From: Actinokineospora sp. NBRC 105648
Lineage (GTDB): Bacteria > Actinomycetota > Actinomycetes > Mycobacteriales > Pseudonocardiaceae
Assembly: GCF_030269645.1 (NCBI RefSeq)
Contig: NZ_BSTR01000013.1
Location: 1-64,000 of the forward strand
Length of the DNA stretch: 64,000 nucleotides
Reading direction: 5' to 3'
The translations under genes were made by a program, and so were the position numbers. Within the stretch, counting starts at the first letter, position 1. Each line of letters opens with the position of its first letter. The notes beneath the pieces were generated by a model. The model made no database searches and was not told the origin of the DNA. It saw nothing but the letters and a program-made list of their open reading frames with translations. Below, one piece after another: positions 1 to 64,000 of this stretch.

Positions 1-108
1 AGAGTGCCGCTAAACTTGCCGTGGGTGGGGATGCCCTTACCCTGCCCTTTTCTCTCCACCGCGGTGCTCTAGGGGCCCCACACGAAGCGAGTTCACTAGA
101 TCGAGCCC
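1..108 (+). repeat. Structured palindromic element, type A (cut by window edge)
   Basis: This is the right-hand part of a ~140 bp palindromic element also present at 52136 and 59370. The 3' outer arm (about 77-108, reading CCCCACACGAAGCGAGTTC and onward) and the inner stem strand GCGGTGCTCT are visible; the 5' outer arm lies left of the window. The asymmetric TAGGGGCC bulge seen in every family member is at about 70-77. With element B at 207-346 and a ~98 bp spacer it forms a composite repeat that extends to about 395 and recurs at 59370-59789. Confidence 0.8.
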
Positions 109-206
109 CCTATCTTTTCCTCGGGCAGCCCAAGCGATGAGCCGCCGAAAGGTCGACCGTAGGTCCACATGCGACACACCTCACGAGCTACCCGAGTAAA
201 GCGGAG

Positions 207-346
207 GCTCGATCGGGTGGAATGCCTTCGCGCGGGGCCCCTAGAGCACCGCGGTGGGGAAAAAGCGTGGGGTGAAGGGCATCCCCACCACACGGCAAGT
301 TTAGCGGTACTCCTCCCCCACACGAAGGCATTCCACCCGATCGAGC
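207..346 (-). repeat. Structured palindromic element, type B
   Basis: Outer arms 211-226 and 327-342 are perfect 16-bp reverse complements and continue inward through CTTCG/CGAAG and runs of G/C. An inner stem pairs GAGCACCGC with GCGGTACTC (one G-U-type pair). Compared with the copy at 59606, two arm positions have changed together with their partners, so the stem itself seems conserved. The element is inverted relative to the type A element at 1-108. It lies 145 bp downstream of the stop of the minus-strand amidase gene at 492. The spacer 109-206 and tail 347-395 are also shared with the second composite copy. Confidence 0.85.
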
Positions 347-397
347 ACTGGCGTAGCGGGTGTTGCGTACCAGCGCGCTCAGCTTTAGAGATTGAAG

Positions 398-447
398 GGC
401 AAAGGACGAAGAGCGAAGGACGAAGAGCGAAGGACGAAGAGCGGGGT
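398..447. repeat. Short tandem repeat, 14-bp unit
   Basis: About three consecutive copies of a unit close to GAAGGACGAAGAGC follow the composite palindromic repeat. The stretch between this array and the gene stop at 492 contains further short G-rich repeats built on GGTCGGG. No coding potential is apparent. Confidence 0.7.
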
Positions 448-491
448 GCGCGGTCGGGGTCAGGTCGGGGCACTGGTTGGGTTAGGTCGGG

Positions 492-1508
492 TTAGATGTT
501 GCCGCGTTCGTTGAGGTATTGGAATGCGGTCTCGCGTAGCCTGGTGTGGATGCCGTCATAAGCGGGTGTCTTGACAATGCCCTTCGGCACCTTCGCCAGC
601 ATCGTGTAGGTGGTGTCGACAACGTTCCCCGCCGGTGCGAGTCCGGCCTGGCTCACCAGTTGGTAGGCGTCCAGTGCGTCCAGGTTCAGCAGCTCCGATG
701 TCCAGCCGACCAGGTCGTGCTGGCTCACCCGGAAGGCGTCCTCCAGGGGACGGGCCGATCCCGTTGACATCAGGTAGTCGTCGTTCTCCAAGCGTGGCCA
801 CGCCGGGCCGCCGCCCTTGATCAGGTCGACCACGATCACGGTGGACATCGCGGCCTCGACCGCTGTTCCGCAGACCTCGCCCTCGCCCTGCCTGCAGTGG
901 CCGTCGCCCAGGGAGATCAGGGCTCCGGGGACGTTCACGCCGAAGTACGCCGTCGTTCCGGCGCGCATCTCCGGGGTGTCCATGTTGCCGCCGTGCGCGC
1001 CCGGGGTGATGCTCATGATCACCTCGTGCGCGGCCGGGGCGACGCCCACGGTGCCGTGCATGGGGTCCAGGGGTAGTTCGACCGAGAAGTCGCTGGAGCG
1101 GGCCTGGAATCGGCAGGTGCCGCGCGTGGTGTCCACCTCGTACAACCAGACCCGTTCCGGCAGTGCCTCGTGCAGCATCGCCGTGGTGTGCGTGGCGGTC
1201 AGGGCGCCGAAGTGCGGGAAGGTGGTCGACACCGCCCAGTCGCGGACCGGGCGGATGTCGACGAAGTGCACGGCCACGGTGTCCCCCGGTTCGGCGCCGA
1301 CCACCGCGATCGGGCCGGAAACCGGGTTCAGGTAGGGGAACTGGCAGACCTGGCTGGGCAAGTCGCCGATCCCCCGCACCGCGCCGCCGAAGCAGTCCTC
1401 TGTGGACAGCTCGACCACGGTGCCCGGCCGCACGGTGAGGACCGGTTCCCGGCCGCCGAAGACGAAGTTCGGCTCGCCCGGGGGCAGGGCCACGACCTCG
1501 ATGCTCAC
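492..1508 (-). CDS. Acetamidase/formamidase family protein
   Basis: Cytosolic amidase of the FmdA/AmdA family, which hydrolyses formamide or short aliphatic amides to ammonia and the acid. The 338-residue product carries the family blocks PMHGTVGVAP (about residue 144), GAHGGNMDTPEM (about 167) and the hallmark GDGHCRQGEGEVCG (about 197). Length fits the shorter bacterial branch of the family. The GTG start at 1508 overlaps the stop of the upstream permease gene (GTGA), so the two are translationally coupled. The open frame continues upstream through the permease gene, but that part is an out-of-frame shadow. The permease and the AmiC-like gene further upstream suggest an amide uptake and use operon. 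The exact substrate cannot be told from sequence. Confidence 0.88.
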   Translation of the reverse strand: MSIEVVALPPGEPNFVFGGREPVLTVRPGTVVELSTEDCFGGAVRGIGDLPSQVCQFPYLNPVSGPIAVVGAEPGDTVAVHFVDIRPVRDWAVSTTFPHFGALTATHTTAMLHEALPERVWLYEVDTTRGTCRFQARSSDFSVELPLDPMHGTVGVAPAAHEVIMSITPGAHGGNMDTPEMRAGTTAYFGVNVPGALISLGDGHCRQGEGEVCGTAVEAAMSTVIVVDLIKGGGPAWPRLENDDYLMSTGSARPLEDAFRVSQHDLVGWTSELLNLDALDAYQLVSQAGLAPAGNVVDTTYTMLAKVPKGIVKTPAYDGIHTRLRETAFQYLNERGNI

Positions 1509-2899
1509 TTGTCCTCCTGCGGTTCGCCGCCGATGCCCGCCAGTTCCGGTTTGCGGCCCGCCGCGAGCAGGCCGCCGAGGATGATCACGCCGATGCCCAG
1601 CCAGATGAAGCCGGTGGTCTGCGCGGCGACCTTCGCGTTGACCACCACGTAGGCCAGGATCGCGAACCCGATGGCGGGCGCGATCAGGTGCGCCCACCAG
1701 TTCCGGCTGCGGTTGCGCACGACGTAGTGCACGACCACGGACACGTGCAGCACCAGGAACGCCGTCATGGCACCGAAGTTCACCAGCGAGCTGAGCAGCG
1801 TGATCCCGTCGTCTCGGGACTGCATGTACAGACCCAGGGCCAGCGACACCCCGGCCACCAGCAGGGTCGCGTTGACCGGGATGCGCCGGGTCGGGTGGAT
1901 CTTGGCCAGGAACCCGGGGAGCTGGCGGTCGCGGGCCATCGCGTAGAGCAGCCTGCTGGTGGCGGCCTGGGCGACCAGGGAGTTGGCGAAGCCCCAGGAC
2001 ACCGCCGTGGCCGCCGCCGTCAGCACGGCCAGCCAACCGCCGCCCGCGACCCGGGCCGCGTCGTAGAAGGCGGTCCCGCCGGAGTCGCCGTTGGCGATCA
2101 GGCCCGCCGGGTCGGGTACCAGCAGTGCCGCGACCCAGGTCTGCACGATGAACAGCACGCCGGTGACCAGCAGCGCGGCCACCATCGAGCGGCCGATCGC
2201 CTTGGCCGAGTCGCGGTTCTCCTCGGCCAAGGTGGAGATGCCGTCGAAGCCCAGGAAGCTGAGCACCGCGATCGACACCGCGCCGAACACCAGGCCCCAG
2301 GAGAACGTGGCGCTGTCGAACACCGGCTTGAAGCTGAAGCCGTGGCCCTTGCCCTGCACAAGGGCCACGACGCCGATCACCAGGAAGATCGCCAGGATGA
2401 CCAGCTGGGCCACCAGCATCACCCGGTTGACCTTGGCGGTCATCTCGATCCCCAGGTAGTTCACCGCGGTGTTGAGCACCACGAAGATCACCAGCCAGAG
2501 CCACACCGACACGGCGGGCACCAGCGAGTTCATCGCGATGCCCGCGATCAGGTACAGCAGGCTGGGCACGAGCACGTAGTCGAGCAGGATCATCCAGCCC
2601 GCCAGGAAGCCGACCGGCGCGCCGATGCCGCGGCCGGCGTAGGTGTAGACCGAGCCGGCGATCGGGAACGCCTTGGACATCTGCGCGTAGGACCAGGCGG
2701 TGAACAGCATGGCGACCATGCCGATGGCGTAGGCGAGCGCGATCATGCCGCCGGAACCCTGGAACACGCTGCCGAAGATGCCGAACGGCGCGATCGGCAC
2801 CATGAAGATCAACCCGTAGACCAGCAGGTCCCGGAACCCGAGCGAGCGCCGCAGCTCCTGCTTGTACCCGTACCGCGCGAGCTCCGCGTCCTCGCTCAT
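1505..2899 (-). CDS. APC superfamily amino acid/amide permease
   Basis: Integral membrane transporter of the amino acid-polyamine-organocation family, 464 residues with about twelve hydrophobic segments. The N-terminal YGYKQELRRSLG followed by a glycine-rich first helix is typical of bacterial APC permeases of the putrescine/ethanolamine type. The ATG start at 2899 has a strong AGGAGG site 4-5 nt upstream. It is the first gene of a two-gene unit with the amidase, overlapping it by 4 bp. The context suggests import of an amide, amine or amino acid that the amidase then uses. Substrate specificity is not readable from the sequence. Confidence 0.88.
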   Translation of the reverse strand: MSEDAELARYGYKQELRRSLGFRDLLVYGLIFMVPIAPFGIFGSVFQGSGGMIALAYAIGMVAMLFTAWSYAQMSKAFPIAGSVYTYAGRGIGAPVGFLAGWMILLDYVLVPSLLYLIAGIAMNSLVPAVSVWLWLVIFVVLNTAVNYLGIEMTAKVNRVMLVAQLVILAIFLVIGVVALVQGKGHGFSFKPVFDSATFSWGLVFGAVSIAVLSFLGFDGISTLAEENRDSAKAIGRSMVAALLVTGVLFIVQTWVAALLVPDPAGLIANGDSGGTAFYDAARVAGGGWLAVLTAAATAVSWGFANSLVAQAATSRLLYAMARDRQLPGFLAKIHPTRRIPVNATLLVAGVSLALGLYMQSRDDGITLLSSLVNFGAMTAFLVLHVSVVVHYVVRNRSRNWWAHLIAPAIGFAILAYVVVNAKVAAQTTGFIWLGIGVIILGGLLAAGRKPELAGIGGEPQEDK

Positions 2900-2940
2900 G
2901 CGTCCTCCTGGCCGTGTCGTCGTCCGCGCAGCGTAGGCCC

Positions 2941-2976
2941 GATCCTTCCATTTGAAAAGATTCCGTCTGGAAGATC
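2941..2976. promoter_or_regulatory. Imperfect inverted repeat upstream of permease-amidase genes
   Basis: GATCCTTCCA (2941-2950) and TGGAAGATC (2968-2976) form an inverted repeat with one extra base in the left arm, centred about 60 bp upstream of the permease start. It sits in an AT-richer stretch, unusual for this window, and is a plausible operator for the divergent MarR regulator or another local repressor. Function is inferred. Confidence 0.4.
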
Positions 2977-3005
2977 TTTACCCGCCGGACACCGCCCCGC
3001 CACGC

Positions 3006-4121
3006 TCACAGCTGCGTGATGACCGTGAGGTCGAGCCCGTCCGCGCGCGCCAGGAAACCGCCCGCGCGCGGTGGGCCCAGCGGAGCTGCCGACCACGCGC
3101 CGCGGTCGGTGGTGGCCAGCAGGCCCGCGGTGGCGATCTGGGCACCCGCGGCGTGCAGACCACCGGAGGCGGCCAGCGCCGCGACCAAGTGGACCCCGTC
3201 GTAGCAACCTTCGGCGTACGCGTCGAGCACCGGCGCGCGCCCGCCAAAGAGCGCGCGGTGCCGTTCGGCCAGGGCGATCCGGCGCTCGTCACCCTGGCCC
3301 GCGAACGAGCGCATCGCCGCGTACAGCTCGCCGGTGTCGTCGCCGCCCGCCGCCAGCAGGCCGTTCTCCTCCAATGAACCCGAGAGCCGCACGACCCGCG
3401 AGGCCAGCGGGGACGCCGCGAACGCGCGGTTGAACTTCGCCAGGTCGCGGCCCACCAGGCTGAGCAGGATGGCGTCCACCCGCACCCGGGTGAGCGCGCC
3501 GACGATCTCGTCGGCGTCGGTGCCGGGCCCGGGGAACGGCACCAGCCGCTCGGAGACCACCTCGGCGCCGAGCGCGTGCACGATCCCGGTCGCGACCCGG
3601 TGCACCGCGCGCGGCCAGATGTAGTCGCTGCCGACCAGGGCCCAGCGGCGCAGCCTGCGCCGGGCGACCAGCCAGCGCAGCGCGGGCGCGAGCTGCCGGG
3701 CCGGGCTGTCGCCGAGCAGCACCACCCCGGGGCGGCGCGACCCGCCCTCGTGCGGCGGGGTGAACACGTACGGCACCCGTCCGCCGAGCGCGACCTCCAA
3801 CGACCGGTGCACATCGCTGGTGTGGAACCCGACGAACGCGTCGACCAGGCCCGCTAGCCCGGCGGCGTCCCCGGCGACCACCGCGGGATCACGACCGGCG
3901 TCGACCAGCACGAGCTGCACCTGGCGACCCGCCACCCCACCCGCGGTGTTGAGCTCGGTGGCCGCCAGGGACGCGGCGCCCAGACCCGACGGACCGGTCA
4001 GCCCGAGCGCGCCGGACAGCGGGAGCAGCAGGCCGATCCGCAGCGCGCCCGGGTCCGGACCGGCCACGGCGACCTCGACGCGGTCCCGCAGCACCGCGCG
4101 CACGACCGCAGACGAGTCCAT
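3006..4121 (-). CDS. AmiC-like periplasmic-binding-fold protein without signal peptide
   Basis: 371-residue type I periplasmic binding fold (Peripla_BP_5/6, AmiC-UrtA-LivJ family). The body starts ALRIGLLLPLSGALGLTGPS, the usual first strand and glycine loop of these proteins, and the inter-lobe features follow. No secretory signal or lipobox precedes it: the first ~25 residues are charged and polar. That matches AmiC, the cytosolic amide sensor of the Pseudomonas aeruginosa amidase operon, better than an ABC-transporter binding protein. The ATG at 4121 was chosen because it leaves a 48 bp divergent promoter to the MarR gene. Its position upstream of a permease and an amidase supports a role in amide sensing, which is inferred. 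No ABC permease genes are adjacent. Confidence 0.75.
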   Translation of the reverse strand: MDSSAVVRAVLRDRVEVAVAGPDPGALRIGLLLPLSGALGLTGPSGLGAASLAATELNTAGGVAGRQVQLVLVDAGRDPAVVAGDAAGLAGLVDAFVGFHTSDVHRSLEVALGGRVPYVFTPPHEGGSRRPGVVLLGDSPARQLAPALRWLVARRRLRRWALVGSDYIWPRAVHRVATGIVHALGAEVVSERLVPFPGPGTDADEIVGALTRVRVDAILLSLVGRDLAKFNRAFAASPLASRVVRLSGSLEENGLLAAGGDDTGELYAAMRSFAGQGDERRIALAERHRALFGGRAPVLDAYAEGCYDGVHLVAALAASGGLHAAGAQIATAGLLATTDRGAWSAAPLGPPRAGGFLARADGLDLTVITQL

Positions 4122-4169
4122 GACCGGACAGTATGCTCGCGGGACACCCACCCCGGCGGAAGGCGCGTC

Positions 4170-4601
4170 ATGGCTGATCAGCGCGGCACCACGGTGCCGG
4201 ACCTGGTCGATCTGCTGACCCGCGCGCAGCGGGCACTGGCCCGCGACCTGGGCACGGTGTTCGAGGAGGAGGGCACCACGGTCGACCAGTGGCGCGTGCT
4301 GCGCGAGCTGGCGGTGCGCGAGCGGGCGATGGGCGAGCTGGCGGGCGCGCTGGAGATCCCGCACCCCACCCTCACCCGGTTGGTGGACACCCTGGTGGAC
4401 TCGGCACTGCTCTACCGGTCACAGTCCGAAGAGGACCGCAGGCGGGTCTCGGTGCACGTCTCCGACCTCGGCCTGGCCAAGCTCGACCGGCTGGAGGCAT
4501 TGGCCGCCGCGCACGAGCGCAAGCTCACCGCGGCGCTGCGCCCGGAGACCGTCGCCGACCTGTCCGGCCTGCTCCGGTCACTGCAGGCCCAGGACTCCTG
4601 A
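4170..4601 (+). CDS. MarR family transcriptional regulator
   Basis: 143-residue winged-helix DNA-binding protein. The recognition region GELAGALEIPHPTLTRLVDTL and the basic wing EEDRRRVSVHVSDLGL (about residues 87-102) are typical of MarR regulators, flanked by dimerisation helices. It is transcribed divergently from the AmiC-like gene with only 48 bp between the starts, so it probably controls that promoter and perhaps the permease-amidase unit. The ligand is unknown; an amide or acid is a reasonable guess from context. Confidence 0.9.
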   Translation: MADQRGTTVPDLVDLLTRAQRALARDLGTVFEEEGTTVDQWRVLRELAVRERAMGELAGALEIPHPTLTRLVDTLVDSALLYRSQSEEDRRRVSVHVSDLGLAKLDRLEALAAAHERKLTAALRPETVADLSGLLRSLQAQDS

Positions 4602-4638
4602 CCAGCGGGAGCCCGGACCGAACAGGGCGTTCAGACGG

Positions 4639-4767
4639 TCAGAGGCCGATGGTGTTCTGCTGCAAGGGATCATCACTCGCGGCGGGGGTCATCGAGGCGG
4701 GCTCGAGGCGCTGCAGGCCCATGGCGCCGATCATCAGCATGAACGGCACTGCCAGTCCGATCCACAT
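4639..4767 (-). CDS. Small single-pass membrane protein (42 aa)
   Basis: A short reading frame with an ATG at 4767 and AGGGA about 10 nt upstream. The predicted peptide begins MWIGLAVPFMLMIGAMGLQ, a hydrophobic membrane segment of about 18 residues, followed by an arginine and a soluble acidic/polar tail ending in QQNTIGL. N-out or N-in topology cannot be decided. It lies between the MarR gene (convergent) and the Clp-N gene (upstream on the same strand, 178 bp away). Function is unknown. Evidence is the ribosome-binding site and the clean membrane segment plus tail layout; conservation was not tested. Confidence 0.6.
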   Translation of the reverse strand: MWIGLAVPFMLMIGAMGLQRLEPASMTPAASDDPLQQNTIGL

Positions 4768-4945
4768 AGGACGGTCCCTTCCCGGTCGCCGACTCGCTTC
4801 ACCCGACAGATACCCCCTCCCCCGGTCGGTTACACCAACCGGACGAACGGTGTGCGCTGCGTCACGAACCCGGACCGGGCACCGCGTGCCCCGGAGCCGC
4901 CCCAGCCGACGAGATCACCCGTACGTTCGCCCAGTTCGGAGCGGG

Positions 4946-5650
4946 TCAGCCGGTGTGCTCCGCACGTGCCTCCAGCCGTGCCACCCGCGCCACCAGCGGG
5001 GCGAGTTCCTTGCGCACCACCGCGGTGAGCGCCGCCGCGGGATCGCCGGCCTGGGCGCGCAGGTGCACGTACCCCGCCAGGGCCGCCACCACCGCCGCCC
5101 GCACCGCCTTGAGGTCGGCGCCCGCCGCCCGCAGGGCCGCGCCCCCGGCGCCGTCGGGCTCGGCGAGCAGGCCGATCAGCAGGTGCTCGCAGCCGACGTA
5201 GTTGTGCCCCAGCGACACCGCCTCGGTGACCGCGAGCTCCAGCGCGCCCGCCGCGCCAGTCGAGAACCGGTCGGCCGGGCCGTCCCCGGCGGGCAGCGCG
5301 ACGACCACGGCGGGCGGGTCGACAGCCACCGCGCGCAGCACGTGCAGCGCCAGGTTCGTGCCCTCGGCCAGCATCCCGTGCAGCAGGTGCTCGGTGCCGA
5401 CCTCGGCGGCGCCGTCGGCGCGCGCCCGCTCGATCGCCAGCCGCAGCACCGCGCGGGTGCGCTCGGTGAACTGGGCCAGCCCGGCCGTCGGGTCGGCGAC
5501 CGCGAGGTCGCCCAGCACCGTCGCGCGGATCGCGGTCACCCGCTTGACCGACTGCTCCAGTGCCCGCTGGCACACCGCCGACACCGGCACGCCCGCCGCC
5601 CGGACCGCCTCGGCCAGCTCGTCCGGCAGGTACACGTTGATCTTCGGCAT
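4946..5650 (-). CDS. Ribbon-helix-helix/Clp-N repeat protein
   Basis: 234 residues. The N-terminal ~40 residues (MPKINVYLPDELAEAVRAAG and the following helix) look like a ribbon-helix-helix DNA-binding module of the CcdA/Arc type. Two Clp_N (ClpA/C N-domain) repeats follow, at about residues 65-125 and 130-200; each contains the hallmark EHLL (GTEHLLHGML and GCEHLLIGLL). There is no AAA+ domain, so it is not a ClpC chaperone. The start at 5650 is preceded by GAAAGGGG, 5-6 nt away. A perfect inverted repeat just upstream suggests autoregulation. The Clp-N domains may bind degradation substrates or a ClpC partner; this is inference. Confidence 0.8.
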   Translation of the reverse strand: MPKINVYLPDELAEAVRAAGVPVSAVCQRALEQSVKRVTAIRATVLGDLAVADPTAGLAQFTERTRAVLRLAIERARADGAAEVGTEHLLHGMLAEGTNLALHVLRAVAVDPPAVVVALPAGDGPADRFSTGAAGALELAVTEAVSLGHNYVGCEHLLIGLLAEPDGAGGAALRAAGADLKAVRAAVVAALAGYVHLRAQAGDPAAALTAVVRKELAPLVARVARLEARAEHTG

Positions 5651-5677
5651 GGTCGCCCCTTTCGCTACCCCCATAGA

Positions 5678-5695
5678 TAACCCCACAAGGGGTTA
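5678..5695. promoter_or_regulatory. Candidate operator of the RHH/Clp-N gene
   Basis: TAACCCC and GGGGTTA form a perfect 7-bp inverted repeat with a 4-nt spacer, 28 bp upstream of the start at 5650. Short palindromes at this position are usual for self-repressing ribbon-helix-helix proteins. A possible -10 element (TATCTA) follows on the minus strand. Confidence 0.55.
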
Positions 5696-5704
5696 CATGT
5701 CAAA

Positions 5705-5733
5705 GGGCCCGCACCGGAAACCGGTGCGGGCCC
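5705..5733 (-). terminator. Hairpin terminator of alkaline phosphatase gene
   Basis: Perfect 13-bp stem (GGGCCCGCACCGG pairing with CCGGTGCGGGCCC) and a 3-nt loop, starting 19 bp after the phosphatase stop and followed on the minus strand by TTT. It separates the phosphatase from the Clp-N gene promoter. Confidence 0.85.
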
Positions 5734-5751
5734 CTGTGACCAGCGGGGTGA

Positions 5752-7152
5752 TCAGCCGCCGAGGGTGTGGAACAGATCGGTGTGGTCGTGGGTGCCCAGC
5801 ACCGCGAGCGAGCCCGGGCCGATGGCCCAGACCGGGACGACCGCGCCGGTGTGCTGCTGGCTCGGCGCCGTGGCGGCCGGGGCGGCACCCGGGCCGCCGT
5901 AGCCGGCGGTGCCGTAGGTCAGCGTCAGGGTGGCGCCGTCCTTGGTGGTCAGGTTGGTCGAGTAGCCGGTGGGCAGGCCGTTGCCCGAGGCGTCCTCGGA
6001 GACGATCTGGCTGGTGTGCGCGTGGTCGGCGCTGACCACGACCAGGGTGTTGGGGTGGCTGCGCTGGTAGTCCAGCGCGACACCGATCGCCTTGTCGAAC
6101 GCGACGGTCTCGCCGACCTGGCCGCAGGCGTTGGTGGCGTGGTCCTGCTTGTCGATCGAGGCACCCTCGACCTGCAGGAAGAAGCCGCGCCGGTTCTCCA
6201 GCAGGCTGATCGCCTTGCTGGTCATGTCGGCCAGGCTCGGCTCGTTGGCCGGGCGCTGGTTCTCCACGCACGGCGCGGGGGCGTTGCCCTTGCCGAGCGC
6301 CGCGGCCGGGCCGCTCCACTCGACGGCCATGTTGCTCGCGTTGAACAGGCCGAGCACCGGCTTGTCCGCCTTCTTCACCGCGGCGAGGCCCGCGGCGTCG
6401 GTGACGTACTGGAAGCCCTTGGCCTGCGCGGCCTGCGCGACGGTCTTGCCCGCGTCCGGACCACCGGTGACGGTCTGGTCGTAGCGGCCGCGGCCGCCAC
6501 CGAGCAGGACGTCGATCTTGTGGTCGACCTGCTGCTCGGCGATCGAGCCCAGGCCGCCCACGGCCTTGGTCTCCTTGGCGCAGGCGGCCATGTTGGCCGG
6601 GCCCTGGCAGCCGCGCAGCGAGATGTGCGAGGACAGCACGGCCGGGGTGGCGTCGGTGATCTCGGCGGTGGAGACGTCGCCGACCTTCAGGCCGCGCTTC
6701 TGGGCCTTCTCCAGGACGGTCTCGTAGTTCTCGCCGGGCACGTCGATCGCGGTGCTCGGGCCCTGCGAGATCCGCTCGTCGATGGTCTTGCGGCCGGTCG
6801 CCCACATGGTGCCGGTGGAGGCCGAGTCCGGGTCGTAGTCGGGCAGGTACGGCGCCGCCGCGGCGGGCTTGACCGACCAGGTGGTGTCGAAACCGGTGAG
6901 CGCGAGCCGGTCGACGTTGAGCTTGTTGTGCACGCCCTGGTAGTAGCGGGCGGCGGTGATTTCCTGCGTGCCCATGCCATCGCCGATGAGGTAGATGACA
7001 TTCGTCGGGTGCCGGTCGACAAGCGCCTGCACAATGGCGCGCTCGGTGGCGCCGGAACCGTTGAAAGAACCGTCCGCGGACGCGGTACCCGCGCCGACCG
7101 CGGCGGTGAGGGCGGCCACACCGGCGACGGCGACAATCACCTGTCGTTTCAT
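5752..7152 (-). CDS. phoA: Secreted alkaline phosphatase (PhoA type)
   Basis: 466-residue exported phosphomonoesterase that releases phosphate from organic esters. Signal peptide at residues 1-26 with an A-S-A cleavage site. Metal-binding Asp58 lies in LIGDGMG; the nucleophile Ser110 lies in DPDSASTGTMWATG; further metal ligands are in EGASIDKQDHA, SADHAHTSQ and QQHTGAVVPVWA. All key PhoA-family residues are present and the length is normal. The ATG at 7152 has AAAGG about 8 nt upstream. It is a single-gene unit ending in the hairpin at 5705. PhoP control would be expected for the family, but I could not identify a convincing PHO box in the 356 bp upstream. Confidence 0.93.
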   Translation of the reverse strand: MKRQVIVAVAGVAALTAAVGAGTASADGSFNGSGATERAIVQALVDRHPTNVIYLIGDGMGTQEITAARYYQGVHNKLNVDRLALTGFDTTWSVKPAAAAPYLPDYDPDSASTGTMWATGRKTIDERISQGPSTAIDVPGENYETVLEKAQKRGLKVGDVSTAEITDATPAVLSSHISLRGCQGPANMAACAKETKAVGGLGSIAEQQVDHKIDVLLGGGRGRYDQTVTGGPDAGKTVAQAAQAKGFQYVTDAAGLAAVKKADKPVLGLFNASNMAVEWSGPAAALGKGNAPAPCVENQRPANEPSLADMTSKAISLLENRRGFFLQVEGASIDKQDHATNACGQVGETVAFDKAIGVALDYQRSHPNTLVVVSADHAHTSQIVSEDASGNGLPTGYSTNLTTKDGATLTLTYGTAGYGGPGAAPAATAPSQQHTGAVVPVWAIGPGSLAVLGTHDHTDLFHTLGG

Positions 7153-7508
7153 TTATTGACCTTTCGCCTAACGAGGAGACTCGGGCGCACGGTAATCCCC
7201 GTTCACAGACGGCGGGTGTCCATTCGCCGTCCAGGCGATGACACTCCGCCCGGGGCAATGCGACACAACCGGCAATTCAGGTCAACGCACGGCGCAAACC
7301 GGACAAGCCGTCGGACCTCAGTCTTCCGGGTGACCACTGATCGGGCGGCGGTGCACGGGCAGTAGATCGACAACCCCGGCACACGAGCGCGTTTCCGCCA
7401 CACGATCGGGTGGCATGGAAATCGCTACCCGGTTTCGGTCCGTATGGTGAATCCGCAGCGCGCCCGGACCCAGCGCCGATGCAGGCGCACGTTCGAAGGA
7501 CTCACGTC
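7153..7508. other. Divergent promoter region, no gene seen
   Basis: 356 bp between the phosphatase and the surface-protein operon, which are divergent, so it should hold at least two promoters. A single GTTCAC half-site occurs near 7200, but no repeated PHO-box array was found. No structured RNA or plausible short gene was recognised. Confidence 0.6.
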
Positions 7509-8069
7509 ATGACTTCAATTTCGGACTCGCCAAACCGTTCCCGGAACCGTGCCACCGGCAGGCGCGGGCTGCTCGTGACCGCCGCCGCCGTGGTCGCCGC
7601 GACCGCCACCGCGGGCGTCGCCGCCGCGGCCCCCGGGCAGACCGACACCGACGACACCATCGCCAAGGTCGTGGTCACCTCGGCGATCACCCTGACGAAC
7701 CTGACCCCGGACTTCACCCTCACCGGGCTGCCGGGCGCCACCGTGGCGCAGAGCGGCATCGTCACCTTCACGGTCACCACCAACAACCTGGCGGGCTACG
7801 CGGTCACCGTGCAGAGCCGCACCCCGGCGCTCGCGCCGACGGCGTCGGGCAACACCGACTCGATCCCGATCAGCGCGCTGTCGGTGCGCGAGACCGGCAC
7901 CACCCCGTACACCCCGCTGAGCAACACCGCCCCGGTGACCGTGCACAGCCAGTCGACCCGCTCGGCGCCGACCGGCGACAACCTGAGCAACGACTACCAG
8001 GTCGTGATCCCGTTCGTGAACGAGGACACCTACACCACGACCCTGGACTACGTCGCGACGACGCTCTGA
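7509..8069 (+). CDS. Small secreted protein sharing the C-terminal domain of the giant surface protein
   Basis: 186 residues. The N terminus has GRRGLLV followed by an Ala/Val-rich segment and an A-A-A-A-P cleavage region, a Sec signal (possibly Tat). The mature part (about residues 58-186) is one beta-rich domain starting ITLTNLTPDFTLTGLPGA and ending YTTTLDYVATTL. This domain is clearly homologous to residues ~3750-3873 of the 3,873-residue protein two genes downstream: blocks LTPDFTLTGLPG/LTPEFTLTGLPG, ALSVRETG/RLSVRETG and SNDYQVVIP/SNDYRVEIP align without large gaps. GAAGGA lies 9 nt before the ATG. It is the first gene of a four-gene operon. The domain recalls WxL-type and other C-terminal beta-sandwich modules, but no family is certain. 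Confidence 0.8.
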   Translation: MTSISDSPNRSRNRATGRRGLLVTAAAVVAATATAGVAAAAPGQTDTDDTIAKVVVTSAITLTNLTPDFTLTGLPGATVAQSGIVTFTVTTNNLAGYAVTVQSRTPALAPTASGNTDSIPISALSVRETGTTPYTPLSNTAPVTVHSQSTRSAPTGDNLSNDYQVVIPFVNEDTYTTTLDYVATTL

Positions 8070-8084
8070 ACCGCTGACACGCCC

Positions 8085-9140
8085 ATGGCCCACCCGCTCA
8101 GGGGTGGTGCCGTGCTCGCGACCGCCACGCTGCTGTGGGCCTGCACGGCTCCGGCCGCGCCAGCGGTCACGGCACCCGGCACCACAACACCCACCACCCC
8201 GACACCCACCACCGCGACCCCTGCGGGCTCGACCCCCGCCGGCTCGAGCACCACCACCCCGCCGTGGTCGAACCCGGCGCAGACCACCTCGTACAGCACC
8301 GTCCCGGCGGGGTTCTCGCTGACGGTGAGTCCCACCAGGATCGTGGTCGGACCGCAGGAGAGCACGGGCACGCACGAGGTCCTGGTGGTCAACCGGGGGC
8401 AGGCCCGGGCCACCGTCACCGTGCAGGAGCGCGACTTCGTCGGCGGTGCCGACGGCTCGCTGGTGTTCCAGGAGCGGGCGCCGTACTCGGCCTCGGAGTG
8501 GGTCGCGGTGAGCCCGACGACCTTCGACCTGGGACCGGGCACCAGCCAGGTGGTGCGCGCCGCGGTCGCGGTGCCCCCCGCGCCGGAGCCGGGCGACCAC
8601 CAGGTCGCGCTGGTCTTCCTGGTCGAGGCCGGGGTCACCGAGGCCAACGTCCGGGTCAACCGGGGGGTGGCCACGCCGATCTACATCACCGTGTCCGGGC
8701 CCGCGCACGACTTCAGCACGATCACCGACCTGGCCGCGCCCGGCTTCGTGCTCGACGGGCCGGTGCGGCTCTCGGCCAAGGTCCACGACGAGGGCACCGT
8801 GCACCGCGACTTCCGCGGCCCCACCGCCCTGCGGGTGAGCGCGTCGGGCGAGAGCGCGACGTTCCCGGACTTCACCGTGCTGCGCGGCGGCACCCGCGAC
8901 ATCAGCACCGACTGGGAGCCGCCGCTGTTCTGCGTGTGCTACCCCAGCGTCACGGTCACCAACGCCAACGGGGTCACCCGCACGGTGCAGGCCCAGGTGG
9001 TGGTGGTCCCGCTGCACCTGATCGGCGTCGTGCTCGGCGCGCTGCTGGTCCTGTGGCTGGCCTACCGGCTGGCCCGGCGCCGCTACCGCGCGGCGGTGGC
9101 CACGGCGGCGGCCAGGGTGAACGAGTCGGGCGATGCGTAG
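8085..9140 (+). CDS. DUF916/WxL-interacting-like membrane-anchored surface protein
   Basis: 351 residues: N-terminal export signal, a Thr/Pro-rich low-complexity linker (about 30-70), then an Ig-like domain beginning LTVSPTRIVVGPQ with strands resembling DUF916 (WxL protein peptidoglycan-interaction domain). A second beta domain follows (about 215-300), then one membrane helix (about 306-328) and a basic cytosolic tail. A possible lipobox-like LWAC lies in the signal region. The ATG at 8085 has no clear ribosome-binding site; a GTG at 8112 with AGGGG upstream is an alternative but would remove the positive N-region. It ends 8 bp inside the start of the giant gene. By analogy with WxL operons it may hold the other exported proteins at the cell envelope, which is inferred. 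Confidence 0.68.
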   Translation: MAHPLRGGAVLATATLLWACTAPAAPAVTAPGTTTPTTPTPTTATPAGSTPAGSSTTTPPWSNPAQTTSYSTVPAGFSLTVSPTRIVVGPQESTGTHEVLVVNRGQARATVTVQERDFVGGADGSLVFQERAPYSASEWVAVSPTTFDLGPGTSQVVRAAVAVPPAPEPGDHQVALVFLVEAGVTEANVRVNRGVATPIYITVSGPAHDFSTITDLAAPGFVLDGPVRLSAKVHDEGTVHRDFRGPTALRVSASGESATFPDFTVLRGGTRDISTDWEPPLFCVCYPSVTVTNANGVTRTVQAQVVVVPLHLIGVVLGALLVLWLAYRLARRRYRAAVATAAARVNESGDA

Positions 9141-12100
9141 GGCGACTGCCCTGACCGCGGCCGCGGCGCTGGTGGCCGGGGTGGTGGGCGCCGTGGTCGG
9201 CGGGGTCTCCCCCGGCACCGCCCGCGCGGCGGGCACCACCCTGTTCGACAACTCTTTCGCCTACAACACCATCGCCGCGGGCGGCACCGGCACGGTCACC
9301 GTGCCCACTCCGGTCGGCGGGGTCAACGCCGCCTGCCTGACCGCGACCGGCAACCTGCTCACCGGGCCGGTGACCAGCTGCCTGGGCACCACCGACGCCA
9401 ACGGCGCGGGCAAGCTCCGGCTCACCTCGGCGGCGGTCACCCAGGCGGGGTCGGTGTTCGGCGCGACCAGCTTCCCCACGTCCAACGGCCTGGACATCAC
9501 CTTCAACACCTACCAGTACGGCGGCACCGGGGCCGACGGCATCTCGTTCGTGCTGGCCGCGGTCGACCCGGCGAACCCGGTCATCCCGACCACCATCGGC
9601 CCCAACGGCGGCTCGCTGGGCTACTCCTCGAGCGCGGGGACCGTCGGCCTGCCCAACGGCTACCTGGGCATCGGCCTGGACGTCTACGGCAACTTCAGCT
9701 CGCCGAGCTTCCAGGGCTCCGGCTGCGCCAACCCCACCTACATCAGCGCCGCGGTCGCGGGGGCGATCGTGGTGCGCGGCCCGGGCAACGGCACGGTCGG
9801 CTACTGCGGGCTGACCACCACCTACGCCGGGACCACCGCGTCCCGGGTCACGCTGCGCGCCTCGACCAGGGCGGCCTCGGTGGTGCCGGTGCAGGTGCTG
9901 ATCAACCCGACCACGGTGGCCTACACCTCGGCCACCGGCGTCTCGGTCGCGGGCAACTCCTACAAGGTCGTCGCCACCCCGGTCGGCGGCACCGCCAAGA
10001 CGCTCACCGGCACCTTGCCGACCGTCTCGTCCACGCTGTACCCCTCGAGCAGCTGGCTCACCGCCTCCGGGGTGCCCAAGCAGCTCGCGTTCGGCTTCGC
10101 GGGCTCGACCGGCGCGGTCACCGACGTGCACGAGATCGGCAACGTCAAGGGCCTCAGCGCCAACCCGGTCCCCCAGCTCACGGTGAGCACGACCAGCTAC
10201 TCGCCCGCCACCGCCACCGCGGGCGGTCCGGTCACCTACACCGTCTCCGCCGGTGTGCTCGCGGGCGCCGACGAGGCGAGCGCGGTCTCGGTCACCCAAA
10301 CGCTGCCCGCGGGCGTGAAACCGCTGGGCGCCTACGGTTCCGGCTGGACCTGTGCGACCCCGGTGGGCCAGTCGGTCACCTGCACCACGACGGCCACCTC
10401 GATCGCCAACGGCACGACCCTGCCCAACATCACCGTCGTCGGGGTCGCCACCACCAGCGTCACCGCGGCCACCGTGCAGAGCGGGTCACCGTCCACTGTG
10501 TCCTCTTCGGACGGCAGCCCGGCGACCGACACCACGACCACGGCGGGCACCCTGGCGACCACGCCGTCCGGGCTGGCGCTCAGCCCGGCGACCGGGTCGG
10601 TGTCCGGCGGCGGGAACGTCACGATCACCGGCTCGAACATCACCAACGCCACCGCGATCGAGATCGGCACCACGGCCGAGCAGCAGGCGGGTACCCCGGT
10701 CACGCTGTTCCCCTGCACCGCCACAGTGACCACGGGGTGCTTCACCGTCTCGGGCAGCACGTTGGTGATCAACGGGATGCCCGCGCGGGCGTCGGTGGGC
10801 GCGGTGAACGTCACCGTGGTCACCCAGGGCGTGGCCAACTCGGTCGCCTACACCTATGTGGACAAACCCGCGACGCCCGCGGCGCCCACCGCCACCGCGG
10901 GTGTCACCAGCGCCACGGTCACCTGGACGGCGCCCGCCACCAATGGCAGCCCGATCACCGGCTACGTCGTCACGCCCTACCTGAACGGCGTGGCGCAGAC
11001 ACCGGTGAACTACGACGCGTCGGCCACGACACGCACCCTCACGGGCCTCACCGCGGGTGGGAACTACACCTTCACCGTCGCGGCGGTCAACGCGTACGGC
11101 ACGTCAGCGGCCAGCCCGCTGTCCAACACCGTGGTGCCCTACACGGTGCCCACCGCGCCGACGATCACCGCGGCGAGCGCGGGCGACGCGCAGGCCACCC
11201 TCACCTGGACCGCGCCGACCAGCAACGGCGGCAGCGCGATCACCGGCTACGTGGTCACCCCGTACATCAACGGTGTCGCCCAGGCACCGCAGACGTTCAG
11301 CGGCACCGCGCTCACCCAGACCGTCACCGGCCTGACGCCTGGCACGGCGTACACGTTCACCGTCGCCGCGCAAAACGCCGCCGGGACCGGGCCGCCGTCG
11401 AGCTTCTCCGCCTCGGTCACCCCCAACCGCTCCCCCAGCCTGACCTTCGCCAACCCGGCGTCCGGCGAGGTCGGCGTCGCCTACAGCACGACGTTCACCG
11501 TCACCGACGGCACCGCGCCGTTCACCTGGTCCATCCCGAGCGGCGCGCTCCCGCCCGGCCTCACGCTCAACACCTCGACGGGCGTCCTGAGCGGCACCCC
11601 GACCACGGCGGGCAGTTACACCTTCACCGTCCAGGTCACCGACGCCAGCGGCCAGACCGCGACCAAGTCGGTGACGATCGTGATCGCCGCCCAGCCCACC
11701 ATGACCTTCACCCCGCCCGCCGGTGAGGTTGGCGTCGCCTACACGACGCAGCCCACCGTCACCGGCGGCACCAGCCCGATCACCTACGCGGTCACCGCGG
11801 GCAGCCTCCCGGGCGGGCTCACGCTCAACACCTCGACCGGCGTGGTCAGCGGGACGCCCACGACGGCGGGCAGCTACACCTACACCCTCACCGCGACCGA
11901 CGCGTTCAACCAGACCGCCGCCAAGACGGTGACCGTCGCGATCGCCGCACGGCCAACGCTGAGCACCGCGACGCCACCCGCACCGCAGGTGGGCGTCGCC
12001 TACAGCACCTCGTTCGACGTCACCGGCGGCACGGCGCCGTACTCGTGGGCGCTCACCGCGGGCAGCCTGCCGCCCGGGCTGACGCTCAACACCGCCACCG

Positions 12101-15100
12101 GGGTGCTCTCCGGGACGCCGACCACCACGGGGACGTACTCGTTCAGCGTCACCGTGATCGACGCCTTCGGGCAGACCGCGACCAAGGCGGTCACGCTGAC
12201 CGTCGGCGCGGGTCCGATCGTGATCACCAAGACCGCCAACACGTCCTCGGCCGCGGTGGGCAGCACGGTGGCCTACACGATCACCGTGGCCAACACCGGC
12301 TCGACGGCGTTCACCGGGGTCACCCTGTCCGACCCGCTCGGCGGCGTGCTCGACGACGCCACCTACAGCGGCAACGCCACCGCGACCAGCGGCACGCTGA
12401 CGTACTCGTCGTCCACCCTGGGCTGGACGGGCAACGTCGCCGCGGGCGCCACCGTCGTGATCAGCTACTCCGTCGCGGTCAGCAACCCGGGCACCGGCAA
12501 CAAGATCCTGGCCAACACGGTGTCATCGTCCACTTTGGGCACGAACTGCCCCAGCGGCGGGGCCGACACCCGGTGCACCGCGACGGTCACCGTGCCCGGC
12601 CTGAACATCGTCAAGTCCGCCGACGTCTCCAGCACCACCCCGGGCGGCACGGTCCGCTACACGATCACCGCCACCAACACCGGCCAGACCGCCTTCGCCG
12701 CCGCCACCTTCACCGACGGACTCGCGGGTGTGCTCGACGACGCGAGCTACAACGGCGACGGCACAACCACTTCCGGCAGCGTGTCGTTCACCAGCCCGAA
12801 CCTCACCTGGACCGGCCCGCTCGCGATCGGCGCGAGCACCACGGTCAGCTACTCGGTCACGGTCAACAACCCCGACACCGGCGACAAGGCGCTCACCGGC
12901 ACGGTGACCTCGCCGACCGCGGGCAGCTCGTGCCCGAGCGCCGCCCCGGCCGCGCAGTGCACCTCGACGGTCACCGTGCTCGTCCCGGCGCTGTCGATCA
13001 CCAACACGGCCAACACCACGAGCACCACCCCCGGCGGCACGGTGTCCTACACGGTCACCCTGGCCAACACCGGGCAGACCGCCTACACCGGCACGAGTGT
13101 CGCGATCGGACTGTCCGGCGCCCTGGACGACGCCATCTACGGCGGCGGTGCGAGCGCCACCAGCGGCAGCCTCGCCTACAGCGCGCCGACGCTCACCTGG
13201 ACCGGGAACATCCCGATCGGCGGCACGGTCACCATCACCTACGCGCTCACCGCCCGCTCCCCCGCCCCGGGCGACAAGACGATCACCACGGTGGTGTCGT
13301 CGGGCGCGGCGGGCAGCGCGTGCCCGGCGGGCAGCGCGAACTCCGCGTGCACCAGCAACGTCCAGGTACTCATCCCGGGCCTCACGATCACAAAGGCCGC
13401 TGACTCGGCGACCACCACGCCGGGTGCCACCGTCCGCTACACCATCGCGGTCACCAACTCCGGCCAGACGCCCTACACGGGCGCCGCGCTGAGCGACCAG
13501 CTCACCGGCGTCCTCGACGACGCCACCTACAACGGCGACGCGGCGGCCACCAGCGGCAGTGTCTCCTACAGCGCGCCAACGCTTTCCTGGACGGGGAACC
13601 TGGCCGTGGGCGCCACCGCGACGATCACCTACTCGGTCGCGGTGAAGTCCCCGGCCACCGGCGACAAGACGATGACCAACACCGCCACCTCAACCGCGGC
13701 GGGCAGCACTTGCCCGACGGGCTCGCCGGGCGCCCAGTGCACCAGCACCGTCGCGGTCCTGATCCCGGCGCTGACCTTCGCGGTCACCCCGGACGCGACC
13801 ACGACCACGCCGGGTTCGACGGTCAAGCACACCGTGTCGGTCACCAACAGCGGCCAGACCACCTACACCAACCTGGCCGTCACGGTGGATCTCAACGGCG
13901 CCACCGACGACGCGACCTACGACAACGACGCCGCCGTCAGCACCGGCAGCCTGGTCAACAACGGCGACGGCACCGCCACCTGGACGCTGAGCCTGGCCCC
14001 GGGCGCGGCGGCCAACCTGACGCTCACCACCACGGTGAACAACCCGGACACCGGCGACAAGGTGCTGCGGGTGGCGGCCTACAGCACGGCGGCGGGCAGC
14101 CCGTGCGCGGCGGGCTCGACCAGTTCGTCCTGCCGGGACACCGTGACCGTGCTGGTGCCGGGGCTGACGATCACCAAGTCCGCCAACGCGAGCGCGGTCA
14201 CCCCGGGTGACCCGGTGACCTACACGGTGTCGGTGGTGAACTCCGGCCAGACCACCTACTCCCCCGCCGCGTTCACCGACGACCTCACCACCGTGCTCAC
14301 CGACGCGGTCTACACCGGCAACGCCACCGCCACCACCGGTGCGGTGTCCTACTCCGCGCCAGTGTTGTCCTGGAGCGGCACCCTGGCGCCGGGGGCGACC
14401 GCGACGATCACCTACGCCGTGGCGGTCCGCGACCCGGACCCCGGTGACAAGCGCCTGATCAACACGATCGTCTCCAGCGCACCCGGCAACAACTGCCCCG
14501 CGGGCGGCACCGACGCGCGGTGCACGGCCACGGTGAGCGTCCTGGTACCCGCCCTCACGATCACCAGCACCGCGGGCAGCGCCACCACTGTCCCGGGGGC
14601 CACGCTCAGCAAGACCATCACCGTCACCAACTCCGGCGCGACGCCCTACACCGACGCGGCGTTCACCGACGCGCTGGCGGGAACCCTGGACGACGCGGAC
14701 TACAACGGCGACGCCGCCGCCTCCACCGGCACGGTGTCCTACGCGGGTGGTGTGCTGAGCTGGTCGGGCAACCTGGCCGTCGGCGCCTCGGCGACGATCA
14801 CCTACACGGTCGCTGTGCACCCGGCCGACGGCGGCGACAACCTGGTGAAGGACACCGTCACCTCGAGCACCCGGGGCGTGAACTGCACGTCCGGCAACAC
14901 CGACAGCAGATGCGGCTCGACCGTCCCGGTGGCCAGACTCGTCCTCCAGCAGTCCTATCAGGACACCTCGACCACCCCCGGCGCGGTCGTCCGGCTCAAC
15001 GCGACGTTCACCAACACCGGCAAGGTGGCCTACACCGGGATCACGGTGTCGAGCCCCAGCGCGGACACCCTCGACGACGCGATCGCCAACGGCGACCAGG

Positions 15101-18100
15101 CCGCCACCTCGGGCACGCTGTCGCTGGGCGCGAGCGCGATCAGCTGGACCGGCGACATCCCGGTCGGCGGCACGGTGTCGGTCACCGGCACGCTGACCGT
15201 CAAGAACCCCGACACCGGCAACAAGCTGCTCACCGGCACGATGAACTCGACCGCGCCGGGCAACAACTGTCCTACTGGGACGACCGACACCCGGTGCACC
15301 GCCGCGCTGCCGGTGCTCGTCCCGGGGCTGACCCTGACCAAGGCGGCCAACACCACCACCGCGGTCCCCGACGGCACAGTGAGCTACACGGTCACCGTCA
15401 CCAACAGCGGCCAGACCGCGCAGACCGGCGCCGCGTTCACCGACTCGCTCTCCGCCGTGCTGGACGACGCCACGTACAACAACAACGGCGCGGCGACGAC
15501 CGGCACGGTGTCGTTCGCCTCGGAAACCCTTTCCTGGAGCGGAAGCCTGGCCGTGGGCGCCGTCGCGACGATCACCTACTCGGTCACGGTCAACACCAAC
15601 GGCACCGGCGACAAGACCCTGACCAACTCGGTCAGCTCGACCAACGCGGGCAGCACCTGCCCGCCCGCGAGCGGCAACACCGCGTGCACCAGCACCGTCG
15701 CCGTGCTCACCCCGGCGCTGACCCTGGTCAAGACCGCGGACCTGCCCAACGCCACGCTCGGGTCGACGGTCACCTACACGATCAGGGCCACCAACACCGG
15801 GCAGACGGCCTACGCCTCGGCCGCCTTCACCGACCCGCTGGCCGCCGTGCTCGACGACGCGGTCTACAACAACAACGCCACCGCCACCGCGGGCACCGTC
15901 TCCTACGCGAGCGGCGTGCTGAGCTGGTCCGGCCCGCTGGCGCTGGGCGCCGCGGCGACGATCACCTACACGGTCACCATCCGCAACCCGGACCCCGGCA
16001 ACCAGTCGATGACCAACACCGTCGTCTCCACCACCCAGGGCGCCAACTGCGCCTCGGGGAGCACCGACGGCCGGTGCACCGCGACCGTGGCGGTCACCAA
16101 CGCGACCAGCCTGACGCTGACCAAGACGGCCGACGTCACCGCGACCACCGCCGGGCAGCGGGTGACCTATACGGTCAAGGTGGTCAACGCCAGCATCCTG
16201 CCGGTGCTCAGCGCCGACTTCAGCGACCCGCTAGCCGACATCGTCGACGACGCCACCTACAACAACGACGCGGTCGTCTCGGCGGGCACGATCACCTACT
16301 CCGGCACCACGCTGTCCTGGGCGGGTTCCGTGGGCGCGCTGAGCACGGTCACCGCGACGTACTCGGTCACCACCAAGGCGGTGCCCACCGGCAACCAGAT
16401 CCTGACCGGGCGAGTCGTCTCCACGGCGTTGCTCTCCAGCAATAACTGCCTGTCCACCAGCACGGACCCGCGCTGCGTCAGCACCATCCCGGTCGCGAGC
16501 CTGCGGATCCAGCAGGCCTACACCGAGACCTCGACCACCCCCGGCTCCACGGTGCACCTCACCGCGACGTTCACCAACACCGGGCAGTACGCCTACAACG
16601 GCATCTCGATCACCAGCCCGACCGCCGACACCCTCGACGACGCGATCCCCGGCGAGCAGTCGGTCAGCTCCGGGACGCTGGTGCTGTCCGCCACCGCGAT
16701 CACCTGGACCGGCGACATCCCGGTCGGCGCCACGATCACGCTCACCGGCGAGCTGACCGCCAAGGACCCGCCGACCGGCAACAGGCTGCTCACCGGAACC
16801 CTCCAGTCCACCGCGCTGGGCAACAACTGTCCTACTGGGACGATGGACACCCGTTGCACGGCAACGGTCCCGGTGCTCATCCCCGGCCTGACGATCACCA
16901 AGAGCGCGGACACCACGTTCGTCGTCCCCGGCGGCACGGCGGGTTTCACGATCACCATCCGCAACTCGGGCCAGACGCCCTACACCGGCGCCTCGGTCAC
17001 CGACGTCCTCTCCGGGCTGCTCGACGACGCGGTCTACAACAACAACGCGGTCGCTACCTCGGGCGCGGTGGTCTACACGAGCCCGAACCTGGTCTGGACC
17101 GGCAACCTGGCCGTTGGCGCGACCGCCACGGTCACCTACTCGGCCACCGCGCGGAACCCGGCCACCGGCGACAAGACCATGGTCAACCCGGTTTTCTCGA
17201 CCACCGTCGGCAGCACCTGCCCACCCGCCAGCGGGGACGCGGCCTGCCGCACCACGGTCGCCGTGCTGACCCCGGCGCTGACCATCACGTCGTCGGCCGG
17301 GACCAGCTCGGCGATCCCCGGGCAGACGGTCGCCTACAGCGTCACCGCGACCAACACCGGCCAGACCGCCTACGGCGCGGCCACCTTCAGCGTCCCGCTG
17401 GCCGACGTGCTCGACGACGCCACCTACCCCGGCGGCGCGACCGCGAGCTCCGGCACGGTCACCGTCACCGGCCAGACGCTCACCTGGACCGGCCCGCTGG
17501 CCACCGGCGCGGCGGCGACGATCACCTACCCGGTGGTGGTGAACAACCCGGACACCGGCAACCACCGGCTCACCCAGACCGTGGTGTCGACCAGCCAGGG
17601 CAGCACCTGCCCGACGGGCGGGACCGACCCCCGGTGCACGACCTCGGTGCCGGTGGCCGGGCTGACGATCACCAACGTGGCGAGCACCGCCACCACCAAA
17701 CCCACCTCGGTGGTGAGCTACACGGTGACCCTGGCCAACTCCGGCCAGACGCCGTACACCGGGATCACCGTCGACGCGGCCTTCGCCGGTGCCCTCGACG
17801 ACGCCGACTACAACGGCGACGCCGCCACCAGCTCCGGCAGCCTGCTGCTGATCGCCGAGACCGGCACGGTGCGCTGGACCGGCGACCTCCCGGTCGGCGG
17901 CAGCGTGGTGATCACCGGGTCGGTGACGGTCAAGTACCCCGAGCCGGGCGACAAGGTGCTCAGCACCGTGGTGACCACGGCGGCGGCCGGGAGCAACTGC
18001 CCGACCGGCGGCGCGGACACCCGGTGCCGCACCAGCGTCACGGTGCTCACCCCGGCGCTGACCATCACCAAGTCGGCCGACACCACCACGACCACGCCGG

Positions 18101-20754
18101 GCGGCACGGTCGGCTACACGATCACGATCAGCAACACCGGCCAGACCCCGTACGCCGGCGCCCGGGTCAGCGACTCGCTGCGCGGGGTGCTCACCGACGC
18201 GACCTACCTCGGCGACGCCAGCGCGACCAGCGGCACCGTCGCCTACACGAACCCCACGCTGACCTGGACCGGCGACCTCGCGCTCGCCCAGGTGGTCGTG
18301 GTGGCCTACCACGTCCGGGTCAACACCCCCGACCTCGGCGACAAGCGGATGGTCAACGGCGTCGCCTCCGACGAGCTGGGCAGCACCTGCCCCACCGGCG
18401 ACGCCCGAGCGGGGTGCTCGACCGAGGTCACCGTGCTGGTGCCCGCACTGGACATCACCGTCACCGCCGACCGGACCACCACCGTGCCGGGCGGGTCGGT
18501 CGACTACACGGTGACCATCGCCAACACCGGGCAGACCCCCTACGTCGGCGCGAACGTGGTCGTGCAGCTCGCCGGGGTGCTCGACGACGCGGCCTACGAC
18601 GGCGACGGCACGGCCACCACCGGCGGCCTCGCCTTCACCGCGCCGAACCTCACCTGGACCGGCGACCTGGCGGTCGGCGCGACGGCGGTGGTCAGCTACG
18701 GCGTCACCGTCGCCCGGCCGGACACCGGCGACCTGCGGCTGGTCACCACGGCGTACTCGACCGCGCCGGGCAGCAGCTGCGGCGCGGGCTGCCAGAACAC
18801 CGTGGTGGTGCTGATCCCGGGGCTGTCGGTGTCCACGACGGCGAACGTGTCCACCGCGACGCCCGGCGACGAGGTGGTCTTCACGATCACCCTGGTCAAC
18901 ACCGGGCAGACCGCGTACACGAACACCACGGTGAGCACATCGCTGGCGAACGTCGTCGACGACGCCCTGTTCGACGGCACCGTGACGGCCTCGACCGGCG
19001 TCGCCACCTACACCGCCCCGGCGCTCTCCTGGACCGGCAGCCTCGCCGTGGGCGCCACAGCGGTGATCACCTACGCGGTCACCGTCCGCTCCCCCGACCC
19101 GGGGGACAAACTGCTGACCTCGACCGTGGTGGCCCCCGCGCAGGGCAGCACGTGCCCGGCGGTGGGCGGCGCGCCCGCGTGCACGGTGTCGGTGACCGTC
19201 CTGGTCCCGGCGCTGACGATCAGCAAGACGGCGAGCTCGCCCACGGCGACGCCCGGGTCCACCGTCGGCTACCGGATCGTGGTCACCAACACCGGGCAGA
19301 CCGCGTACCCGGCCGCGGTCGTCTCGGACTCGCTGCGCGACGTGCTCACCGACGCCGACTACGACGGCGACGCCGCGGTGGTCGGCGGCGGCACCCTGTC
19401 CTACGCCGACTCGACGATCACCTGGACCGGCGCGCTGCCGATCGGGGCGGCCGCGACGATCACCTACTCGGTCACCGTCCGCGACCCGGACCCCGGCGAC
19501 AAGTGGCTGATGAACGAGGTCAGCTCGCCCTCGCCGGGCAGCAGCTGCCCGCCGGACGGCAGCGCCCCGGGCTGCTCGACCACGGTGCAGGTGCTGGTGC
19601 CCGCGCTGGCGATCACCAAGACGGCCGACACCGCGACCGCGGTGGCGGGCGGGTCGGTCCGCTACACCGTCACGCTCACCAACACCGGCGAGACCGACTA
19701 CACCCCGGCGACCTTCGTCGACTCGCTGGCCGCGGTCCTCGACGACGCCGACTACGCGGGCGACGCCACCGCCAGCACCGGCGACGTCGCCTACACCGCG
19801 GGCACCATCACCTGGTCCGGCGGGCTCGCGGTGGACGAGGTCGCCACCGTGTCCTACTCGGTGCGCACGCGGTACCCGGCCACCGGCGACAAGACGCTGT
19901 CGAACCGGGTGTCCTCGCCGTCGGCGGGCGCGAGCTGCCGCACCGGCGCCGAGGCGGGCTGCTCGACCGCGGTGGCCCTGCTGGTGCCGGGCCTGGCGAT
20001 CAGCAAGGCCGCGAACACCGCCCAGGTCGTGGCGGGCGGCTCCGTGCAGTACACGATCACCGCCACCAACACCGGCGAGGCCGACTACCCGTCGGTCACG
20101 ATCACCGACCCGCTGGCGGGCGTGCTCGACGACGCCGTCTACAGCGACAACGCCACCGCCACGAGCGGCACCGTCGGCTACGCGGGCGGCACCGTCACCT
20201 GGACCGGGCCGGTCGCCCGCGGCGCCACCGTGCTGATCACGTTCACCGTCGCGGTCAACGCGGGCACGACCGGCGACGAGGTGCTGCGCAACCGGGTCGA
20301 GTCCGCGGCGGTCGGCAGCACATGCCCGGTCGGCGGCAGCGCGCCCGCCTGCTCGACGACGACCCCGGTCGCGCCGCGGTTCATCACGCTGACCGACCTG
20401 ACCCCGGAGTTCACCCTGACCGGCCTGCCGGGCGTCGCGGTGGACTCGACCGGCATCGTCACCATGACGGTCACCACGAACAGCACCAGCGGCTACACGG
20501 TCACCGTGCGGCCGCTCTCGCCGACCCTGGTCGGCAGCACCACCACGATCCCGGTGGAACGGCTCAGCGTGCGGGAGACCGGCGGCGGGGCGTTCCAGCC
20601 GCTCGCGCCGGGCGCCGCGCGGGTCGTGCACCGGCAGGACACCCCCTCAGCACCGAGCGGCGACGCGGTCAGCAACGACTACCGGGTCGAGATCCCCGAC
20701 GTCCCCTCGGACACGTACGCCGCGACGCTGGAGTACGTGGCAGGCACCCAGTGA
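9133..20754 (+). CDS. Giant secreted lectin/FN3/Ig/DUF11-repeat surface protein (3,873 aa)
   Basis: Domain order: signal peptide (1-32); L-type lectin-like domain (about 35-336; GADGISFVL and LGIGLDVYGNF); a DUF11-like domain (337-475); an IPT/TIG domain (about 479-575); two fibronectin type III domains (577-765); three putative-Ig repeats each containing PPGLTLNT or GGLTLNT plus SGTPTT (767-1026); 21 tandem DUF11-like repeats of about 130 residues (1027-3749); and a C-terminal domain (3750-3873) shared with the 186-residue protein at 7509. Each repeat shows LDDA-Y, L-WTG, GD or GN, and usually a Cys pair (C-P-x-G-x6-C) that could form a disulfide. There is no LPxTG motif or C-terminal membrane helix, so anchoring probably depends on partner proteins. 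The frame is intact throughout. Likely roles are adhesion or a cell-surface fibre. Confidence 0.9.
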   Translation: MRRATALTAAAALVAGVVGAVVGGVSPGTARAAGTTLFDNSFAYNTIAAGGTGTVTVPTPVGGVNAACLTATGNLLTGPVTSCLGTTDANGAGKLRLTSAAVTQAGSVFGATSFPTSNGLDITFNTYQYGGTGADGISFVLAAVDPANPVIPTTIGPNGGSLGYSSSAGTVGLPNGYLGIGLDVYGNFSSPSFQGSGCANPTYISAAVAGAIVVRGPGNGTVGYCGLTTTYAGTTASRVTLRASTRAASVVPVQVLINPTTVAYTSATGVSVAGNSYKVVATPVGGTAKTLTGTLPTVSSTLYPSSSWLTASGVPKQLAFGFAGSTGAVTDVHEIGNVKGLSANPVPQLTVSTTSYSPATATAGGPVTYTVSAGVLAGADEASAVSVTQTLPAGVKPLGAYGSGWTCATPVGQSVTCTTTATSIANGTTLPNITVVGVATTSVTAATVQSGSPSTVSSSDGSPATDTTTTAGTLATTPSGLALSPATGSVSGGGNVTITGSNITNATAIEIGTTAEQQAGTPVTLFPCTATVTTGCFTVSGSTLVINGMPARASVGAVNVTVVTQGVANSVAYTYVDKPATPAAPTATAGVTSATVTWTAPATNGSPITGYVVTPYLNGVAQTPVNYDASATTRTLTGLTAGGNYTFTVAAVNAYGTSAASPLSNTVVPYTVPTAPTITAASAGDAQATLTWTAPTSNGGSAITGYVVTPYINGVAQAPQTFSGTALTQTVTGLTPGTAYTFTVAAQNAAGTGPPSSFSASVTPNRSPSLTFANPASGEVGVAYSTTFTVTDGTAPFTWSIPSGALPPGLTLNTSTGVLSGTPTTAGSYTFTVQVTDASGQTATKSVTIVIAAQPTMTFTPPAGEVGVAYTTQPTVTGGTSPITYAVTAGSLPGGLTLNTSTGVVSGTPTTAGSYTYTLTATDAFNQTAAKTVTVAIAARPTLSTATPPAPQVGVAYSTSFDVTGGTAPYSWALTAGSLPPGLTLNTATGVLSGTPTTTGTYSFSVTVIDAFGQTATKAVTLTVGAGPIVITKTANTSSAAVGSTVAYTITVANTGSTAFTGVTLSDPLGGVLDDATYSGNATATSGTLTYSSSTLGWTGNVAAGATVVISYSVAVSNPGTGNKILANTVSSSTLGTNCPSGGADTRCTATVTVPGLNIVKSADVSSTTPGGTVRYTITATNTGQTAFAAATFTDGLAGVLDDASYNGDGTTTSGSVSFTSPNLTWTGPLAIGASTTVSYSVTVNNPDTGDKALTGTVTSPTAGSSCPSAAPAAQCTSTVTVLVPALSITNTANTTSTTPGGTVSYTVTLANTGQTAYTGTSVAIGLSGALDDAIYGGGASATSGSLAYSAPTLTWTGNIPIGGTVTITYALTARSPAPGDKTITTVVSSGAAGSACPAGSANSACTSNVQVLIPGLTITKAADSATTTPGATVRYTIAVTNSGQTPYTGAALSDQLTGVLDDATYNGDAAATSGSVSYSAPTLSWTGNLAVGATATITYSVAVKSPATGDKTMTNTATSTAAGSTCPTGSPGAQCTSTVAVLIPALTFAVTPDATTTTPGSTVKHTVSVTNSGQTTYTNLAVTVDLNGATDDATYDNDAAVSTGSLVNNGDGTATWTLSLAPGAAANLTLTTTVNNPDTGDKVLRVAAYSTAAGSPCAAGSTSSSCRDTVTVLVPGLTITKSANASAVTPGDPVTYTVSVVNSGQTTYSPAAFTDDLTTVLTDAVYTGNATATTGAVSYSAPVLSWSGTLAPGATATITYAVAVRDPDPGDKRLINTIVSSAPGNNCPAGGTDARCTATVSVLVPALTITSTAGSATTVPGATLSKTITVTNSGATPYTDAAFTDALAGTLDDADYNGDAAASTGTVSYAGGVLSWSGNLAVGASATITYTVAVHPADGGDNLVKDTVTSSTRGVNCTSGNTDSRCGSTVPVARLVLQQSYQDTSTTPGAVVRLNATFTNTGKVAYTGITVSSPSADTLDDAIANGDQAATSGTLSLGASAISWTGDIPVGGTVSVTGTLTVKNPDTGNKLLTGTMNSTAPGNNCPTGTTDTRCTAALPVLVPGLTLTKAANTTTAVPDGTVSYTVTVTNSGQTAQTGAAFTDSLSAVLDDATYNNNGAATTGTVSFASETLSWSGSLAVGAVATITYSVTVNTNGTGDKTLTNSVSSTNAGSTCPPASGNTACTSTVAVLTPALTLVKTADLPNATLGSTVTYTIRATNTGQTAYASAAFTDPLAAVLDDAVYNNNATATAGTVSYASGVLSWSGPLALGAAATITYTVTIRNPDPGNQSMTNTVVSTTQGANCASGSTDGRCTATVAVTNATSLTLTKTADVTATTAGQRVTYTVKVVNASILPVLSADFSDPLADIVDDATYNNDAVVSAGTITYSGTTLSWAGSVGALSTVTATYSVTTKAVPTGNQILTGRVVSTALLSSNNCLSTSTDPRCVSTIPVASLRIQQAYTETSTTPGSTVHLTATFTNTGQYAYNGISITSPTADTLDDAIPGEQSVSSGTLVLSATAITWTGDIPVGATITLTGELTAKDPPTGNRLLTGTLQSTALGNNCPTGTMDTRCTATVPVLIPGLTITKSADTTFVVPGGTAGFTITIRNSGQTPYTGASVTDVLSGLLDDAVYNNNAVATSGAVVYTSPNLVWTGNLAVGATATVTYSATARNPATGDKTMVNPVFSTTVGSTCPPASGDAACRTTVAVLTPALTITSSAGTSSAIPGQTVAYSVTATNTGQTAYGAATFSVPLADVLDDATYPGGATASSGTVTVTGQTLTWTGPLATGAAATITYPVVVNNPDTGNHRLTQTVVSTSQGSTCPTGGTDPRCTTSVPVAGLTITNVASTATTKPTSVVSYTVTLANSGQTPYTGITVDAAFAGALDDADYNGDAATSSGSLLLIAETGTVRWTGDLPVGGSVVITGSVTVKYPEPGDKVLSTVVTTAAAGSNCPTGGADTRCRTSVTVLTPALTITKSADTTTTTPGGTVGYTITISNTGQTPYAGARVSDSLRGVLTDATYLGDASATSGTVAYTNPTLTWTGDLALAQVVVVAYHVRVNTPDLGDKRMVNGVASDELGSTCPTGDARAGCSTEVTVLVPALDITVTADRTTTVPGGSVDYTVTIANTGQTPYVGANVVVQLAGVLDDAAYDGDGTATTGGLAFTAPNLTWTGDLAVGATAVVSYGVTVARPDTGDLRLVTTAYSTAPGSSCGAGCQNTVVVLIPGLSVSTTANVSTATPGDEVVFTITLVNTGQTAYTNTTVSTSLANVVDDALFDGTVTASTGVATYTAPALSWTGSLAVGATAVITYAVTVRSPDPGDKLLTSTVVAPAQGSTCPAVGGAPACTVSVTVLVPALTISKTASSPTATPGSTVGYRIVVTNTGQTAYPAAVVSDSLRDVLTDADYDGDAAVVGGGTLSYADSTITWTGALPIGAAATITYSVTVRDPDPGDKWLMNEVSSPSPGSSCPPDGSAPGCSTTVQVLVPALAITKTADTATAVAGGSVRYTVTLTNTGETDYTPATFVDSLAAVLDDADYAGDATASTGDVAYTAGTITWSGGLAVDEVATVSYSVRTRYPATGDKTLSNRVSSPSAGASCRTGAEAGCSTAVALLVPGLAISKAANTAQVVAGGSVQYTITATNTGEADYPSVTITDPLAGVLDDAVYSDNATATSGTVGYAGGTVTWTGPVARGATVLITFTVAVNAGTTGDEVLRNRVESAAVGSTCPVGGSAPACSTTTPVAPRFITLTDLTPEFTLTGLPGVAVDSTGIVTMTVTTNSTSGYTVTVRPLSPTLVGSTTTIPVERLSVRETGGGAFQPLAPGAARVVHRQDTPSAPSGDAVSNDYRVEIPDVPSDTYAATLEYVAGTQ
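12211..20379 (+). repeat. 21 tandem ~390-bp coding repeats (DUF11-like)
   Basis: The coding repeats start at about 12211, 12601 and 12988 and continue at near-constant 385-393 bp spacing to about 20379. They are diverged at DNA level but keep the same protein skeleton. Repeats 8 and 12 (starting RLVLQQSYQ and SLRIQQAYT) form a distinct subtype without the usual IT-K-A start, which suggests duplication of blocks rather than single units. Confidence 0.85.
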
Positions 20755-20776
20755 GCCACCGCCAAGGAGACATGAC

Positions 20777-21355
20777 GTGATCGCCACCGCAGTCCTGGCC
20801 GCCGTTCTACTGGCCGCCACCCCGGCCGAGGACGACTCGGCCCCGCGCCTGAGCATCGCGGTGGACAACACGCACGCCTCGGCGGTGGCGGGCGACCGGC
20901 TCACCTACACCGTGACGGTCCGCAACCTGGGCGCCACCGACGTCAGCGGGCTGGGCGTCACCCAGAGCGTGCCCGCCGGGCTGCACTTCGACACCGCCGA
21001 GCCGGACGGGCGGCCGCGGTCGGGCGCCGTGGCCTGGACCGTCGACCTGCCGCCCGCGGCCGAGGCGGTGTTCCACTCCACCATGACGGTCGTGGACACC
21101 CCGGCCGACCAGCTGCGCGTCGCCACCGTCGCGTGCGCGCGCACCGCGGGCGAGGACGGGCCGCCGCTGGTCTGCGCCTCGCACTCGGCGCAGCTGCCCG
21201 CGGGGGCGGCCGCCGCGGCCCAGGCGCGGGCACCGGAGCCGTGGATGGCCCGCAACCGGTGGTACGTCGCGGGCGGGCTGATCGTGGCGGCGGGCGGCGC
21301 GCTGGTCGTCCGGCGCCGTTTCTCCGGGCGCGAGGAGCAGGCGGAGGACGAGTAG
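20777..21355 (+). CDS. Membrane-anchored DUF11-domain protein
   Basis: 192 residues starting at a GTG with AAGGAGA 6 nt upstream; an ATG at 20772 is followed directly by a stop and is not usable. Short hydrophobic signal (1-15), one DUF11-like domain (about 24-125; RLTYTVTVRNLG), an Ala/Arg-rich linker, then one membrane helix (about 162-178) and a charged tail. It closes the four-gene surface operon, 22 bp after the giant gene. Its single DUF11 domain could pack against the repeat rod, and its C-terminal helix could help tether the complex; both are inferences. Confidence 0.78.
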   Translation: MIATAVLAAVLLAATPAEDDSAPRLSIAVDNTHASAVAGDRLTYTVTVRNLGATDVSGLGVTQSVPAGLHFDTAEPDGRPRSGAVAWTVDLPPAAEAVFHSTMTVVDTPADQLRVATVACARTAGEDGPPLVCASHSAQLPAGAAAAAQARAPEPWMARNRWYVAGGLIVAAGGALVVRRRFSGREEQAEDE

Positions 21356-21767
21356 GGCGCAATTCATCGAATTACCACCGGGAATTGGTGTCCGCTACCC
21401 ATCCGGCGAACGCCCACTAGGCCACCCGGCGGAGTCGAGTTCGAATTCCCGCTACTCCCAGAGTTTCCCTTGGGAGTACTGGGAATGAAACACGACACAA
21501 CTCCGGGTAGCTACCGGCCGGTTGGTACTCCCCGTCCAGAGCAGTGCGCGCACGACGACGTGCGCACCCGGTGAGGAGATCGTGAAAGTTTGTCCGAGAT
21601 TGCCCGAAATACCTCACGCAGCGTTCCCGAATGGCCGACCAGGTAACTGACACACCCGCGCGCGAGACCTCGGCGGCCCCCCGAAAAACGTCGTAACGAC
21701 AAGGGATCGACCGCGATCCACTGGTTGTTTCGTGACGATCATCGGGGACTGGACGAGGGGAACCACC
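21356..21767. other. Intergenic region with a short hairpin, no gene seen
   Basis: About 410 bp between the surface operon and the glycosyltransferase. A hairpin with arms TACTCCCA (21453-21460) and TGGGAGTA (21471-21478) lies ~100 bp after the operon and could be a weak terminator or operator; there is no T-run. GTGCGC-type short repeats near 21550 look incidental. The promoter of the next gene must lie here, but I cannot place it. Confidence 0.5.
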
Positions 21768-22595
21768 ATGGATGTCGTTGTGCCCGCGCACAACGAGGAG
21801 TTCGTGATCACCGGGTGCCTGGACCGGCTGGCCGACGCGACCTCGGTGAACCGGGTCATCGTGGTGGCCAACGGTTGCACGGACCGCACGGTCGAACTCG
21901 CCCGCGCGCACCCCAGCGCGCCGGAGGTCGTCGTGGTGGAGCGGCCCGGTAAAGCGGGCGCGCTCAACGCCGGTGACGCCCGCTGCGCCACGTTCCCCCG
22001 GGTGTACCTCGACGCCGACATCGAGCTCAGCGGCCCCGGCCTGGACGCCCTGGCCACCACGGCCAAGGACACCGACGCCGAGGCCGTGATGCCCGCGGTC
22101 CGCCTGGACCTGGCGGGCGCGTCGTGGCCGGTCCGCCGCTACTACGCGGTGTGGCAACGGCTCCCGGCGGTCAACAGCTCCTCGGCCGGGCGCGGGGTGT
22201 ACCTGCTCACCGCGACCGCGCACGAGCGGGTCTTCCCGATGCCCACCGACCTGATCAGCGACGACGGCTATGTCTCCCAACGGGTCCCGCAGGACTCGCG
22301 GGCGCTGGCCACCGAGGCGGTCGTGGTCGTCAAGGCCCCCAAGGACGTGCGCAGCCTGCTGCGCCGCAGGCAGCGGGTGCACCAGGGCAACACCGGGCTG
22401 CCCCAGGGGAAGGCGGGCTCCACCGGCCTGCACACCATGGCCGAGCTGGTGCGCACCCGGCAGGCGGGCCCCGTAGACGTGCTGGTGTTCGTCGGCATCA
22501 CCGCGCTGGCACGGCTGCTGGTGCGCACCCGCCGCGGCCCGGTCGAGTGGGGCACCGACCAGTCGACCCGGACGGCGGTCGCCGTCGACTCGTAG
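21768..22595 (+). CDS. Family 2 glycosyltransferase
   Basis: 275 residues of GT-A fold starting MDVVVPAHNEEFVITG, with VANGCTDRT, the acidic YLDADIEL (DxD-type metal site) and ISDDGYVSQR (catalytic acid region). A short C-terminal hydrophobic stretch (DVLVFVGITALARLL) may touch the membrane. The ATG at 21768 was chosen over a GTG at 21732 because GAGGGG lies 7 nt upstream. It probably transfers a sugar from a nucleotide-sugar to an envelope acceptor. Two secreted proteins follow downstream, and the surface operon lies upstream, so glycosylation of a surface component is plausible but unproven. Confidence 0.87.
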   Translation: MDVVVPAHNEEFVITGCLDRLADATSVNRVIVVANGCTDRTVELARAHPSAPEVVVVERPGKAGALNAGDARCATFPRVYLDADIELSGPGLDALATTAKDTDAEAVMPAVRLDLAGASWPVRRYYAVWQRLPAVNSSSAGRGVYLLTATAHERVFPMPTDLISDDGYVSQRVPQDSRALATEAVVVVKAPKDVRSLLRRRQRVHQGNTGLPQGKAGSTGLHTMAELVRTRQAGPVDVLVFVGITALARLLVRTRRGPVEWGTDQSTRTAVAVDS

Positions 22596-22700
22596 TCCAC
22601 AAAGGACTCCAGTGCCGCCCTTATACCACAGGGTCCGGACTCCACCCCCGGTTGGGATCCACCCAATCGGCGCTGACCCATGCCCGCACGGGCTGCTAAC

Positions 22701-22780
22701 TTCGGTTTCGGGCGAACATCTGGGGAGGGTGTTACACCGAAACCGAAAAGCTCACCGGCGCCACCGATCGGTCGCCGGTG
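22701..22780 (+). promoter_or_regulatory. Two consecutive hairpins upstream of secreted jelly-roll genes
   Basis: Perfect arms TTCGGTTTCGG (22701-22711) and CCGAAACCGAA (22737-22747) enclose 25 nt containing GGGGAGGGTG. A second pair, CACCGGCG (22753-22760) and CGCCGGTG (22773-22780), follows after 5 nt. Both lie 60-140 bp upstream of the GTG at 22841. They could be a glycosyltransferase terminator pair, an operator or an mRNA leader structure; there is no T-run after either stem. Confidence 0.45.
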
Positions 22781-22840
22781 ATCCCGTGCGGCCGAACCCC
22801 GGCCGCGACTCATTCGCTTCCCACACAACGGAGGACGACT

Positions 22841-23494
22841 GTGTCCAGAAACGGCAGAATCGCCACCGCGCTCACCGCGGTGGCCGCGGCGGTGGCCGTC
22901 GCGATCGCGGTCCCCGCGGTCGCGAGCCCCGGCCCCGCACCGGTTCCCGCACCGGCGGGGACCACCTCGACGACCTACACCAGCGGCTTCGAGAGCGCGG
23001 ACTGGCAGGGCTGGTCCCCCGAAGACGGCGGCAACTCCCGCGGCTGGTGGATCGACCACTCCACCGCCCAGGCGCACGGCGGCACGACCTCGCTGAACTA
23101 CCAGCTCGACGGCACCTGGGACAACGGCACCATCTGGATCGAGAAGGTGTTCACCGGCCCGGTGAACACCGCGGTCCCGGTCACGGTGTCCTACTGGGCC
23201 TGGAGCCCGGCCGCGGGCGGCCCCGGCGCGGGCATCTGGGCCACCACGGCCTCGGTGCAGAACACCGACCACGTCCTGGGCAACACCGCGGGCAACGCCC
23301 CGTGGACCAACCTCGGCACCTGGGACCACACCCCCGAGCACTACTACGGCAGCTGGCACCAGTACACGGTGTCGACCACAGTGGACACCACGGTGTCCAG
23401 CGGCGCGATCAACGTCGCCATCGCCCTGCACGCCAACTTCGAGTCCAAGCGCACCTACCTGCACTTCGACGACGTCTCCGTCACGATCGGCTGA
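22841..23494 (+). CDS. Secreted jelly-roll/CBM-like protein
   Basis: 217 residues from a GTG with GGAGG 6 nt upstream. A signal peptide ends near A-V-A-S-P. The mature domain is beta-rich and aromatic: a FESADWQGWS opening, WWIDHSTAQAHGGTTSLNY, and an ending FDDVSVTIG. This pattern resembles carbohydrate-binding jelly-roll modules found in secreted actinobacterial proteins. No catalytic residues are recognisable. It is paralogous to the next gene (11 bp downstream) over its whole mature length. Function is unknown; glycan or wall binding is the best guess. Confidence 0.75.
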   Translation: MSRNGRIATALTAVAAAVAVAIAVPAVASPGPAPVPAPAGTTSTTYTSGFESADWQGWSPEDGGNSRGWWIDHSTAQAHGGTTSLNYQLDGTWDNGTIWIEKVFTGPVNTAVPVTVSYWAWSPAAGGPGAGIWATTASVQNTDHVLGNTAGNAPWTNLGTWDHTPEHYYGSWHQYTVSTTVDTTVSSGAINVAIALHANFESKRTYLHFDDVSVTIG

Positions 23495-23505
23495 GGGGAA
23501 AACCC

Positions 23506-24129
23506 ATGTCCAAGAGACTGATCGCCGTCGCCGCCGCCCTGCTCACCGCGGGCGCCACCCTCACCGGCCCCACCGCCACCGCCGCCCCGGACTCCACTGG
23601 CCCGAACCCCACCAGCCCGAACTCCACGACGGCGGTGACCCACACCTACGACTTCGAGAGCGCCGACCTCGACTCCAACTACGACGACGGCGAGACCTCG
23701 GGCTACTGGGTCGACCGCGACACCGCCCAGGCCCACGGCGGCACCAAGTCGGCCCGCTACCGGATCCGCTCCTTCACCTCGGCGGGCAAACCCTGGATCC
23801 AGTGGGTGTACTACTCCCCGCAGCAGTCCGCCGCCCTCCCGGTGAGCATCAGCTTCTGGGTCCACACCACAGCGGGCGGCCCCGCCAACACCTGGTCCGC
23901 CGCCGCCTACGCCGCCACCACCGACGCCCACGACGACACGGGCTCCCCGACAGCGGGCTGGCAGTACACCTCGGTGACCCAGACCAGCGGCACCTGGAAG
24001 AAGTACACCTTCACCACCACCGTCAACACCATCGGCAAGTCCGAGCTCTACACCGCCGTCGGCATCAAGGCCACCTTCCCCGCCACCAGGACCTACTACA
24101 TCGACGACGCCACAGTCACCGTGGGATAG
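23506..24129 (+). CDS. Secreted jelly-roll/CBM-like protein, paralogue
   Basis: 207 residues, ATG at 23506 with GAGGGG 7 nt upstream. Signal peptide ends near T-A-T-A-A-P, then a short Pro/Ser/Thr linker and the same fold as the preceding protein: FESADL at the start, YWVDRDTAQAHGGTKSARY, a central WVHTTAGGP block, and YYIDDATVTVG at the end. It forms an operon with its paralogue, the result of a tandem duplication followed by divergence. A long intergenic region with a structured repeat follows. Confidence 0.75.
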   Translation: MSKRLIAVAAALLTAGATLTGPTATAAPDSTGPNPTSPNSTTAVTHTYDFESADLDSNYDDGETSGYWVDRDTAQAHGGTKSARYRIRSFTSAGKPWIQWVYYSPQQSAALPVSISFWVHTTAGGPANTWSAAAYAATTDAHDDTGSPTAGWQYTSVTQTSGTWKKYTFTTTVNTIGKSELYTAVGIKATFPATRTYYIDDATVTVG

Positions 24130-24294
24130 CAAGTCCACAGTAGAGACTCCATTCCAGACAGTCCTCGGGCAGTATGCACTTCGCCTCACCCCACCCCACC
24201 CCACCCGGCTCCCCTCCCACTCTGACCCTCGTCAGAACGGGCTGCCTCCACTCCCCACTCTCACCCCTCCTAAATGGAACTCGCCCAGCGCACT

Positions 24295-24437
24295 GCTGGA
24301 TTGGGTGAACCTGTTTTGTCTGGGGAGAAAAGAGGCGCTAGCCTGGCCCAGGCGGTGGGTATCCCTTTCCCACCCGCTCTACCCACTGCGCCTCTTTTCT
24401 TAGGGGCCCCAGACAAAACAGGTTCACCCGATCCAGC
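24295..24437 (+). repeat. Structured palindromic element, type C
   Basis: 143 bp element. Outer arms of ~31 bp begin GCTGGATTGGGTGAACCTG and end with its complement, with only a G-T mismatch. Then comes the asymmetric TAGGGGCC on the 3' side, an inner stem (AGAAAAGAGGCGC with GCGCCTCTTTTCT) and an apical stem (GTGGG/CCCAC). An equal-sized copy lies inverted at 42981-43123. It is 165 bp downstream of the gene ending at 24129. A short CCACC tandem run lies near 24200-24215. The rest of 24130-24637 shows no gene. Confidence 0.88.
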
Positions 24438-24530
24438 CCCACAGCACAACCCGCGCAACCACCCGGGGCTCACCTACCCCAGCGCCGACAGCACCCGCGC
24501 CCGCAAGAGAGCCAGAACCAGCCCCTAGAC

Positions 24531-24579
24531 ATGCAACCGTCCGGCTGCCTAAGCTACTCACGCAGCCGGACGGCTGCAT
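24531..24579. promoter_or_regulatory. Large inverted repeat, candidate ArsR operator
   Basis: ATGCAACCGTCCGGCTG (24531-24547) and CAGCCGGACGGCTGCAT (24563-24579) are reverse complements with one mismatch and a 15-nt spacer. The repeat ends 58 bp upstream of the proposed ArsR start. Its symmetry and position fit binding of a dimeric winged-helix repressor to its own promoter. Confidence 0.6.
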
Positions 24580-24637
24580 ATCCACAGGAGGGCACCGCAC
24601 GCACGAGGACCACGCACGAGGACACAGGAGCGGCACC

Positions 24638-25408
24638 ATCGACGACGTCTTCCGGGCCCTGGCCGACCCCAGCAGGCGCGAGCTCCTCGACCGGCTCAAC
24701 GCCCAGGACGGCCAGTCCCTGCGCGAGCTCTGCGCCGGTCTGGGCATGACGAGGCAGTCGGTGAGCAAGCACCTGGCCGTCCTGGAGGCGGCCAACCTGG
24801 TCACCGCCCGCTGGCGGGGCCGGGAGAAGCTGCACCACCTCAACGCGGAGCCGATCGGCGCCATCGCCGACCGCTGGATCAGCCGCTACACCCGCGAGCG
24901 CGTGCACCTCCTCGCCGACCTCAAACGAGCTCTGGAGCAACCGATGGCGCAAGAGGACTTCGTCTACACCACCTACATCAAGACCACGCCGGAGCAGCTG
25001 TGGCAGGCGCTGACCGACCCGGCGTTCACCAGCCAGTACTGGGGGGCCACCTTCACCAGCGAGTGGACCACCGGCGCGGAGATGACCTGGCACGAGAACG
25101 GCGTCACGATCACCGACCCGGCCCAGGTGGTGCTCGAGGCCGACCCGCCCAGGCGGCTGTCCTACACCTGGCACACGCTGAGCCGGGAGTGGGCCGACTC
25201 GCACCAGGCCGACCCCGAGGTGGTGGCGCGGATGGCCGCCGAGCCGCGCTCGCACGTCACCTTCGAGATCGAGGAGCAGGACGGGCAGGTCCGGCTGACC
25301 GTCGTGCACGGCGGGTTCGGCGCGGGCTCGGAGCTGCGCGAGGGCGTCAGCCAGGGCTGGCCGAAGATCCTCGCGGACCTGAAGTCGCTCGTGGAGCAGC
25401 GGGCCTAA
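24638..25408 (+). CDS. ArsR-type regulator fused to SRPBCC (AHSA1) domain, apparent ATC start
   Basis: 256 residues. N-terminal winged helix (1-90): DDVFRALADPSRRELLDRLN, then recognition helix TRQSVSKHLAVLEAA. C-terminal SRPBCC/activator-of-Hsp90-like domain (about 103-256) starting YTTYIKTTPEQLWQALTDP, a hydrophobic ligand pocket. The fused pair is common in actinomycetes. No ATG, GTG or TTG exists in frame upstream of the conserved DDVFRALADPSRR block. An ATC codon stands where relatives have ATG, 7 nt after AGGAG. Either ATC is used as start or the sequence has an error. The next in-frame ATG (24746) would remove half the DNA-binding domain. Confidence 0.8.
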   Translation: MDDVFRALADPSRRELLDRLNAQDGQSLRELCAGLGMTRQSVSKHLAVLEAANLVTARWRGREKLHHLNAEPIGAIADRWISRYTRERVHLLADLKRALEQPMAQEDFVYTTYIKTTPEQLWQALTDPAFTSQYWGATFTSEWTTGAEMTWHENGVTITDPAQVVLEADPPRRLSYTWHTLSREWADSHQADPEVVARMAAEPRSHVTFEIEEQDGQVRLTVVHGGFGAGSELREGVSQGWPKILADLKSLVEQRA

Positions 25409-25761
25409 TCCGAACGGTCGGCAAGTACACGAACCATCAACGTTTCACCCGATCTCGTTACTAAAGACCCTTTCTGACGCTCCGGCCACACTCTGCGTAT
25501 AGCTGACACCCCAGATCCCCGGCCGCCCCTCCGGTCGGGGACCGGTTCAGCCCGACTCAGCTCGACGAATGCCACAGAGCGTCCTATCCAGACGATCAGG
25601 CCGCCGGTGATCACCGGAAGTCTGCCGTCATGGGCGGCAAACTCGTGCGTACCAACCATGCGAAACCGCCGGGCAGTCCGATGTGGACACTCTGGCGGAC
25701 CGCGGACCGCGAGACGCAGGCCGGCACCGACACCGAGCCGGAACCCAGGAAGGGACACACC
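25409..25761. other. Intergenic region with a perfect palindrome, no gene seen
   Basis: 353 bp ahead of the SipW-type operon. It contains the perfect 14-bp palindrome CCGGTGATCACCGG at 25604-25617, a possible operator, and a C-rich/G-rich partial stem near 25518-25545. The frame of the following gene stays open upstream to about 25630, but the region before 25762 has no signal-peptide character and is taken as leader. Confidence 0.5.
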
Positions 25762-26385
25762 ATGAGTTCGGAAACCGGACGCCGGAAGAACCGCCGCTTC
25801 GCCGCCCTGGCGATCGTGGGCGGTGTGGTCGGCAGCACCCTGCTCACGCTGTCGCTGACCGGCACGCTCTCGGCGTTCACCGCCGCGATCACCAACACCA
25901 CCGACACGGTCACCACCGGGTCGCTGGTGCTGCGCGAGACCGACGGCACCAACACCTGCATCAGCACCAGCTCGGCCACCAACTCGGCCAACTGCGCGAC
26001 CATCAACAAGTACACCGGCACCACGCTGGTGCCCGGCGGCACGGCCACCAAGACCGTCACGCTGGCCAACGACGGCACGGTCACCCCGGCCACCTTCACC
26101 CTGACCCCGGGCACCTGCACGCAGTCCGGCTCGGTCAGCGGCATCACCCCGGCCACCGACTTCTGCACCCAGATCAACCTGAAGATCTACGCCGCGGCCA
26201 CCGCCACCGGCACCCCGATCTACAACGGCAGCCTCTCCGGCTTCACCGCGGCGCTCCCGCTGACCCCGCTGGCCCCGGCGGCCACCCAGGCCTACACCTT
26301 CGTGGTGTCGGTGCCCTCCTCGCTGGGCAACACCTACATGGGGCTCACCGCGTCGCAGCCCCTCACCTGGACGTTCAGTTCCTGA
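25762..26385 (+). CDS. TasA/CalY-like secreted protein with SipW-type signal
   Basis: 207 residues. The N terminus is RRKNRRF, then a hydrophobic helix ending TLSLTGTLSAFTAAITNTTD. A long hydrophobic core followed by L-S-A-F/Y-T and N-T-x-D-T is the hallmark of SipW-processed TasA/camelysin-type precursors. The mature part is beta-rich, Thr/Ala-rich, with four Cys, and ends QPLTWTFSS. The ATG at 25762 follows AGGAAGG. The next gene encodes the matching ER-type signal peptidase. TasA proteins of Bacillus form extracellular fibres; a similar role here is inferred from domain pattern and gene order only. Confidence 0.78.
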   Translation: MSSETGRRKNRRFAALAIVGGVVGSTLLTLSLTGTLSAFTAAITNTTDTVTTGSLVLRETDGTNTCISTSSATNSANCATINKYTGTTLVPGGTATKTVTLANDGTVTPATFTLTPGTCTQSGSVSGITPATDFCTQINLKIYAAATATGTPIYNGSLSGFTAALPLTPLAPAATQAYTFVVSVPSSLGNTYMGLTASQPLTWTFSS

Positions 26386-26389
26386 CCGG

Positions 26390-27232
26390 GTGGCAGACGA
26401 GCAGTCGCCCGACGGGCGGCGGGGCACCCGCCCCGCCGCCCGTCGGGTCGTGGTCACCGCGCTGGTGGGCCTGGTCCTGCTGGGCGCGGTCGCCACCGTG
26501 ATCACCTGGCGGGCCACCGGCGGGCGGTGGCTCTCGGTGGACACACCGTCGATGGGCGAGGCCGCACCGGTGGGGACGCTCGTGCTGACCAGACCCACCA
26601 GCCTCGCCGAGCTCCAGGTCGGCGACATCATCTCGTTCAAGCCACCCGGCGGCGGCCCGATCCACACCCACCGGCTGGTCGCGGTCGACGGGTCCACCCT
26701 GCGCACCAAGGGGGACATCAACGGCGCCGAGGACGGCGTGCCGCTGCGCGAGGAGGACGTGCTGGGCAAGGTCGTCGCCCGCTGGTGGGGCCTGGCCTGG
26801 CTGGTCAAGGCGCTGCCGATCCTGGCCTTCGGCGGCCTGGCGGTGTGGCTGCTGACCCGCTGGACCGGCCCGAGGTGGCGCACCCCGCTGCGGCTGGTCG
26901 GCTACCCGCTGGTGGTGTGCGTGGCCGTGGTGGTGCTGCGGCCGCTGGTGGGGGCCACCCTGCTGTCCACCTTCGCCGCCGTGAACGAGACCAGGGCCAC
27001 CGTGGTCTCCACCGGGATCCTCCCGATCCGGGTGAGCACACCGGACGGCCGGTACGCCGACCTGCGCGCGGGCCAGGTCAGCGACCTGGTCAGCACGGCC
27101 ACCGACGACCGCGGCCACCTCCCGATCACCATCGACGCGCACATGCCGCTGTCCTGGTGGGTGGTCTGCCTGCTGCTGTGCGCGGTCCCGCTGGTGCTGT
27201 CCCTGTTCGTCCGGCCGAAGGTGGTGCCATGA
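26390..27232 (+). CDS. sipW: SipW-type signal peptidase I (Ser/His, ER-like)
   Basis: 280-residue membrane protease that cleaves signal peptides of specific exported proteins. Membrane helix at about 20-40, then the catalytic Ser54 in DTPSMGEAAPVGTLV, and His94 in PIHTHRLVAVDG, where typical bacterial LepB enzymes have Lys. The Ser/His pair defines the ER/archaeal/SipW class. TKGDINGAEDG is the conserved box following it. Three further hydrophobic segments lie in the C-terminal half, more than usual. A GTG start is used 4 bp after the upstream stop, without a strong ribosome-binding site. The genes on both sides encode proteins with the predicted substrate signature. Confidence 0.88.
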   Translation: MADEQSPDGRRGTRPAARRVVVTALVGLVLLGAVATVITWRATGGRWLSVDTPSMGEAAPVGTLVLTRPTSLAELQVGDIISFKPPGGGPIHTHRLVAVDGSTLRTKGDINGAEDGVPLREEDVLGKVVARWWGLAWLVKALPILAFGGLAVWLLTRWTGPRWRTPLRLVGYPLVVCVAVVVLRPLVGATLLSTFAAVNETRATVVSTGILPIRVSTPDGRYADLRAGQVSDLVSTATDDRGHLPITIDAHMPLSWWVVCLLLCAVPLVLSLFVRPKVVP

Positions 27233-28059
27233 CCAAGCGACGCCTCGCCGCCCTCGCCGCGGTGGTCTTCGCGCTGTGCGCGTACCTGGGTACCAGCCCG
27301 ACCCTGAGCGCCTACACGGCGAGCGTCGTGAACACGAACGACACGATCTCGATGTACGTCAACAACTGCCGCGCGACCGCCCTGGCCGACAGCGCCACCC
27401 GGCTCTACCCGCTCAACGAGAACACCGGCACCACCGCCTTCGATGTCTCCCCGTCCGCGGCCAACGGCGTCTACCAGGGCGGCAGGCAGTCGGTCAGCTC
27501 ATCGCCCTACCCGTGCGTGCGCGACGTGGGCAACTTCGCGTCCGTCGACACCACCCACTACGTCTCCACCACCGGCACGCTCCCGGTGAGCGCCACCACG
27601 AGCTCCAGCCACGAGGCCTGGTTCCGCACGGTGAACAGCCAGGGCGTGATCACCGGCATGGGCGACCTGGCCACCGGCGCCTCCACCAAGAAGGACAACC
27701 TGCTGATCATCACCGCCCTCGGCCGGGTGGGGTTCCTGACCTACAACCTGCTGAACTACGAGATCACCTCCCCCTTCGCCTACAACGACGGCGCTTGGCA
27801 CCACGTGGTCGGCGTGCACGACGCCAGCTTCGGCATCCGGCTCTACCTCGACGGCGCCCTGTCGGCCTCACTGTCCGGCGGCCACCCGGAAACCTTCAAC
27901 GGCTACGTGCGAATCGGTTATGAGAGCACGTTGGGTTACGTCAACGGCTTCGCCACCCAGACCCTGTCCCACTTCGTGGGGAACTTGGCTTTCGTGGCGT
28001 ACTACCCGTACGCGCTCACCGCCGCCCAGGTACTCGCGCACTACAACTCCGGCCGCTGA
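27229..28059 (+). CDS. LamG-domain secreted protein with SipW-type signal
   Basis: 276 residues, ATG overlapping the signal peptidase stop (ATGA). The N terminus MTKRRLAALAAVVFALCAY, then TLSAYTASVVNTNDT, repeats the SipW-type cleavage signature of the first gene in the operon. The remainder is a concanavalin A-like/LamG beta-sandwich: ATRLYPLNENTGTTAFD at the start, EAWFRTVN, GAWHHVVGVHDAS with LYLDGAL, and AFVAYYPYALTAAQVLAHY at the end. LamG domains usually bind glycans or proteins, so this may be an accessory surface component of the fibre. That role is inferred. Confidence 0.82.
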   Translation: MTKRRLAALAAVVFALCAYLGTSPTLSAYTASVVNTNDTISMYVNNCRATALADSATRLYPLNENTGTTAFDVSPSAANGVYQGGRQSVSSSPYPCVRDVGNFASVDTTHYVSTTGTLPVSATTSSSHEAWFRTVNSQGVITGMGDLATGASTKKDNLLIITALGRVGFLTYNLLNYEITSPFAYNDGAWHHVVGVHDASFGIRLYLDGALSASLSGGHPETFNGYVRIGYESTLGYVNGFATQTLSHFVGNLAFVAYYPYALTAAQVLAHYNSGR

Positions 28060-28071
28060 TCAGCTCAGACA

Positions 28072-28118
28072 CGCCGGGTCGGCCAATGGCTGCCAGGTAG
28101 GGATCAGTCGACCCGGCG
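28072..28118. terminator. Candidate terminator between convergent operons
   Basis: CGCCGGGTCG (28072-28081) and CGACCCGGCG (28109-28118) form a perfect 10-bp stem with a 27-nt loop, 12 bp after the LamG gene stop. The next gene is convergent, so it may act in both directions. The long loop lowers confidence. Confidence 0.4.
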
Positions 28119-28223
28119 GTTGGTGGCCACGATGGCCTGCCGGACCTGGTCGACCACTGGATATCGGCGTCCGCCCGGCGCAGTGGCGCGCGACCGACAG
28201 TGTGGGACATTCGCGCCGAGGGA

Positions 28224-29873
28224 TCAGGCGATCGAGACGGCGTCCGCCGGCTGGGTGCGGCGGGCGCGTTGTTCGGTGGGGTCGGGGATGGGCACGGCGG
28301 CCACCAGCTGCCTGGTGTACTCGGCCGTCGGGGTGCGCAGGACCTCGTGGTGGGGGCCTTGTTCCACCACCTGGCCGCGGTGCAGGACCGCCACGCGGTG
28401 GGCGAGGCTGTCTACGACGGCCAGGTCGTGGCTGATGAACAGGCAGGCGAAGCCGTGTTCGCGTTGCAGGTCGGTGAGCAGGTCCAGGACCGCCGCCTGG
28501 ACGGACACGTCCAGGGCGCTGGTGGGTTCGTCGGCGATCAGGAGGGCGGGGTTCAGGGCCAGCGCCCGGGCGATGCCGACCCGCTGGCGTTGGCCGCCGG
28601 AGAGTTCGCGGGGGCGGCGTTTGGCGTAGCTCGCCGGGAGGCGGACGGAGTCCAGCAGCTCGGCCACCCTGGCGCGGTAGTCGTTGCCGCGCAAGGTCTT
28701 GTGCACTTTCAGCGGCTCACCGACGCAGTCCTCAATGGACAACCGTGGGTTCAGTGAGCCGCCCGGGTCCTGGAAGACGAAACCCAGGTGGCGGCGGGCG
28801 GTTCGCGGGTCGCCGCCGAGGACTGACACCGTGCCGGTGGTGGGGTGCAGCAGGCCCGCCGCGACCCGGCCCAGGGTGGACTTGCCGGAGCCGGACTCGC
28901 CGACGAGGCCGACGACCTCACCCTGGCCGATGTGCAGTGAGACCCCCTGTACCGCGAGGAAGTCCTTGAACCGCACCGAGATGTCGGTCAACCGCAGGGC
29001 GTCGACCGGGGCGGGCAGGGCGGCCGCGGGTGCTCGGTGGCCCAGGCGGGGCACGGCGGCCAGGAGTTCGCGGGTGTAGGCGCGGGTGGGGCGGTCGAAC
29101 AGGTCCGCGACGGGCGCCTGTTCGACCAACTCACCGCGGTGCATGACCGCGACCCGGTCGGCGAGGTCGGCGACCACGCCCATGTTGTGCGTGATCAGCA
29201 GGATCGCCGTGCCGAGGCGGTCGCGCAGGTCGCGCAGCAGGGACAGGATCTCCGCCTGCACGGTGACGTCCAGCGCGGTGGTCGGCTCGTCGGCGATGAT
29301 CAGCGACGGCTCGTTGGCCAGCGCCAACGCGATGACCACGCGCTGTTTCTGGCCGCCGGAGAGCTGGTGGGGGTAGTAGCGCACGCGCGTCGCCGGGTCG
29401 GGGATGCCGACCAGGTCGAGCAGGCGGACGGCCTCCTGACGGGCCTGGGCGCGGGTCAGGCGGCGGTGCGCGCGGAGCACGGCCGCGATCTGCCAGCCGA
29501 CGGTGTGGACCGGGTTGAGCGCGGTCGAGGGCTCCTGGAAGACCATGGCGACCTCCGTGCCGCGCACCCGCCGCAACGCTTCCTCACCCGCACCGACCAA
29601 CTCGCGTCCACCCGCGCCCTCCTCACCAGGTTCTCCTTGCGCGCCAACGGGTCCGCGCGGTGAGTCCTGATCGCCGCCCAACCGCACGCTGCCGCGGACC
29701 GTGGCGGTGTCCGGCAGCAGGCCCAGGATCGCCTTGGCCGTCACCGACTTGCCCGAACAGGACTCCCCCACCAGCGCCAGGATCTCCCCCGGCGCCACCG
29801 CGAAGTCGATGCCCCGCACGGCTTGCACCGCACCGAAGGACACCGACAGGCCCGAGACCGTCAGCACGCTCAT
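28224..29873 (-). CDS. Fused dipeptide-type ABC transporter ATPase (DppD-DppF)
   Basis: 549 residues with two complete nucleotide-binding domains. First: Walker A GESCSGKS, signature LSGGQKQR, Walker B IIADEPTTALD. Second: GESGSGKS, LSGGQRQR, LIADEPTSALD. Each ends with the oligopeptide-type HRGELVEQ or HRGQVVEQ block. The first domain carries an unusual Gly/Glu-rich insert (about 73-110) between Walker A and the Q-loop. The ATG at 29873 is preceded by AGGGAG; a GTG at 29882 would leave no room for it. It is the last gene of the operon and powers the DppB/DppC permeases. Given the adjacent sulfatase, the substrate may be a sulfated compound rather than a peptide. Confidence 0.9.
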   Translation of the reverse strand: MSVLTVSGLSVSFGAVQAVRGIDFAVAPGEILALVGESCSGKSVTAKAILGLLPDTATVRGSVRLGGDQDSPRGPVGAQGEPGEEGAGGRELVGAGEEALRRVRGTEVAMVFQEPSTALNPVHTVGWQIAAVLRAHRRLTRAQARQEAVRLLDLVGIPDPATRVRYYPHQLSGGQKQRVVIALALANEPSLIIADEPTTALDVTVQAEILSLLRDLRDRLGTAILLITHNMGVVADLADRVAVMHRGELVEQAPVADLFDRPTRAYTRELLAAVPRLGHRAPAAALPAPVDALRLTDISVRFKDFLAVQGVSLHIGQGEVVGLVGESGSGKSTLGRVAAGLLHPTTGTVSVLGGDPRTARRHLGFVFQDPGGSLNPRLSIEDCVGEPLKVHKTLRGNDYRARVAELLDSVRLPASYAKRRPRELSGGQRQRVGIARALALNPALLIADEPTSALDVSVQAAVLDLLTDLQREHGFACLFISHDLAVVDSLAHRVAVLHRGQVVEQGPHHEVLRTPTAEYTRQLVAAVPIPDPTEQRARRTQPADAVSIA

Positions 29874-29885
29874 CGTCGCCACTCC

Positions 29886-32183
29886 CTAGTCGTAGACGCG
29901 TTCGGCCTCGGCCCAGAGCCGGGCGACGAGCTTGGGGTCGTAGTCGGCCTGCGCGCCCGGTTCGTAGCGCACCGAGGTCAGCGCGCCGGTGAACGGGAAC
30001 GTGCGCTCGCGGGTGTGCAGGTCCCAGTCGACCGGGCCGCCGCGGTCGGCGCCGACGCTGATGCCGGTGAACGGCGCCATGCCGATCAACTGCGGCACCG
30101 GGCCGAGCCCCGCGGACTCGGATCCGATTTCCAGCACCAGGTTCCACTGGAAGTCGGGCAGCGCCTCGGCGCTCAGCCGGACGTCGACCGGGCCCGGTAC
30201 CAGCGGCACCGGGCCGGCGCGGTGGACCTCGCCGTAGGCGTTGTAGGTGAGGTGCGCGGCGCCGTCCTCGACATACACGACGTAACCGCCGCCTTGGTCG
30301 CCATGGGCGAAGAGGACACCACGATCGGATGGATCATGGTCGAGGGACGCGGTGGCGGTGAAGTCGCGGAACTGGATCAGCTGCGCGGACCGGTAGCGCT
30401 CCAGCAGCGGCGTGCCCGGGTACAGGGTCACCGGCCGCTCAAAACGCTCGTCCGACGGCCTGCGCAGCTCGGCGGCGGGACCGTGGTCGGTGAGCGGGAA
30501 AACCGTGTTGTGCCAAGCCGCCTCTTCCCAGGCGGCGGCCAGCTCGGCCAGCTTCTCCGGGTGCTCGGCGGCCACGTTCGTCGTCTCGGTCGGGTCCTCG
30601 GCGACGTGGTAGAGCTCCCATTCGCTGTCGTCGTAGGGCTTCCCGGGAATGTGCCGGGTGACGACCTTCCAGCCGTCAGCGTAGTAGCCGCGGTTGCCGC
30701 CGGTCTCCGTGTACTGGCTGGTGTGCACGCTGGGCCGCTCGGCGTCGCGCAGCAGAGCGGCAAAACTGACGCCGTCCTGGTCCGCAGCCGGAACTCCTTG
30801 GCGCTGCGGCAAACGCGGCACACCGGCTAGTTCGAGCAACGTCGGCGTCACGTCCGTGACGTAGGTGTACTGGTGGCGCAGTCCCGGCTCGAGCCCAGCG
30901 GGCCAGTGCACGACGAACGGGGTGCGCACACCGCCCGCGTAGGTGTCGAACTTGTAGAGCCGGAACGGGGTGTTGGACGCCTGGGCCCACCCGCGCGGGT
31001 AGTGGATCGTGGTCTGCGGACCGCCCAGCAGGTCGACCTCGCGGGCGACATCACGCTCCCAAGTGGACGGAACACCCGGCACGTGCACGAACTGGCTGAA
31101 GTAGCTCCGCGTGCCCTCCGGGCCGCCCTCGGCGGTGGCGCCGTTGTCGGAGGTGAACACGATGACGGTGTTGTCCAGCTCGCCGTGCTTGCGCAGCGCG
31201 GCGACGATCCGACCTAGGCTCTGGTCCACATTGTCCAGTGACGCGGCGTAGACCTCCATGTACCGCGCGAAGAGCTCCCGCCGCGACTCCGGGATCTCCG
31301 TCCACGGCAGCACGTCGCGCCTGGGCTCGCTGTTGCGCGGCGGCAGCACCGTGCCCTCGGGGAACAGGCCCTCGGCGAGCTGCTTGGCGAAGCGGCGCTC
31401 GCGGATGACGTCCCAGCCCACGTCGTAGCGGCCGCGGTAGCGCTCCAGGTCGGCGGGCTTCGCGCCGAGCGGGCCGTGCATGGCGTGGTGGGCGAAGTAG
31501 AGGAAGAACGGCTTGTCCGGGTCGTTGGCCCGCAACGTGTCGATCATGCCGACGGCCCGGTCGGTGAGGTCGTCGGTGAGGTAGTAGCCCTCGGGGTAGT
31601 CGCCGACGTCGTAGGGGCTGTTGTCCCAGACCAGCCGGTGCGGGTGGTGCAGGTTGGTCAGGCCCTCCAGGCTGCCGAAGTAGCGGTCGAACCCGCGCTG
31701 CAGCGGCCAGGACCCGCGGTCGGCGGCGTCGTGGCTCGCGGCGTCGCGGGTCAGGTGCCACTTGCCGACGGCGAAGGTGGCGTACCCGGCCGCGCGCAGC
31801 GACTCGGCCACCGAGGGCGCGTCGTCGGGCAGCTGGAAGGAGTACGCGGGGTAGCCGGGGTCGGCGTTGGCCGGGAACGCGAAGCCGGCGCGGTGCGGGT
31901 TGAGGCCGGTGAGCAGCGCCGCGCGCGAGGGCGAGCAGAGCGGGGTGGTGTGGTAGTTGGTCAACCGCAGGCCACCAGCGGCGAGCGCGTCCAGGGTGGG
32001 CGTCTCGACCTCGCCGCCGAACGGGCCGATGTCGGCGTAGCCCAGGTCGTCCACCAGCACCACGACGATGTTCGGACCACCGGGGCGCCGCTCGGCGGGC
32101 CAGCCCGGGCGCGACTCGGCGAACGTGCGGCCGACCTGGCCGCTGAAGTCGCGGTAGCCGCGGGCGTGTTCTGGGATGGTCAT
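29886..32183 (-). CDS. Formylglycine-dependent sulfatase (arylsulfatase family)
   Basis: 765-residue type I sulfatase that hydrolyses sulfate esters. The maturation motif CSPSRAALLTG has Cys83 as the residue converted to formylglycine. Metal-binding Asp residues lie in VLVDDLGYADIG (about 42-53), and FTSDNGATAEGG supplies further ligands. GKWHL is the conserved Lys/His block. No signal peptide is visible, so it likely acts in the cytosol on imported esters. It lies inside the transporter operon, 15 bp after dppC and 12 bp before the ATPase gene. The C-terminal ~180 residues form a beta-rich extension seen in long arylsulfatases. A maturation enzyme is not in the window. Confidence 0.93.
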   Translation of the reverse strand: MTIPEHARGYRDFSGQVGRTFAESRPGWPAERRPGGPNIVVVLVDDLGYADIGPFGGEVETPTLDALAAGGLRLTNYHTTPLCSPSRAALLTGLNPHRAGFAFPANADPGYPAYSFQLPDDAPSVAESLRAAGYATFAVGKWHLTRDAASHDAADRGSWPLQRGFDRYFGSLEGLTNLHHPHRLVWDNSPYDVGDYPEGYYLTDDLTDRAVGMIDTLRANDPDKPFFLYFAHHAMHGPLGAKPADLERYRGRYDVGWDVIRERRFAKQLAEGLFPEGTVLPPRNSEPRRDVLPWTEIPESRRELFARYMEVYAASLDNVDQSLGRIVAALRKHGELDNTVIVFTSDNGATAEGGPEGTRSYFSQFVHVPGVPSTWERDVAREVDLLGGPQTTIHYPRGWAQASNTPFRLYKFDTYAGGVRTPFVVHWPAGLEPGLRHQYTYVTDVTPTLLELAGVPRLPQRQGVPAADQDGVSFAALLRDAERPSVHTSQYTETGGNRGYYADGWKVVTRHIPGKPYDDSEWELYHVAEDPTETTNVAAEHPEKLAELAAAWEEAAWHNTVFPLTDHGPAAELRRPSDERFERPVTLYPGTPLLERYRSAQLIQFRDFTATASLDHDPSDRGVLFAHGDQGGGYVVYVEDGAAHLTYNAYGEVHRAGPVPLVPGPVDVRLSAEALPDFQWNLVLEIGSESAGLGPVPQLIGMAPFTGISVGADRGGPVDWDLHTRERTFPFTGALTSVRYEPGAQADYDPKLVARLWAEAERVYD

Positions 32184-32198
32184 CGAGCGGGTCCTTTC

Positions 32199-33062
32199 TC
32201 AGGCGCCGCGGGCGGCGTTCGCGGCTTGGGCGATCAACTGGAACCCCAGCACGAGCACGGCGGTGACCGCCAGGGGTCCGATCGCGAAGAGGGGGTTGAG
32301 GTCCAGGTAGCGCAGCGAGGTGGTCAGCACCGCTCCCAGCGAGGGGTGCGGTGGGCTCACACCGATGCCGAGCACGCTCATCGCCCCCTCGATGAACACC
32401 GCGACCGACATGGACAGTGCCAACTGGACGAGCACCGGCTCCAACGAGTTCGGCAGCACGTGTGTGCGCAGGATGTGCCCGCGCCCGGCCCCCACCACCT
32501 CGGCGGCGGTGACGAACTGCGACTCGCGGACCCGCAGCACCGCGGCCCGCAGCAGCCTGCCGAAGATCGGGATCTCCACCGTGACCACCACGATGACCAC
32601 CGAGGTGGTGCCCGGCCCGATCACCGCGGCCAGCCCGATGGCCAGGATCAGCTGCGGGAAGGCGAGCAGCACGTCGAAGAGCCGCTGCACGGCGACGTCG
32701 AGCACGTTGTTCAGCGTCGCCAGCGCCCCGATGGCGCAGCCGAGCAGCGCGCCGGCGGGCACGGCCCCGAAGCTGATCAGCAGGTCGACCCGGATACCCG
32801 AGAGCAGCCGGGCGAGCACGTCGCGGTTGAGGTCGTCGGTGCCGAGCAGGTGCTCGGCGGAGGGCCCGAGCAGGTTGGCGCCGGGGATCTGCTCGTACGG
32901 GTCCCAGGGGACGAGCAGCGGCCCGATCACCCCGAGGGCCACCACGACACCCACCAGGACGAGCCCGACGAGCCCCTTGCCCCGCCGGAACGTGGTGGGC
33001 CGCTGGGGAACGGCTACCTCCACCGGTTCCTCGGCCGTGGCGGTCGGGTCGGTTGCGGTCAT
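32199..33062 (-). CDS. dppC: DppC-type ABC transporter permease
   Basis: 287-residue inner-membrane permease of the peptide/nickel family: one N-terminal helix, then five in the BPD_transp_1 domain. The conserved HLLGTDDLNRDVLARLL block follows the first periplasmic region. The EAA-type loop for ATPase contact is EVVGAGRGHILRTHVLPN. The ATG at 33062 overlaps the dppB stop by 4 bp (ATGA). It works as a heterodimer with DppB. Confidence 0.92.
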   Translation of the reverse strand: MTATDPTATAEEPVEVAVPQRPTTFRRGKGLVGLVLVGVVVALGVIGPLLVPWDPYEQIPGANLLGPSAEHLLGTDDLNRDVLARLLSGIRVDLLISFGAVPAGALLGCAIGALATLNNVLDVAVQRLFDVLLAFPQLILAIGLAAVIGPGTTSVVIVVVTVEIPIFGRLLRAAVLRVRESQFVTAAEVVGAGRGHILRTHVLPNSLEPVLVQLALSMSVAVFIEGAMSVLGIGVSPPHPSLGAVLTTSLRYLDLNPLFAIGPLAVTAVLVLGFQLIAQAANAARGA

Positions 33063-34018
33063 GCGGCGGCCCCCAGCCTGATCCTCGGGTCCAGCCACGC
33101 GTGGATCACGTCCGTGAGCAGCTGGACCAGCACGAACACGGTCACCGACAGCATCAAGAGCACCTGCACCACCGGGTAGTCCCGCCGGGTGATGCCCTGT
33201 TCGACCAACAGCCCCAAACCGGGCCAGGCGAAGATCGACTCCACCAGTACCGCACCGCCCAAGAGGGCACCGGTCTGAAGGCCGAGCGTGGTTATCGCTA
33301 CCGGCAGCGCCCCGCGAAGAGCGTGTCGGAGCACTACCTCCCGACGCTTGACCCCGGCAGCACGAACCGTGGTCACGTAGTCCTGTCGCAGCTCTCCGCG
33401 CAGGGTCTCGGCGAGGAAGCCGGTAAGCACACCTGCCACCGGCAGCCCCAGACACACCGCAGGTAAGACCAGGTATTGCACCGTGATGTCGACCCGGTCC
33501 AAGAGCCCATTGGGAGGCACTCCCCCCGTCGGCAGCACGCGAAACAGCACGCCGAAGACGATGATCAGCAGCACCCCGGTGACGAAGGTCGGTAGCGCTA
33601 CCGCCGCTGTGTGGAACGCGGTGAGCGCGCGGTCGACCCACCGGCTGCGGGTAGCCGCCCATAGCGGTCCGAGCAGCAGCGCGACGAGCACCGCCAGCAC
33701 CAAGGCCGCCAGGGTCAGCGTGACCGTGTTGCCCAGGCCGTCGCCGACCAGCTCGGCGATGTCGCCGCCGATCAGGTACGACCGCCCGAGGTCACCGCTG
33801 AGCAGGCCGCCGATCCACTGCCCGTACTGGGTGACCACCGGCAGGTCCAAGCCGAGGTCGTGCCGGATCGCGGCCACCACCTCCGGTGACGCGTCCGGGC
33901 CCGCGAGGGCCGCGGCCGCGTCACCGGGGATCGCCCGCAGCACCAGGAAGATCAGCACTGAGGCGAGCCAGAGCACGATCAGCGCCGAGGGCGCCCGGCG
34001 CAGCAGGTAGCGGGTCAT
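33059..34018 (-). CDS. dppB: DppB-type ABC transporter permease
   Basis: 319 residues, starting MTRYLLRRAPSALIVLWLAS, a typical first helix of DppB/OppB. The family block VVTQYGQWIGGLLSGDLGRS follows, then five more helices and the EAA-type loop TTVRAAGVKRREVVLRHALR. The start at 34018 overlaps the upstream binding-protein stop by 4 bp. An upstream extension of the open frame through the binding-protein gene is a shadow. Confidence 0.92.
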   Translation of the reverse strand: MTRYLLRRAPSALIVLWLASVLIFLVLRAIPGDAAAALAGPDASPEVVAAIRHDLGLDLPVVTQYGQWIGGLLSGDLGRSYLIGGDIAELVGDGLGNTVTLTLAALVLAVLVALLLGPLWAATRSRWVDRALTAFHTAAVALPTFVTGVLLIIVFGVLFRVLPTGGVPPNGLLDRVDITVQYLVLPAVCLGLPVAGVLTGFLAETLRGELRQDYVTTVRAAGVKRREVVLRHALRGALPVAITTLGLQTGALLGGAVLVESIFAWPGLGLLVEQGITRRDYPVVQVLLMLSVTVFVLVQLLTDVIHAWLDPRIRLGAAA

Positions 34019-35583
34019 CCCAGGTAGGCCTTGCTCAGGTCCAGCTCCCGCCTGCGCGACCAGTCCACGTCGTGCAGGTTCGACCGGGTGACGAACTGCT
34101 CGAAGACCACGCCGATCTCGGCGAGGAAGGCGTTGTCGAGGAGCTGGTTGGACAGCGTCTTGTAGGCGGCGGTGGCCTCGGGACCGGTCGCGGTCGGCAG
34201 CTGCCACGCCTTCTCGGCGGCGGCGGTGTACTCCGGCGACAGGAAGTGCGAGGAGTTGCGGCGGGCGTTGAACGGGTAGGCGCTCACGGTCAGCGTGGAC
34301 GGGGAGAACTGCGCCCACGAGTGGCTGGTCGTCCACAGCCCGGGGAACTGCGCGCCGATGAGCTGCTTGACGAACTGGGTGGAGTCGACCGGGGTGAGCT
34401 TCACCGTGATGCCCGCGTCGGCCAGGTCCTTCTGCACGACCTGGGCGATGGCGGTGTAGACCTGATCGTTGCCGACGTAGGCCAGCGGGATCTCCGGCAC
34501 CGGCTTGCCGTACTCGGCCAGCAGCGCCTTGGCCTTGGCGATGTCGTGCCGGTAGCGGCCGTCGAGCTCCTGGTCGTAGGCCGGGCTGGTCTTGGGCCAG
34601 GGCAGCGAGACCGGGTAGCCCTTGTCCCGGAAGACCTCCTTGATGATCCGGTCCTTGTCCAGGGCGTAGGCCACGGCCTGGCGCACCCGCGCGTCCTCGA
34701 GCCCGGGGGCGGTCACGTTCAGGCCGACGTAGGCCTGCAGCTCGGCGCCCTCCAGCTGGACCGCCTTGACGCCCTCGGTGGTGGCGGCCGACTCCGCGTC
34801 GCGGTAGCCGACGCCGCGGGCGAGCTGCACCTGGCCCGAGCGCACCGCGGCGACGAGCGACTGGCTGTCCGGGATGACGCGGACGTGCACGCCGTCGAGG
34901 TAGGGCGCGCCGTCCCAGTAGTCGGCGTTGCGGGAGAACTTCAGCTCGGTGTTCGGCTTCCAGGCGTCGAACTTGAACGCGCCGGTGCCGACGAACCGCT
35001 TGCCGGTGGCGATGTCGGCCGCGGACTCCGAGTCGATCACCGGCACGGTGTCGAGCAGGTCGAACAGGTTGCTCACCGGGTGCTCCAGGTGCAGCACCAC
35101 CTCCTGGGCCGACGGCGTGTCGATCGAGGTGATCGTCTTCGCGGTGCTGAGCAGCTGGCCGTTCCACTTCGGGTCGGCGTAGGAGGCGAGCGAGAACTTG
35201 ACGTCGGCCGAGGTGAACGGCCGTCCGGTGTGGAACTTCACACCGTCGCGCAGCTTGAGGGTGAGGGTCTTGCCGCCGTCGGCGGCCTGCCACTCGGTCG
35301 CCAGCGCGGGCTTGGGCTCGAGCTTGTCGCGGTCGTAGTGCACCAGCGTGTCGTAGACGAGGCCGACCAGGGTGGTGATCGCCACGTTGCTGTTGGTGAA
35401 CACGTTGCCGGGCACCAGGTCCAGGTTGACGCCCACCTCGGCGACACCACCGGGCTTGGGGGTGGCCGAGGCACCGGCGCCGCCGGTCTGGGCGTCCACG
35501 GCGGACTGGCAGGCGGTGGCGGCGAGCAGCACGGCGGCCGCCGCCGTGGCCTTGAGCGTCGCGCGTCTGGTCAGTGCGGTCAT
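34015..35583 (-). CDS. ABC transporter substrate-binding lipoprotein (SBP family 5)
   Basis: 522 residues. The signal ends in a lipobox (LLAATACQS), so the protein is a membrane-attached lipoprotein. SBP_bac_5 blocks: PALATEWQAADGGKTLTLKL, then RDGVKFHTGRPFTSADVKFS, VGTGAFKFDAWKP and LNVTAPGLEDARVRQAVAYA. The ATG at 35583 follows AGGAAGG and overlaps the ROK gene stop (ATGA). It delivers the ligand to DppB/DppC. The neighbouring sulfatase and sulfonate/sulfate-ester dioxygenase suggest a sulfur-containing ligand, which is inferred. Confidence 0.92.
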   Translation of the reverse strand: MTALTRRATLKATAAAAVLLAATACQSAVDAQTGGAGASATPKPGGVAEVGVNLDLVPGNVFTNSNVAITTLVGLVYDTLVHYDRDKLEPKPALATEWQAADGGKTLTLKLRDGVKFHTGRPFTSADVKFSLASYADPKWNGQLLSTAKTITSIDTPSAQEVVLHLEHPVSNLFDLLDTVPVIDSESAADIATGKRFVGTGAFKFDAWKPNTELKFSRNADYWDGAPYLDGVHVRVIPDSQSLVAAVRSGQVQLARGVGYRDAESAATTEGVKAVQLEGAELQAYVGLNVTAPGLEDARVRQAVAYALDKDRIIKEVFRDKGYPVSLPWPKTSPAYDQELDGRYRHDIAKAKALLAEYGKPVPEIPLAYVGNDQVYTAIAQVVQKDLADAGITVKLTPVDSTQFVKQLIGAQFPGLWTTSHSWAQFSPSTLTVSAYPFNARRNSSHFLSPEYTAAAEKAWQLPTATGPEATAAYKTLSNQLLDNAFLAEIGVVFEQFVTRSNLHDVDWSRRRELDLSKAYLG

Positions 35584-36791
35584 CGGGTGGGCGCCTTCCT
35601 GGCTGGTGGTTCCGAACGCGGGGCGGGTTCGAGGAGGTCGAGCGGGTGGTCGAAGAGCCGGTTGAGCAGGCCGGTGCACGCGGCCGTGGCCTGCAGCGTG
35701 GGGCCGAAGCGGGTCACCGAGACGATGTCGGCGCCGGGCAGGGTCGTGGTGGTGGCGAAGGCGTGCAGCAGGTCCGGCAGCCGCTCGGCCGGGTCGGTGA
35801 TCGCCTGGCCGCCGAGCACCACCCGGTCGGGGTTGAGCGCGTCGCGCAGCAGGCCGACGGCCCGGCCAAGCGCGGCGGCCCGGTCGGCGAGCAGCCGCTG
35901 GGCCGCCGGTTCACCCGCGCGGGCGGCGGCGCGGACCAGGCGGATGTCCGGCTCTGCGACGACCCCTTGGCGCACCGCGTTCTCGGCCACGGTCCGGTCG
36001 GCCACGGTCGCCTCCAGGCAGCCGGTGGACCCGCACGGACATCGGGTGTCGCCGCCGATCGGCAGGTGCGCGATGCTGCCGCCGCCACCGGGGCCGCGGT
36101 GCAGCGAGCCGTCGACCGCGAGGACCATGCCGACGACCTCGCGGGCGTAGAAGTACAGCAGGCTCGACACCCGCGGCCCCCAGCCGAAGAGCAGCTCCGC
36201 GTTGGCCATCGCGGCGACGTGGCCGTCCAGGTGCACGGGGTAGCCGGTGGCGCGGTGCAGCAGGTCGGCGGCGGGCACCCGGTGCCAGCCGAGGCGCTCG
36301 TGGTCGAGCAGGCCGCGCTCGGTGTCGACCAGACCACCGCTCGCCAGGCCGATGCCGACCACGGTGCGCCGGGACCAGCGGCGCAAGAAGGAGCGCACCT
36401 TTCCCGCTATGTGGGCAAGTGCGTCCTCCGCGCTGCCGGGAGGTGTTGGGATTTCCTCGGAGTCCAAGAGGTTCCCGCGCAGATCCGCGAGTCCGTAGGT
36501 GGTGGTGCTCACGCCGATGTGCACGCCGCACGCGGCGAAGACGGTGTCGTCGAGGTCGATCGGCACCCGCGGCCTGCCGATCGCGCCCGCCGGGACCAGC
36601 TCGGGGAACTCCCGCAGCAGACCGATCTCGATGAGCGCGGCCACCTGCCTGCTCACCGTCGGCATGCTCAGCCCGGTGTGCTCGCCGATGGCCGCGCGGG
36701 AGAGCGGACCCTCGCGGCGGATCACCGCGAGCACCGCGGCGGCGTTGGCCGCGCGGACGCCGGTGCGCGGCGGGCGCAGGGTGTCGGTCAA
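35580..36791 (-). CDS. ROK family transcriptional regulator
   Basis: 403 residues: N-terminal winged helix (about 15-75, [20 protein letters not shown]) followed by a ROK/ASKHA sugar-kinase-like domain with the zinc motif [11 protein letters not shown]. The ROK nucleotide-binding consensus is only partly kept, so it is more likely a regulator than a kinase. It is the first gene of a six-gene operon with the transporter and sulfatase, all joined by short gaps or 4-bp overlaps, so it probably regulates its own operon in response to a sugar-like ligand. It is divergent from the AtsK-like dioxygenase. Confidence 0.9.
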
Positions 36792-37074
36792 GGGGAACCT
36801 CTCGCGGATGCCCGCTTTTGTTCGGCGGACTGGAAAAGGACACGGGTGGCGTCGATGGGGTACCGGTGGTGGTCAACGACAGCGGTGCACAGCCGAAGAC
36901 TCCGTTCGTCCACACGGGATGTCAACGACGTCCGGGATATGGAATTCGGTCACCCACTTATTTTCAGTGCTTGACGGAAGCTTGTTGACCGCGCTGGGCC
37001 GTTCGTACCGTCGAGGAGCGGGGCCGCCCGCCCGCAGCCGCGATCGCGGCGCCACCCCTTGGAAAGGAACCGCT
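36792..37074. promoter_or_regulatory. Divergent promoter region of ROK operon and dioxygenase
   Basis: 283 bp. On the minus strand a TTGACA -35 candidate lies at 36925-36920 with GAGTCT 17 bp further, a weak -10. On the plus strand TTGACC (36985-36990) is followed 15 bp later by TACCGT. The sequence GTCAACGAC occurs twice (near 36872 and 36921) as a direct repeat and could be a regulator site. All assignments are by eye. Confidence 0.35.
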
Positions 37075-38010
37075 GTGAGCCTGTCTGTGGAAAGCGTGGG
37101 AACCGAGGACCAGGCGGTCTCCGTGGTCCGCCTCGGTTCGGCCATCGGCGCCCGGGTCGACGGCGTGGCGCTCGGCGGCGACCTGTCCGCCGACACCGTC
37201 GCCGCGATCCGCGCCGCGCTGCTCAAGCACAAGGTGATCTTCTTCCGCGGCCAGCAGCACCTCGACGACGCCGGCCAACTCGCGTTCGGCGAGCTGCTCG
37301 GCAGCCCGACGCTGGCGCACCCGACCGTGCGCGGCCGGGAGAACGCCAACGTCCTGCCGATCGACTCCGACTACGGCAAGGCCAACAGCTGGCACACCGA
37401 CGTCACCTTCGTCGACCGGGTGCCCGCGATCTCCATCCTGCGCGCCGTGCACCTGCCGCCCTACGGCGGCGACACGACGTGGGCCAACACGGTGGCGGCC
37501 TACGAGTCGCTCCCCTTGTCGCTCAAGGCTTTGGTTGACGGCCTGTGGGCGCTGCACACCAACGCCTACGACTACGCGGCCAACATCGACGAGCTGCGCA
37601 TCGGCGGCGTCGACGTCAAGACCGAGCAGTACCGGGCCGAGTTCGTCTCCGACGTCTACGAGACCGAGCACCCGGTGGTGCGCGTGCACCCGGAGACCGG
37701 CGAGCGGGCGCTGCTGCTGGGGCACTTCGTGAAGCGGCTCATCGGGCTCACCTCGACCGAGTCGCAGGCGCTCTACCAGCTGCTGCAGGCCAGGGTGACC
37801 CGGCTGGAGCACACCGTCCGCTGGCACTGGGAGGCCGGCGACGTCGCGATCTGGGACAACCGCGCCACCCAGCACTACGCCGTCGCCGACTACGACGACC
37901 AGGCCCGCAGGCTGCACCGGATCACCCTGGCGGGCGACGTCCCGGTGAGCATCGAGGGCACCCCCAGCGTCGTGCGCACCGGCGACGCCTCGCACTACTC
38001 GGCGCTGTAG
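37075..38010 (+). CDS. TauD/AtsK-like alpha-ketoglutarate-dependent dioxygenase
   Basis: 311-residue Fe(II)/2-oxoglutarate oxygenase. The iron ligands are His107 and Asp109 (SWHTDVTF) and His267 ([11 protein letters not shown]); an arginine in the following RRLHR binds 2-oxoglutarate. Family members release sulfite from taurine (TauD) or cleave alkyl sulfates (AtsK). The GTG at 37075 follows AAAGGA. It is divergent from the ROK-transporter-sulfatase operon, so use of alkyl sulfate or sulfonate as sulfur source is the most likely role. TauD versus AtsK specificity cannot be separated by eye; the sulfatase context leans to AtsK. Confidence 0.9.
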
Positions 38011-38064
38011 GCACCTTTTTGTCCACTATGGACTGATCGGTCCGCGGACGTGGAACCGTCGACC

Positions 38065-38096
38065 ACGGGGGGAGCGGGCCCGCCCGCTCCCCCCGT
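38065..38096. terminator. Bidirectional hairpin terminator
   Basis: ACGGGGGGAGCGGG (38065-38078) pairs perfectly with CCCGCTCCCCCCGT (38083-38096) around a 4-nt loop. It lies between the convergent dioxygenase (stop 38010) and the gene ending at 38116. A small palindrome, GTCCACTATGGAC, sits just before it at 38021-38033. Confidence 0.85.
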
Positions 38097-38115
38097 CGGC
38101 AGGCAAACAGGTGAG

Positions 38116-39258
38116 TCAGCCGCGCAGCAGGAGGTGGCGGTCTCGCCAGGCCAGGCGGAGCAGGGTGAGCGAGCCCGCGGACAGGCGTGGGTCGAGGCGG
38201 TCGATGGCCTCGTCGGTGAAGGGGATGTCGGATCGGCCGCCCTCACCGATCACGGTCCCCTCGTCGTTGGTCTTGACCAGTCCCGCGAAGAGCCGGTCGA
38301 AGACCTCGTCGTCGACCACGGCGACCGTGCGCTGGCTGGGCCCAAGGGTGAGGGCGTCCATGACGATCCCGTAGTACCAGAGCCGGAAGCGGCCGTCGGC
38401 CCGAGCGGCACCGAAGGACCGGAACGGTTCGGCGGTGTAGTCGACCGGGCTTGACCCGTCGGGTTCCGGGTTGCCGAGGAACTCCTCCGCGTACTCGCGC
38501 ATGATGTTGCGCCACAACGAGAAGTCGGCGCCGCGGTTGGCGACCGAGGTGGGCTGGAACCCGCCCGCGGGCATCACCGTGCACAGGCCGCCGCCGTCGG
38601 CCACCGCCCGGCCGTCGCGCTGGTGCAGGACGAACCGGTGGTCGCCGTCCCGGCCGCGCCGGATGGTCAGCGTGATGATCCCCGGCGACATCACCCGCCG
38701 CGCGGGGTCGAAGGGATCGCCGAGTGCCGCCCGCAGCGGCAGGGCGCCCCAGCGCGGCAGCGATCCACCCGCGGCCAGCCACGCCGCCTTGAACTCGTGG
38801 GCGAACGCCTCCCTGGCGTCGAACCCGGCGAAGAACGTCGTCAGCCCGAAGGTCAACGTGAAACCGTTGTCCCGCTTGACCTCCAGCAGCCGGTAGCTGG
38901 GGCGGTCGTCGAACAGCAACGGCCGCGCGAGATCTCGGACGGCGTGGCTGGGGGTGGCGTACCGATCGCCCGCCGCCGTCAGCGGCAGCACGTGGTCCGC
39001 CGACCCGAGCCGCGGCAACGGTTGTTCGGCGAACGAGGCAACCAGGACGACCTCGTCCAGCTCGACGGGCTCGGCCAGCAGCCAACCGGAGCCGGTCAGC
39101 ACGTGCCCACCGTCGGCGTGCTGGTCCCTGGAGTACAGGCGCAGCGCCGATTCCGAGAGTTCCCGCCCCAGAGCGCCCGGGGCCCGCCGAATCCGCAACC
39201 ACTCCTGCTGACTGCGGCGCACCAGGTCGGAAACGGCCGGTGCCGCGTCCCGCTCCAT
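38116..39258 (-). CDS. Uncharacterised protein with Nudix-like motif
   Basis: 380 residues, ATG at 39258 with GGAGG 7 nt upstream. I do not recognise the family with certainty. The C-terminal half contains MPAGGFQPTS and REYAEEFLGNPE, which resembles a Nudix box (G-x5-E-x7-REUxEExGU) with one extra residue, and GEGGRSDIPFTDEAIDRLD near the end. Such proteins are widespread in actinomycetes, sometimes with an N-terminal regulator domain; none is clear here. No signal or membrane segment is seen. It is a single gene divergent from the DUF2625 gene. Confidence 0.65.
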   Translation of the reverse strand: MERDAAPAVSDLVRRSQQEWLRIRRAPGALGRELSESALRLYSRDQHADGGHVLTGSGWLLAEPVELDEVVLVASFAEQPLPRLGSADHVLPLTAAGDRYATPSHAVRDLARPLLFDDRPSYRLLEVKRDNGFTLTFGLTTFFAGFDAREAFAHEFKAAWLAAGGSLPRWGALPLRAALGDPFDPARRVMSPGIITLTIRRGRDGDHRFVLHQRDGRAVADGGGLCTVMPAGGFQPTSVANRGADFSLWRNIMREYAEEFLGNPEPDGSSPVDYTAEPFRSFGAARADGRFRLWYYGIVMDALTLGPSQRTVAVVDDEVFDRLFAGLVKTNDEGTVIGEGGRSDIPFTDEAIDRLDPRLSAGSLTLLRLAWRDRHLLLRG

Positions 39259-39433
39259 CGGATACCTCCGAGAATCGAGGTCTTGCCACCGGCACTCGAC
39301 CGACGGGAGGACGTGTCGGGACCCGGCCAGTCTGGCACAAGCGCATGGACCGGTCCGGGCACCGCGCGCCATCAGTACCAGGGCGGTGGTTCCTCCGGCG
39401 GCGGTAAGTCGGCCGGTGGTCGATGATGGTCCA

Positions 39434-40117
39434 GTGCGACCACTGACCGATCTCCTCGACGTCCTCGACCCCGCGTGGCCCGCCCTGTCGGCGGAACTGG
39501 CGGCGGGTCCGGTGCTGGTGCTGCCCGTCGACGCGGAGCAGGGCAGGCGCTGCCTGTTGGAGTTGCAGGTCACGGCCCGTTCGACGCTGGGCGCGCTGGC
39601 GCTGCACACCGGCGGCCTGCTCGTGCTGGACGGCTGGCTGCGGGTGTACGGCGGCGGCTCCGAGCTGCCGAGCCTGACCGCGGTGAACGGCGCCGACCTG
39701 GCGGTTGGTCTGGTCGTCGCGCACGACGTGCTCGGTGGCGTGTTCGCGGTGAACGGACCGGGCTCGGCCGATGCCGGCCGGCCAGGGGCGCCGGGGCAGA
39801 TCGTGTACTTCGCGCCGGACACCGTGGCCTGGGAGTGCCTGGACATCGGCTACTCGGACTGGCTGTCCTGGCTGCTGACCGACGGCCCCGCCGAGTTCTA
39901 CCGGAGCCTGCACTGGCCGGGGTGGCAGATCGAGGCGGCGGCGCTCGAGCTGTCGCAGGGGATCGTGGTGTACCCGTTCCCGTGGTCGACGCAGGCGGCG
40001 GCGGACATGGGGGCCACCCGCAGGCGGCCGGTCCCGATGACGGAGCTGCTCGGCCTGGCCGAGAACTCGTGCGAGCAGCTGGGTCTGCCGTCCCCCGGGT
40101 TCCTCGGCACGCTCTGA
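39434..40117 (+). CDS. DUF2625 family protein
   Basis: 227 residues starting at a GTG (RPLTDLLDVLDPAWPAL). The blocks STLGALALHTGGLLVLDGWL, VYFAPDTVAWECLDIGYSDW and LHWPGWQIEAAALELSQGI match my memory of DUF2625, a cytosolic family of unknown function found in many bacteria. Upstream in-frame sequence to 39386 does not look like protein of this family, and no strong ribosome-binding site precedes the GTG, so the start is uncertain. Neighbours give no functional clue. Confidence 0.75.
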   Translation: MRPLTDLLDVLDPAWPALSAELAAGPVLVLPVDAEQGRRCLLELQVTARSTLGALALHTGGLLVLDGWLRVYGGGSELPSLTAVNGADLAVGLVVAHDVLGGVFAVNGPGSADAGRPGAPGQIVYFAPDTVAWECLDIGYSDWLSWLLTDGPAEFYRSLHWPGWQIEAAALELSQGIVVYPFPWSTQAAADMGATRRRPVPMTELLGLAENSCEQLGLPSPGFLGTL

Positions 40118-40231
40118 CCACTCCCGCGCGGCGAGCCGGTGGCGCGGGCGACATCAGCCGCCTCGGCTATCGAGACCGAGGTGGCCCTGGCGGGATCCCG
40201 CGCCGAAGGCTGCCGCCGGACCGACCGCGCT

Positions 40232-40300
40232 GGTTCGGCGGGCCACCGCGCTACACCTGGGTCAGGCCGGGTTCTGCGGGGCCACCGCGCCACGTCTGGG

Positions 40301-40307
<7 letters not shown>
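40232..40307. repeat. Two tandem 38-bp repeats at the dhbC stop
   Basis: Units 40232-40269 and 40270-40307 share the core GGCCACCGCG and CTGGGTCAGGC. The second unit contains the stop codon of the isochorismate synthase gene (40301-40303). The duplication may have arisen from the gene's 3' end. Confidence 0.7.
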
Positions 40308-41419
<1,112 letters not shown>

Positions 41420-41503
41420 AGGCTGCTCCGTTCGGGTCTGGATGTCCGCTGGTTTCGGGTGTCCACCGGTTTGGATGTCCACTGGATGTCCACTGTGGAG
41501 TGA

Positions 41504-42280
41504 TCAGCTGGCGAGGGTGGCGCCGCCGTCGACGTAGAGGTTCTGCAGGGTGATGTGCCGGGCCCGGTCCGAGGCCAGGAACAGCACCGCGTCGGCGACG
41601 TCCGCGGCCGCGGCGAGGCGACCGAGTGGGATGCCGACCCGGTAGGACCCCGGGCTGCCCTCGATCACCTGGCGGGCCCCGGCGCCGGTCCACAGCGCGC
41701 GCTGGGCGGGGGTGTCGGTGGCGCCGGGCGAGACGATGTTGCACCGGATGCCGTGCTCGGCGAGCTCGAGCCCGAGGCACCGGGTGAACATGGTGGCGGC
41801 CGCCGCGGCGGCGGCGTGCGCGGCGAACCCGGCGCGCGGCACACCGGCGGCGTCCGAGCCGACGGTGATGATCGCGCCCGAGCCCCGGGCCACCATCTGG
41901 CGGGCCACCGCGCGGGAGGTGAAGAAGACACCGTCGACTTGGGCGGCGAAGGTGGACAGCCAGTCGTCGTCAGTGGACGCCAGCACCGGACCCGGGCGCG
42001 GGACACCGGCGACGGTCACCAGCAGGTCGATCGGTCCAAGATCGGTGCGCACCCGCTCGACCAACCGGTCGACGGCGGCGGAGTAGCTCACGTCCACGGC
42101 GTAGGGGCGTACCCGGGCCCGCCGCGCGACCTGCTCGGCGACCACGGCCTCGACCAGCACCGGGTCGGCGCCCACGGCCGCGACCTGCGCGTTCTCGCCC
42201 GCCAGGGCCGCGACGACGGCGGCACCGATGGCCTGGTCCGCGCCGGTCACCAGGGCGACCGCGCCCGCGAAACCAGACAT
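41504..42280 (-). CDS. dhbA: 2,3-dihydro-2,3-dihydroxybenzoate dehydrogenase-like SDR lacking catalytic Tyr/Lys
   Basis: 258-residue short-chain dehydrogenase clearly of the DhbA/EntA branch: FTRCLGLELAEHGIRCNIVS, PGATDTPAQRALWTGAGA and HITLQNLYVDGGATL. The active-site segment normally reads A-Y-A-x-S-K; here it is AAHAAAAAAATMF, so the catalytic Tyr is His and the Lys is Ala. The nucleotide-binding loop is TGADQAIG rather than TGxxxGIG. The active-site Ser (VGSDAAG) is present. The fold is intact with no frameshift, so either the protein is inactive or has a changed role. The ATG at 42280 has GGGGAG 5 nt upstream. It lies under an iron box and is followed by isochorismate synthase. Confidence 0.85.
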   Translation of the reverse strand: MSGFAGAVALVTGADQAIGAAVVAALAGENAQVAAVGADPVLVEAVVAEQVARRARVRPYAVDVSYSAAVDRLVERVRTDLGPIDLLVTVAGVPRPGPVLASTDDDWLSTFAAQVDGVFFTSRAVARQMVARGSGAIITVGSDAAGVPRAGFAAHAAAAAAATMFTRCLGLELAEHGIRCNIVSPGATDTPAQRALWTGAGARQVIEGSPGSYRVGIPLGRLAAAADVADAVLFLASDRARHITLQNLYVDGGATLAS

Positions 42281-42313
42281 CCGCACTCCCCGCTGTCGCC
42301 CGTCGAGCAGTAT

Positions 42314-42327
42314 TTAGGCTAGCCTAA
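42314..42327. promoter_or_regulatory. IdeR/DmdR iron box
   Basis: TTAGGCTAGCCTAA is a perfect 14-bp palindrome matching the core of the actinobacterial iron-box consensus (TTAGGTTAGGCTAACCTAA). It lies 34-47 bp upstream of the DhbA-like gene start, in promoter position. It predicts repression of the dhbA-dhbC unit when iron is sufficient. Confidence 0.88.
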
Positions 42328-42382
42328 CCTGGCCTGGAGCGGCAGTGGGTGTGTCCTACGTCCTGCGGGGTGGACAACCGAA

Positions 42383-42409
42383 CGGGGCGGTCCACAGTGG
42401 ACCGCCCCG
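42383..42409. terminator. Perfect 27-bp palindrome, likely terminator
   Basis: CGGGGCGGTCCAC (42383-42395) and GTGGACCGCCCCG (42397-42409) pair around one base. It lies 30 bp after the PRC-barrel gene stop on the minus strand and ahead of the iron-box promoter, so it probably terminates that gene. The centre carries the short palindrome GTCCACAGTGGAC found elsewhere in the window. Confidence 0.65.
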
Positions 42410-42438
42410 GTGCGTACCCGCGGGTGTGGTGGGTGGCG

Positions 42439-42789
42439 TCAGCGCCGCGCGAGCCTGCGCTCGGGGGCGGTGCCGTAGTCGAGGTGGTAGTGCGCGAACA
42501 CCTTGGGCTCGTCGGCCGCCAGCAGCTCACCGTCGGTGGGGATGCCGGGGGCGTCGCGGACCAGGTCCTTGTTGTACCGCACGCGGACGGCCTTGGGGGT
42601 CACCGTGACACCGTCGGCCGGGACGAACACCAGGTGGCGGCGGTTGAGGAAGCCGTACTCGACCGTCAGGAAGCTCGGCTCGTCGGTGAGCGTGTCGACG
42701 TAGACCGCCTCCAGCGCACCGATCTTCTTGGACTCGGGGTCGATGACGTCCAAGCCGACCCAGTCACGCAGGTTCTCCACGGGGAACAT
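42439..42789 (-). CDS. PRC-barrel domain protein
   Basis: 116 residues. The PRC-barrel fold spans about 1-85: NLRDWVGLDVIDPESKKIG, then VYVDTLTDEPSFLTVEYG and RRHLVFVPADGV. A short tail contains a conserved HYHLDYG near the end, frequent in actinobacterial PRC-barrel proteins. The ATG at 42789 fits the usual N terminus (MFPVENLRDW); the ribosome-binding site is weak. These small soluble proteins are often linked to RNA processing or stress, but the specific role is unknown. Confidence 0.83.
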   Translation of the reverse strand: MFPVENLRDWVGLDVIDPESKKIGALEAVYVDTLTDEPSFLTVEYGFLNRRHLVFVPADGVTVTPKAVRVRYNKDLVRDAPGIPTDGELLAADEPKVFAHYHLDYGTAPERRLARR

Positions 42790-42980
42790 GTCTGGAAAGT
42801 ACCCCGGAGCCGGGTGGGCGAACCGTGGGCGCGCGCACATGCTGCCCGGTCGGGTGACTTGGGCTTGCTGTGGCTGGTTCGTGCTTGTGGCTGTCGCGCG
42901 GGCTTCTGCTGTGGGGCTGGATTGGGTGAGCCCTGGGTTGGGCTGTGCTGCGGGGCTATCGCGCGAGTTGTGCTGTGGGG

Positions 42981-43123
42981 GCTGGATTGGGTGAACCTGT
43001 TTTGTCTGGGGCCCCTAAGAAAAGAGGCGCAGTGGGTAGAGCGGGTGGGAAAGGGATACCCACCGCCTGGGCCAGGCTAGCGCCTCTTTTCTCCCCAGAC
43101 AAAACAGGTTCACCCAATCCAGC
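42981..43123 (-). repeat. Structured palindromic element, type C (second copy)
   Basis: 143 bp, the reverse complement of the element at 24295-24437 with very few changes; here the outer arms pair perfectly (GGATTGGGTGAACCTG with CAGGTTCACCCAATCC). It lies 186 bp downstream of the minus-strand dehydrogenase stop at 43309 and has the same orientation relative to that gene as the first copy has to its own upstream gene. A partial arm copy (GGCTGGATTGGGTGA) sits at about 42915-42929. Otherwise 42790-43308 holds no gene. Confidence 0.88.
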
Positions 43124-43208
43124 AGTGTGGTGCGCGAGTTGCGGTGGTGCGGCGGTCGGGAACCGGGGGTTGCAGAGGTGCTGCCATTGCGGTCGGAGCG
43201 GCGGTTGG

Positions 43209-43253
43209 TGCGGTGGTTAGTGCGGTGGTTAGTGCGGTGGTTAGTGCGGTGGT
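43209..43253. repeat. Tandem 12-bp repeat
   Basis: Three full copies of TGCGGTGGTTAG and a fourth that diverges after nine bases, 86 bp from the type C palindrome and about 55 bp after the dehydrogenase stop. No open frame uses it. Confidence 0.8.
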
Positions 43254-43308
43254 GCAACTGGAGGGGGAAGCCTCCGCATGGGCGCATGCCAACCACACGT
43301 CCCCGAAT

Positions 43309-44208
43309 TTACTCGCGTAGGGCGGTGAAGACCGCGGAGAAGTCCTTGTCTCCGAATCCCTTTTCTCCCATCAGGGCGTAGAGTTCGTGTGCTTGTTCGG
43401 TGAGCGGTAGTCGAATACCTGCGCCGCGTGCGGTGTCCAATGCCAGCAAGAGGTCCTTGCTCATCAAAGCGCCCTTGAAGCCTGGCGCGAAGTCGTTGTC
43501 GGCTGGGCCGCCTTTCACTATTCCTGGTACTGGTGGGCGGGTTCGCAATGCCCAGCAATCGCCGGAGCTCGTGGTGGCGACGTCGAAGAGGAGGTTGGGG
43601 TTGATGCCCAACTGCTCCGCCAGCAGGAATGCCTCGGCTACCGCGACCATGGCCGCGCCCGCCATTACCTGGTTGGCCAGCTTCACCGCGACGCCGCTGC
43701 CTGCGGGTCCGCAGTGGATGATCCGCTGCCCGAGCACCGAGAGGATCGGGTGGGCCGCTGCCAGGACCTCGGCCGGGCCGCCCACCATGATCGTCAGCGT
43801 GCCGTCGGTGGCGCCGGTGCTGGAGCCGCTCACCGGTGCGTCCAGCATGCGCACCCCTTGCGCTGTGGCCTCGGTGTTGACGCGGGCGCTGGTTGCCGGG
43901 TCGATGGTGCTCATGTCCACCAGGACGCTGCCCGGGCGCATGCCCGCCAGTGCGCCGTCGGGGCCGGTTGTCGCGGCCAGCACGTGCGAACCCTTGGGCA
44001 GCATCGTGATCACCACGTCGGCGGTGTGGGCGGCGGTCCTGGCCGATGGCGCCGGTTGGGCGCCGTGTTCGGCCACCTCCGCCAGGGCGGCCGGGTCGGG
44101 GTCGTGGCCGGTGACGGTGTGCCCGGCGGCGAGCAGCCTGCGGGCCATCGGGCGGCCCATGGTGCCCAGGCCGATCACCGCCACCCGGCACCTCTCCTCG
44201 GGTGCCAT
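43309..44208 (-). CDS. NAD(P)-dependent beta-hydroxyacid dehydrogenase
   Basis: 299 residues of the 3-hydroxyisobutyrate/6-phosphogluconate dehydrogenase-like family. N-terminal Rossmann motif VAVIGLGTMGRPMARRLLAA, substrate motif DAPVSGSSTGATDGTLTIMV, and catalytic Lys in GVAVKLANQVMAGA. It normally oxidises a beta-hydroxyacid or reduces the semialdehyde. It is the last of four tightly packed genes (FkbH, FkbM-PCP, cupin, this) with a 1 bp gap to the cupin gene. It could oxidise a carrier-bound glyceryl unit, in the way FkbK does in methoxymalonyl-ACP assembly, though FkbK belongs to a different dehydrogenase family. Confidence 0.88.
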   Translation of the reverse strand: MAPEERCRVAVIGLGTMGRPMARRLLAAGHTVTGHDPDPAALAEVAEHGAQPAPSARTAAHTADVVITMLPKGSHVLAATTGPDGALAGMRPGSVLVDMSTIDPATSARVNTEATAQGVRMLDAPVSGSSTGATDGTLTIMVGGPAEVLAAAHPILSVLGQRIIHCGPAGSGVAVKLANQVMAGAAMVAVAEAFLLAEQLGINPNLLFDVATTSSGDCWALRTRPPVPGIVKGGPADNDFAPGFKGALMSKDLLLALDTARGAGIRLPLTEQAHELYALMGEKGFGDKDFSAVFTALRE

Positions 44209-44209
44209 G

Positions 44210-44608
44210 TCAGCGGCCCGCCAGGTCGGGGGTGGACGGCTCCAGCCAGACGATCTCGCCGAGGGTCACCGCGAGGTGGGTCATCGGGCTGTTCGGGCTG
44301 GCGCCGTGCCAGTGCTCCTCGCCGGGTGGGCAGCAGACGACGTCGCCGGCGCGGATGAGGCGGGGCTGTTCGCCGCGCACCTGGACGTAGCCCTCGCCCT
44401 CGGTGATGTAGAGCATCTGGCCGCCGCGGTGCCAGTGCCAGTTGTTGCGCGCGCCCGCCTCGAACCGCACCATCAGCACGCTGACCGTGTGCGGCTGCTC
44501 GGACGGGAACAGGTCGTGCAGGCCGGTCAGCCCGGTGAAGTGCGCCTGGTACTTGGGGGGCAGCGGCTCAAGCGCGTCCAGGCAGCCCGCTTCGTCGATG
44601 ACTCGCAT
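44210..44608 (-). CDS. Cupin domain protein
   Basis: 132-residue single-domain cupin. Motif 1 is NNWHWHRGGQMLYITEGEG, with the metal-binding His residues and a Gln in place of the usual third His/Glu spacing; motif 2 is DVVCCPPGEEHWHGA. A metal-dependent isomerase, dioxygenase or binding role is possible. It is wedged between the methyltransferase-carrier gene (1 bp gap) and the dehydrogenase gene (1 bp gap), so it belongs to the same pathway. Confidence 0.87.
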   Translation of the reverse strand: MRVIDEAGCLDALEPLPPKYQAHFTGLTGLHDLFPSEQPHTVSVLMVRFEAGARNNWHWHRGGQMLYITEGEGYVQVRGEQPRLIRAGDVVCCPPGEEHWHGASPNSPMTHLAVTLGEIVWLEPSTPDLAGR

Positions 44609-44609
44609 G

Positions 44610-46016
44610 TCAGTCCTCCGTGGTGCTGTTGTTCGACACCCGCGCCGCGAGCGCGGCGAGGGTCTGGTCGTCCATCAGGTCGGCGAGGCCCGCGTCGCCG
44701 CCGAAGCGCGCTCGGACGCGGCCGAGCATGCGGACCGCGGCCAGCGAGGAGCCGCCCGCGGTGAAGAAGCCGTCCTCGGGGCGCACCGGGCGGTCGAGGA
44801 CCTCGGCCCAGATCGCCGCGAGCTCGGCCAGCACCTCCGGGCTCGCCGTGCCGGGGGTGGCCGCGGTCGCGGTGCCGCCACCTCGGTGCACGGTCAGCTC
44901 GACTGGGACGCCGAGTCCCGCGAGGGCCTGCTCCAGCCGTTCGCGCGGACCCGGTGGTGGCACGCTCGCCACCGCGGCTGCCCTTTCCACCGGGGCGGCG
45001 GGGTTCAGGCGGTAGGCGGTGAGGTTGGTGTAGCCGGTGTCCCGCAGGGCGTCCACTGTGGACGTATCGCAGGCGTAGCCCGCCCCGGTGAGCAGGGCCA
45101 GCAGGTCCGCCAGGTCGGCGGACTGGTGCACCTCCAGGATGATCCGCTCGACCACCGCCCAGTGCCGCTGTCGCAGCGACCCGAGGATCGCGACCTCGGC
45201 GCCCTCGGCGTCGACCTTGAGCAGGTCGACCCGGGGCTCGGCCAGCCGGTCGAGGATGTCGGCCAGCGCGACCACCTCGATCGGCACCGTGCGGGCGCCC
45301 GCCATCCGGTCGTCGGCGAGCTGGTCGACCACCGCGCCCGCCTCGTCGGCGGAGTCGGTGGTCGCCGGGTCCGCGCTGTCGGCCACCGCGGTGGCGATGG
45401 CGGCGCGGATCGCCGCCCGGTCGGCGGACCGGTCGCCCGCCAGGCTGGAGAAGACCGCGGCGTGCGGGTAGACGGTCATCGTCCCCGGTCCGGTGTGTCC
45501 GCCGACGGCCCACGGCAGGCAGGTCACCGGCAGGTCGTGGTCGGCGACGTTGGCCACCAGGGCCGCGTAGGCCTCGGGCGCGGGCTCGAAGGCGTACACC
45601 CGCGCCGCCGGGCGTTCTCTGGCCACGTACAGCGAGAACAGGCCGATGTTCGCGCCGACGTCGAGCACCACGGGCGCCGCGGGGAGCGGGGCGGCGTAGA
45701 CGCGCTCGACGAAGATCTCGTCGTGGACGTAGTCGGTCTCGTGCGGGTTGAGCTCGGTGAGCACCGTGCCGTCGGGCAGCGCGCGCCGGGGCAGTCCCGA
45801 GCGCGAGTCCGCCACCCACACCTGGGCCACCACGGCCGAACCGTCGGAAGCGGGCCTGGTCTCCACCGCGGTGACCCCGACCTGCGCGGACAGGAAGCGG
45901 CGGACCCGGTCGGCGGCGTCGGCGAGGCCATTCGCGCGGGCTCTGCCCCGGGCTACGAGCGCGGTGGCGGTCAGTGCGTTACCCGTCAGTGCTTCGTCCA
46001 TCAACGTGTCGTCCAT
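44610..46016 (-). CDS. FkbM methyltransferase fused to a peptidyl/acyl carrier domain
   Basis: 468 residues. The FkbM-type SAM-dependent methyltransferase spans about 95-330: VVLDVGANIGLFSLYVARE, VYAFEPAPEAYAAL, DLLKVDAEGAEVAILGSL. The C-terminal ~75 residues form a carrier domain: LAAIWAEVL at the start and FFTAGGSSLAAVRML with Ser424 as phosphopantetheine site. The ATG at 46016 follows GGAAGGAGA. The fusion suggests O-methylation of a substrate held on its own carrier arm. FkbH lies 14 bp upstream and could load a glycerate-derived unit onto this carrier. A phosphopantetheinyl transferase is not in the window. Confidence 0.9.
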   Translation of the reverse strand: MDDTLMDEALTGNALTATALVARGRARANGLADAADRVRRFLSAQVGVTAVETRPASDGSAVVAQVWVADSRSGLPRRALPDGTVLTELNPHETDYVHDEIFVERVYAAPLPAAPVVLDVGANIGLFSLYVARERPAARVYAFEPAPEAYAALVANVADHDLPVTCLPWAVGGHTGPGTMTVYPHAAVFSSLAGDRSADRAAIRAAIATAVADSADPATTDSADEAGAVVDQLADDRMAGARTVPIEVVALADILDRLAEPRVDLLKVDAEGAEVAILGSLRQRHWAVVERIILEVHQSADLADLLALLTGAGYACDTSTVDALRDTGYTNLTAYRLNPAAPVERAAAVASVPPPGPRERLEQALAGLGVPVELTVHRGGGTATAATPGTASPEVLAELAAIWAEVLDRPVRPEDGFFTAGGSSLAAVRMLGRVRARFGGDAGLADLMDDQTLAALAARVSNNSTTED

Positions 46017-46030
46017 CAGCGTCTCCTTCC

Positions 46031-47611
46031 TCAGGCGGTACGCGCCGCGGCGGCGGTACCGGTCAGCAGGAACACCGGTTCGGGACCGGTGTTGTCCTCG
46101 GTCGCGTACCGGGTGAGGAACTCGCGGGCGACGCCGTTGCGCCCGGTCTCGCGGAACCTGATGAGCGCGCGGCCGTCGGCGGCCACCGCGTTGAACAGCG
46201 CTTCGGCCACACCCCGGCCGAGCACTCGGCAACTCATCGCGAAGCACTCGACTGTGGTCTGCTCGGTGGTGGTCAAGGTGAGCGCGGCGGCCACGGTGCC
46301 GTAGTCGCCGAACCGGTCGGACATCGTGGCCAACCAAGCAGTCGCGCCCGAGTCGAGCAGGTCGCGGACGCTCGCGGCACCGACAGTCGCAGAGGTGAAC
46401 TGGTTGGTACGGGCCAGGAGTTGGCGGATGCGACCGGTGTCCCCCGCATCCGCACGACGAACCCGGATGTCGGTACCCAGTCTGGCGTTGAGTTCCTCGG
46501 GGCCGGTGATCGCCGCTACCTCGGCGCGGCGCGCGTCGGCGAGGTAGGTGGCGTTGCGCAGCCGGTCCTCAGTGGTGGTGAAGAACCGGTCGAGTTCCCA
46601 GGTGTCGTCCAGGATCGCGCGCGCGTCCCGGTCCGGTGGCAGCTGGACGACGGTGACCTCGGGCAAGGCGGCGGTGGTCTCGGCGCACACGTACGGGTCG
46701 TCGTCGACCAGCACGAAGCTGTCCACACCCAGGCGCAGCTCGTCCGCCAGGGAGACCAGGTTAGTCCACTTCGGACTCCAGTTCACCCGGGTGGCGACGA
46801 AGTCCGCACGCTCGAGCACGAGGTCGTCCGTCCGCTCGGCGAAGACCCGCTCGACCGCGGCCGGGTCGTTGCGGCTGCACACGGCGAGTAGGAAACCCTG
46901 GTCCCGCTTGGCTTTGAGGAAACGCTGCACCACGAGGTAGCGCTCTCCCAGGTCCAGCTCACCCGGTGGCAGGTCGCCGCAGGCGCCGCCCCACAGCGTG
47001 TGGTCGCAGTCGATCGCGATCACCTTCTTCGGCCGGGCGGTCAGCGACTGGGCCACCCGGATGATCCCGACCGCCAGCGCGGCGAACGCCTCGTCGGTGT
47101 AGGGAAGGTGCGCGATCGCGGCGGCCTGCGGGTCGTGCGGGTTCGCACAACCCTGTTGGGCGAACCAATCCGCCGCCCGCACGACCGCGACCTCCGGGAT
47201 CGCGCGCAACCCGTTGTTAACGAGATCTTCGACTTCGGGGCGGGTCGCGCCGGGCGGGTCGGGGCACAGCACCACCAGTGTCGGCACGGGTGCGGCGAAC
47301 ACGGTCACCGCGGCGATGAATGCCGCCGCGCGATCGGTGACCTCAGGCGCCCAGTCGGACGGGCGGACCAACGTGACGTTGACGCCGTCGGTGTTGCGCG
47401 CGAAAGCGCTGTGCGGCAACAGGAACTGCTCGGCGACCTGGCCGTAGGGCGCGACCGCCACCGGGTGGGGATGTCGGGTGTGGGTCAGGGCGTCGCGCAG
47501 GAACGCGGTCAACGGGTCGCAGGCGAACGTCGCGGCGACCAGCACCGACGGCGCTACTGGCGCCGCGCGGGACGGGGGCGGGACAACGGGATCGTGCTCG
47601 GTCACGGACAC
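46031..47611 (-). CDS. FkbH-like HAD-IIIC phosphatase/acyltransferase
   Basis: 526 residues. An N-terminal SGNH-like region precedes the HAD domain, whose motif I is VIAIDCDHTLWGGACGD (DxDxT), with CSRNDPAAVERVF and FVLVDDDPYVCAE as later HAD motifs. A C-terminal GNAT-like region (about 390-526; GRIRQLLARTNQF) matches FkbH/OzmB-type proteins that dephosphorylate 1,3-bisphosphoglycerate and load glyceryl onto a carrier protein. The GTG at 47611 has AGGAGG 6 nt upstream and is preferred over an upstream ATG at 47683. It is the first gene of the four-gene pathway. Confidence 0.9.
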   Translation of the reverse strand: MSVTEHDPVVPPPSRAAPVAPSVLVAATFACDPLTAFLRDALTHTRHPHPVAVAPYGQVAEQFLLPHSAFARNTDGVNVTLVRPSDWAPEVTDRAAAFIAAVTVFAAPVPTLVVLCPDPPGATRPEVEDLVNNGLRAIPEVAVVRAADWFAQQGCANPHDPQAAAIAHLPYTDEAFAALAVGIIRVAQSLTARPKKVIAIDCDHTLWGGACGDLPPGELDLGERYLVVQRFLKAKRDQGFLLAVCSRNDPAAVERVFAERTDDLVLERADFVATRVNWSPKWTNLVSLADELRLGVDSFVLVDDDPYVCAETTAALPEVTVVQLPPDRDARAILDDTWELDRFFTTTEDRLRNATYLADARRAEVAAITGPEELNARLGTDIRVRRADAGDTGRIRQLLARTNQFTSATVGAASVRDLLDSGATAWLATMSDRFGDYGTVAAALTLTTTEQTTVECFAMSCRVLGRGVAEALFNAVAADGRALIRFRETGRNGVAREFLTRYATEDNTGPEPVFLLTGTAAAARTA

Positions 47612-47982
47612 TGACGGCCTCCTCGGCTGCCGGGCTCGGTGTTTTCCCAACAGCAGCACGGCCCCTTGACGGCACTGGTTCACCGCCGTCGCTCACACCT
47701 CCGGGTGGCTGAGTGGGAGCACCATGGCGCACGTCCGCGCGCCGGGAACCACTGCCACGTCAGGCTTTCGAGGCCCACACGCGGTGTGCCCGCCGCCGCC
47801 GGAACCGCCCGTTCGCCGGGACCGCACCCCCTCGACCGAGGACCACGGGTTTCACGCACCGTGTTCGCGGGAACCCGTTCGGTACTCGGGCTGGACGGGG
47901 AGCCCGGGCGCCCCTAGGTTCCGACTCGTCGGGGCCACGCTAGTGTCCGGCCAAGATCATGATCGACTATGGAGGTTCCACC
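47612..47982. other. Divergent promoter region, no gene seen
   Basis: 371 bp between the FkbH operon (minus) and the small protein gene at 47983 (plus). I see no strong palindrome, structured RNA or coding frame supported by a ribosome-binding site. Confidence 0.55.
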
Positions 47983-48207
47983 ATGGCAGTGACCGCCGAC
48001 CTGGACAAGCAGCTCGACAAGGCCTACGAGGGCCTGTCGGTCGCCGAGGTGCTCGACGCCCCGGTGGCCGCGCTGGCCGGGGTCAGCGAGGGTGACGCGG
48101 AGAAGCTGGCCGCCGCGTTCAACATCAAGACGGTGCGCGACCTGGGCACCAACAAGTACTTCCGGCTCGCCGCCGCGCTCGCCGACCTCGAGGCCTCGAG
48201 CAAGTAG
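47983..48207 (+). CDS. Small helical protein (74 aa), HhH-like
   Basis: ATG with GGAGG 7 nt upstream. The sequence is Ala/Leu/Asp-rich: an N-terminal helix (TADLDKQLDKAYEGLS), then PVAALAGVSEGDAEKLAAAF and NIKTVRDLGTNKYFRLAAAL. The G-V-S-x-x-D-A-E-K-L pattern followed by I-K-T-V-R-D-L resembles a helix-hairpin-helix like those in DNA-binding or fold-nucleating proteins. It is monocistronic and ends in a strong terminator, which suggests high expression. Function is unknown. Confidence 0.82.
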   Translation: MAVTADLDKQLDKAYEGLSVAEVLDAPVAALAGVSEGDAEKLAAAFNIKTVRDLGTNKYFRLAAALADLEASSK

Positions 48208-48220
48208 GCAGGCCCGACCC

Positions 48221-48251
48221 GGCCGCCGCGCGCTCCCGGCGCGCGGCGGCC
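48221..48251 (+). terminator. Strong hairpin terminator
   Basis: GGCCGCCGCGCG (48221-48232) and CGCGCGGCGGCC (48240-48251) pair perfectly around 7 nt, 14 bp after the small-protein stop, followed by GTCCTTTGTGG. Confidence 0.85.
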
Positions 48252-48377
48252 GTCCTTTGTGGATCGAGACCGGCCACGCCGGGCCGGTGCCGGCCAGGTG
48301 GCCGACCAGCCGCGGCGTGTCGACGAACCGCCTGCGCCGTGAGGTCGACCACCACACCGATAACCCGCCGCAGCGGG

Positions 48378-49175
48378 TCAGAGGAACTCGGTGAGCAGCT
48401 TGTTGACCGCCTCCGGGCGCTCCAGGTAACCGAAGTGGCCCGCGTCGGGCAGTTCATCGAAGCGCGCGCCGGGGATCATCCCGGCCACCTCGCGGCCCAG
48501 GTGCGGCGGCGCGATGAGGTCGTCGGCGAAGGCCAGCACCAGCGTCGGCGCGGTGATCCGGGCGCAGCGCGCGGGTAGCCCCGGGTCGTCGCCGATGTCC
48601 ATCTGCGCGCGCACCCCCGGCCCGGCGGGCTGGTCGCCGAACTCCAGCACGTCGAGCCACTCCTGGACCTTGACCGGGTCGAACAGCGTGCGCGGCGACA
48701 GGTTCCACATCGCGGTCGTCGCGGCGTGGTAGCGCGGCGGGAGCCGGAGGCCCTGGTCGGTGAGCTGGCGCTCCCCCTCGTCGAACACCTCGTGCAGCGG
48801 CTCGGACCGGCCGCGCACGGCCATCAGCACGACCTTGCGCACCAGCGCGGGCTCCTCGGCGGCCAGGTGCAGCGCGATCCGGGCGCCCAGCGAGGTGCCG
48901 ACCAGGGAGAAGCGGTCGAGACCCAGGTGCCGGGCGAGCGCGCGCACGTCGGCGGCGAGGTCGGCGACGGTGATGCCGTCGGCGCACAGGTCGGTCGGCG
49001 CGATGCCCCGGTTGTCCACCGCGATCACCCGGTGGCCCGCCGCCACCAGCGCGGGGACCTGGTGGATCTGCCACACCCGCCCGGAGCTGCCCATGCCCAT
49101 GAGCAGGAAGACCGGGTCACCGGTGCCGTGGTCGTGGTAGCTCAGCTGGATCCCGTTGACGGGCACCACAGGCAT
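48378..49175 (-). CDS. Alpha/beta-fold hydrolase
   Basis: 265 residues. Oxyanion region LLMGMGSSGRVWQ, nucleophile elbow LVGTSLGARIAL (Ser in GTSLG), acid in LAFADDLIAPP and catalytic His in DAGHFGYLERPE. The resemblance is to 3-oxoadipate enol-lactonase/lipolytic hydrolases; substrate unknown. The ATG at 49175 follows GGAGG by 8 nt. A degenerate iron-box-like sequence lies upstream. The MarR gene upstream on the same strand is 54 bp away and could be co-transcribed. Confidence 0.88.
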   Translation of the reverse strand: MPVVPVNGIQLSYHDHGTGDPVFLLMGMGSSGRVWQIHQVPALVAAGHRVIAVDNRGIAPTDLCADGITVADLAADVRALARHLGLDRFSLVGTSLGARIALHLAAEEPALVRKVVLMAVRGRSEPLHEVFDEGERQLTDQGLRLPPRYHAATTAMWNLSPRTLFDPVKVQEWLDVLEFGDQPAGPGVRAQMDIGDDPGLPARCARITAPTLVLAFADDLIAPPHLGREVAGMIPGARFDELPDAGHFGYLERPEAVNKLLTEFL

Positions 49176-49196
49176 CGGGCGTGACCTCCTCAGTAG

Positions 49197-49210
49197 TTAG
49201 GTCATCCTTA
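49197..49210. promoter_or_regulatory. Possible degenerate iron box
   Basis: TTAGGTCATCCTTA matches the iron-box core at most positions and has near-symmetric ends (TTAGG and CCTTA). It lies 22-35 bp upstream of the hydrolase start. It is less symmetric than the box at 42314 and may be chance. Confidence 0.3.
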
Positions 49211-49229
49211 TTTGTCGCCCGATCGAGTG

Positions 49230-49682
49230 TCAATTCGGGTCGCGCAGCCGAGTCAGCAGCCGGGTGAAGACGGCGTCGAGGACGTCCAGCTCGGCATCGG
49301 CGACGTCGGCGAAGAAGTACCGACGGACGGTCTCGACGTGCGCGGGGGCCGCGGCCACAATCGCCGTGCGGCCCGCCTCGGTGAGCCGGATCATGCAGCC
49401 CCGCGCGTCCTCCGGGCAGTCCTCCCGGACCACCAGACCCCGCTTGACCATGCGGCTGACCTGGTGGGAAAGCCTGCTGCGCTCCCAGCCGACCTCGGTG
49501 CCGAGGTCACGGAAGCGGACGACACCGTCGGCGGCCTCGGAGAGCGGGACCAGCAGGGCGTAGTCGGCCAGGGACAGGCCGCTGTCGCCGCTGAGCTGCC
49601 GTTCCTGGGCGTTCTGCAGCTCGCGGTGCAGTTCGCGGTAGGCCCGCCACACCCGGGCCTCGCGCTGGTCCAACCACCTCAT
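49230..49682 (-). CDS. MarR family transcriptional regulator
   Basis: 150 residues. Winged helix: GLSLADYALLVPLSEAADGV, VRFRDLGTEVGWERSRLSHQ as the recognition region, and the wing EDCPEDARGCMIRLTEAG. Dimerisation helices lie at both ends. The start is 46 bp from the divergent flavin oxidoreductase start, with a palindrome between, so it probably represses that gene. Redox or aromatic ligands are common for this group; none can be named. Confidence 0.9.
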   Translation of the reverse strand: MRWLDQREARVWRAYRELHRELQNAQERQLSGDSGLSLADYALLVPLSEAADGVVRFRDLGTEVGWERSRLSHQVSRMVKRGLVVREDCPEDARGCMIRLTEAGRTAIVAAAPAHVETVRRYFFADVADAELDVLDAVFTRLLTRLRDPN

Positions 49683-49708
49683 GGGCGATCAGGCTACCCA
49701 GACTTTGT

Positions 49709-49721
49709 TGATGTGTCATCA
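49709..49721. promoter_or_regulatory. Candidate MarR operator
   Basis: TGATGTGTCATCA is a 13-bp palindrome (arms TGATG/CATCA) centred in the 46 bp between the divergent MarR and oxidoreductase starts. Position and symmetry fit MarR binding. Confidence 0.5.
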
Positions 49722-49728
49722 TTGGTTC

Positions 49729-50754
49729 GTGGAACTCGGCATCTACAGCTTCGCGGACCGGCACCCCGACCCGGCGACGGGCGAGCAGCTCTCGGTCGCC
49801 CAGGCACTCCGGAACACCCTCGAGCGGATCAAGCTCGCCGACGAGCTCGGGCTGTCCTTCTACGGCCTCGGCGAGCACCACCTGGACACCTACGCCATCT
49901 CCAACCCGGGGACGGTGCTGGCCGCGGCGGCGAGCGTGACCTCGAACATCACGCTGAGCAGCGCGGTCACGGTGCTCAGCACCGAGGACCCGGTGCGCCT
50001 CTACCAGCAGTTCAGCACGCTCGACCAGCTCAGCGGCGGGCGCGCCGAACTGCTGGCCGGGCGCGGTTCGTTCACCGAGTCGTTCCCGCTGTTCGGGGCC
50101 GACCTCGGCGACTACGACGAGCTGTTCGAGGAGAAGCTGGCGCTGCTGCTGCACATCGACCGGGAGGACCCGGTGACCTGGTCGGGCAAGTTCCGGCCGC
50201 CGCTGACCGGCGCCCGGGTGCTGCCCCGGCCGTTCGGCGACCGGCTGCGGATCTCCATCGGCACCGGCGGGAACCCGGAGTCGTCGATCCGCGCGGGCCT
50301 GCTGGGCCTGCCGGTGGTGTACGCGGTCATCGGCGGCGGCCCGGAGCGGTTCGCACCGCTGGTCGACCTCTACCGGCGCGCCGTCGAGGCGGGCGGACAG
50401 GGCGAGCCGCACGTGACGATGGGCGCGATCGGCTTGGTCGCGCGCAAGTCGCAGGAGGCCAAGGACGCGTTCTACCCGTACTGGCTGGAGACCATGAAGT
50501 ACGGCGCCCGCGCCCGCGGCTGGACCGTCCCGAGCCGCGGCGACTACGACGCCTACACCGACGGCGCCTCGGCCATCTTCGCCGGCAGCCCGGACGAGAT
50601 CGCCGACCGGCTGATCACCGTCGGGCGCCTGGTCGGGGCCGACCGGTACGCGATGCAGATGGACTGGTCCGGCGTGCCGCAGTCGATCGTGATGACGGCC
50701 ATCGAGCTGCTGGGCACCGAGGTGCTGCCCGCCGTGCGCAAGGAACTCGGATAG
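49729..50754 (+). CDS. LLM-class flavin-dependent oxidoreductase
   Basis: 341-residue luciferase-like TIM-barrel protein using FMN or F420. Conserved blocks: ELGIYSFADRHPDP, GLSFYGLGEHHLDTYAISNP, SSAVTVLSTEDPVRLYQQFS, LDQLSGGRAELLAGRGSFTE. The GTG at 49729 starts the family's usual VELGIYSF; an in-frame ATG at 49711 would add six residues. No clear ribosome-binding site, so the transcript may be leaderless. The divergent MarR gene suggests inducible expression. Substrate unknown. Confidence 0.9.
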   Translation: MELGIYSFADRHPDPATGEQLSVAQALRNTLERIKLADELGLSFYGLGEHHLDTYAISNPGTVLAAAASVTSNITLSSAVTVLSTEDPVRLYQQFSTLDQLSGGRAELLAGRGSFTESFPLFGADLGDYDELFEEKLALLLHIDREDPVTWSGKFRPPLTGARVLPRPFGDRLRISIGTGGNPESSIRAGLLGLPVVYAVIGGGPERFAPLVDLYRRAVEAGGQGEPHVTMGAIGLVARKSQEAKDAFYPYWLETMKYGARARGWTVPSRGDYDAYTDGASAIFAGSPDEIADRLITVGRLVGADRYAMQMDWSGVPQSIVMTAIELLGTEVLPAVRKELG

Positions 50755-50824
50755 CGGGAAGGGGCGCCAGGTGGTGCCGCGCGAGGACGGGCACGAGGTC
50801 CTGGATCCTCCGCTGACCCCGGCG

Positions 50825-51853
50825 CTACGGCTCGATCATGGTCACCCCGGTCCCCGGCGCGTTGCCCATCGCGGTCAACGCGGCGGGCGCCTCGGCCAGC
50901 GGGATCGTCTTGGTGATCATCAGGTCCGGGGTCAGCGCCCCGGCGGTGATCATCGACATGAGCTGCGGGTAGGCGTGCGCCTGCATGCCGTGGCTGCCGA
51001 GGACCGACAGCTCGTAGGCGATCACCCGGGCCATCGGCACCGGCGGGTCGGTGGGCAGCAACCCGACCTGCACGTGCCGCCCGCGCCTGCGCAGGCAGGT
51101 GATCGACGCGGCACAGGTACCCGGGCTGCCCAGGGCGTCCAGCGAGAGATGGGCCCCACCCCGCGTCGCCTCCACGATGGCGGTCGGGATGTCTACGGTG
51201 GTCACCGGGTTGAGGCCCAGCTCGGCCCCCATGGCGGCGGCAAGGTCCAACGCGGTCTGCGAGATGTCCACCGCGATCACCCGCGCACCCGCGGCGGCGG
51301 CCACCGCGACAGCGGACAGACCGACACCACCGCACCCGTGGACCGCCACCCACTCCCCCGGCGCGACCCGCCCCTGCGCGATCACCGCGCGGAACGCCGT
51401 AGCCACCCGACACCCCAGACCCGCCGCCGTCGCGAAGGACATCTCATCGGGCAAGCCGACCAGGTTGACCTCGGCGTCCTCGATCGCGACGTACTCCGCG
51501 AACGACCCCCAGTGCGTGAACCCGGGCTGGGTCTGCCGCTCGCACACCTGCTGATCACCAGCCGCGCACGCCGCGCAACTGCCACAGGCGCACACGAACG
51601 GAACCGTGACCCGATCCCCGATCCGAACCCGATCGACACCGGACCCGACGGCGGCCACGGTGCCCGCGAGCTCATGACCGGGAACGTGCGGCAACACGAT
51701 GTCCGGGTCGTGGCCGATCCACCCGTGCCAGTCACTCCGGCACAGACCGGTAGCGGCCACCTGCACCACTACCCCTCGCGCGGAAGGGGCGGGATCAGGC
51801 ACCCGCGTGACCTTCGGATCCACCCCGAACCCCTCGAACAGCACCGCCCGCAC
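50825..51853 (-). CDS. Zinc-dependent alcohol dehydrogenase (MDR family)
   Basis: 342 residues. Catalytic zinc region [12 protein letters not shown] and [12 protein letters not shown]; structural zinc Cys residues in [17 protein letters not shown]; Rossmann motif [18 protein letters not shown]. The GTG at 51853 follows GGAGGGAG; the open frame extends further upstream but without family similarity. It oxidises an alcohol or reduces an aldehyde with NAD(P). It is a single gene, convergent with the LLM oxidoreductase gene. Confidence 0.9.
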
Positions 51854-52705
51854 CGCAACTCCCTCCGCCGGTTGGTCGACGCCCCAGTCGACCACATGGA
51901 CGACCACCGGCGAAACGCCCAGCAGACGGACACGGACCCGCGCCAGCCACGGCTGGCCAACCGCTGCCAGCGGGTGTGGAATCGGGAAGTGGCAGTGATG
52001 CGATAGGCGGTATGTGTGGAAATGTCGGGAGAGCGGCACGGAAGCAGGAGTCGAAGCGAGTGCAAAATCCCACCCCGGCCCACCAAACCGCAGCGGATAG
52101 GCCGCCCCCGCTGGAACGCAAGGCCCGCTACGGATGCTCGATCTAGTGGACTCGCTTCGTGTGGGGGGAGAGCACCGCTAAACTGGCCGGTGGTGGGGAA
52201 TGCCCTTCACCCGCCCTTTTTTCACCACCGCGGTGCTCTAGGGGCCCCACACGAAGCGAGTTCACTAGATCGAGCCCACGCTCTTACTCGGGCAACGAAG
52301 ACGGCAACACCAAAACGAGTCATTAGATCGAGCCCAGCTAGCCACCAGGCAACAAAGCAGCACCTGGGAAAAGCGCGAGAGGGTGGCCTGGGCATAGACC
52401 ACCATCGCGTCCCAGCTGCACCGCCACCCGGCTCCCAACACCCCGACGCGGCACCGTTGCCGCGGCCGGGAGTGTCCACAGTGGTCGGCCTGTCGGGAGA
52501 AGAGCCACCTCGCCTCGTGCCCCGACGTCGCAGGGCACCGTGTGCCCTGGACCGCCGCCACGGTAACGACGTCGTCGAGTCCCAGGTACCTCCGAACGGC
52601 CCAAGCCCGAGTCTCAGCCGTGATCGATGCGTGATCTCTCCGAGACCGAGAGGTCGCCGCACACCCGTGCGGAACCGCCGATCAATCCACAATAGAATGT
52701 CTACT
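51854..52705. other. Long intergenic region with repeats, no gene seen
   Basis: 852 bp. Besides the palindromic element at 52136-52277 it holds a decayed repeat tail (about 52278-52345; TAGATCGAGCCC recurs at 52325-52336). Several reading frames run through it, but none has a convincing start, ribosome-binding site or protein character. The promoter of the alcohol dehydrogenase must lie near its left end. Confidence 0.6.
52136..52277 (+). repeat. Structured palindromic element, type A
   Basis: 142 bp, complete. Outer arms begin GCTCGATCTAGTGGACTCGC and end in the complement (GCGAGTTCACTAGATCGAGC) with one G-T mismatch. The inner stem pairs AGAGCACCGC with GCGGTGCTCT, with TAGGGGCC on the 3' side only, and an apical GGTGGGG/CACCCG-type stem. 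It is nearly identical to the copies at 1-108 and 59370-59507. It lies 429 bp downstream of the minus-strand gene stop at 52706, and unlike other copies no plus-strand gene lies directly upstream. Confidence 0.88.
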
Positions 52706-54919
52706 TCAGACTCCGAACTGGTAGCTCATGCTGGCGTCGTAGCCGCCTGCGTCGAGGAACAGCAGGTGATCCCCCGCGCGCAGCCCCGGGGGCAGCGCGA
52801 GCCCCTCTCGCGGCCGGTCGTGCTCCATGCACAGCCTGCCGAGCACCGCCTCGTCGCCCGGACCGAGTCTGCGCCAGTTCGCGCCGGGTGGGCGCCACAG
52901 GACCGGGTGCGGATGGGTGGTCCAGTCCGGTAGCTCGGCCACCGAAGCGTCCACTACCGCCGCCCGACCTGCCGGACCGTCGCGCACGTCGAGCACCGTG
53001 CTGAACACCGCCATGGCGGGCTCCACCAGGTACTTCCCCGGTTCGAACAGCACCTGGTCGACCGTGCCGAGCCGATCGGTGGCCACCCGCACAGCCCGCA
53101 CCAGCGCGTCGGTCAGGTCCTCGGCCCGCGTAGCCGGTGACCAGCCACCGCCCAGGTCGAGGCACTGCACCCGCACCCCGGCTCGCGCGCACAGGTCGGC
53201 GGCCGCGGTGATCGCAATGGTGAACTCCCGCAGCCACCGCGCCTGGCCGATCCGGCTCGCCGCGCAGTGGAAGTGCAGGCCAATCCGCCCGACCGGGGCT
53301 GCCCGGAGCGCGTCGACCAAGCGCGCCTGGCCGGTTGGGTCACTGACGTCGACACCGAACCTGGACGGGACGCCCGGCGGGGCGAGGCGCACGCCGAGCA
53401 CATCGGTGTGCACCGAGCCGTCCCGGATGAGGTCGACGGTGCGGGTCAGGTCGGCGAGCGAGTCGCAGAAGACGGCGCCGTACTTGGCCGGCACCCCGTC
53501 GAAGCGCCACCACTTGGCCGGGCCGTTGAGCACCACCCGGTCCGCCGGGAACCCGGCCGCGGCGCACCGGCGGGCCTCGGCCTGCGAGATCACCTCTGCG
53601 CCCGCGTCCGCGCGCAGCACCGCGTCGAGCACGCGCGGGTCCGGGTTCGTCTTCACCGAGTAGGCGAACCCGGTCGGCACGCCGCTGGCGCCCGCCACCG
53701 CGCGGGCCACCCCGGTGAGGGCGGCGATCCGGCGGTCGAGAACCGGGCGCAGCAGCACCCGGGCGGGTGAGTCGCCCGGGTCGACGGGCAGCGTGGCGGC
53801 GACGTCGGCGGCGGTCCGCTCGTCGAGGTCGAGCGGTTCGGTGGGCACCGGTCCGGCCGCCAGCCTGCGCGCGAGCACCGGCATGGCCGACGGGTGCTTG
53901 CCGCCGGTCGGCCATGCCGGTGCCCCGGCCGCCCGCGCGCCGAGCAGGCGCGGGGCAGCCGGGATCTCCTCGACGACCCGGACGAAACCGTTGGCGAGCA
54001 ACGACTCCGGCCGGGTGGTGGAACTCCCGGTCGCGGCGGAGACCAGCCGCGCCGGGAGGTTGATCCCCGCCAGGGTGGCGCCGTGCACCCAGGCGGGGAA
54101 GCGGGGGTTGACCTCCAGCAGGTGGCGGTCACCGTCGTCGTCGCGCACCATCTCGACCTCGCCGCCGCCGGTCCAGCCGGTGTGCCGGACGAACTCGACC
54201 AGACCCGCGTGCTCGACCGGCTCGACCGCGCCCGCCCAGGTCTTGCCCTCAGGGGTGACCAGCGTCTTGCGCATGGCCGCCGCGCCGAGCAGCACGCCGT
54301 CCAGGGCGGCGAACACGATCGACTCCTCGACACCGTCGACGTGCTGTTGCAGCAGGACCTCACCCGCGCCCCAGGTGACCCGGGCCCGGTGCAGCGCGCC
54401 GGAGAGCGCCGTCAGGTCGGCGGGCGCGGTCGCCTCGTAGCGCGGACCCTTGACCCAGATCCGCCAGCCGTGCGCGACCGCGAACTCCGTCGCGTCCTCG
54501 ATCCCGGCCGCGAGCAGGTATGCGGGGACCCGCAGACCCAGCAGCCGCGCGGCCTCGACCCCGGGCTTGCGCACGGCGTCGAACGCCGCGACCCCGGGCA
54601 GCAGCAGCGCGCGCTGCCCCGGGTGCCGCTCGGCGAGCAGGGCCGCCTCCAGGTCCAGTCCGGGTACGAACACCGCGTCCTCGGACAGCACCGCGTCGAC
54701 CAACCCGGCGCACGTCGCGGCCAGGTCCGCAGCGGCCCAGTCGGGGCGCACCAGCACGCGGTCGAATACCGTCGCGCTGAGACCGGTGGCCGCCGCGGAG
54801 TAATCCACCGCGACCAACCGAGCCCCCGGCCAGGCGAGCCGGAGCGAACGGGCCACACCCAGCCCGGGCGACGGGTTGGGTCCACTATGGACACCAGAGA
54901 CCAGGACCGTCGGTGCCAC
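52706..54919 (-). CDS. ATP-grasp ligase fused to PLP-dependent (DAP/ornithine-type) decarboxylase
   Basis: About 737 residues. N-terminal ATP-grasp enzyme (about 1-330): nucleotide Lys in IWVKGPRYEATAP, lid QQHVDGVEES, and Mg ligands in GEVEMVRDD and LLEVNPRFPAW. C-terminal fold-III PLP decarboxylase (about 385-737): Lys423 in FAYSVKTNPDP binds PLP, GLHFHCAAS, LDLGGGWSPAT, EPGKYLVEP, Cys in GRLCMEHDRP and GGYDASMSYQFG. ATP-grasp enzymes join a carboxylate to an amine; the decarboxylase removes CO2 from an amino acid, so one product may be fed to the other. GTG starts at 54922 and 54919 are both possible after GAGGGGG. It follows the radical SAM gene directly. The product is unknown. Confidence 0.9.
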   Translation of the reverse strand: MAPTVLVSGVHSGPNPSPGLGVARSLRLAWPGARLVAVDYSAAATGLSATVFDRVLVRPDWAAADLAATCAGLVDAVLSEDAVFVPGLDLEAALLAERHPGQRALLLPGVAAFDAVRKPGVEAARLLGLRVPAYLLAAGIEDATEFAVAHGWRIWVKGPRYEATAPADLTALSGALHRARVTWGAGEVLLQQHVDGVEESIVFAALDGVLLGAAAMRKTLVTPEGKTWAGAVEPVEHAGLVEFVRHTGWTGGGEVEMVRDDDGDRHLLEVNPRFPAWVHGATLAGINLPARLVSAATGSSTTRPESLLANGFVRVVEEIPAAPRLLGARAAGAPAWPTGGKHPSAMPVLARRLAAGPVPTEPLDLDERTAADVAATLPVDPGDSPARVLLRPVLDRRIAALTGVARAVAGASGVPTGFAYSVKTNPDPRVLDAVLRADAGAEVISQAEARRCAAAGFPADRVVLNGPAKWWRFDGVPAKYGAVFCDSLADLTRTVDLIRDGSVHTDVLGVRLAPPGVPSRFGVDVSDPTGQARLVDALRAAPVGRIGLHFHCAASRIGQARWLREFTIAITAAADLCARAGVRVQCLDLGGGWSPATRAEDLTDALVRAVRVATDRLGTVDQVLFEPGKYLVEPAMAVFSTVLDVRDGPAGRAAVVDASVAELPDWTTHPHPVLWRPPGANWRRLGPGDEAVLGRLCMEHDRPREGLALPPGLRAGDHLLFLDAGGYDASMSYQFGV

Positions 54920-54928
54920 CACGCCCCC

Positions 54929-56236
54929 TCAGTGCCCGAGGGCGAAGTAGGCGGCGAGCCGCTCGCCCTCGCGCTCGCGCAACCGGGCCCACAGCTCGGC
55001 GTACTCCGCGGCCGGGATCTCGGAGTAGTCGTCGTTGTGGTCGGAGTAGTCCTGGAACGCGGTCTCGGCGAACTCCTCGGCGGACATCCGGGCCCGGGCC
55101 GCCGCCCAGCGGCCGCGCTCGCCGAGCGGGGTGTGCGGCAGCGGGTAGTAGCGGTAGGCGTCGAAGGCGAGCCGGGGCACCGCGTCGATCAGCGCCAGCG
55201 TCTGCCGGGCGTGCGCGCCGGTCTCGCCGGGCCAGCCGATGCCGATCGACGCCCGGAGCACGTAGCCCGTGTCCAGCGCGCGGTTGAGCACGTCGGTGGC
55301 CGCGGCCCGCAGCACCCCCTTGGCCAGCCGCTTCCTGGTCTCCGGCGCGGCCGACTCGACCCCGACGTAGAGCGAGCGGAAGCCCGCGCGGTACATGAGC
55401 GCGAGCAGGTCGGGGTAGCGCTCGAGGTCGGTGAGCTGGACGTCGCAGCCGAACCGGAACGGGGCGCCGTCGGCGATCATCCGGGCGCAGAACTCGCGGA
55501 CCCGCTCCTGGGCGCGGTCGATGAAGCAGTCGTCGACGAAGTAGAAGCCGCGCGCGCCGGTGGCGGAATTCAGCGACCACAGGTCGGTGTGCAGCCTGGC
55601 CGCCGAGACAAATCGAAAACGGGCACCCGGGTATTGCGCGTTGAGATAGCAGAATGTGCACCGGCGGGTACACCCGCGCGCGGAGGCGACGTGGATACCG
55701 GGGACGCCCATGTTCGGCCAGCTGCGCGCCGGGTGGACGTAGCCGGGCAGCTCGGGCCACCAGCTGGGGACGCCGACGTCGTCGAGCGAGATCGGCTCGG
55801 CGCCGTGCACCAGCCCGGCCGGGCGCGACCGGTCGGCCAGCCAGGAGACCAGCGCTTGCTCGCCGTCGCCGAGGAAGATCGTGCGCACACCGCGCCAGAT
55901 CGGGCTCGCCGGATCCGGGAAAGTGCTGACCAGGGGCCCACCCGCGATGATCGGGACACCCGGGGCGACCGCGCGCAGGTGGTCGACGGCGGCCCGGAAC
56001 CGGCGCGCGCCGACCCCCTGCTTGGCGGTGAAACCCACCACCGTCGGGGGTGCGACGACCAGCTCGGCGTCCAGGCTCGCGGCGACGTCTTGGCCGTTCA
56101 GGTCGAGCACCCGAACCTCGTGCCCGACCGCGCGGAGCGCGTGACCGATGGTCAACGCACCCCACGGCGGGAACGCGCGCGGATCGACATCGTCGTAGAT
56201 CCCCGGATGGATGAGCAACACCCGTTCACCGAGCAT
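54929..56236 (-). CDS. B12-binding-type radical SAM enzyme
   Basis: 435 residues. N-terminal Rossmann-like domain (about 1-140; LIHPGIYDD, FPPWGALTIGHALRAVGHEV) of the cobalamin-binding class, though a DxHxxG motif is not evident. The radical SAM core has Cys189, Cys193 and Cys196 in GCTRRCTFCYLNA for the 4Fe-4S cluster, then GFYFVDDCFIDR, LYVGVESAAPETRKRL and ASIGIGWPGET. Such enzymes methylate or rearrange unactivated carbons. The ATG at 56236 follows GGGGGAGG. It is the first gene of a two-gene unit with the ATP-grasp/decarboxylase fusion. No transporter or resistance gene is adjacent. Confidence 0.9.
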   Translation of the reverse strand: MLGERVLLIHPGIYDDVDPRAFPPWGALTIGHALRAVGHEVRVLDLNGQDVAASLDAELVVAPPTVVGFTAKQGVGARRFRAAVDHLRAVAPGVPIIAGGPLVSTFPDPASPIWRGVRTIFLGDGEQALVSWLADRSRPAGLVHGAEPISLDDVGVPSWWPELPGYVHPARSWPNMGVPGIHVASARGCTRRCTFCYLNAQYPGARFRFVSAARLHTDLWSLNSATGARGFYFVDDCFIDRAQERVREFCARMIADGAPFRFGCDVQLTDLERYPDLLALMYRAGFRSLYVGVESAAPETRKRLAKGVLRAAATDVLNRALDTGYVLRASIGIGWPGETGAHARQTLALIDAVPRLAFDAYRYYPLPHTPLGERGRWAAARARMSAEEFAETAFQDYSDHNDDYSEIPAAEYAELWARLREREGERLAAYFALGH

Positions 56237-56549
56237 GACGCCTCCCCCTCGTCAAAATAGGGTGTCGCGGCATTTCCGAGACCTGTTACCCCCGGCCACA
56301 TATCGATGCACCAGGCATTAACACATTCCCCCAACTTGTCACCCCGAACGAACCAAACGAATTCCCGAACCGACGAACCAACCTTCACGGAAAGTGAACG
56401 AGCCACCCACAGGCTGCGCCGACAGGGGACCCAGAGACCCAAGCCGCCACACGGAAGGGTGGGATCAGGCTGCCCGCCATCACCCATCCGACACCGTGCT
56501 GTCGTTTTTCCGCTGGTAGGAGCGCCCGCGACGGACGATGCTGGACGCC
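56237..56549. other. Divergent intergenic region, lower GC
   Basis: About 310 bp between the radical SAM gene (minus) and the Ada-AlkA gene (plus). It is less GC-rich than its surroundings, with ACGAACCAAACGAATTCC-like stretches, as expected for promoters. No gene or clear palindrome was found. Confidence 0.5.
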
Positions 56550-58016
56550 ATGCACTCCGACACCGAGCGCTGCGTCCGCGCCGTCCAGTCCCGCGACGCC
56601 CGCTTCGACGGCTGGTTCTTCACCGCCGTCGTCACCACCGGCGTCTACTGCAGGCCCAGCTGCCCGGTCGCGCCGCCCAAGCCGGTGAACATGCGGTTCT
56701 ACCCGAGCTCGGCGGCGGCCCAGCAGGCCGGTTTCCGGGCGTGCAAGCGGTGCAGGCCGGACGCCACCCCCGGCTCGCCGCAGTGGAACGAGCGCGCCGA
56801 CCTCGTCGGCCGCGCCATGCGCCTCATCGCCGACGGGGTCGTGGACAACGGCGGCGTCACCGCCCTGGCCACCCGACTCGGCTACAGCGTCCGCCAGGTC
56901 GAACGCCAACTCCGCGCCGAACTCGGCGCGGGCCCGCTGGCACTGGCGCGGGCCCAACGAGCGCAAACAGCCCGGATCCTCATCGAAACCACCCCCCTGA
57001 CCATGACAGACGTATCAGTGGCGGCGGGGTTCGGGAGCCTGCGGGCGTTCAACGAGACCGTGCGCGAGATCTTCGCCCTGTCCCCCACAGAGCTGCGACA
57101 ACGCACCGCCAAGCGCACCCGGGCAACCCCCGGCGGCCTGTCCGTACGACTCCCGTTCCGCGCGCCGCTGTGCCCGGACAACCTCTTCGGCCACCTGGCC
57201 GCCACCGGCATCCCCGGCGTCGAGGAATGGCGCGACGGCGCCTACCGCCGCACGCTCCGCCTGCCCAACGGCCACGGCATCGTCGCCCTGCGCCCACTAC
57301 CCGACCACATCCGCTGCGACCTGTCCCTGGCCGACCTGCGCGACCTCCCGGTCGCCATCGCCCGCTGCCGCCGCCTCTTGGACCTCGACGCCGACCCGAC
57401 AGCCGTGGACGACCAACTGTCCACCGACCCGGCCCTGGCCCCCTTGATCGCCAAGAACCCCGGCCGACGCGTCCCCCGCACGGTCGACGGCCCGGAGCTG
57501 GCGGTCCGCGCCGTCCTGGGCCAACAGGTCTCCACCCAGGCCGCCCGCACCCACGCCTCCCGCTTGGTACAGGCACACGGCGAGGAAATCGAGGACACCG
57601 AAGGCGGCCTGACCCACCTCTTCCCCACTCCCGAGGCACTGGCCGACCTGGACCCCGAGTCCCTAGCCCTCCCCCGCTCCCGCCGCCGCACCCTGATCGC
57701 ACTGGTGGAAGCCCTCACCACAACCCCCTTGGACCTCACCCCGGGCGCGGACTGGGAGGCGGCAAGGGAACGACTGCACGCCCTCCCCGGCTTCGGCCCC
57801 TGGACAGTGGAAACCATCGCCATGCGCGCCCTCGGCGACCCGGACGCCTTCATCCCCACCGACCTGGGCATCAAGGCAGCGGCGGAATCCCTTGACCTGC
57901 CAACATCTCCACGCGCCCTGACCGAACACGCCACCGCCTGGCGCCCGTGGCGCTCCTACGCCACCCAGTACCTCTGGGCCACCAGCACCCACCCCATCAA
58001 CCACCTACCCGCATAA
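56550..58016 (+). CDS. alkA: Ada-type regulator fused to AlkA DNA-3-methyladenine glycosylase
   Basis: About 488 residues. Ada-N zinc domain: Cys34 and Cys38 in GVYCRPSCPV and Cys65/Cys68 in ACKRCRP, which accept methyl from phosphotriesters. AraC-type helix-turn-helix (about 90-185; MTDVSVAAGFGSLRAFNETV). AlkA N-domain and HhH-GPD glycosylase with LPGFGPWTVETIAMRALGD and catalytic Asp in AFIPTDLGIK. It senses alkylation and excises alkylated bases. An ATG at 56538 is an alternative; the family usually starts at MHSDTERC. Monocistronic, ended 50 bp before the IS element. Confidence 0.92.
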   Translation: MHSDTERCVRAVQSRDARFDGWFFTAVVTTGVYCRPSCPVAPPKPVNMRFYPSSAAAQQAGFRACKRCRPDATPGSPQWNERADLVGRAMRLIADGVVDNGGVTALATRLGYSVRQVERQLRAELGAGPLALARAQRAQTARILIETTPLTMTDVSVAAGFGSLRAFNETVREIFALSPTELRQRTAKRTRATPGGLSVRLPFRAPLCPDNLFGHLAATGIPGVEEWRDGAYRRTLRLPNGHGIVALRPLPDHIRCDLSLADLRDLPVAIARCRRLLDLDADPTAVDDQLSTDPALAPLIAKNPGRRVPRTVDGPELAVRAVLGQQVSTQAARTHASRLVQAHGEEIEDTEGGLTHLFPTPEALADLDPESLALPRSRRRTLIALVEALTTTPLDLTPGADWEAARERLHALPGFGPWTVETIAMRALGDPDAFIPTDLGIKAAAESLDLPTSPRALTEHATAWRPWRSYATQYLWATSTHPINHLPA

Positions 58017-58129
58017 CCCACGCCCAGCACCACACCGCGCACCGCACCGCACCGCACACCGACCTCTGAGGTGCTTCGAAGTTTCCGGACAGTGAACCAA
58101 GGTAGAATTGGGTTCTCTGGAAGGGGACG

Positions 58130-58423
58130 ATGTTGGCGCGGTCGAGGAGGAGTTTCTCTCGGGAGTATCGGGAGGAAGCTGCGAAGTTGGTGATCGAGAC
58201 CGGGCGTCCGATCGCACAGGTGGCGAAGGAGTTGGGTGTCGGTGAGGTCAGTCTCGGAAAGTGGGTGAAGGACTATCGTGCGTCGCAGGGTGGCGAGGAG
58301 TCGCCGTTGACTGTGTCGGAGCGGGCGAGATTGCGGGAGTTGGAGCGGGAAGCGCGTGATCTGAGGCTGGAGAACGAGTTCCTGAAAAAAGCTGCCGCGT
58401 ACTTTGCCAAGGATCATCGGTGA
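58130..58423 (+). CDS. IS3-family transposase OrfA
   Basis: 97 residues: helix-turn-helix (REEAAKLVIETGRPIAQVAK, LGVGEVSLGKWVK) followed by a leucine-zipper coiled coil (ARLRELEREARDLRLENEFL) ending KKAAAYFAKDHR. It binds the inverted repeats. The stop overlaps the OrfB start (GTGA). A run of six A at 58385-58390 lies near the end and may allow -1 slippage to give an OrfAB fusion, although the phase is not the canonical A-AAA-AAG. Confidence 0.93.
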   Translation: MLARSRRSFSREYREEAAKLVIETGRPIAQVAKELGVGEVSLGKWVKDYRASQGGEESPLTVSERARLRELEREARDLRLENEFLKKAAAYFAKDHR

Positions 58424-59340
58424 GCGACAAGTTCGAGTTCATCGACGCACAGCACGCACCCGACAATACGGACTCCCCGACATCGTTGCCGGTCACGCGG
58501 ATGTGTCGACTTCTCGGCATATCGCGGTCGGGCTTCTACGAATGGAGGACTCGCCCAACCTCGGCCACCCTGGTGCGTCGGAGCGGACTGTCGCGGTTGA
58601 TCACGTCGTTCTTCGAGGCGTCCGACGGTACCTACGGCTATCGGCGGATCCACGCCGATCTGGCGGCCCAGGGCGTGCGGTGCGGGCCCGAGTTGGTACG
58701 TCAGGTCATGCGTGAGCTGGGGCTTCGAGCGTGTCAGCCCCGGCCGTGGCGGTTCTCACTGACCGCCGACGACGGCCAGGTCCACGACATCCCCGACCTG
58801 GTCCGGCGAGATTTCACCGCCGAGGCGCCGGGCCGGAAGGCCGTGGGCGACATCACCTACATCCCGACCGACGAAGGGTGGCTCTATCTCGCCACCGTCA
58901 TCGATTGCCACACCAGGGCCGTGACCGGTTGGGCCATGGACGACAACTACAAGACTCCCCTGATCGACACCGCGATCCGCCACGCCGCCGGCAAGGGCCT
59001 CCTGGCCGACAACGCGATATTCCACTCCGACCGCGGCAGCAATTACACCTCGGCCACCTTCGCCGCCACCCTCACATCACTGCGAATCCGACAGTCCGTG
59101 GGCCGCACCGGAATCTGCTATGACAACGCCCTCGCGGAATCCTTCTTCGCCACCCTGAAAAACGAACTCGTCCACCGCACCCGCTACCCCACCCGCGAAC
59201 ACGCCCGCCAAGACATTGCCCGATACATCGAACTCCGCTACAATTCCAGACGCCGTCACTCCGCACTGGGATACCGCACACCACGAGAAGTGCACCACGC
59301 ATACCATGCTCGACAATCAGCAGCTCCAGTCGCTGTTTAG
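58420..59340 (+). CDS. IS3-family transposase OrfB (DDE integrase)
   Basis: 306 residues. N-terminal HTH_21-like region (MCRLLGISRSGFYEW, DGTYGYRRIHADL) then the rve integrase core with the catalytic triad: Asp in VGDITYIPT, Asp in FHSDRGSNYTS and Glu in NALAESFFATLK. The C terminus YNSRRRHSALGYRTP is typical. The GTG at 58420 is in the -1 frame relative to OrfA. Confidence 0.94.
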   Translation: MSDKFEFIDAQHAPDNTDSPTSLPVTRMCRLLGISRSGFYEWRTRPTSATLVRRSGLSRLITSFFEASDGTYGYRRIHADLAAQGVRCGPELVRQVMRELGLRACQPRPWRFSLTADDGQVHDIPDLVRRDFTAEAPGRKAVGDITYIPTDEGWLYLATVIDCHTRAVTGWAMDDNYKTPLIDTAIRHAAGKGLLADNAIFHSDRGSNYTSATFAATLTSLRIRQSVGRTGICYDNALAESFFATLKNELVHRTRYPTREHARQDIARYIELRYNSRRRHSALGYRTPREVHHAYHARQSAAPVAV

Positions 59341-59369
59341 TCACTGTCCGGAGACTTCGGGGCACCCCA

Positions 59370-59507
59370 ATCTAGTGGACTCGCTTCGTGTGGGGGAGGA
59401 GTACCGCTAAACTTGACCCTGTGGTGGGGATGCCCTTCACCCCACGCTTTTTCCCCACCGCGGTGCTCTAGGGGCCCCACACGAAGCGAGTTCACTAGAT
59501 CGAGCCC
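59370..59507 (+). repeat. Structured palindromic element, type A (IS-adjacent)
   Basis: 138 bp; same outer arms as 52136-52277 apart from the five bases lost at the IS junction. The inner stem pairs GAGTACCGC with GCGGTGCTC, a G-U-type change relative to the perfect pair at 52136. TAGGGGCC is on the 3' side. With the element at 59606 and a ~98 bp spacer carrying its own CGGGCAG/CTGCCCG stem it forms the second composite repeat. Confidence 0.87.
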
Positions 59508-59605
59508 TGCTTGTAAATCGGGCAGCCCAAGCGACGAGCCGCCGAAGACGGTCGACCGTAGGTCGGTGTGCGGCACACCCTCCGAGCTGCCCGAGTAAGA
59601 GCGGG

Positions 59606-59744
59606 GCTCGATTGGCTGGACTGCCTTCGCGCGGGGCCCCTGGAGCACCGCGGTGGGGAAAAAGCGTGGGGTGAAGGGCATCCCCACACACGGCAAGTTT
59701 AGCGGTGCTCTCCCCCCACACGAAGGCAGTCCACCCAATCGAGC
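59606..59744 (-). repeat. Structured palindromic element, type B (second copy)
   Basis: 139 bp, inverted relative to the preceding element. Arms 59610-59625 (GATTGGCTGGACTGCC) and 59725-59740 (GGCAGTCCACCCAATC). Relative to 211-226/327-342, C-to-T and A-to-C changes in the left arm are matched by G-to-A and T-to-G in the right arm; one further change is unmatched. The inner stem GAGCACCGC/GCGGTGCTC is perfect. It lies 201 bp downstream of the MoaF-like gene stop. The tail to 59789 matches 347-395. Confidence 0.87.
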
Positions 59745-59800
59745 ACAAACGTAGCGGGTCTTGCGTACCAGCGGGCTCGGCATTTAGAGATTGAAGGTAA

Positions 59801-59824
59801 AGGCAAGGGCAAGGGCAAGGGCAG
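59801..59824. repeat. Short GGCAAG tandem repeat
   Basis: Three copies of a GGCAAG hexamer plus a partial one directly after the composite palindromic repeat, at the same relative place as the 14-bp array at 398-447. Sequence from here to 59944 shows no gene. Confidence 0.7.
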
Positions 59825-59944
59825 GGTTGGTGGTGCGGTTTGTGGGTGGAAAGGCTGAGGGCGCAGCGGATGTGTTCCGCTGCGCCCTCGTCTCCGCTGC
59901 TCGCGACTCGACCTTCGTCAGTCGCCGTGCTGTGAGCCGGCCGG

Positions 59945-60733
59945 TCAGTCGATTGCCGGGTCGTATTCGTTCGGGTGGACTGTGTTGCTCAGCATTCGGC
60001 CGTGGGCGCCGAAGGTGAAGTGGGTTGGGGTTTGGCCGGTCTCGTCGAGTCCGAACAGGACTCCGTGGGACCGGAGCCTGCGTGCGTCGCGGTGGTCGGC
60101 GACCGTTACTGAAGCGCAGGGGATGACCTTCTCGCGCCAGGTGAAGACGTAGATGCCGGGGCGGAGCTCGTACACCGTGTTCTCGTCGGTGTCCGCTAGG
60201 CCCTTCTCCGGGCCCGCGAGGCACTGCCAGGTGTACCAGTGCCTGCTCAGGTAGACGTGCTCGTAGGCGTGGGCCTCGCTGTAGATCCACATCGCCCGCC
60301 TGCCGATGAGGGCGGTGCTGGGGGCGGGGGTCTCGCCCCGGACGTCGACGCCCTGGATGGTGGCGGGGGTGAAGGTCTGGGTGACCCGGGGGCGACCGTC
60401 GCCGATCGTGGTGCGGACCTCGAGGGCGCGGCCGAAGCGGGTGTCGAGGAACAGGGACACGGCCTGCTGGTGGTTCGCCTGCGCGTGCAGCTGCACGTAG
60501 TAGAGGCCGTCGTCGACCAGGAAGGTCTCGCACTGGTCCACACCGCCGTCCCACTCGACCCGGGTGCCGGTGAAGGACGCGGTCAGGGTGCTGCCGTCGG
60601 GGCGCTCCAGGACCAGCGTGCTGCCGTGCAGGTCACCCACGGTCGGGGCCTTGTTGGCGTCGAAACCCGGGGCCAGGCCGTCGAGCGGCAGCCAGGTCGA
60701 GGTGTCGGACAGGGAGAGCGCGGTGTCGGTCAT
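59945..60733 (-). CDS. MoaF family protein
   Basis: 262 residues, apparently two related beta-barrel halves (about 35-115 and 165-255), a layout I associate with MoaF proteins. Blocks: WLPLDGLAPGFDANKAP, GSTLVLERPDGSTLTASFTG and, in the second half, NTVYELRPGIYVFTWREKVI. Soluble, no signal. The ATG at 60733 follows AAGGGA by 6 nt. MoaF was linked to molybdenum-dependent metabolism in Klebsiella, but its reaction is not known to me. It is divergent from the SDR gene. Confidence 0.78.
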   Translation of the reverse strand: MTDTALSLSDTSTWLPLDGLAPGFDANKAPTVGDLHGSTLVLERPDGSTLTASFTGTRVEWDGGVDQCETFLVDDGLYYVQLHAQANHQQAVSLFLDTRFGRALEVRTTIGDGRPRVTQTFTPATIQGVDVRGETPAPSTALIGRRAMWIYSEAHAYEHVYLSRHWYTWQCLAGPEKGLADTDENTVYELRPGIYVFTWREKVIPCASVTVADHRDARRLRSHGVLFGLDETGQTPTHFTFGAHGRMLSNTVHPNEYDPAID

Positions 60734-60870
60734 GACGGTCCCTTCTCAGCGGGTTGCTCAGCAGTGTTGGCCGTGCGGCGCCCGGGCGGAACCGGGATGG
60801 GAACCGCCGTGCGGTCGCGGTCAAAGACGGTGCAGTGGGTGGCAACCGGAGCACCCCGGGAGCGCCCAGG

Positions 60871-61593
60871 ATGGGCCGCATGCGTCTGGAACTCGCGGGT
60901 AGAGCGGTACTGGTGACCGGCGCGGCCTCGGGGATCGGCCTGGCCTGCGCGCGGGCGTTCCTCGCCGAGGGCGCCCGGGTGGCCATGCTGGACCGGGTGC
61001 CGGTGCCGGTGCTCGACGGGCTGGTGGTGCAGGCCGATGTCACCGACGAGTCCCAGGTCGTCGACGCGATCGCCTCGGTGGTGGCGCGGTTCGGCGGGCT
61101 GGACGTCGTGGTCGGGTGCGCCGGGGTGTCCGGGCCGGTCGGCACGCCGCTGGTGGAGACCAGCGCGGCCGACATCGCCAAGGTGCTCGCGGTCAACGTG
61201 ACCGGCCAGCTGCTGGTCGCCAAGCACGCCGTGCCGCACCTGCCGGTCGGTGGTTCGATCGTCCTGCTGGCCAGCGACTCCGCCTTCGTCTCGGCCCCGG
61301 GGATGGTGCCCTACTGCGCCTCCAAGGGCGCCGTGGTGGCCCTGACCAGCGCGCTGGCCGTGGAGCTCGACGGCATCCGGGTCAACTGCGTCTGCCCGTC
61401 CATCGTGGACACCCCGATGGCCCGCGCGGACCTCGGCGACCACGTCATCGACGAGGCGGACTTCCCGGTCCTGGCCGCCGACGAGGTGGCCGCGCACGTG
61501 CTGTACCTGGCCTCGCCGGTGTCGCGGTCGATCAACGGCCAGGCCGTCCTGGCCGACTTCGGCGTGTCGGCCCGCTCCGGCTTCCCGGCCTGA
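60871..61593 (+). CDS. Short-chain dehydrogenase/reductase
   Basis: 240 residues. Cofactor motif VLVTGAASGIGLACARAFLA, structural VVVGCAGVSG, active site Ser in LLASDSAFVS and the pair in PYCASKGAVVALTS (YxxxK intact). Asp in MLDRVPVP suggests NAD(H) preference. The first ATG (60871, GGGAG 8 nt upstream) is used; an ATG at 60880 is equally possible. Substrate unknown; it pairs divergently with the MoaF-like gene. Confidence 0.9.
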   Translation: MGRMRLELAGRAVLVTGAASGIGLACARAFLAEGARVAMLDRVPVPVLDGLVVQADVTDESQVVDAIASVVARFGGLDVVVGCAGVSGPVGTPLVETSAADIAKVLAVNVTGQLLVAKHAVPHLPVGGSIVLLASDSAFVSAPGMVPYCASKGAVVALTSALAVELDGIRVNCVCPSIVDTPMARADLGDHVIDEADFPVLAADEVAAHVLYLASPVSRSINGQAVLADFGVSARSGFPA

Positions 61594-61804
61594 CCCCGCG
61601 CCACAGCGGGCGGGTTCGGCCGGCTCCGCGCCGGTGTCCGAGCACCACTGCCAGTCGGCGAAGACGCGGCGGCCCGGCCCGGGTCCGCGCCGAGGTCCAG
61701 CTCCGGTGGCGGGAACCGCCGCGCGACCCCCGGGTCGACCCGGTAGTCGACCAGTGCCCGCCAGGCGGATCCGGCGCGAGCGGTATTCGGCGATCAACGA
61801 GCGA

Positions 61805-61842
61805 GCGGTGCCCACCGACCCGATCAGGCCGGTGGGCACCGC
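61805..61842. terminator. Hairpin terminator between convergent genes
   Basis: GCGGTGCCCACCG (61805-61817) and CGGTGGGCACCGC (61830-61842) pair perfectly around 12 nt. It lies 16 bp after the livF stop on the minus strand and may also end the SDR transcript. The rest of 61594-61857 shows no gene. Confidence 0.8.
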
Positions 61843-61857
61843 CCACGATCCCCGGTG

Positions 61858-62556
61858 CTAGGCGCTCTCGCCCAGGTAGGCGTGGTGCAGGGTCTCCGGG
61901 GAGCCCAGCAGCTCCTGCGCGTCGCCCTGGTAGGTGACCCGGCCCGAGGACACCACCAGCGCGTCCTGGGCCACCCCGAGCGCCAGGTGCGTGAACTGCT
62001 CCACCAGCAGGATCGCCGCGCCCTCCTCGGCGAAGCGGGTGACCATCGGCAGCAGCCGGGTGAACACGACCGGGGCCAGGCCCAGGGACATCTCGTCGAT
62101 CAGCAGGAACTTCGGTCGCGCGGCGAACGCCCTGGCCAGCACCACCATCTGCTGCTCTCCGCCGCTGAGCAGCGCGGTGGGGGAGTTCCGGCGCTTGTCC
62201 AGCTCCGGGAACAGCGCCAGCACCTCCTCCACTCGGGGCCAGGTGCGCGCGGTCAGCTTGAGGTTCTCCATCACGGTCAGCCCCGGGAACACCGCGCGGC
62301 CCTGTTCGATGTGCGCCAGGCCTTGCTTCGCCCTGGCCACCCGGGAGTGCTTGGTGATCTCGGTGTCTCCGATGTGGACACTGCCCGCCGCGGTCGGGAC
62401 GACCCCGGAGATCGCCTCCAGCAGACTGGTCTTGCCCGCGCCGTTCGGTCCGACCAGGGCCGTGATCCGGCCCGGCGCCAGGGTGAGGGTGACGTCCCGG
62501 ATGACCGGGCCCGCGCCGCGTGTGACCGTGACGTCCTGTACCCGCAAACCGCTCAC
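61858..62556 (-). CDS. livF: LivF-type ABC transporter ATPase
   Basis: 232 residues: Walker A LVGPNGAGKTSLLEAIS, signature LSGGEQQMVVLARAF, Walker B FLLIDEMSLGLAP, and His in LLVEQFTHLAL. E-M-S-L-G-L-A-P is diagnostic for LivF of branched-chain amino acid, urea or amide transporters. The GTG at 62556 overlaps the upstream fusion gene's stop (GTGA). It pairs with the LivG domain of that gene. Confidence 0.92.
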   Translation of the reverse strand: MSGLRVQDVTVTRGAGPVIRDVTLTLAPGRITALVGPNGAGKTSLLEAISGVVPTAAGSVHIGDTEITKHSRVARAKQGLAHIEQGRAVFPGLTVMENLKLTARTWPRVEEVLALFPELDKRRNSPTALLSGGEQQMVVLARAFAARPKFLLIDEMSLGLAPVVFTRLLPMVTRFAEEGAAILLVEQFTHLALGVAQDALVVSSGRVTYQGDAQELLGSPETLHHAYLGESA

Positions 62557-64000
62557 AGCAACTCCGTTTCACCCATGTACGCCTTGAGCACCGCCGGGTC
62601 CGCCAGCACCTCGGCCTGCGGGCCGCTGGCCAGCACCTGGCCGAAGTCCAGCACCGTGATCGTGTCGCAGACGGTGCGCACCAGGTCCAGGTCGTGCTCG
62701 ATGAGCAGCACCGACACCCCGAACCGGGCGGGCACCTGGCGCAGCCGGGCGCCGAGCGCGACGTGCTCCTCGTGCGGCAGGCCCGCGGCGGGCTCGTCGA
62801 GCAGCAGCACCTTCGGCTTGGCCAGCAGGTGGCCGACGACCTCCACGAGCCGCCGCGCGCCCACGTCGACGCGGCGCAGCGGGGTGCGCGCGGGTGGGCA
62901 GCCGAAGAACTCCAGCGCCTCGGCGATCTCCGTCCCGCTCAGCCTGCGCCGGGCGACGAACCGCACGTACGCCCCGACCGTCAGCCCTGCGGGCACCCGG
63001 TCCTGCTGGAAAGTCCGCCGCAGACCCGCCCGGGCGCGCTTGGTGGGTGAGAGCCCGGTCAGCGGACGCCCGTCCAACTCCACCGATCCGCTCGCCTGCG
63101 GGAGGAATCCGCTGATGATGTCGACCAAAGTGGACTTCCCGGCGCCGTTGGGGCCGATCACGCCGAGCACCCCGTTGGACGGCACTGCCAAGTCCACATG
63201 GGACAAAGCCTTGACCTCGCCGAAGCTGACACTCAGGTCGCGCACCACCAGCACCGGCGCGCCCGGTGGCGGCACCTCGAGGTCCGGTGGCGGCTCGGAC
63301 AGCGCCACCCCGGCGGCGTCCTTCGAGCGCTTGCGCCACAGCTCGCGGACCAGGACGCCCAGGTTCCCGCCGGTGGTCAGCGCGTGCGTGCCGAGCAGGC
63401 CGAAGATGACGAAACCCCAGTCCTGCGGCACCCCCCAGCGCTTGAGCAGCTCGGGGACCGCGACCCACAGGACCGCGCCGAACACCGCCATGTCGATCAG
63501 GTGCGCGCCGGACATGATCGCCAGCACGTAGAGCGCCAGCGACTGCATCGCCGAGAAGCTGGCCGGGAAGGCCAAACCGACCTGGCCGGTCAGCAGGCCG
63601 CCCGCGACACCACCCAGTGCGGCGCTCACCGCGAACGCGGTCAGCTTCGACGTGCGCACGCTCGCGCCCGCCGCCGCCGTGCCGCGCTCGGAGAACGCCA
63701 CCGCCTGCCACCCGCTGCCCCACCGGCCGCGGCGCAGGAAGTGCACACCCAGGCAGCACAGCGTGAGCACGATGATGCCGAGCAGGAAGTACTCCCGGTC
63801 ATCGGCGAAGGCCGTGGGCCGCTCGACCGAGATGCCGTCGACGGTCCCCGGGAACTGGATCTGCACCAGTGTCAGGTCGGCCGCCGCGGCCAGGCCGAGG
63901 GTGACCACGGCGAGGTTGATGCCGCGCAACCGCAGCGCGGGCAGCCCGACGATCACGCCCACCACGCCCGCGGCCAGACCGCCGAGCAGCAGCCAGACGA
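62553..64000 (-). CDS. LivM-LivG fused permease/ATPase (5' end outside window)
   Basis: At least 482 residues in the window; the start lies beyond 64000. N-terminal part: LivM permease helices (PALRLRGINLAVVTLGLAAA, SERGTAAAGASVRTSKLTAF, GGVAGGLLTG). C-terminal part: LivG ATPase with Walker A IGPNGAGKSTLVDIISG, KRARAGLRRTFQQDRVPAGL, Walker B VLLLDEPAAGLPHEEH and LIEHDLDLV. The signature motif is degenerate (DVGARRLVEVVGHL, no LSGGQ), as is often the case in LivG (x-S-x-G-x-x-R). LivM-LivG fusions occur in actinomycetes. A binding protein and LivH should lie to the right of the window. Confidence 0.9.
   Translation of the reverse strand, partial: VWLLLGGLAAGVVGVIVGLPALRLRGINLAVVTLGLAAAADLTLVQIQFPGTVDGISVERPTAFADDREYFLLGIIVLTLCCLGVHFLRRGRWGSGWQAVAFSERGTAAAGASVRTSKLTAFAVSAALGGVAGGLLTGQVGLAFPASFSAMQSLALYVLAIMSGAHLIDMAVFGAVLWVAVPELLKRWGVPQDWGFVIFGLLGTHALTTGGNLGVLVRELWRKRSKDAAGVALSEPPPDLEVPPPGAPVLVVRDLSVSFGEVKALSHVDLAVPSNGVLGVIGPNGAGKSTLVDIISGFLPQASGSVELDGRPLTGLSPTKRARAGLRRTFQQDRVPAGLTVGAYVRFVARRRLSGTEIAEALEFFGCPPARTPLRRVDVGARRLVEVVGHLLAKPKVLLLDEPAAGLPHEEHVALGARLRQVPARFGVSVLLIEHDLDLVRTVCDTITVLDFGQVLASGPQAEVLADPAVLKAYMGETELL

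Follow-up and report, generated by a model that had tools for sequence, protein, structure and literature searches.

The operon occupies positions 7509 to 21355 of the window, by which is meant the whole stretch of 64,000 nucleotides from Actinokineospora sp. NBRC 105648 that was analysed. It consists of four open reading frames on the forward strand, as described in the first-pass annotation, and the packing is operon-like with a gap of 15 bp, an overlap of 8 bp and a gap of 22 bp between successive genes. Its neighbours are a glycosyltransferase gene at 21732-22595 and, encoded on the opposite strand at 5752-7152, an alkaline phosphatase gene. The genes and their features are as follows.

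7509..8069, + strand: P0001, small secreted protein of 186 aa, with a signal peptide, an N-terminal strand segment and one WxL-like (Y-type) domain at about residues 60-186
7797..7799, + strand: codon of Tyr97 (in GYAV), aligned by hhalign to the first WxL tryptophan
8049..8051, + strand: codon of Tyr181 (in YTTTLDY), aligned by hhalign to the second WxL tryptophan
8085..9140, + strand: P0002, diverged WxL-interacting protein (WxLIP-like) of 351 aa, with domains at about residues 74-205 and 206-305, a C-terminal membrane helix at about 310-332 and a basic tail
9133..20754, + strand: P0003, giant secreted adhesin-like protein of 3873 aa
9232..10182, + strand: N-terminal L-type-lectin-like domain of the giant (PF18483 in 6/6 orthologues)
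10867..12210, + strand: two FN3 and three He_PIG (Ig-like) domains of the giant
12235..20370, + strand: stalk of the giant, 21 DUF7927/DUF11 repeats of about 130 aa with a Cys pair in each
20383..20751, + strand: C-terminal WxL-like (Y-type) domain of the giant
20777..21355, + strand: P0004, DUF11 protein of 192 aa with a C-terminal membrane helix and a GTG start

The signal peptide of P0001 appears by eye to be cleaved near residue 40-41. In the giant, the lectin-like end is recognized by PF18483 in all six orthologues scanned (best E 3.8e-10); the row of the window giant itself scores 40.4 bits, which is under the curated cut-off of 78.3. This domain may bind sugar. Together with the FN3 and He_PIG domains and the 21 repeats, it bears out the earlier description of a lectin/FN3/Ig/DUF11 protein. 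The giant ends in the domain that it shares with P0001 and therefore has neither a C-terminal sorting signal nor a helix, again as first described. P0004 carries DUF11 (Pfam, E 1.2e-11) and has, by eye, a hydrophobic stretch with RRR at its C-terminus, which agrees with the DUF11 protein with a C-terminal membrane helix that had been proposed.

The domain shared by the small protein and the giant

The sole mature domain of P0001 is also the C-terminal domain of the giant. Residues 60-185 of P0001 and 3751-3872 of P0003 are 58% identical (E 6e-38), confirming that the last 124 or so residues of the giant are homologous to the small protein. The first-pass annotation had in addition likened the domain to the C-terminal wall-binding domain of Firmicute WxL operons. 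With E values of up to 10 admitted, PF13731 matched none of 12 members of the shared domain; an HMM built from WxL sequences gave no match to it at E below 1, and no model in the Pfam and NCBIfam scans names it. In hhalign, the shared domain aligned with 24 WxL sequences collinearly and over its full length (107 columns) with E 1.9e-4, at a low probability of 47.9%. Four controls from unrelated families gave E 0.059 or worse in every hhalign mode. The real score was 30.6, compared with a maximum of 22.3 among 120 column or block shuffles, none of which reached it, and the reversed profile likewise scored lower. Smaller, untrimmed WxL sets gave weaker matches, with E 0.036 for four Firmicute sequences, 0.0097 for 15 actinobacterial sequences and 0.0038 for those 19 together. 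The set of 24 comprises four Firmicute proteins annotated as WxL domain-containing and 20 actinobacterial rows; 14 of the latter were obtained via PF13731 at E <=0.001 (not all above the cut-off), five further rows were chosen next to WxLIP genes by a motif permitting W or Y, and row L098 rests on a tblastn match at E 0.2.

In the alignment, GYAV of P0001 coincides with the motif 1 GWxL, and at motif 2 YTTTLDY coincides with YTTTLTW in an L. plantarum protein. Both tyrosines are kept in all 33 rows of the shared domain, as GYx[VLI] and as [DNE]Y[VI]A-like ends, and tryptophan is absent from all 33. A wider recount of 43 distinct rows found the GY motif in every row and the second-motif tyrosine in 42; L116, a divergent copy that lies in no cluster, carries Phe as its second signature residue, and L119 is the only one of the 43 with a tryptophan, located outside the motifs. 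Rows L009, L030, L031, L033, L043, L046 and L048 were left out of the 33-row set (chance matches, partial sequences or unread residues), and L111-L120, found later, were counted in the recount only. The Asp at W1-8, the Arg at W1-6 and the GTxAG turn described for WxL domains (PMC9772566) are also absent from the shared domain, which has a VTTNN..G-type sequence instead. In all 15 actinobacterial WxL rows inspected the first tryptophan is retained and the second missing, and a small WxL protein of one Firmicute (Companilactobacillus) reads GYTVTV at motif 1, so the loss of tryptophan looks gradual. From these sequence comparisons, kinship of the shared domain with WxL is moderately supported. 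The earlier WxL-like reading is supported by a profile resemblance above the controls; a Pfam or HMMER match and the signature tryptophans are missing. Because the kinship is invisible to HMMER and Pfam, the domain is here called WxL-like and not a member of WxL.

The missing signature residues and the lack of a HMMER or Pfam match to WxL could also mean that the two proteins share an unrelated Ig-like module, that the giant is simply secreted and that the resemblance to WxL is convergent. Against this stand a profile match that is collinear, keeps the two motifs in register and has a score that no shuffle reached, as well as the homologous partner and the conserved gene set presented below, and we consider convergence quite improbable.

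Sequence searches of the PDB, queried with P0001, the partner, the profile of the shared domain and WxL, found no relative, and a search of BFVD gave nothing at E 0.001 or better. The best structural matches of the domain model are subunits of donor-strand fibres and pili, namely TasA fibre subunits and chaperone-usher pilins, and a mechanism of strand exchange is for that reason possible. A strand pattern, [AV]xVxV, directly precedes the domain in 20/20 small-type rows; it occurs in 3/22 giant rows and is there the tail of the preceding repeat. The small proteins may accordingly complete one another: P0001 would be a pilin-like subunit and would complete the following one with the free strand of its N-terminal segment, in the manner of TasA fibres (PMC9674648). 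The giant would then be a tip adhesin, its domain following a stalk repeat and having no free strand, and the WxLIP-like protein a membrane chaperone or base. No sequence match to TasA or the pilins was found for the small protein of the window, which also differs from them in having no SipW-type signal (by eye) and a membrane partner of WxLIP type. A fibre of this kind seems to us unlikely.

The membrane partner

P0002 had been described as DUF916-like. In the Pfam scan it gave no match to DUF916 (PF06030), the NCBIfam models did not name the partner either, and among the five members of set A3 a PF06030 match was found in one (best E 0.031). The N-terminal motif NQIDKxxxYFDLK of Firmicute WxLIPs (PMC10599100) is missing, and the region reads FSLTVSPTRIVVGP. 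An HMM of 21 canonical WxLIPs, built without any window-type sequence, nevertheless picked the window ORF 8070-9137 among 2606 ORFs (E 3e-19, residues 35-342), and P0002 is on this ground a diverged WxLIP. The same HMM also matches the product of the fourth gene in seven relatives, with E 0.83 to 3.6e-8.

Profile comparison gave the same picture. Fifteen window-type partners aligned by hhalign with the 21 canonical WxLIPs at 99.7% (E 1.1e-26), over 233 columns spanning both domains, and with 17 actinobacterial WxLIPs at 99.8%. With the four Firmicute WxLIPs alone the match was 55% (E 1.2e-4), which is no better than the best control, the family of the fourth gene (68%, E 4.7e-5, over its membrane end); the remaining controls gave E 0.0071 or worse. 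A BLAST comparison of P0002 with the canonical WxLIP of its own genome gave E 3e-4. The solved structure of EfmWxLIP1 (9i25, 9i1y) was found with E 1.7e-16 by a mixed partner profile that included five canonical WxLIPs, and was not found by a profile of window-type partners alone. No relative of P0002 was present at E 1e-5 in the plasmid search. The C-terminal transmembrane helix is visible as a hydrophobic stretch and as a helix at 310-348 in an otherwise poor structure model (pLDDT 51.7).

At the level of sequence, homology of P0002 to WxLIP is settled by way of the actinobacterial intermediates, and the DUF916-like assignment holds. The profile comparisons of both proteins thus did not yield a pair of folds unrelated to WxL and DUF916, the outcome that had been named as refuting the WxL-like reading of the operon.

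The source genome also carries a canonical cluster. On contig C28 a WxLIP (L001:1369-2391, PF06030 34.5 bits) adjoins a large protein with a C-terminal WxL domain, for which PF13731 scored 24.8 bits in one scan (cut-off 25 bits) and 26.2 in another. A second cluster of the window type, the paralogue on C47, is found in the same genome.

Conservation of the gene set and of the stalk

Twenty clusters with a full-length giant were retrieved; one of these giants is split by a frameshift. The WxLIP-like gene is present in all 20 (frameshifted in one, truncated in one), the P0004-type DUF11-membrane gene likewise in all 20, as a conserved fourth member, and the Y-type small gene in 18. The proposed Firmicute-type arrangement of small protein, large protein and partner is consequently found in 18/20, with WxL-like domains in place of WxL. 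The gene order is partner-giant-small-DUF11 in L003, L004 and L103, in L102 and L104 small-partner is divergent from DUF11-giant, and all other clusters having the small gene show the order small-partner-giant-DUF11. In G937 and G956, which belong to one genus, no Y-type small gene was found among ten candidates scored per genome. Both have a gene on the other strand just past the DUF11 gene that matches the WxL HMM (E 2e-22 and 4e-21) and has no Pfam WxL match. The Labedaea cluster, not counted in the 20, contains a truncated giant and the DUF11 gene only within the 19 kb fetched.

Peptidoglycan binding has been proposed as a role of WxL in published work (PMC9772566, PMC10599100), and the WxL-like domain could bind peptidoglycan or another wall polymer directly, with the WxLIP-like protein acting only as a helper in secretion or folding. 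One genome has a divergent domain copy, L126, for which the 10 kb fetched contain no WxLIP-like gene, and this is in line with the idea. The partner gene is, however, found in every one of the 20 clusters, and a lone wall-binding domain is therefore not the usual conserved unit. We regard direct wall binding as a doubtful explanation.

Named relatives are Kribbella kalugense, an Actinoallomurus MAG, Actinomadura sp. DC4 and Labedaea rhizosphaerae. Relatives were found in 15/394 genomes of the class sample and in 9/397 of the order sample, the latter including one partial and one divergent without a cluster. In the family sample 4/100 genomes gave matches, one of them by chance: G009 (E 2.9e-4) has an internal stop and an integrase-like frame and was rejected, so that the family count is 3/100. 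The class, order and family counts overlap and include the source genome of the window. The distribution is patchy, since none of the seven congeners in the order sample has a relative. In the phylogenetic tree, 17 small and 16 giant domains are separated by one branch with support 100/97, which fits one old duplication with the small and giant copies both kept.

The number of stalk repeats falls into two classes. Among 19 intact giants there are exactly 21 repeats in eight (the window, its paralogue on C47, Kribbella, G094, G801, G956, G937 and G816) and exactly 15 in 11 (Actinoallomurus, Actinomadura, G374, G137, G155, G341, G373, G406, G323, G366 and G306). Not counted as intact were the truncated Labedaea giant (L005/L015), that of G171 (L104, which is spread over two frames), the incomplete Kribbella copy L002, for which L109 was used instead, and pieces from G280, G382, G429, G453, G838 and G864 that are partial or lie at a contig edge.

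Six of the eight 21-repeat arrays have their best match at the same position for 11-19 of the 21 repeats. The remaining two match each other at 21/21 positions, but match the six at only 2-8/21. Seven of the 15-repeat arrays were compared by position (G406, G323, G366 and G306 lie outside this test) and form two sets, with 4-14/15 positional matches within and 0-2/15 between. The truncated Labedaea giant has 12 repeats, of which 12/12 match window repeats 10-21 and 1-11/12 match the other 21-repeat arrays. Positional identity does not exceed non-positional identity when the two 15-repeat sets are compared with each other, and for the two outlying 21-repeat arrays against the rest there is a slight positional excess (0.47-0.51 against 0.44-0.46). 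With so little or no excess between sets, the repeat number has persisted despite divergence of the repeats. Mapping the 15-repeat onto the 21-repeat arrays gave no consistent answer.

The fixed numbers of 15 or 21 suggest selection on the length or reach of the stalk. The plain alternative is a repeat number seldom altered by slippage, and genomes that are related cannot be taken as independent cases. Repeat numbers of fibrillar adhesins are said to vary in the survey of these proteins (PMC9210967).

A probable surface-display system and its known counterparts

Taken together, the operon is likely to encode a WxL/WxLIP-type system for surface display whose divergence has gone beyond the WxL signature. 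The giant would be a fibrillar adhesin with an L-type lectin end and a stalk of 21 repeats with Cys pairs, held at the surface by its WxL-like domain. Most likely this domain would be received by the membrane-anchored P0002, which would probably lend a beta-strand that completes the sandwich of the domain, as AlphaFold predicted for an enterococcal pair (PMC10599100). In the model published there, the WxL sandwich is completed by a WxLIP hairpin that enters it as a parallel strand. The last domain of the giant may dock on P0002 in that way, because the operon has a homologue of WxLIP and a probable relative of WxL. P0001 would carry the docking domain in a second copy of old origin, with the role of a small WxL protein, filling a second site, and the DUF11 membrane protein P0004 would be accessory. 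Partner binding, strand complementation, wall attachment and the reach of the stalk are what we infer for this system.

A wider reading would make WxL-type systems as such the donor-strand systems of Gram-positive bacteria, with a small pilin, a two-domain WxLIP-like chaperone or base that lends a strand, and a giant tip adhesin on a stalk of 15 or 21 domains. This generalization is a long way from being probable.

As a display system of the WxL/WxLIP kind, the operon would represent a conserved and distinct actinomycete branch of WxL-type attachment, found in several actinomycete families, in which the partner is homologous and the docking domain remote. Published descriptions of WxL attachment concern Firmicutes, to which over 91% of known WxL sequences belong according to one account (PMC9772566), and the open-licence PMC literature yielded no paper on WxL or DUF916 clusters of actinomycetes. 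Standard annotation would miss this branch because the docking domain has no Pfam or NCBIfam match and the partner is under the DUF916 cut-off. The docking domain is also a candidate for the anchor of giant adhesins that lack a sortase signal; the survey of fibrillar adhesins identified anchors for no more than about half of its positive set and anticipates further kinds not yet known (PMC9210967). That both signature tryptophans have been lost moreover helps to test the purpose of the WxL platform.

Firmicute WxL clusters, consisting of a small WxL protein, a large WxL protein and a WxLIP (DUF916-DUF3324-TM), have the same three-part logic as the window. The partners are homologous over both domains, the small and large proteins have a C-terminal domain in common, and the large protein is made of adhesive (in the giant, putatively adhesive) and Ig-like domains in both. 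The window differs in having tyrosines where the two signature tryptophans would stand, in lacking the Asp/Arg turn motif, and in its partner under Pfam detection, its extra DUF11-membrane protein and its actinomycete hosts. The giants are also larger, the intact ones having open frames of 2,983-3,968 codons compared with about 500-1000 residues given for large WxL proteins of Firmicutes (PMC9772566).

The actinobacterial WxL/WxLIP clusters, including C28 (L001, L018, L053), have a WxLIP-type partner next to a C-terminal WxL domain, as in the window. Unlike the window they keep the tryptophan of the first motif (in 15/15 rows inspected), and C28 scores with Pfam and has a third protein with a weakly sortase-tail-like end.

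Fibrillar adhesins, as characterized in the survey (PMC9210967), share with the giant an N-terminal domain that in the giant is putatively adhesive, a repeat stalk and a presumed surface location. By comparison with the adhesins covered there, the giant has no known anchor motif, which its last domain and the membrane partner would replace, and the repeat number is 15 or 21 in 19/19 intact giants.

A possible TasA-like gene pair near the operon

Two genes lie 4.4 kb from the operon, in one span of the window:

25762-27232 (+), gene for a secreted protein, followed by a gene for a signal peptidase of the SipW/archaeal type with a match to TIGR02228

The secreted protein has a TasA/camelysin look; its PF12389 match reaches an E-value of 0.2 only. 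The match of the peptidase (E 1.2e-12) is slightly below the model cut-off. The two genes are possibly a TasA-like fibre gene pair.

Related clusters in the source genome and elsewhere

The source genome contains a second window-type cluster on contig C47 (locus L014), in which the giant has 21 repeats and the WxLIP-like gene is frameshifted. Its contig C28 (L018/L001) has an actinobacterial WxL/WxLIP cluster of the canonical kind, in which Big_3_5 repeats occur; contigs C25 and C7 of this genome each add a weak PF13731 match.

In genomes G956 and G937 (loci L123, L124, L127 and L128) a WxL-like small gene of the W-type adjoins the Y-type giant cluster on the opposite strand; no Y-type small gene was found for these clusters. 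A divergent Y-type copy is found in genome G784:

L126, 3896-4786, divergent Y-type domain and an FN3-like domain

No WxLIP-like gene was seen in the 10 kb examined there. The Labedaea rhizosphaerae giant (L005/L015) is without the lectin and the first nine repeats, and integrase-like sequence continues in frame into the surviving repeats. Both the small gene and the partner gene are absent from the 19 kb examined.

WxL-type genes across the phylum

In a sample of 296 actinobacterial genomes, WxLIP (PF06030) was matched in 28 at E 0.001 and in 20 over the curated cut-off, and WxL (PF13731) in 11 and five, respectively. The range of WxL-type genes extends well beyond Firmicutes.
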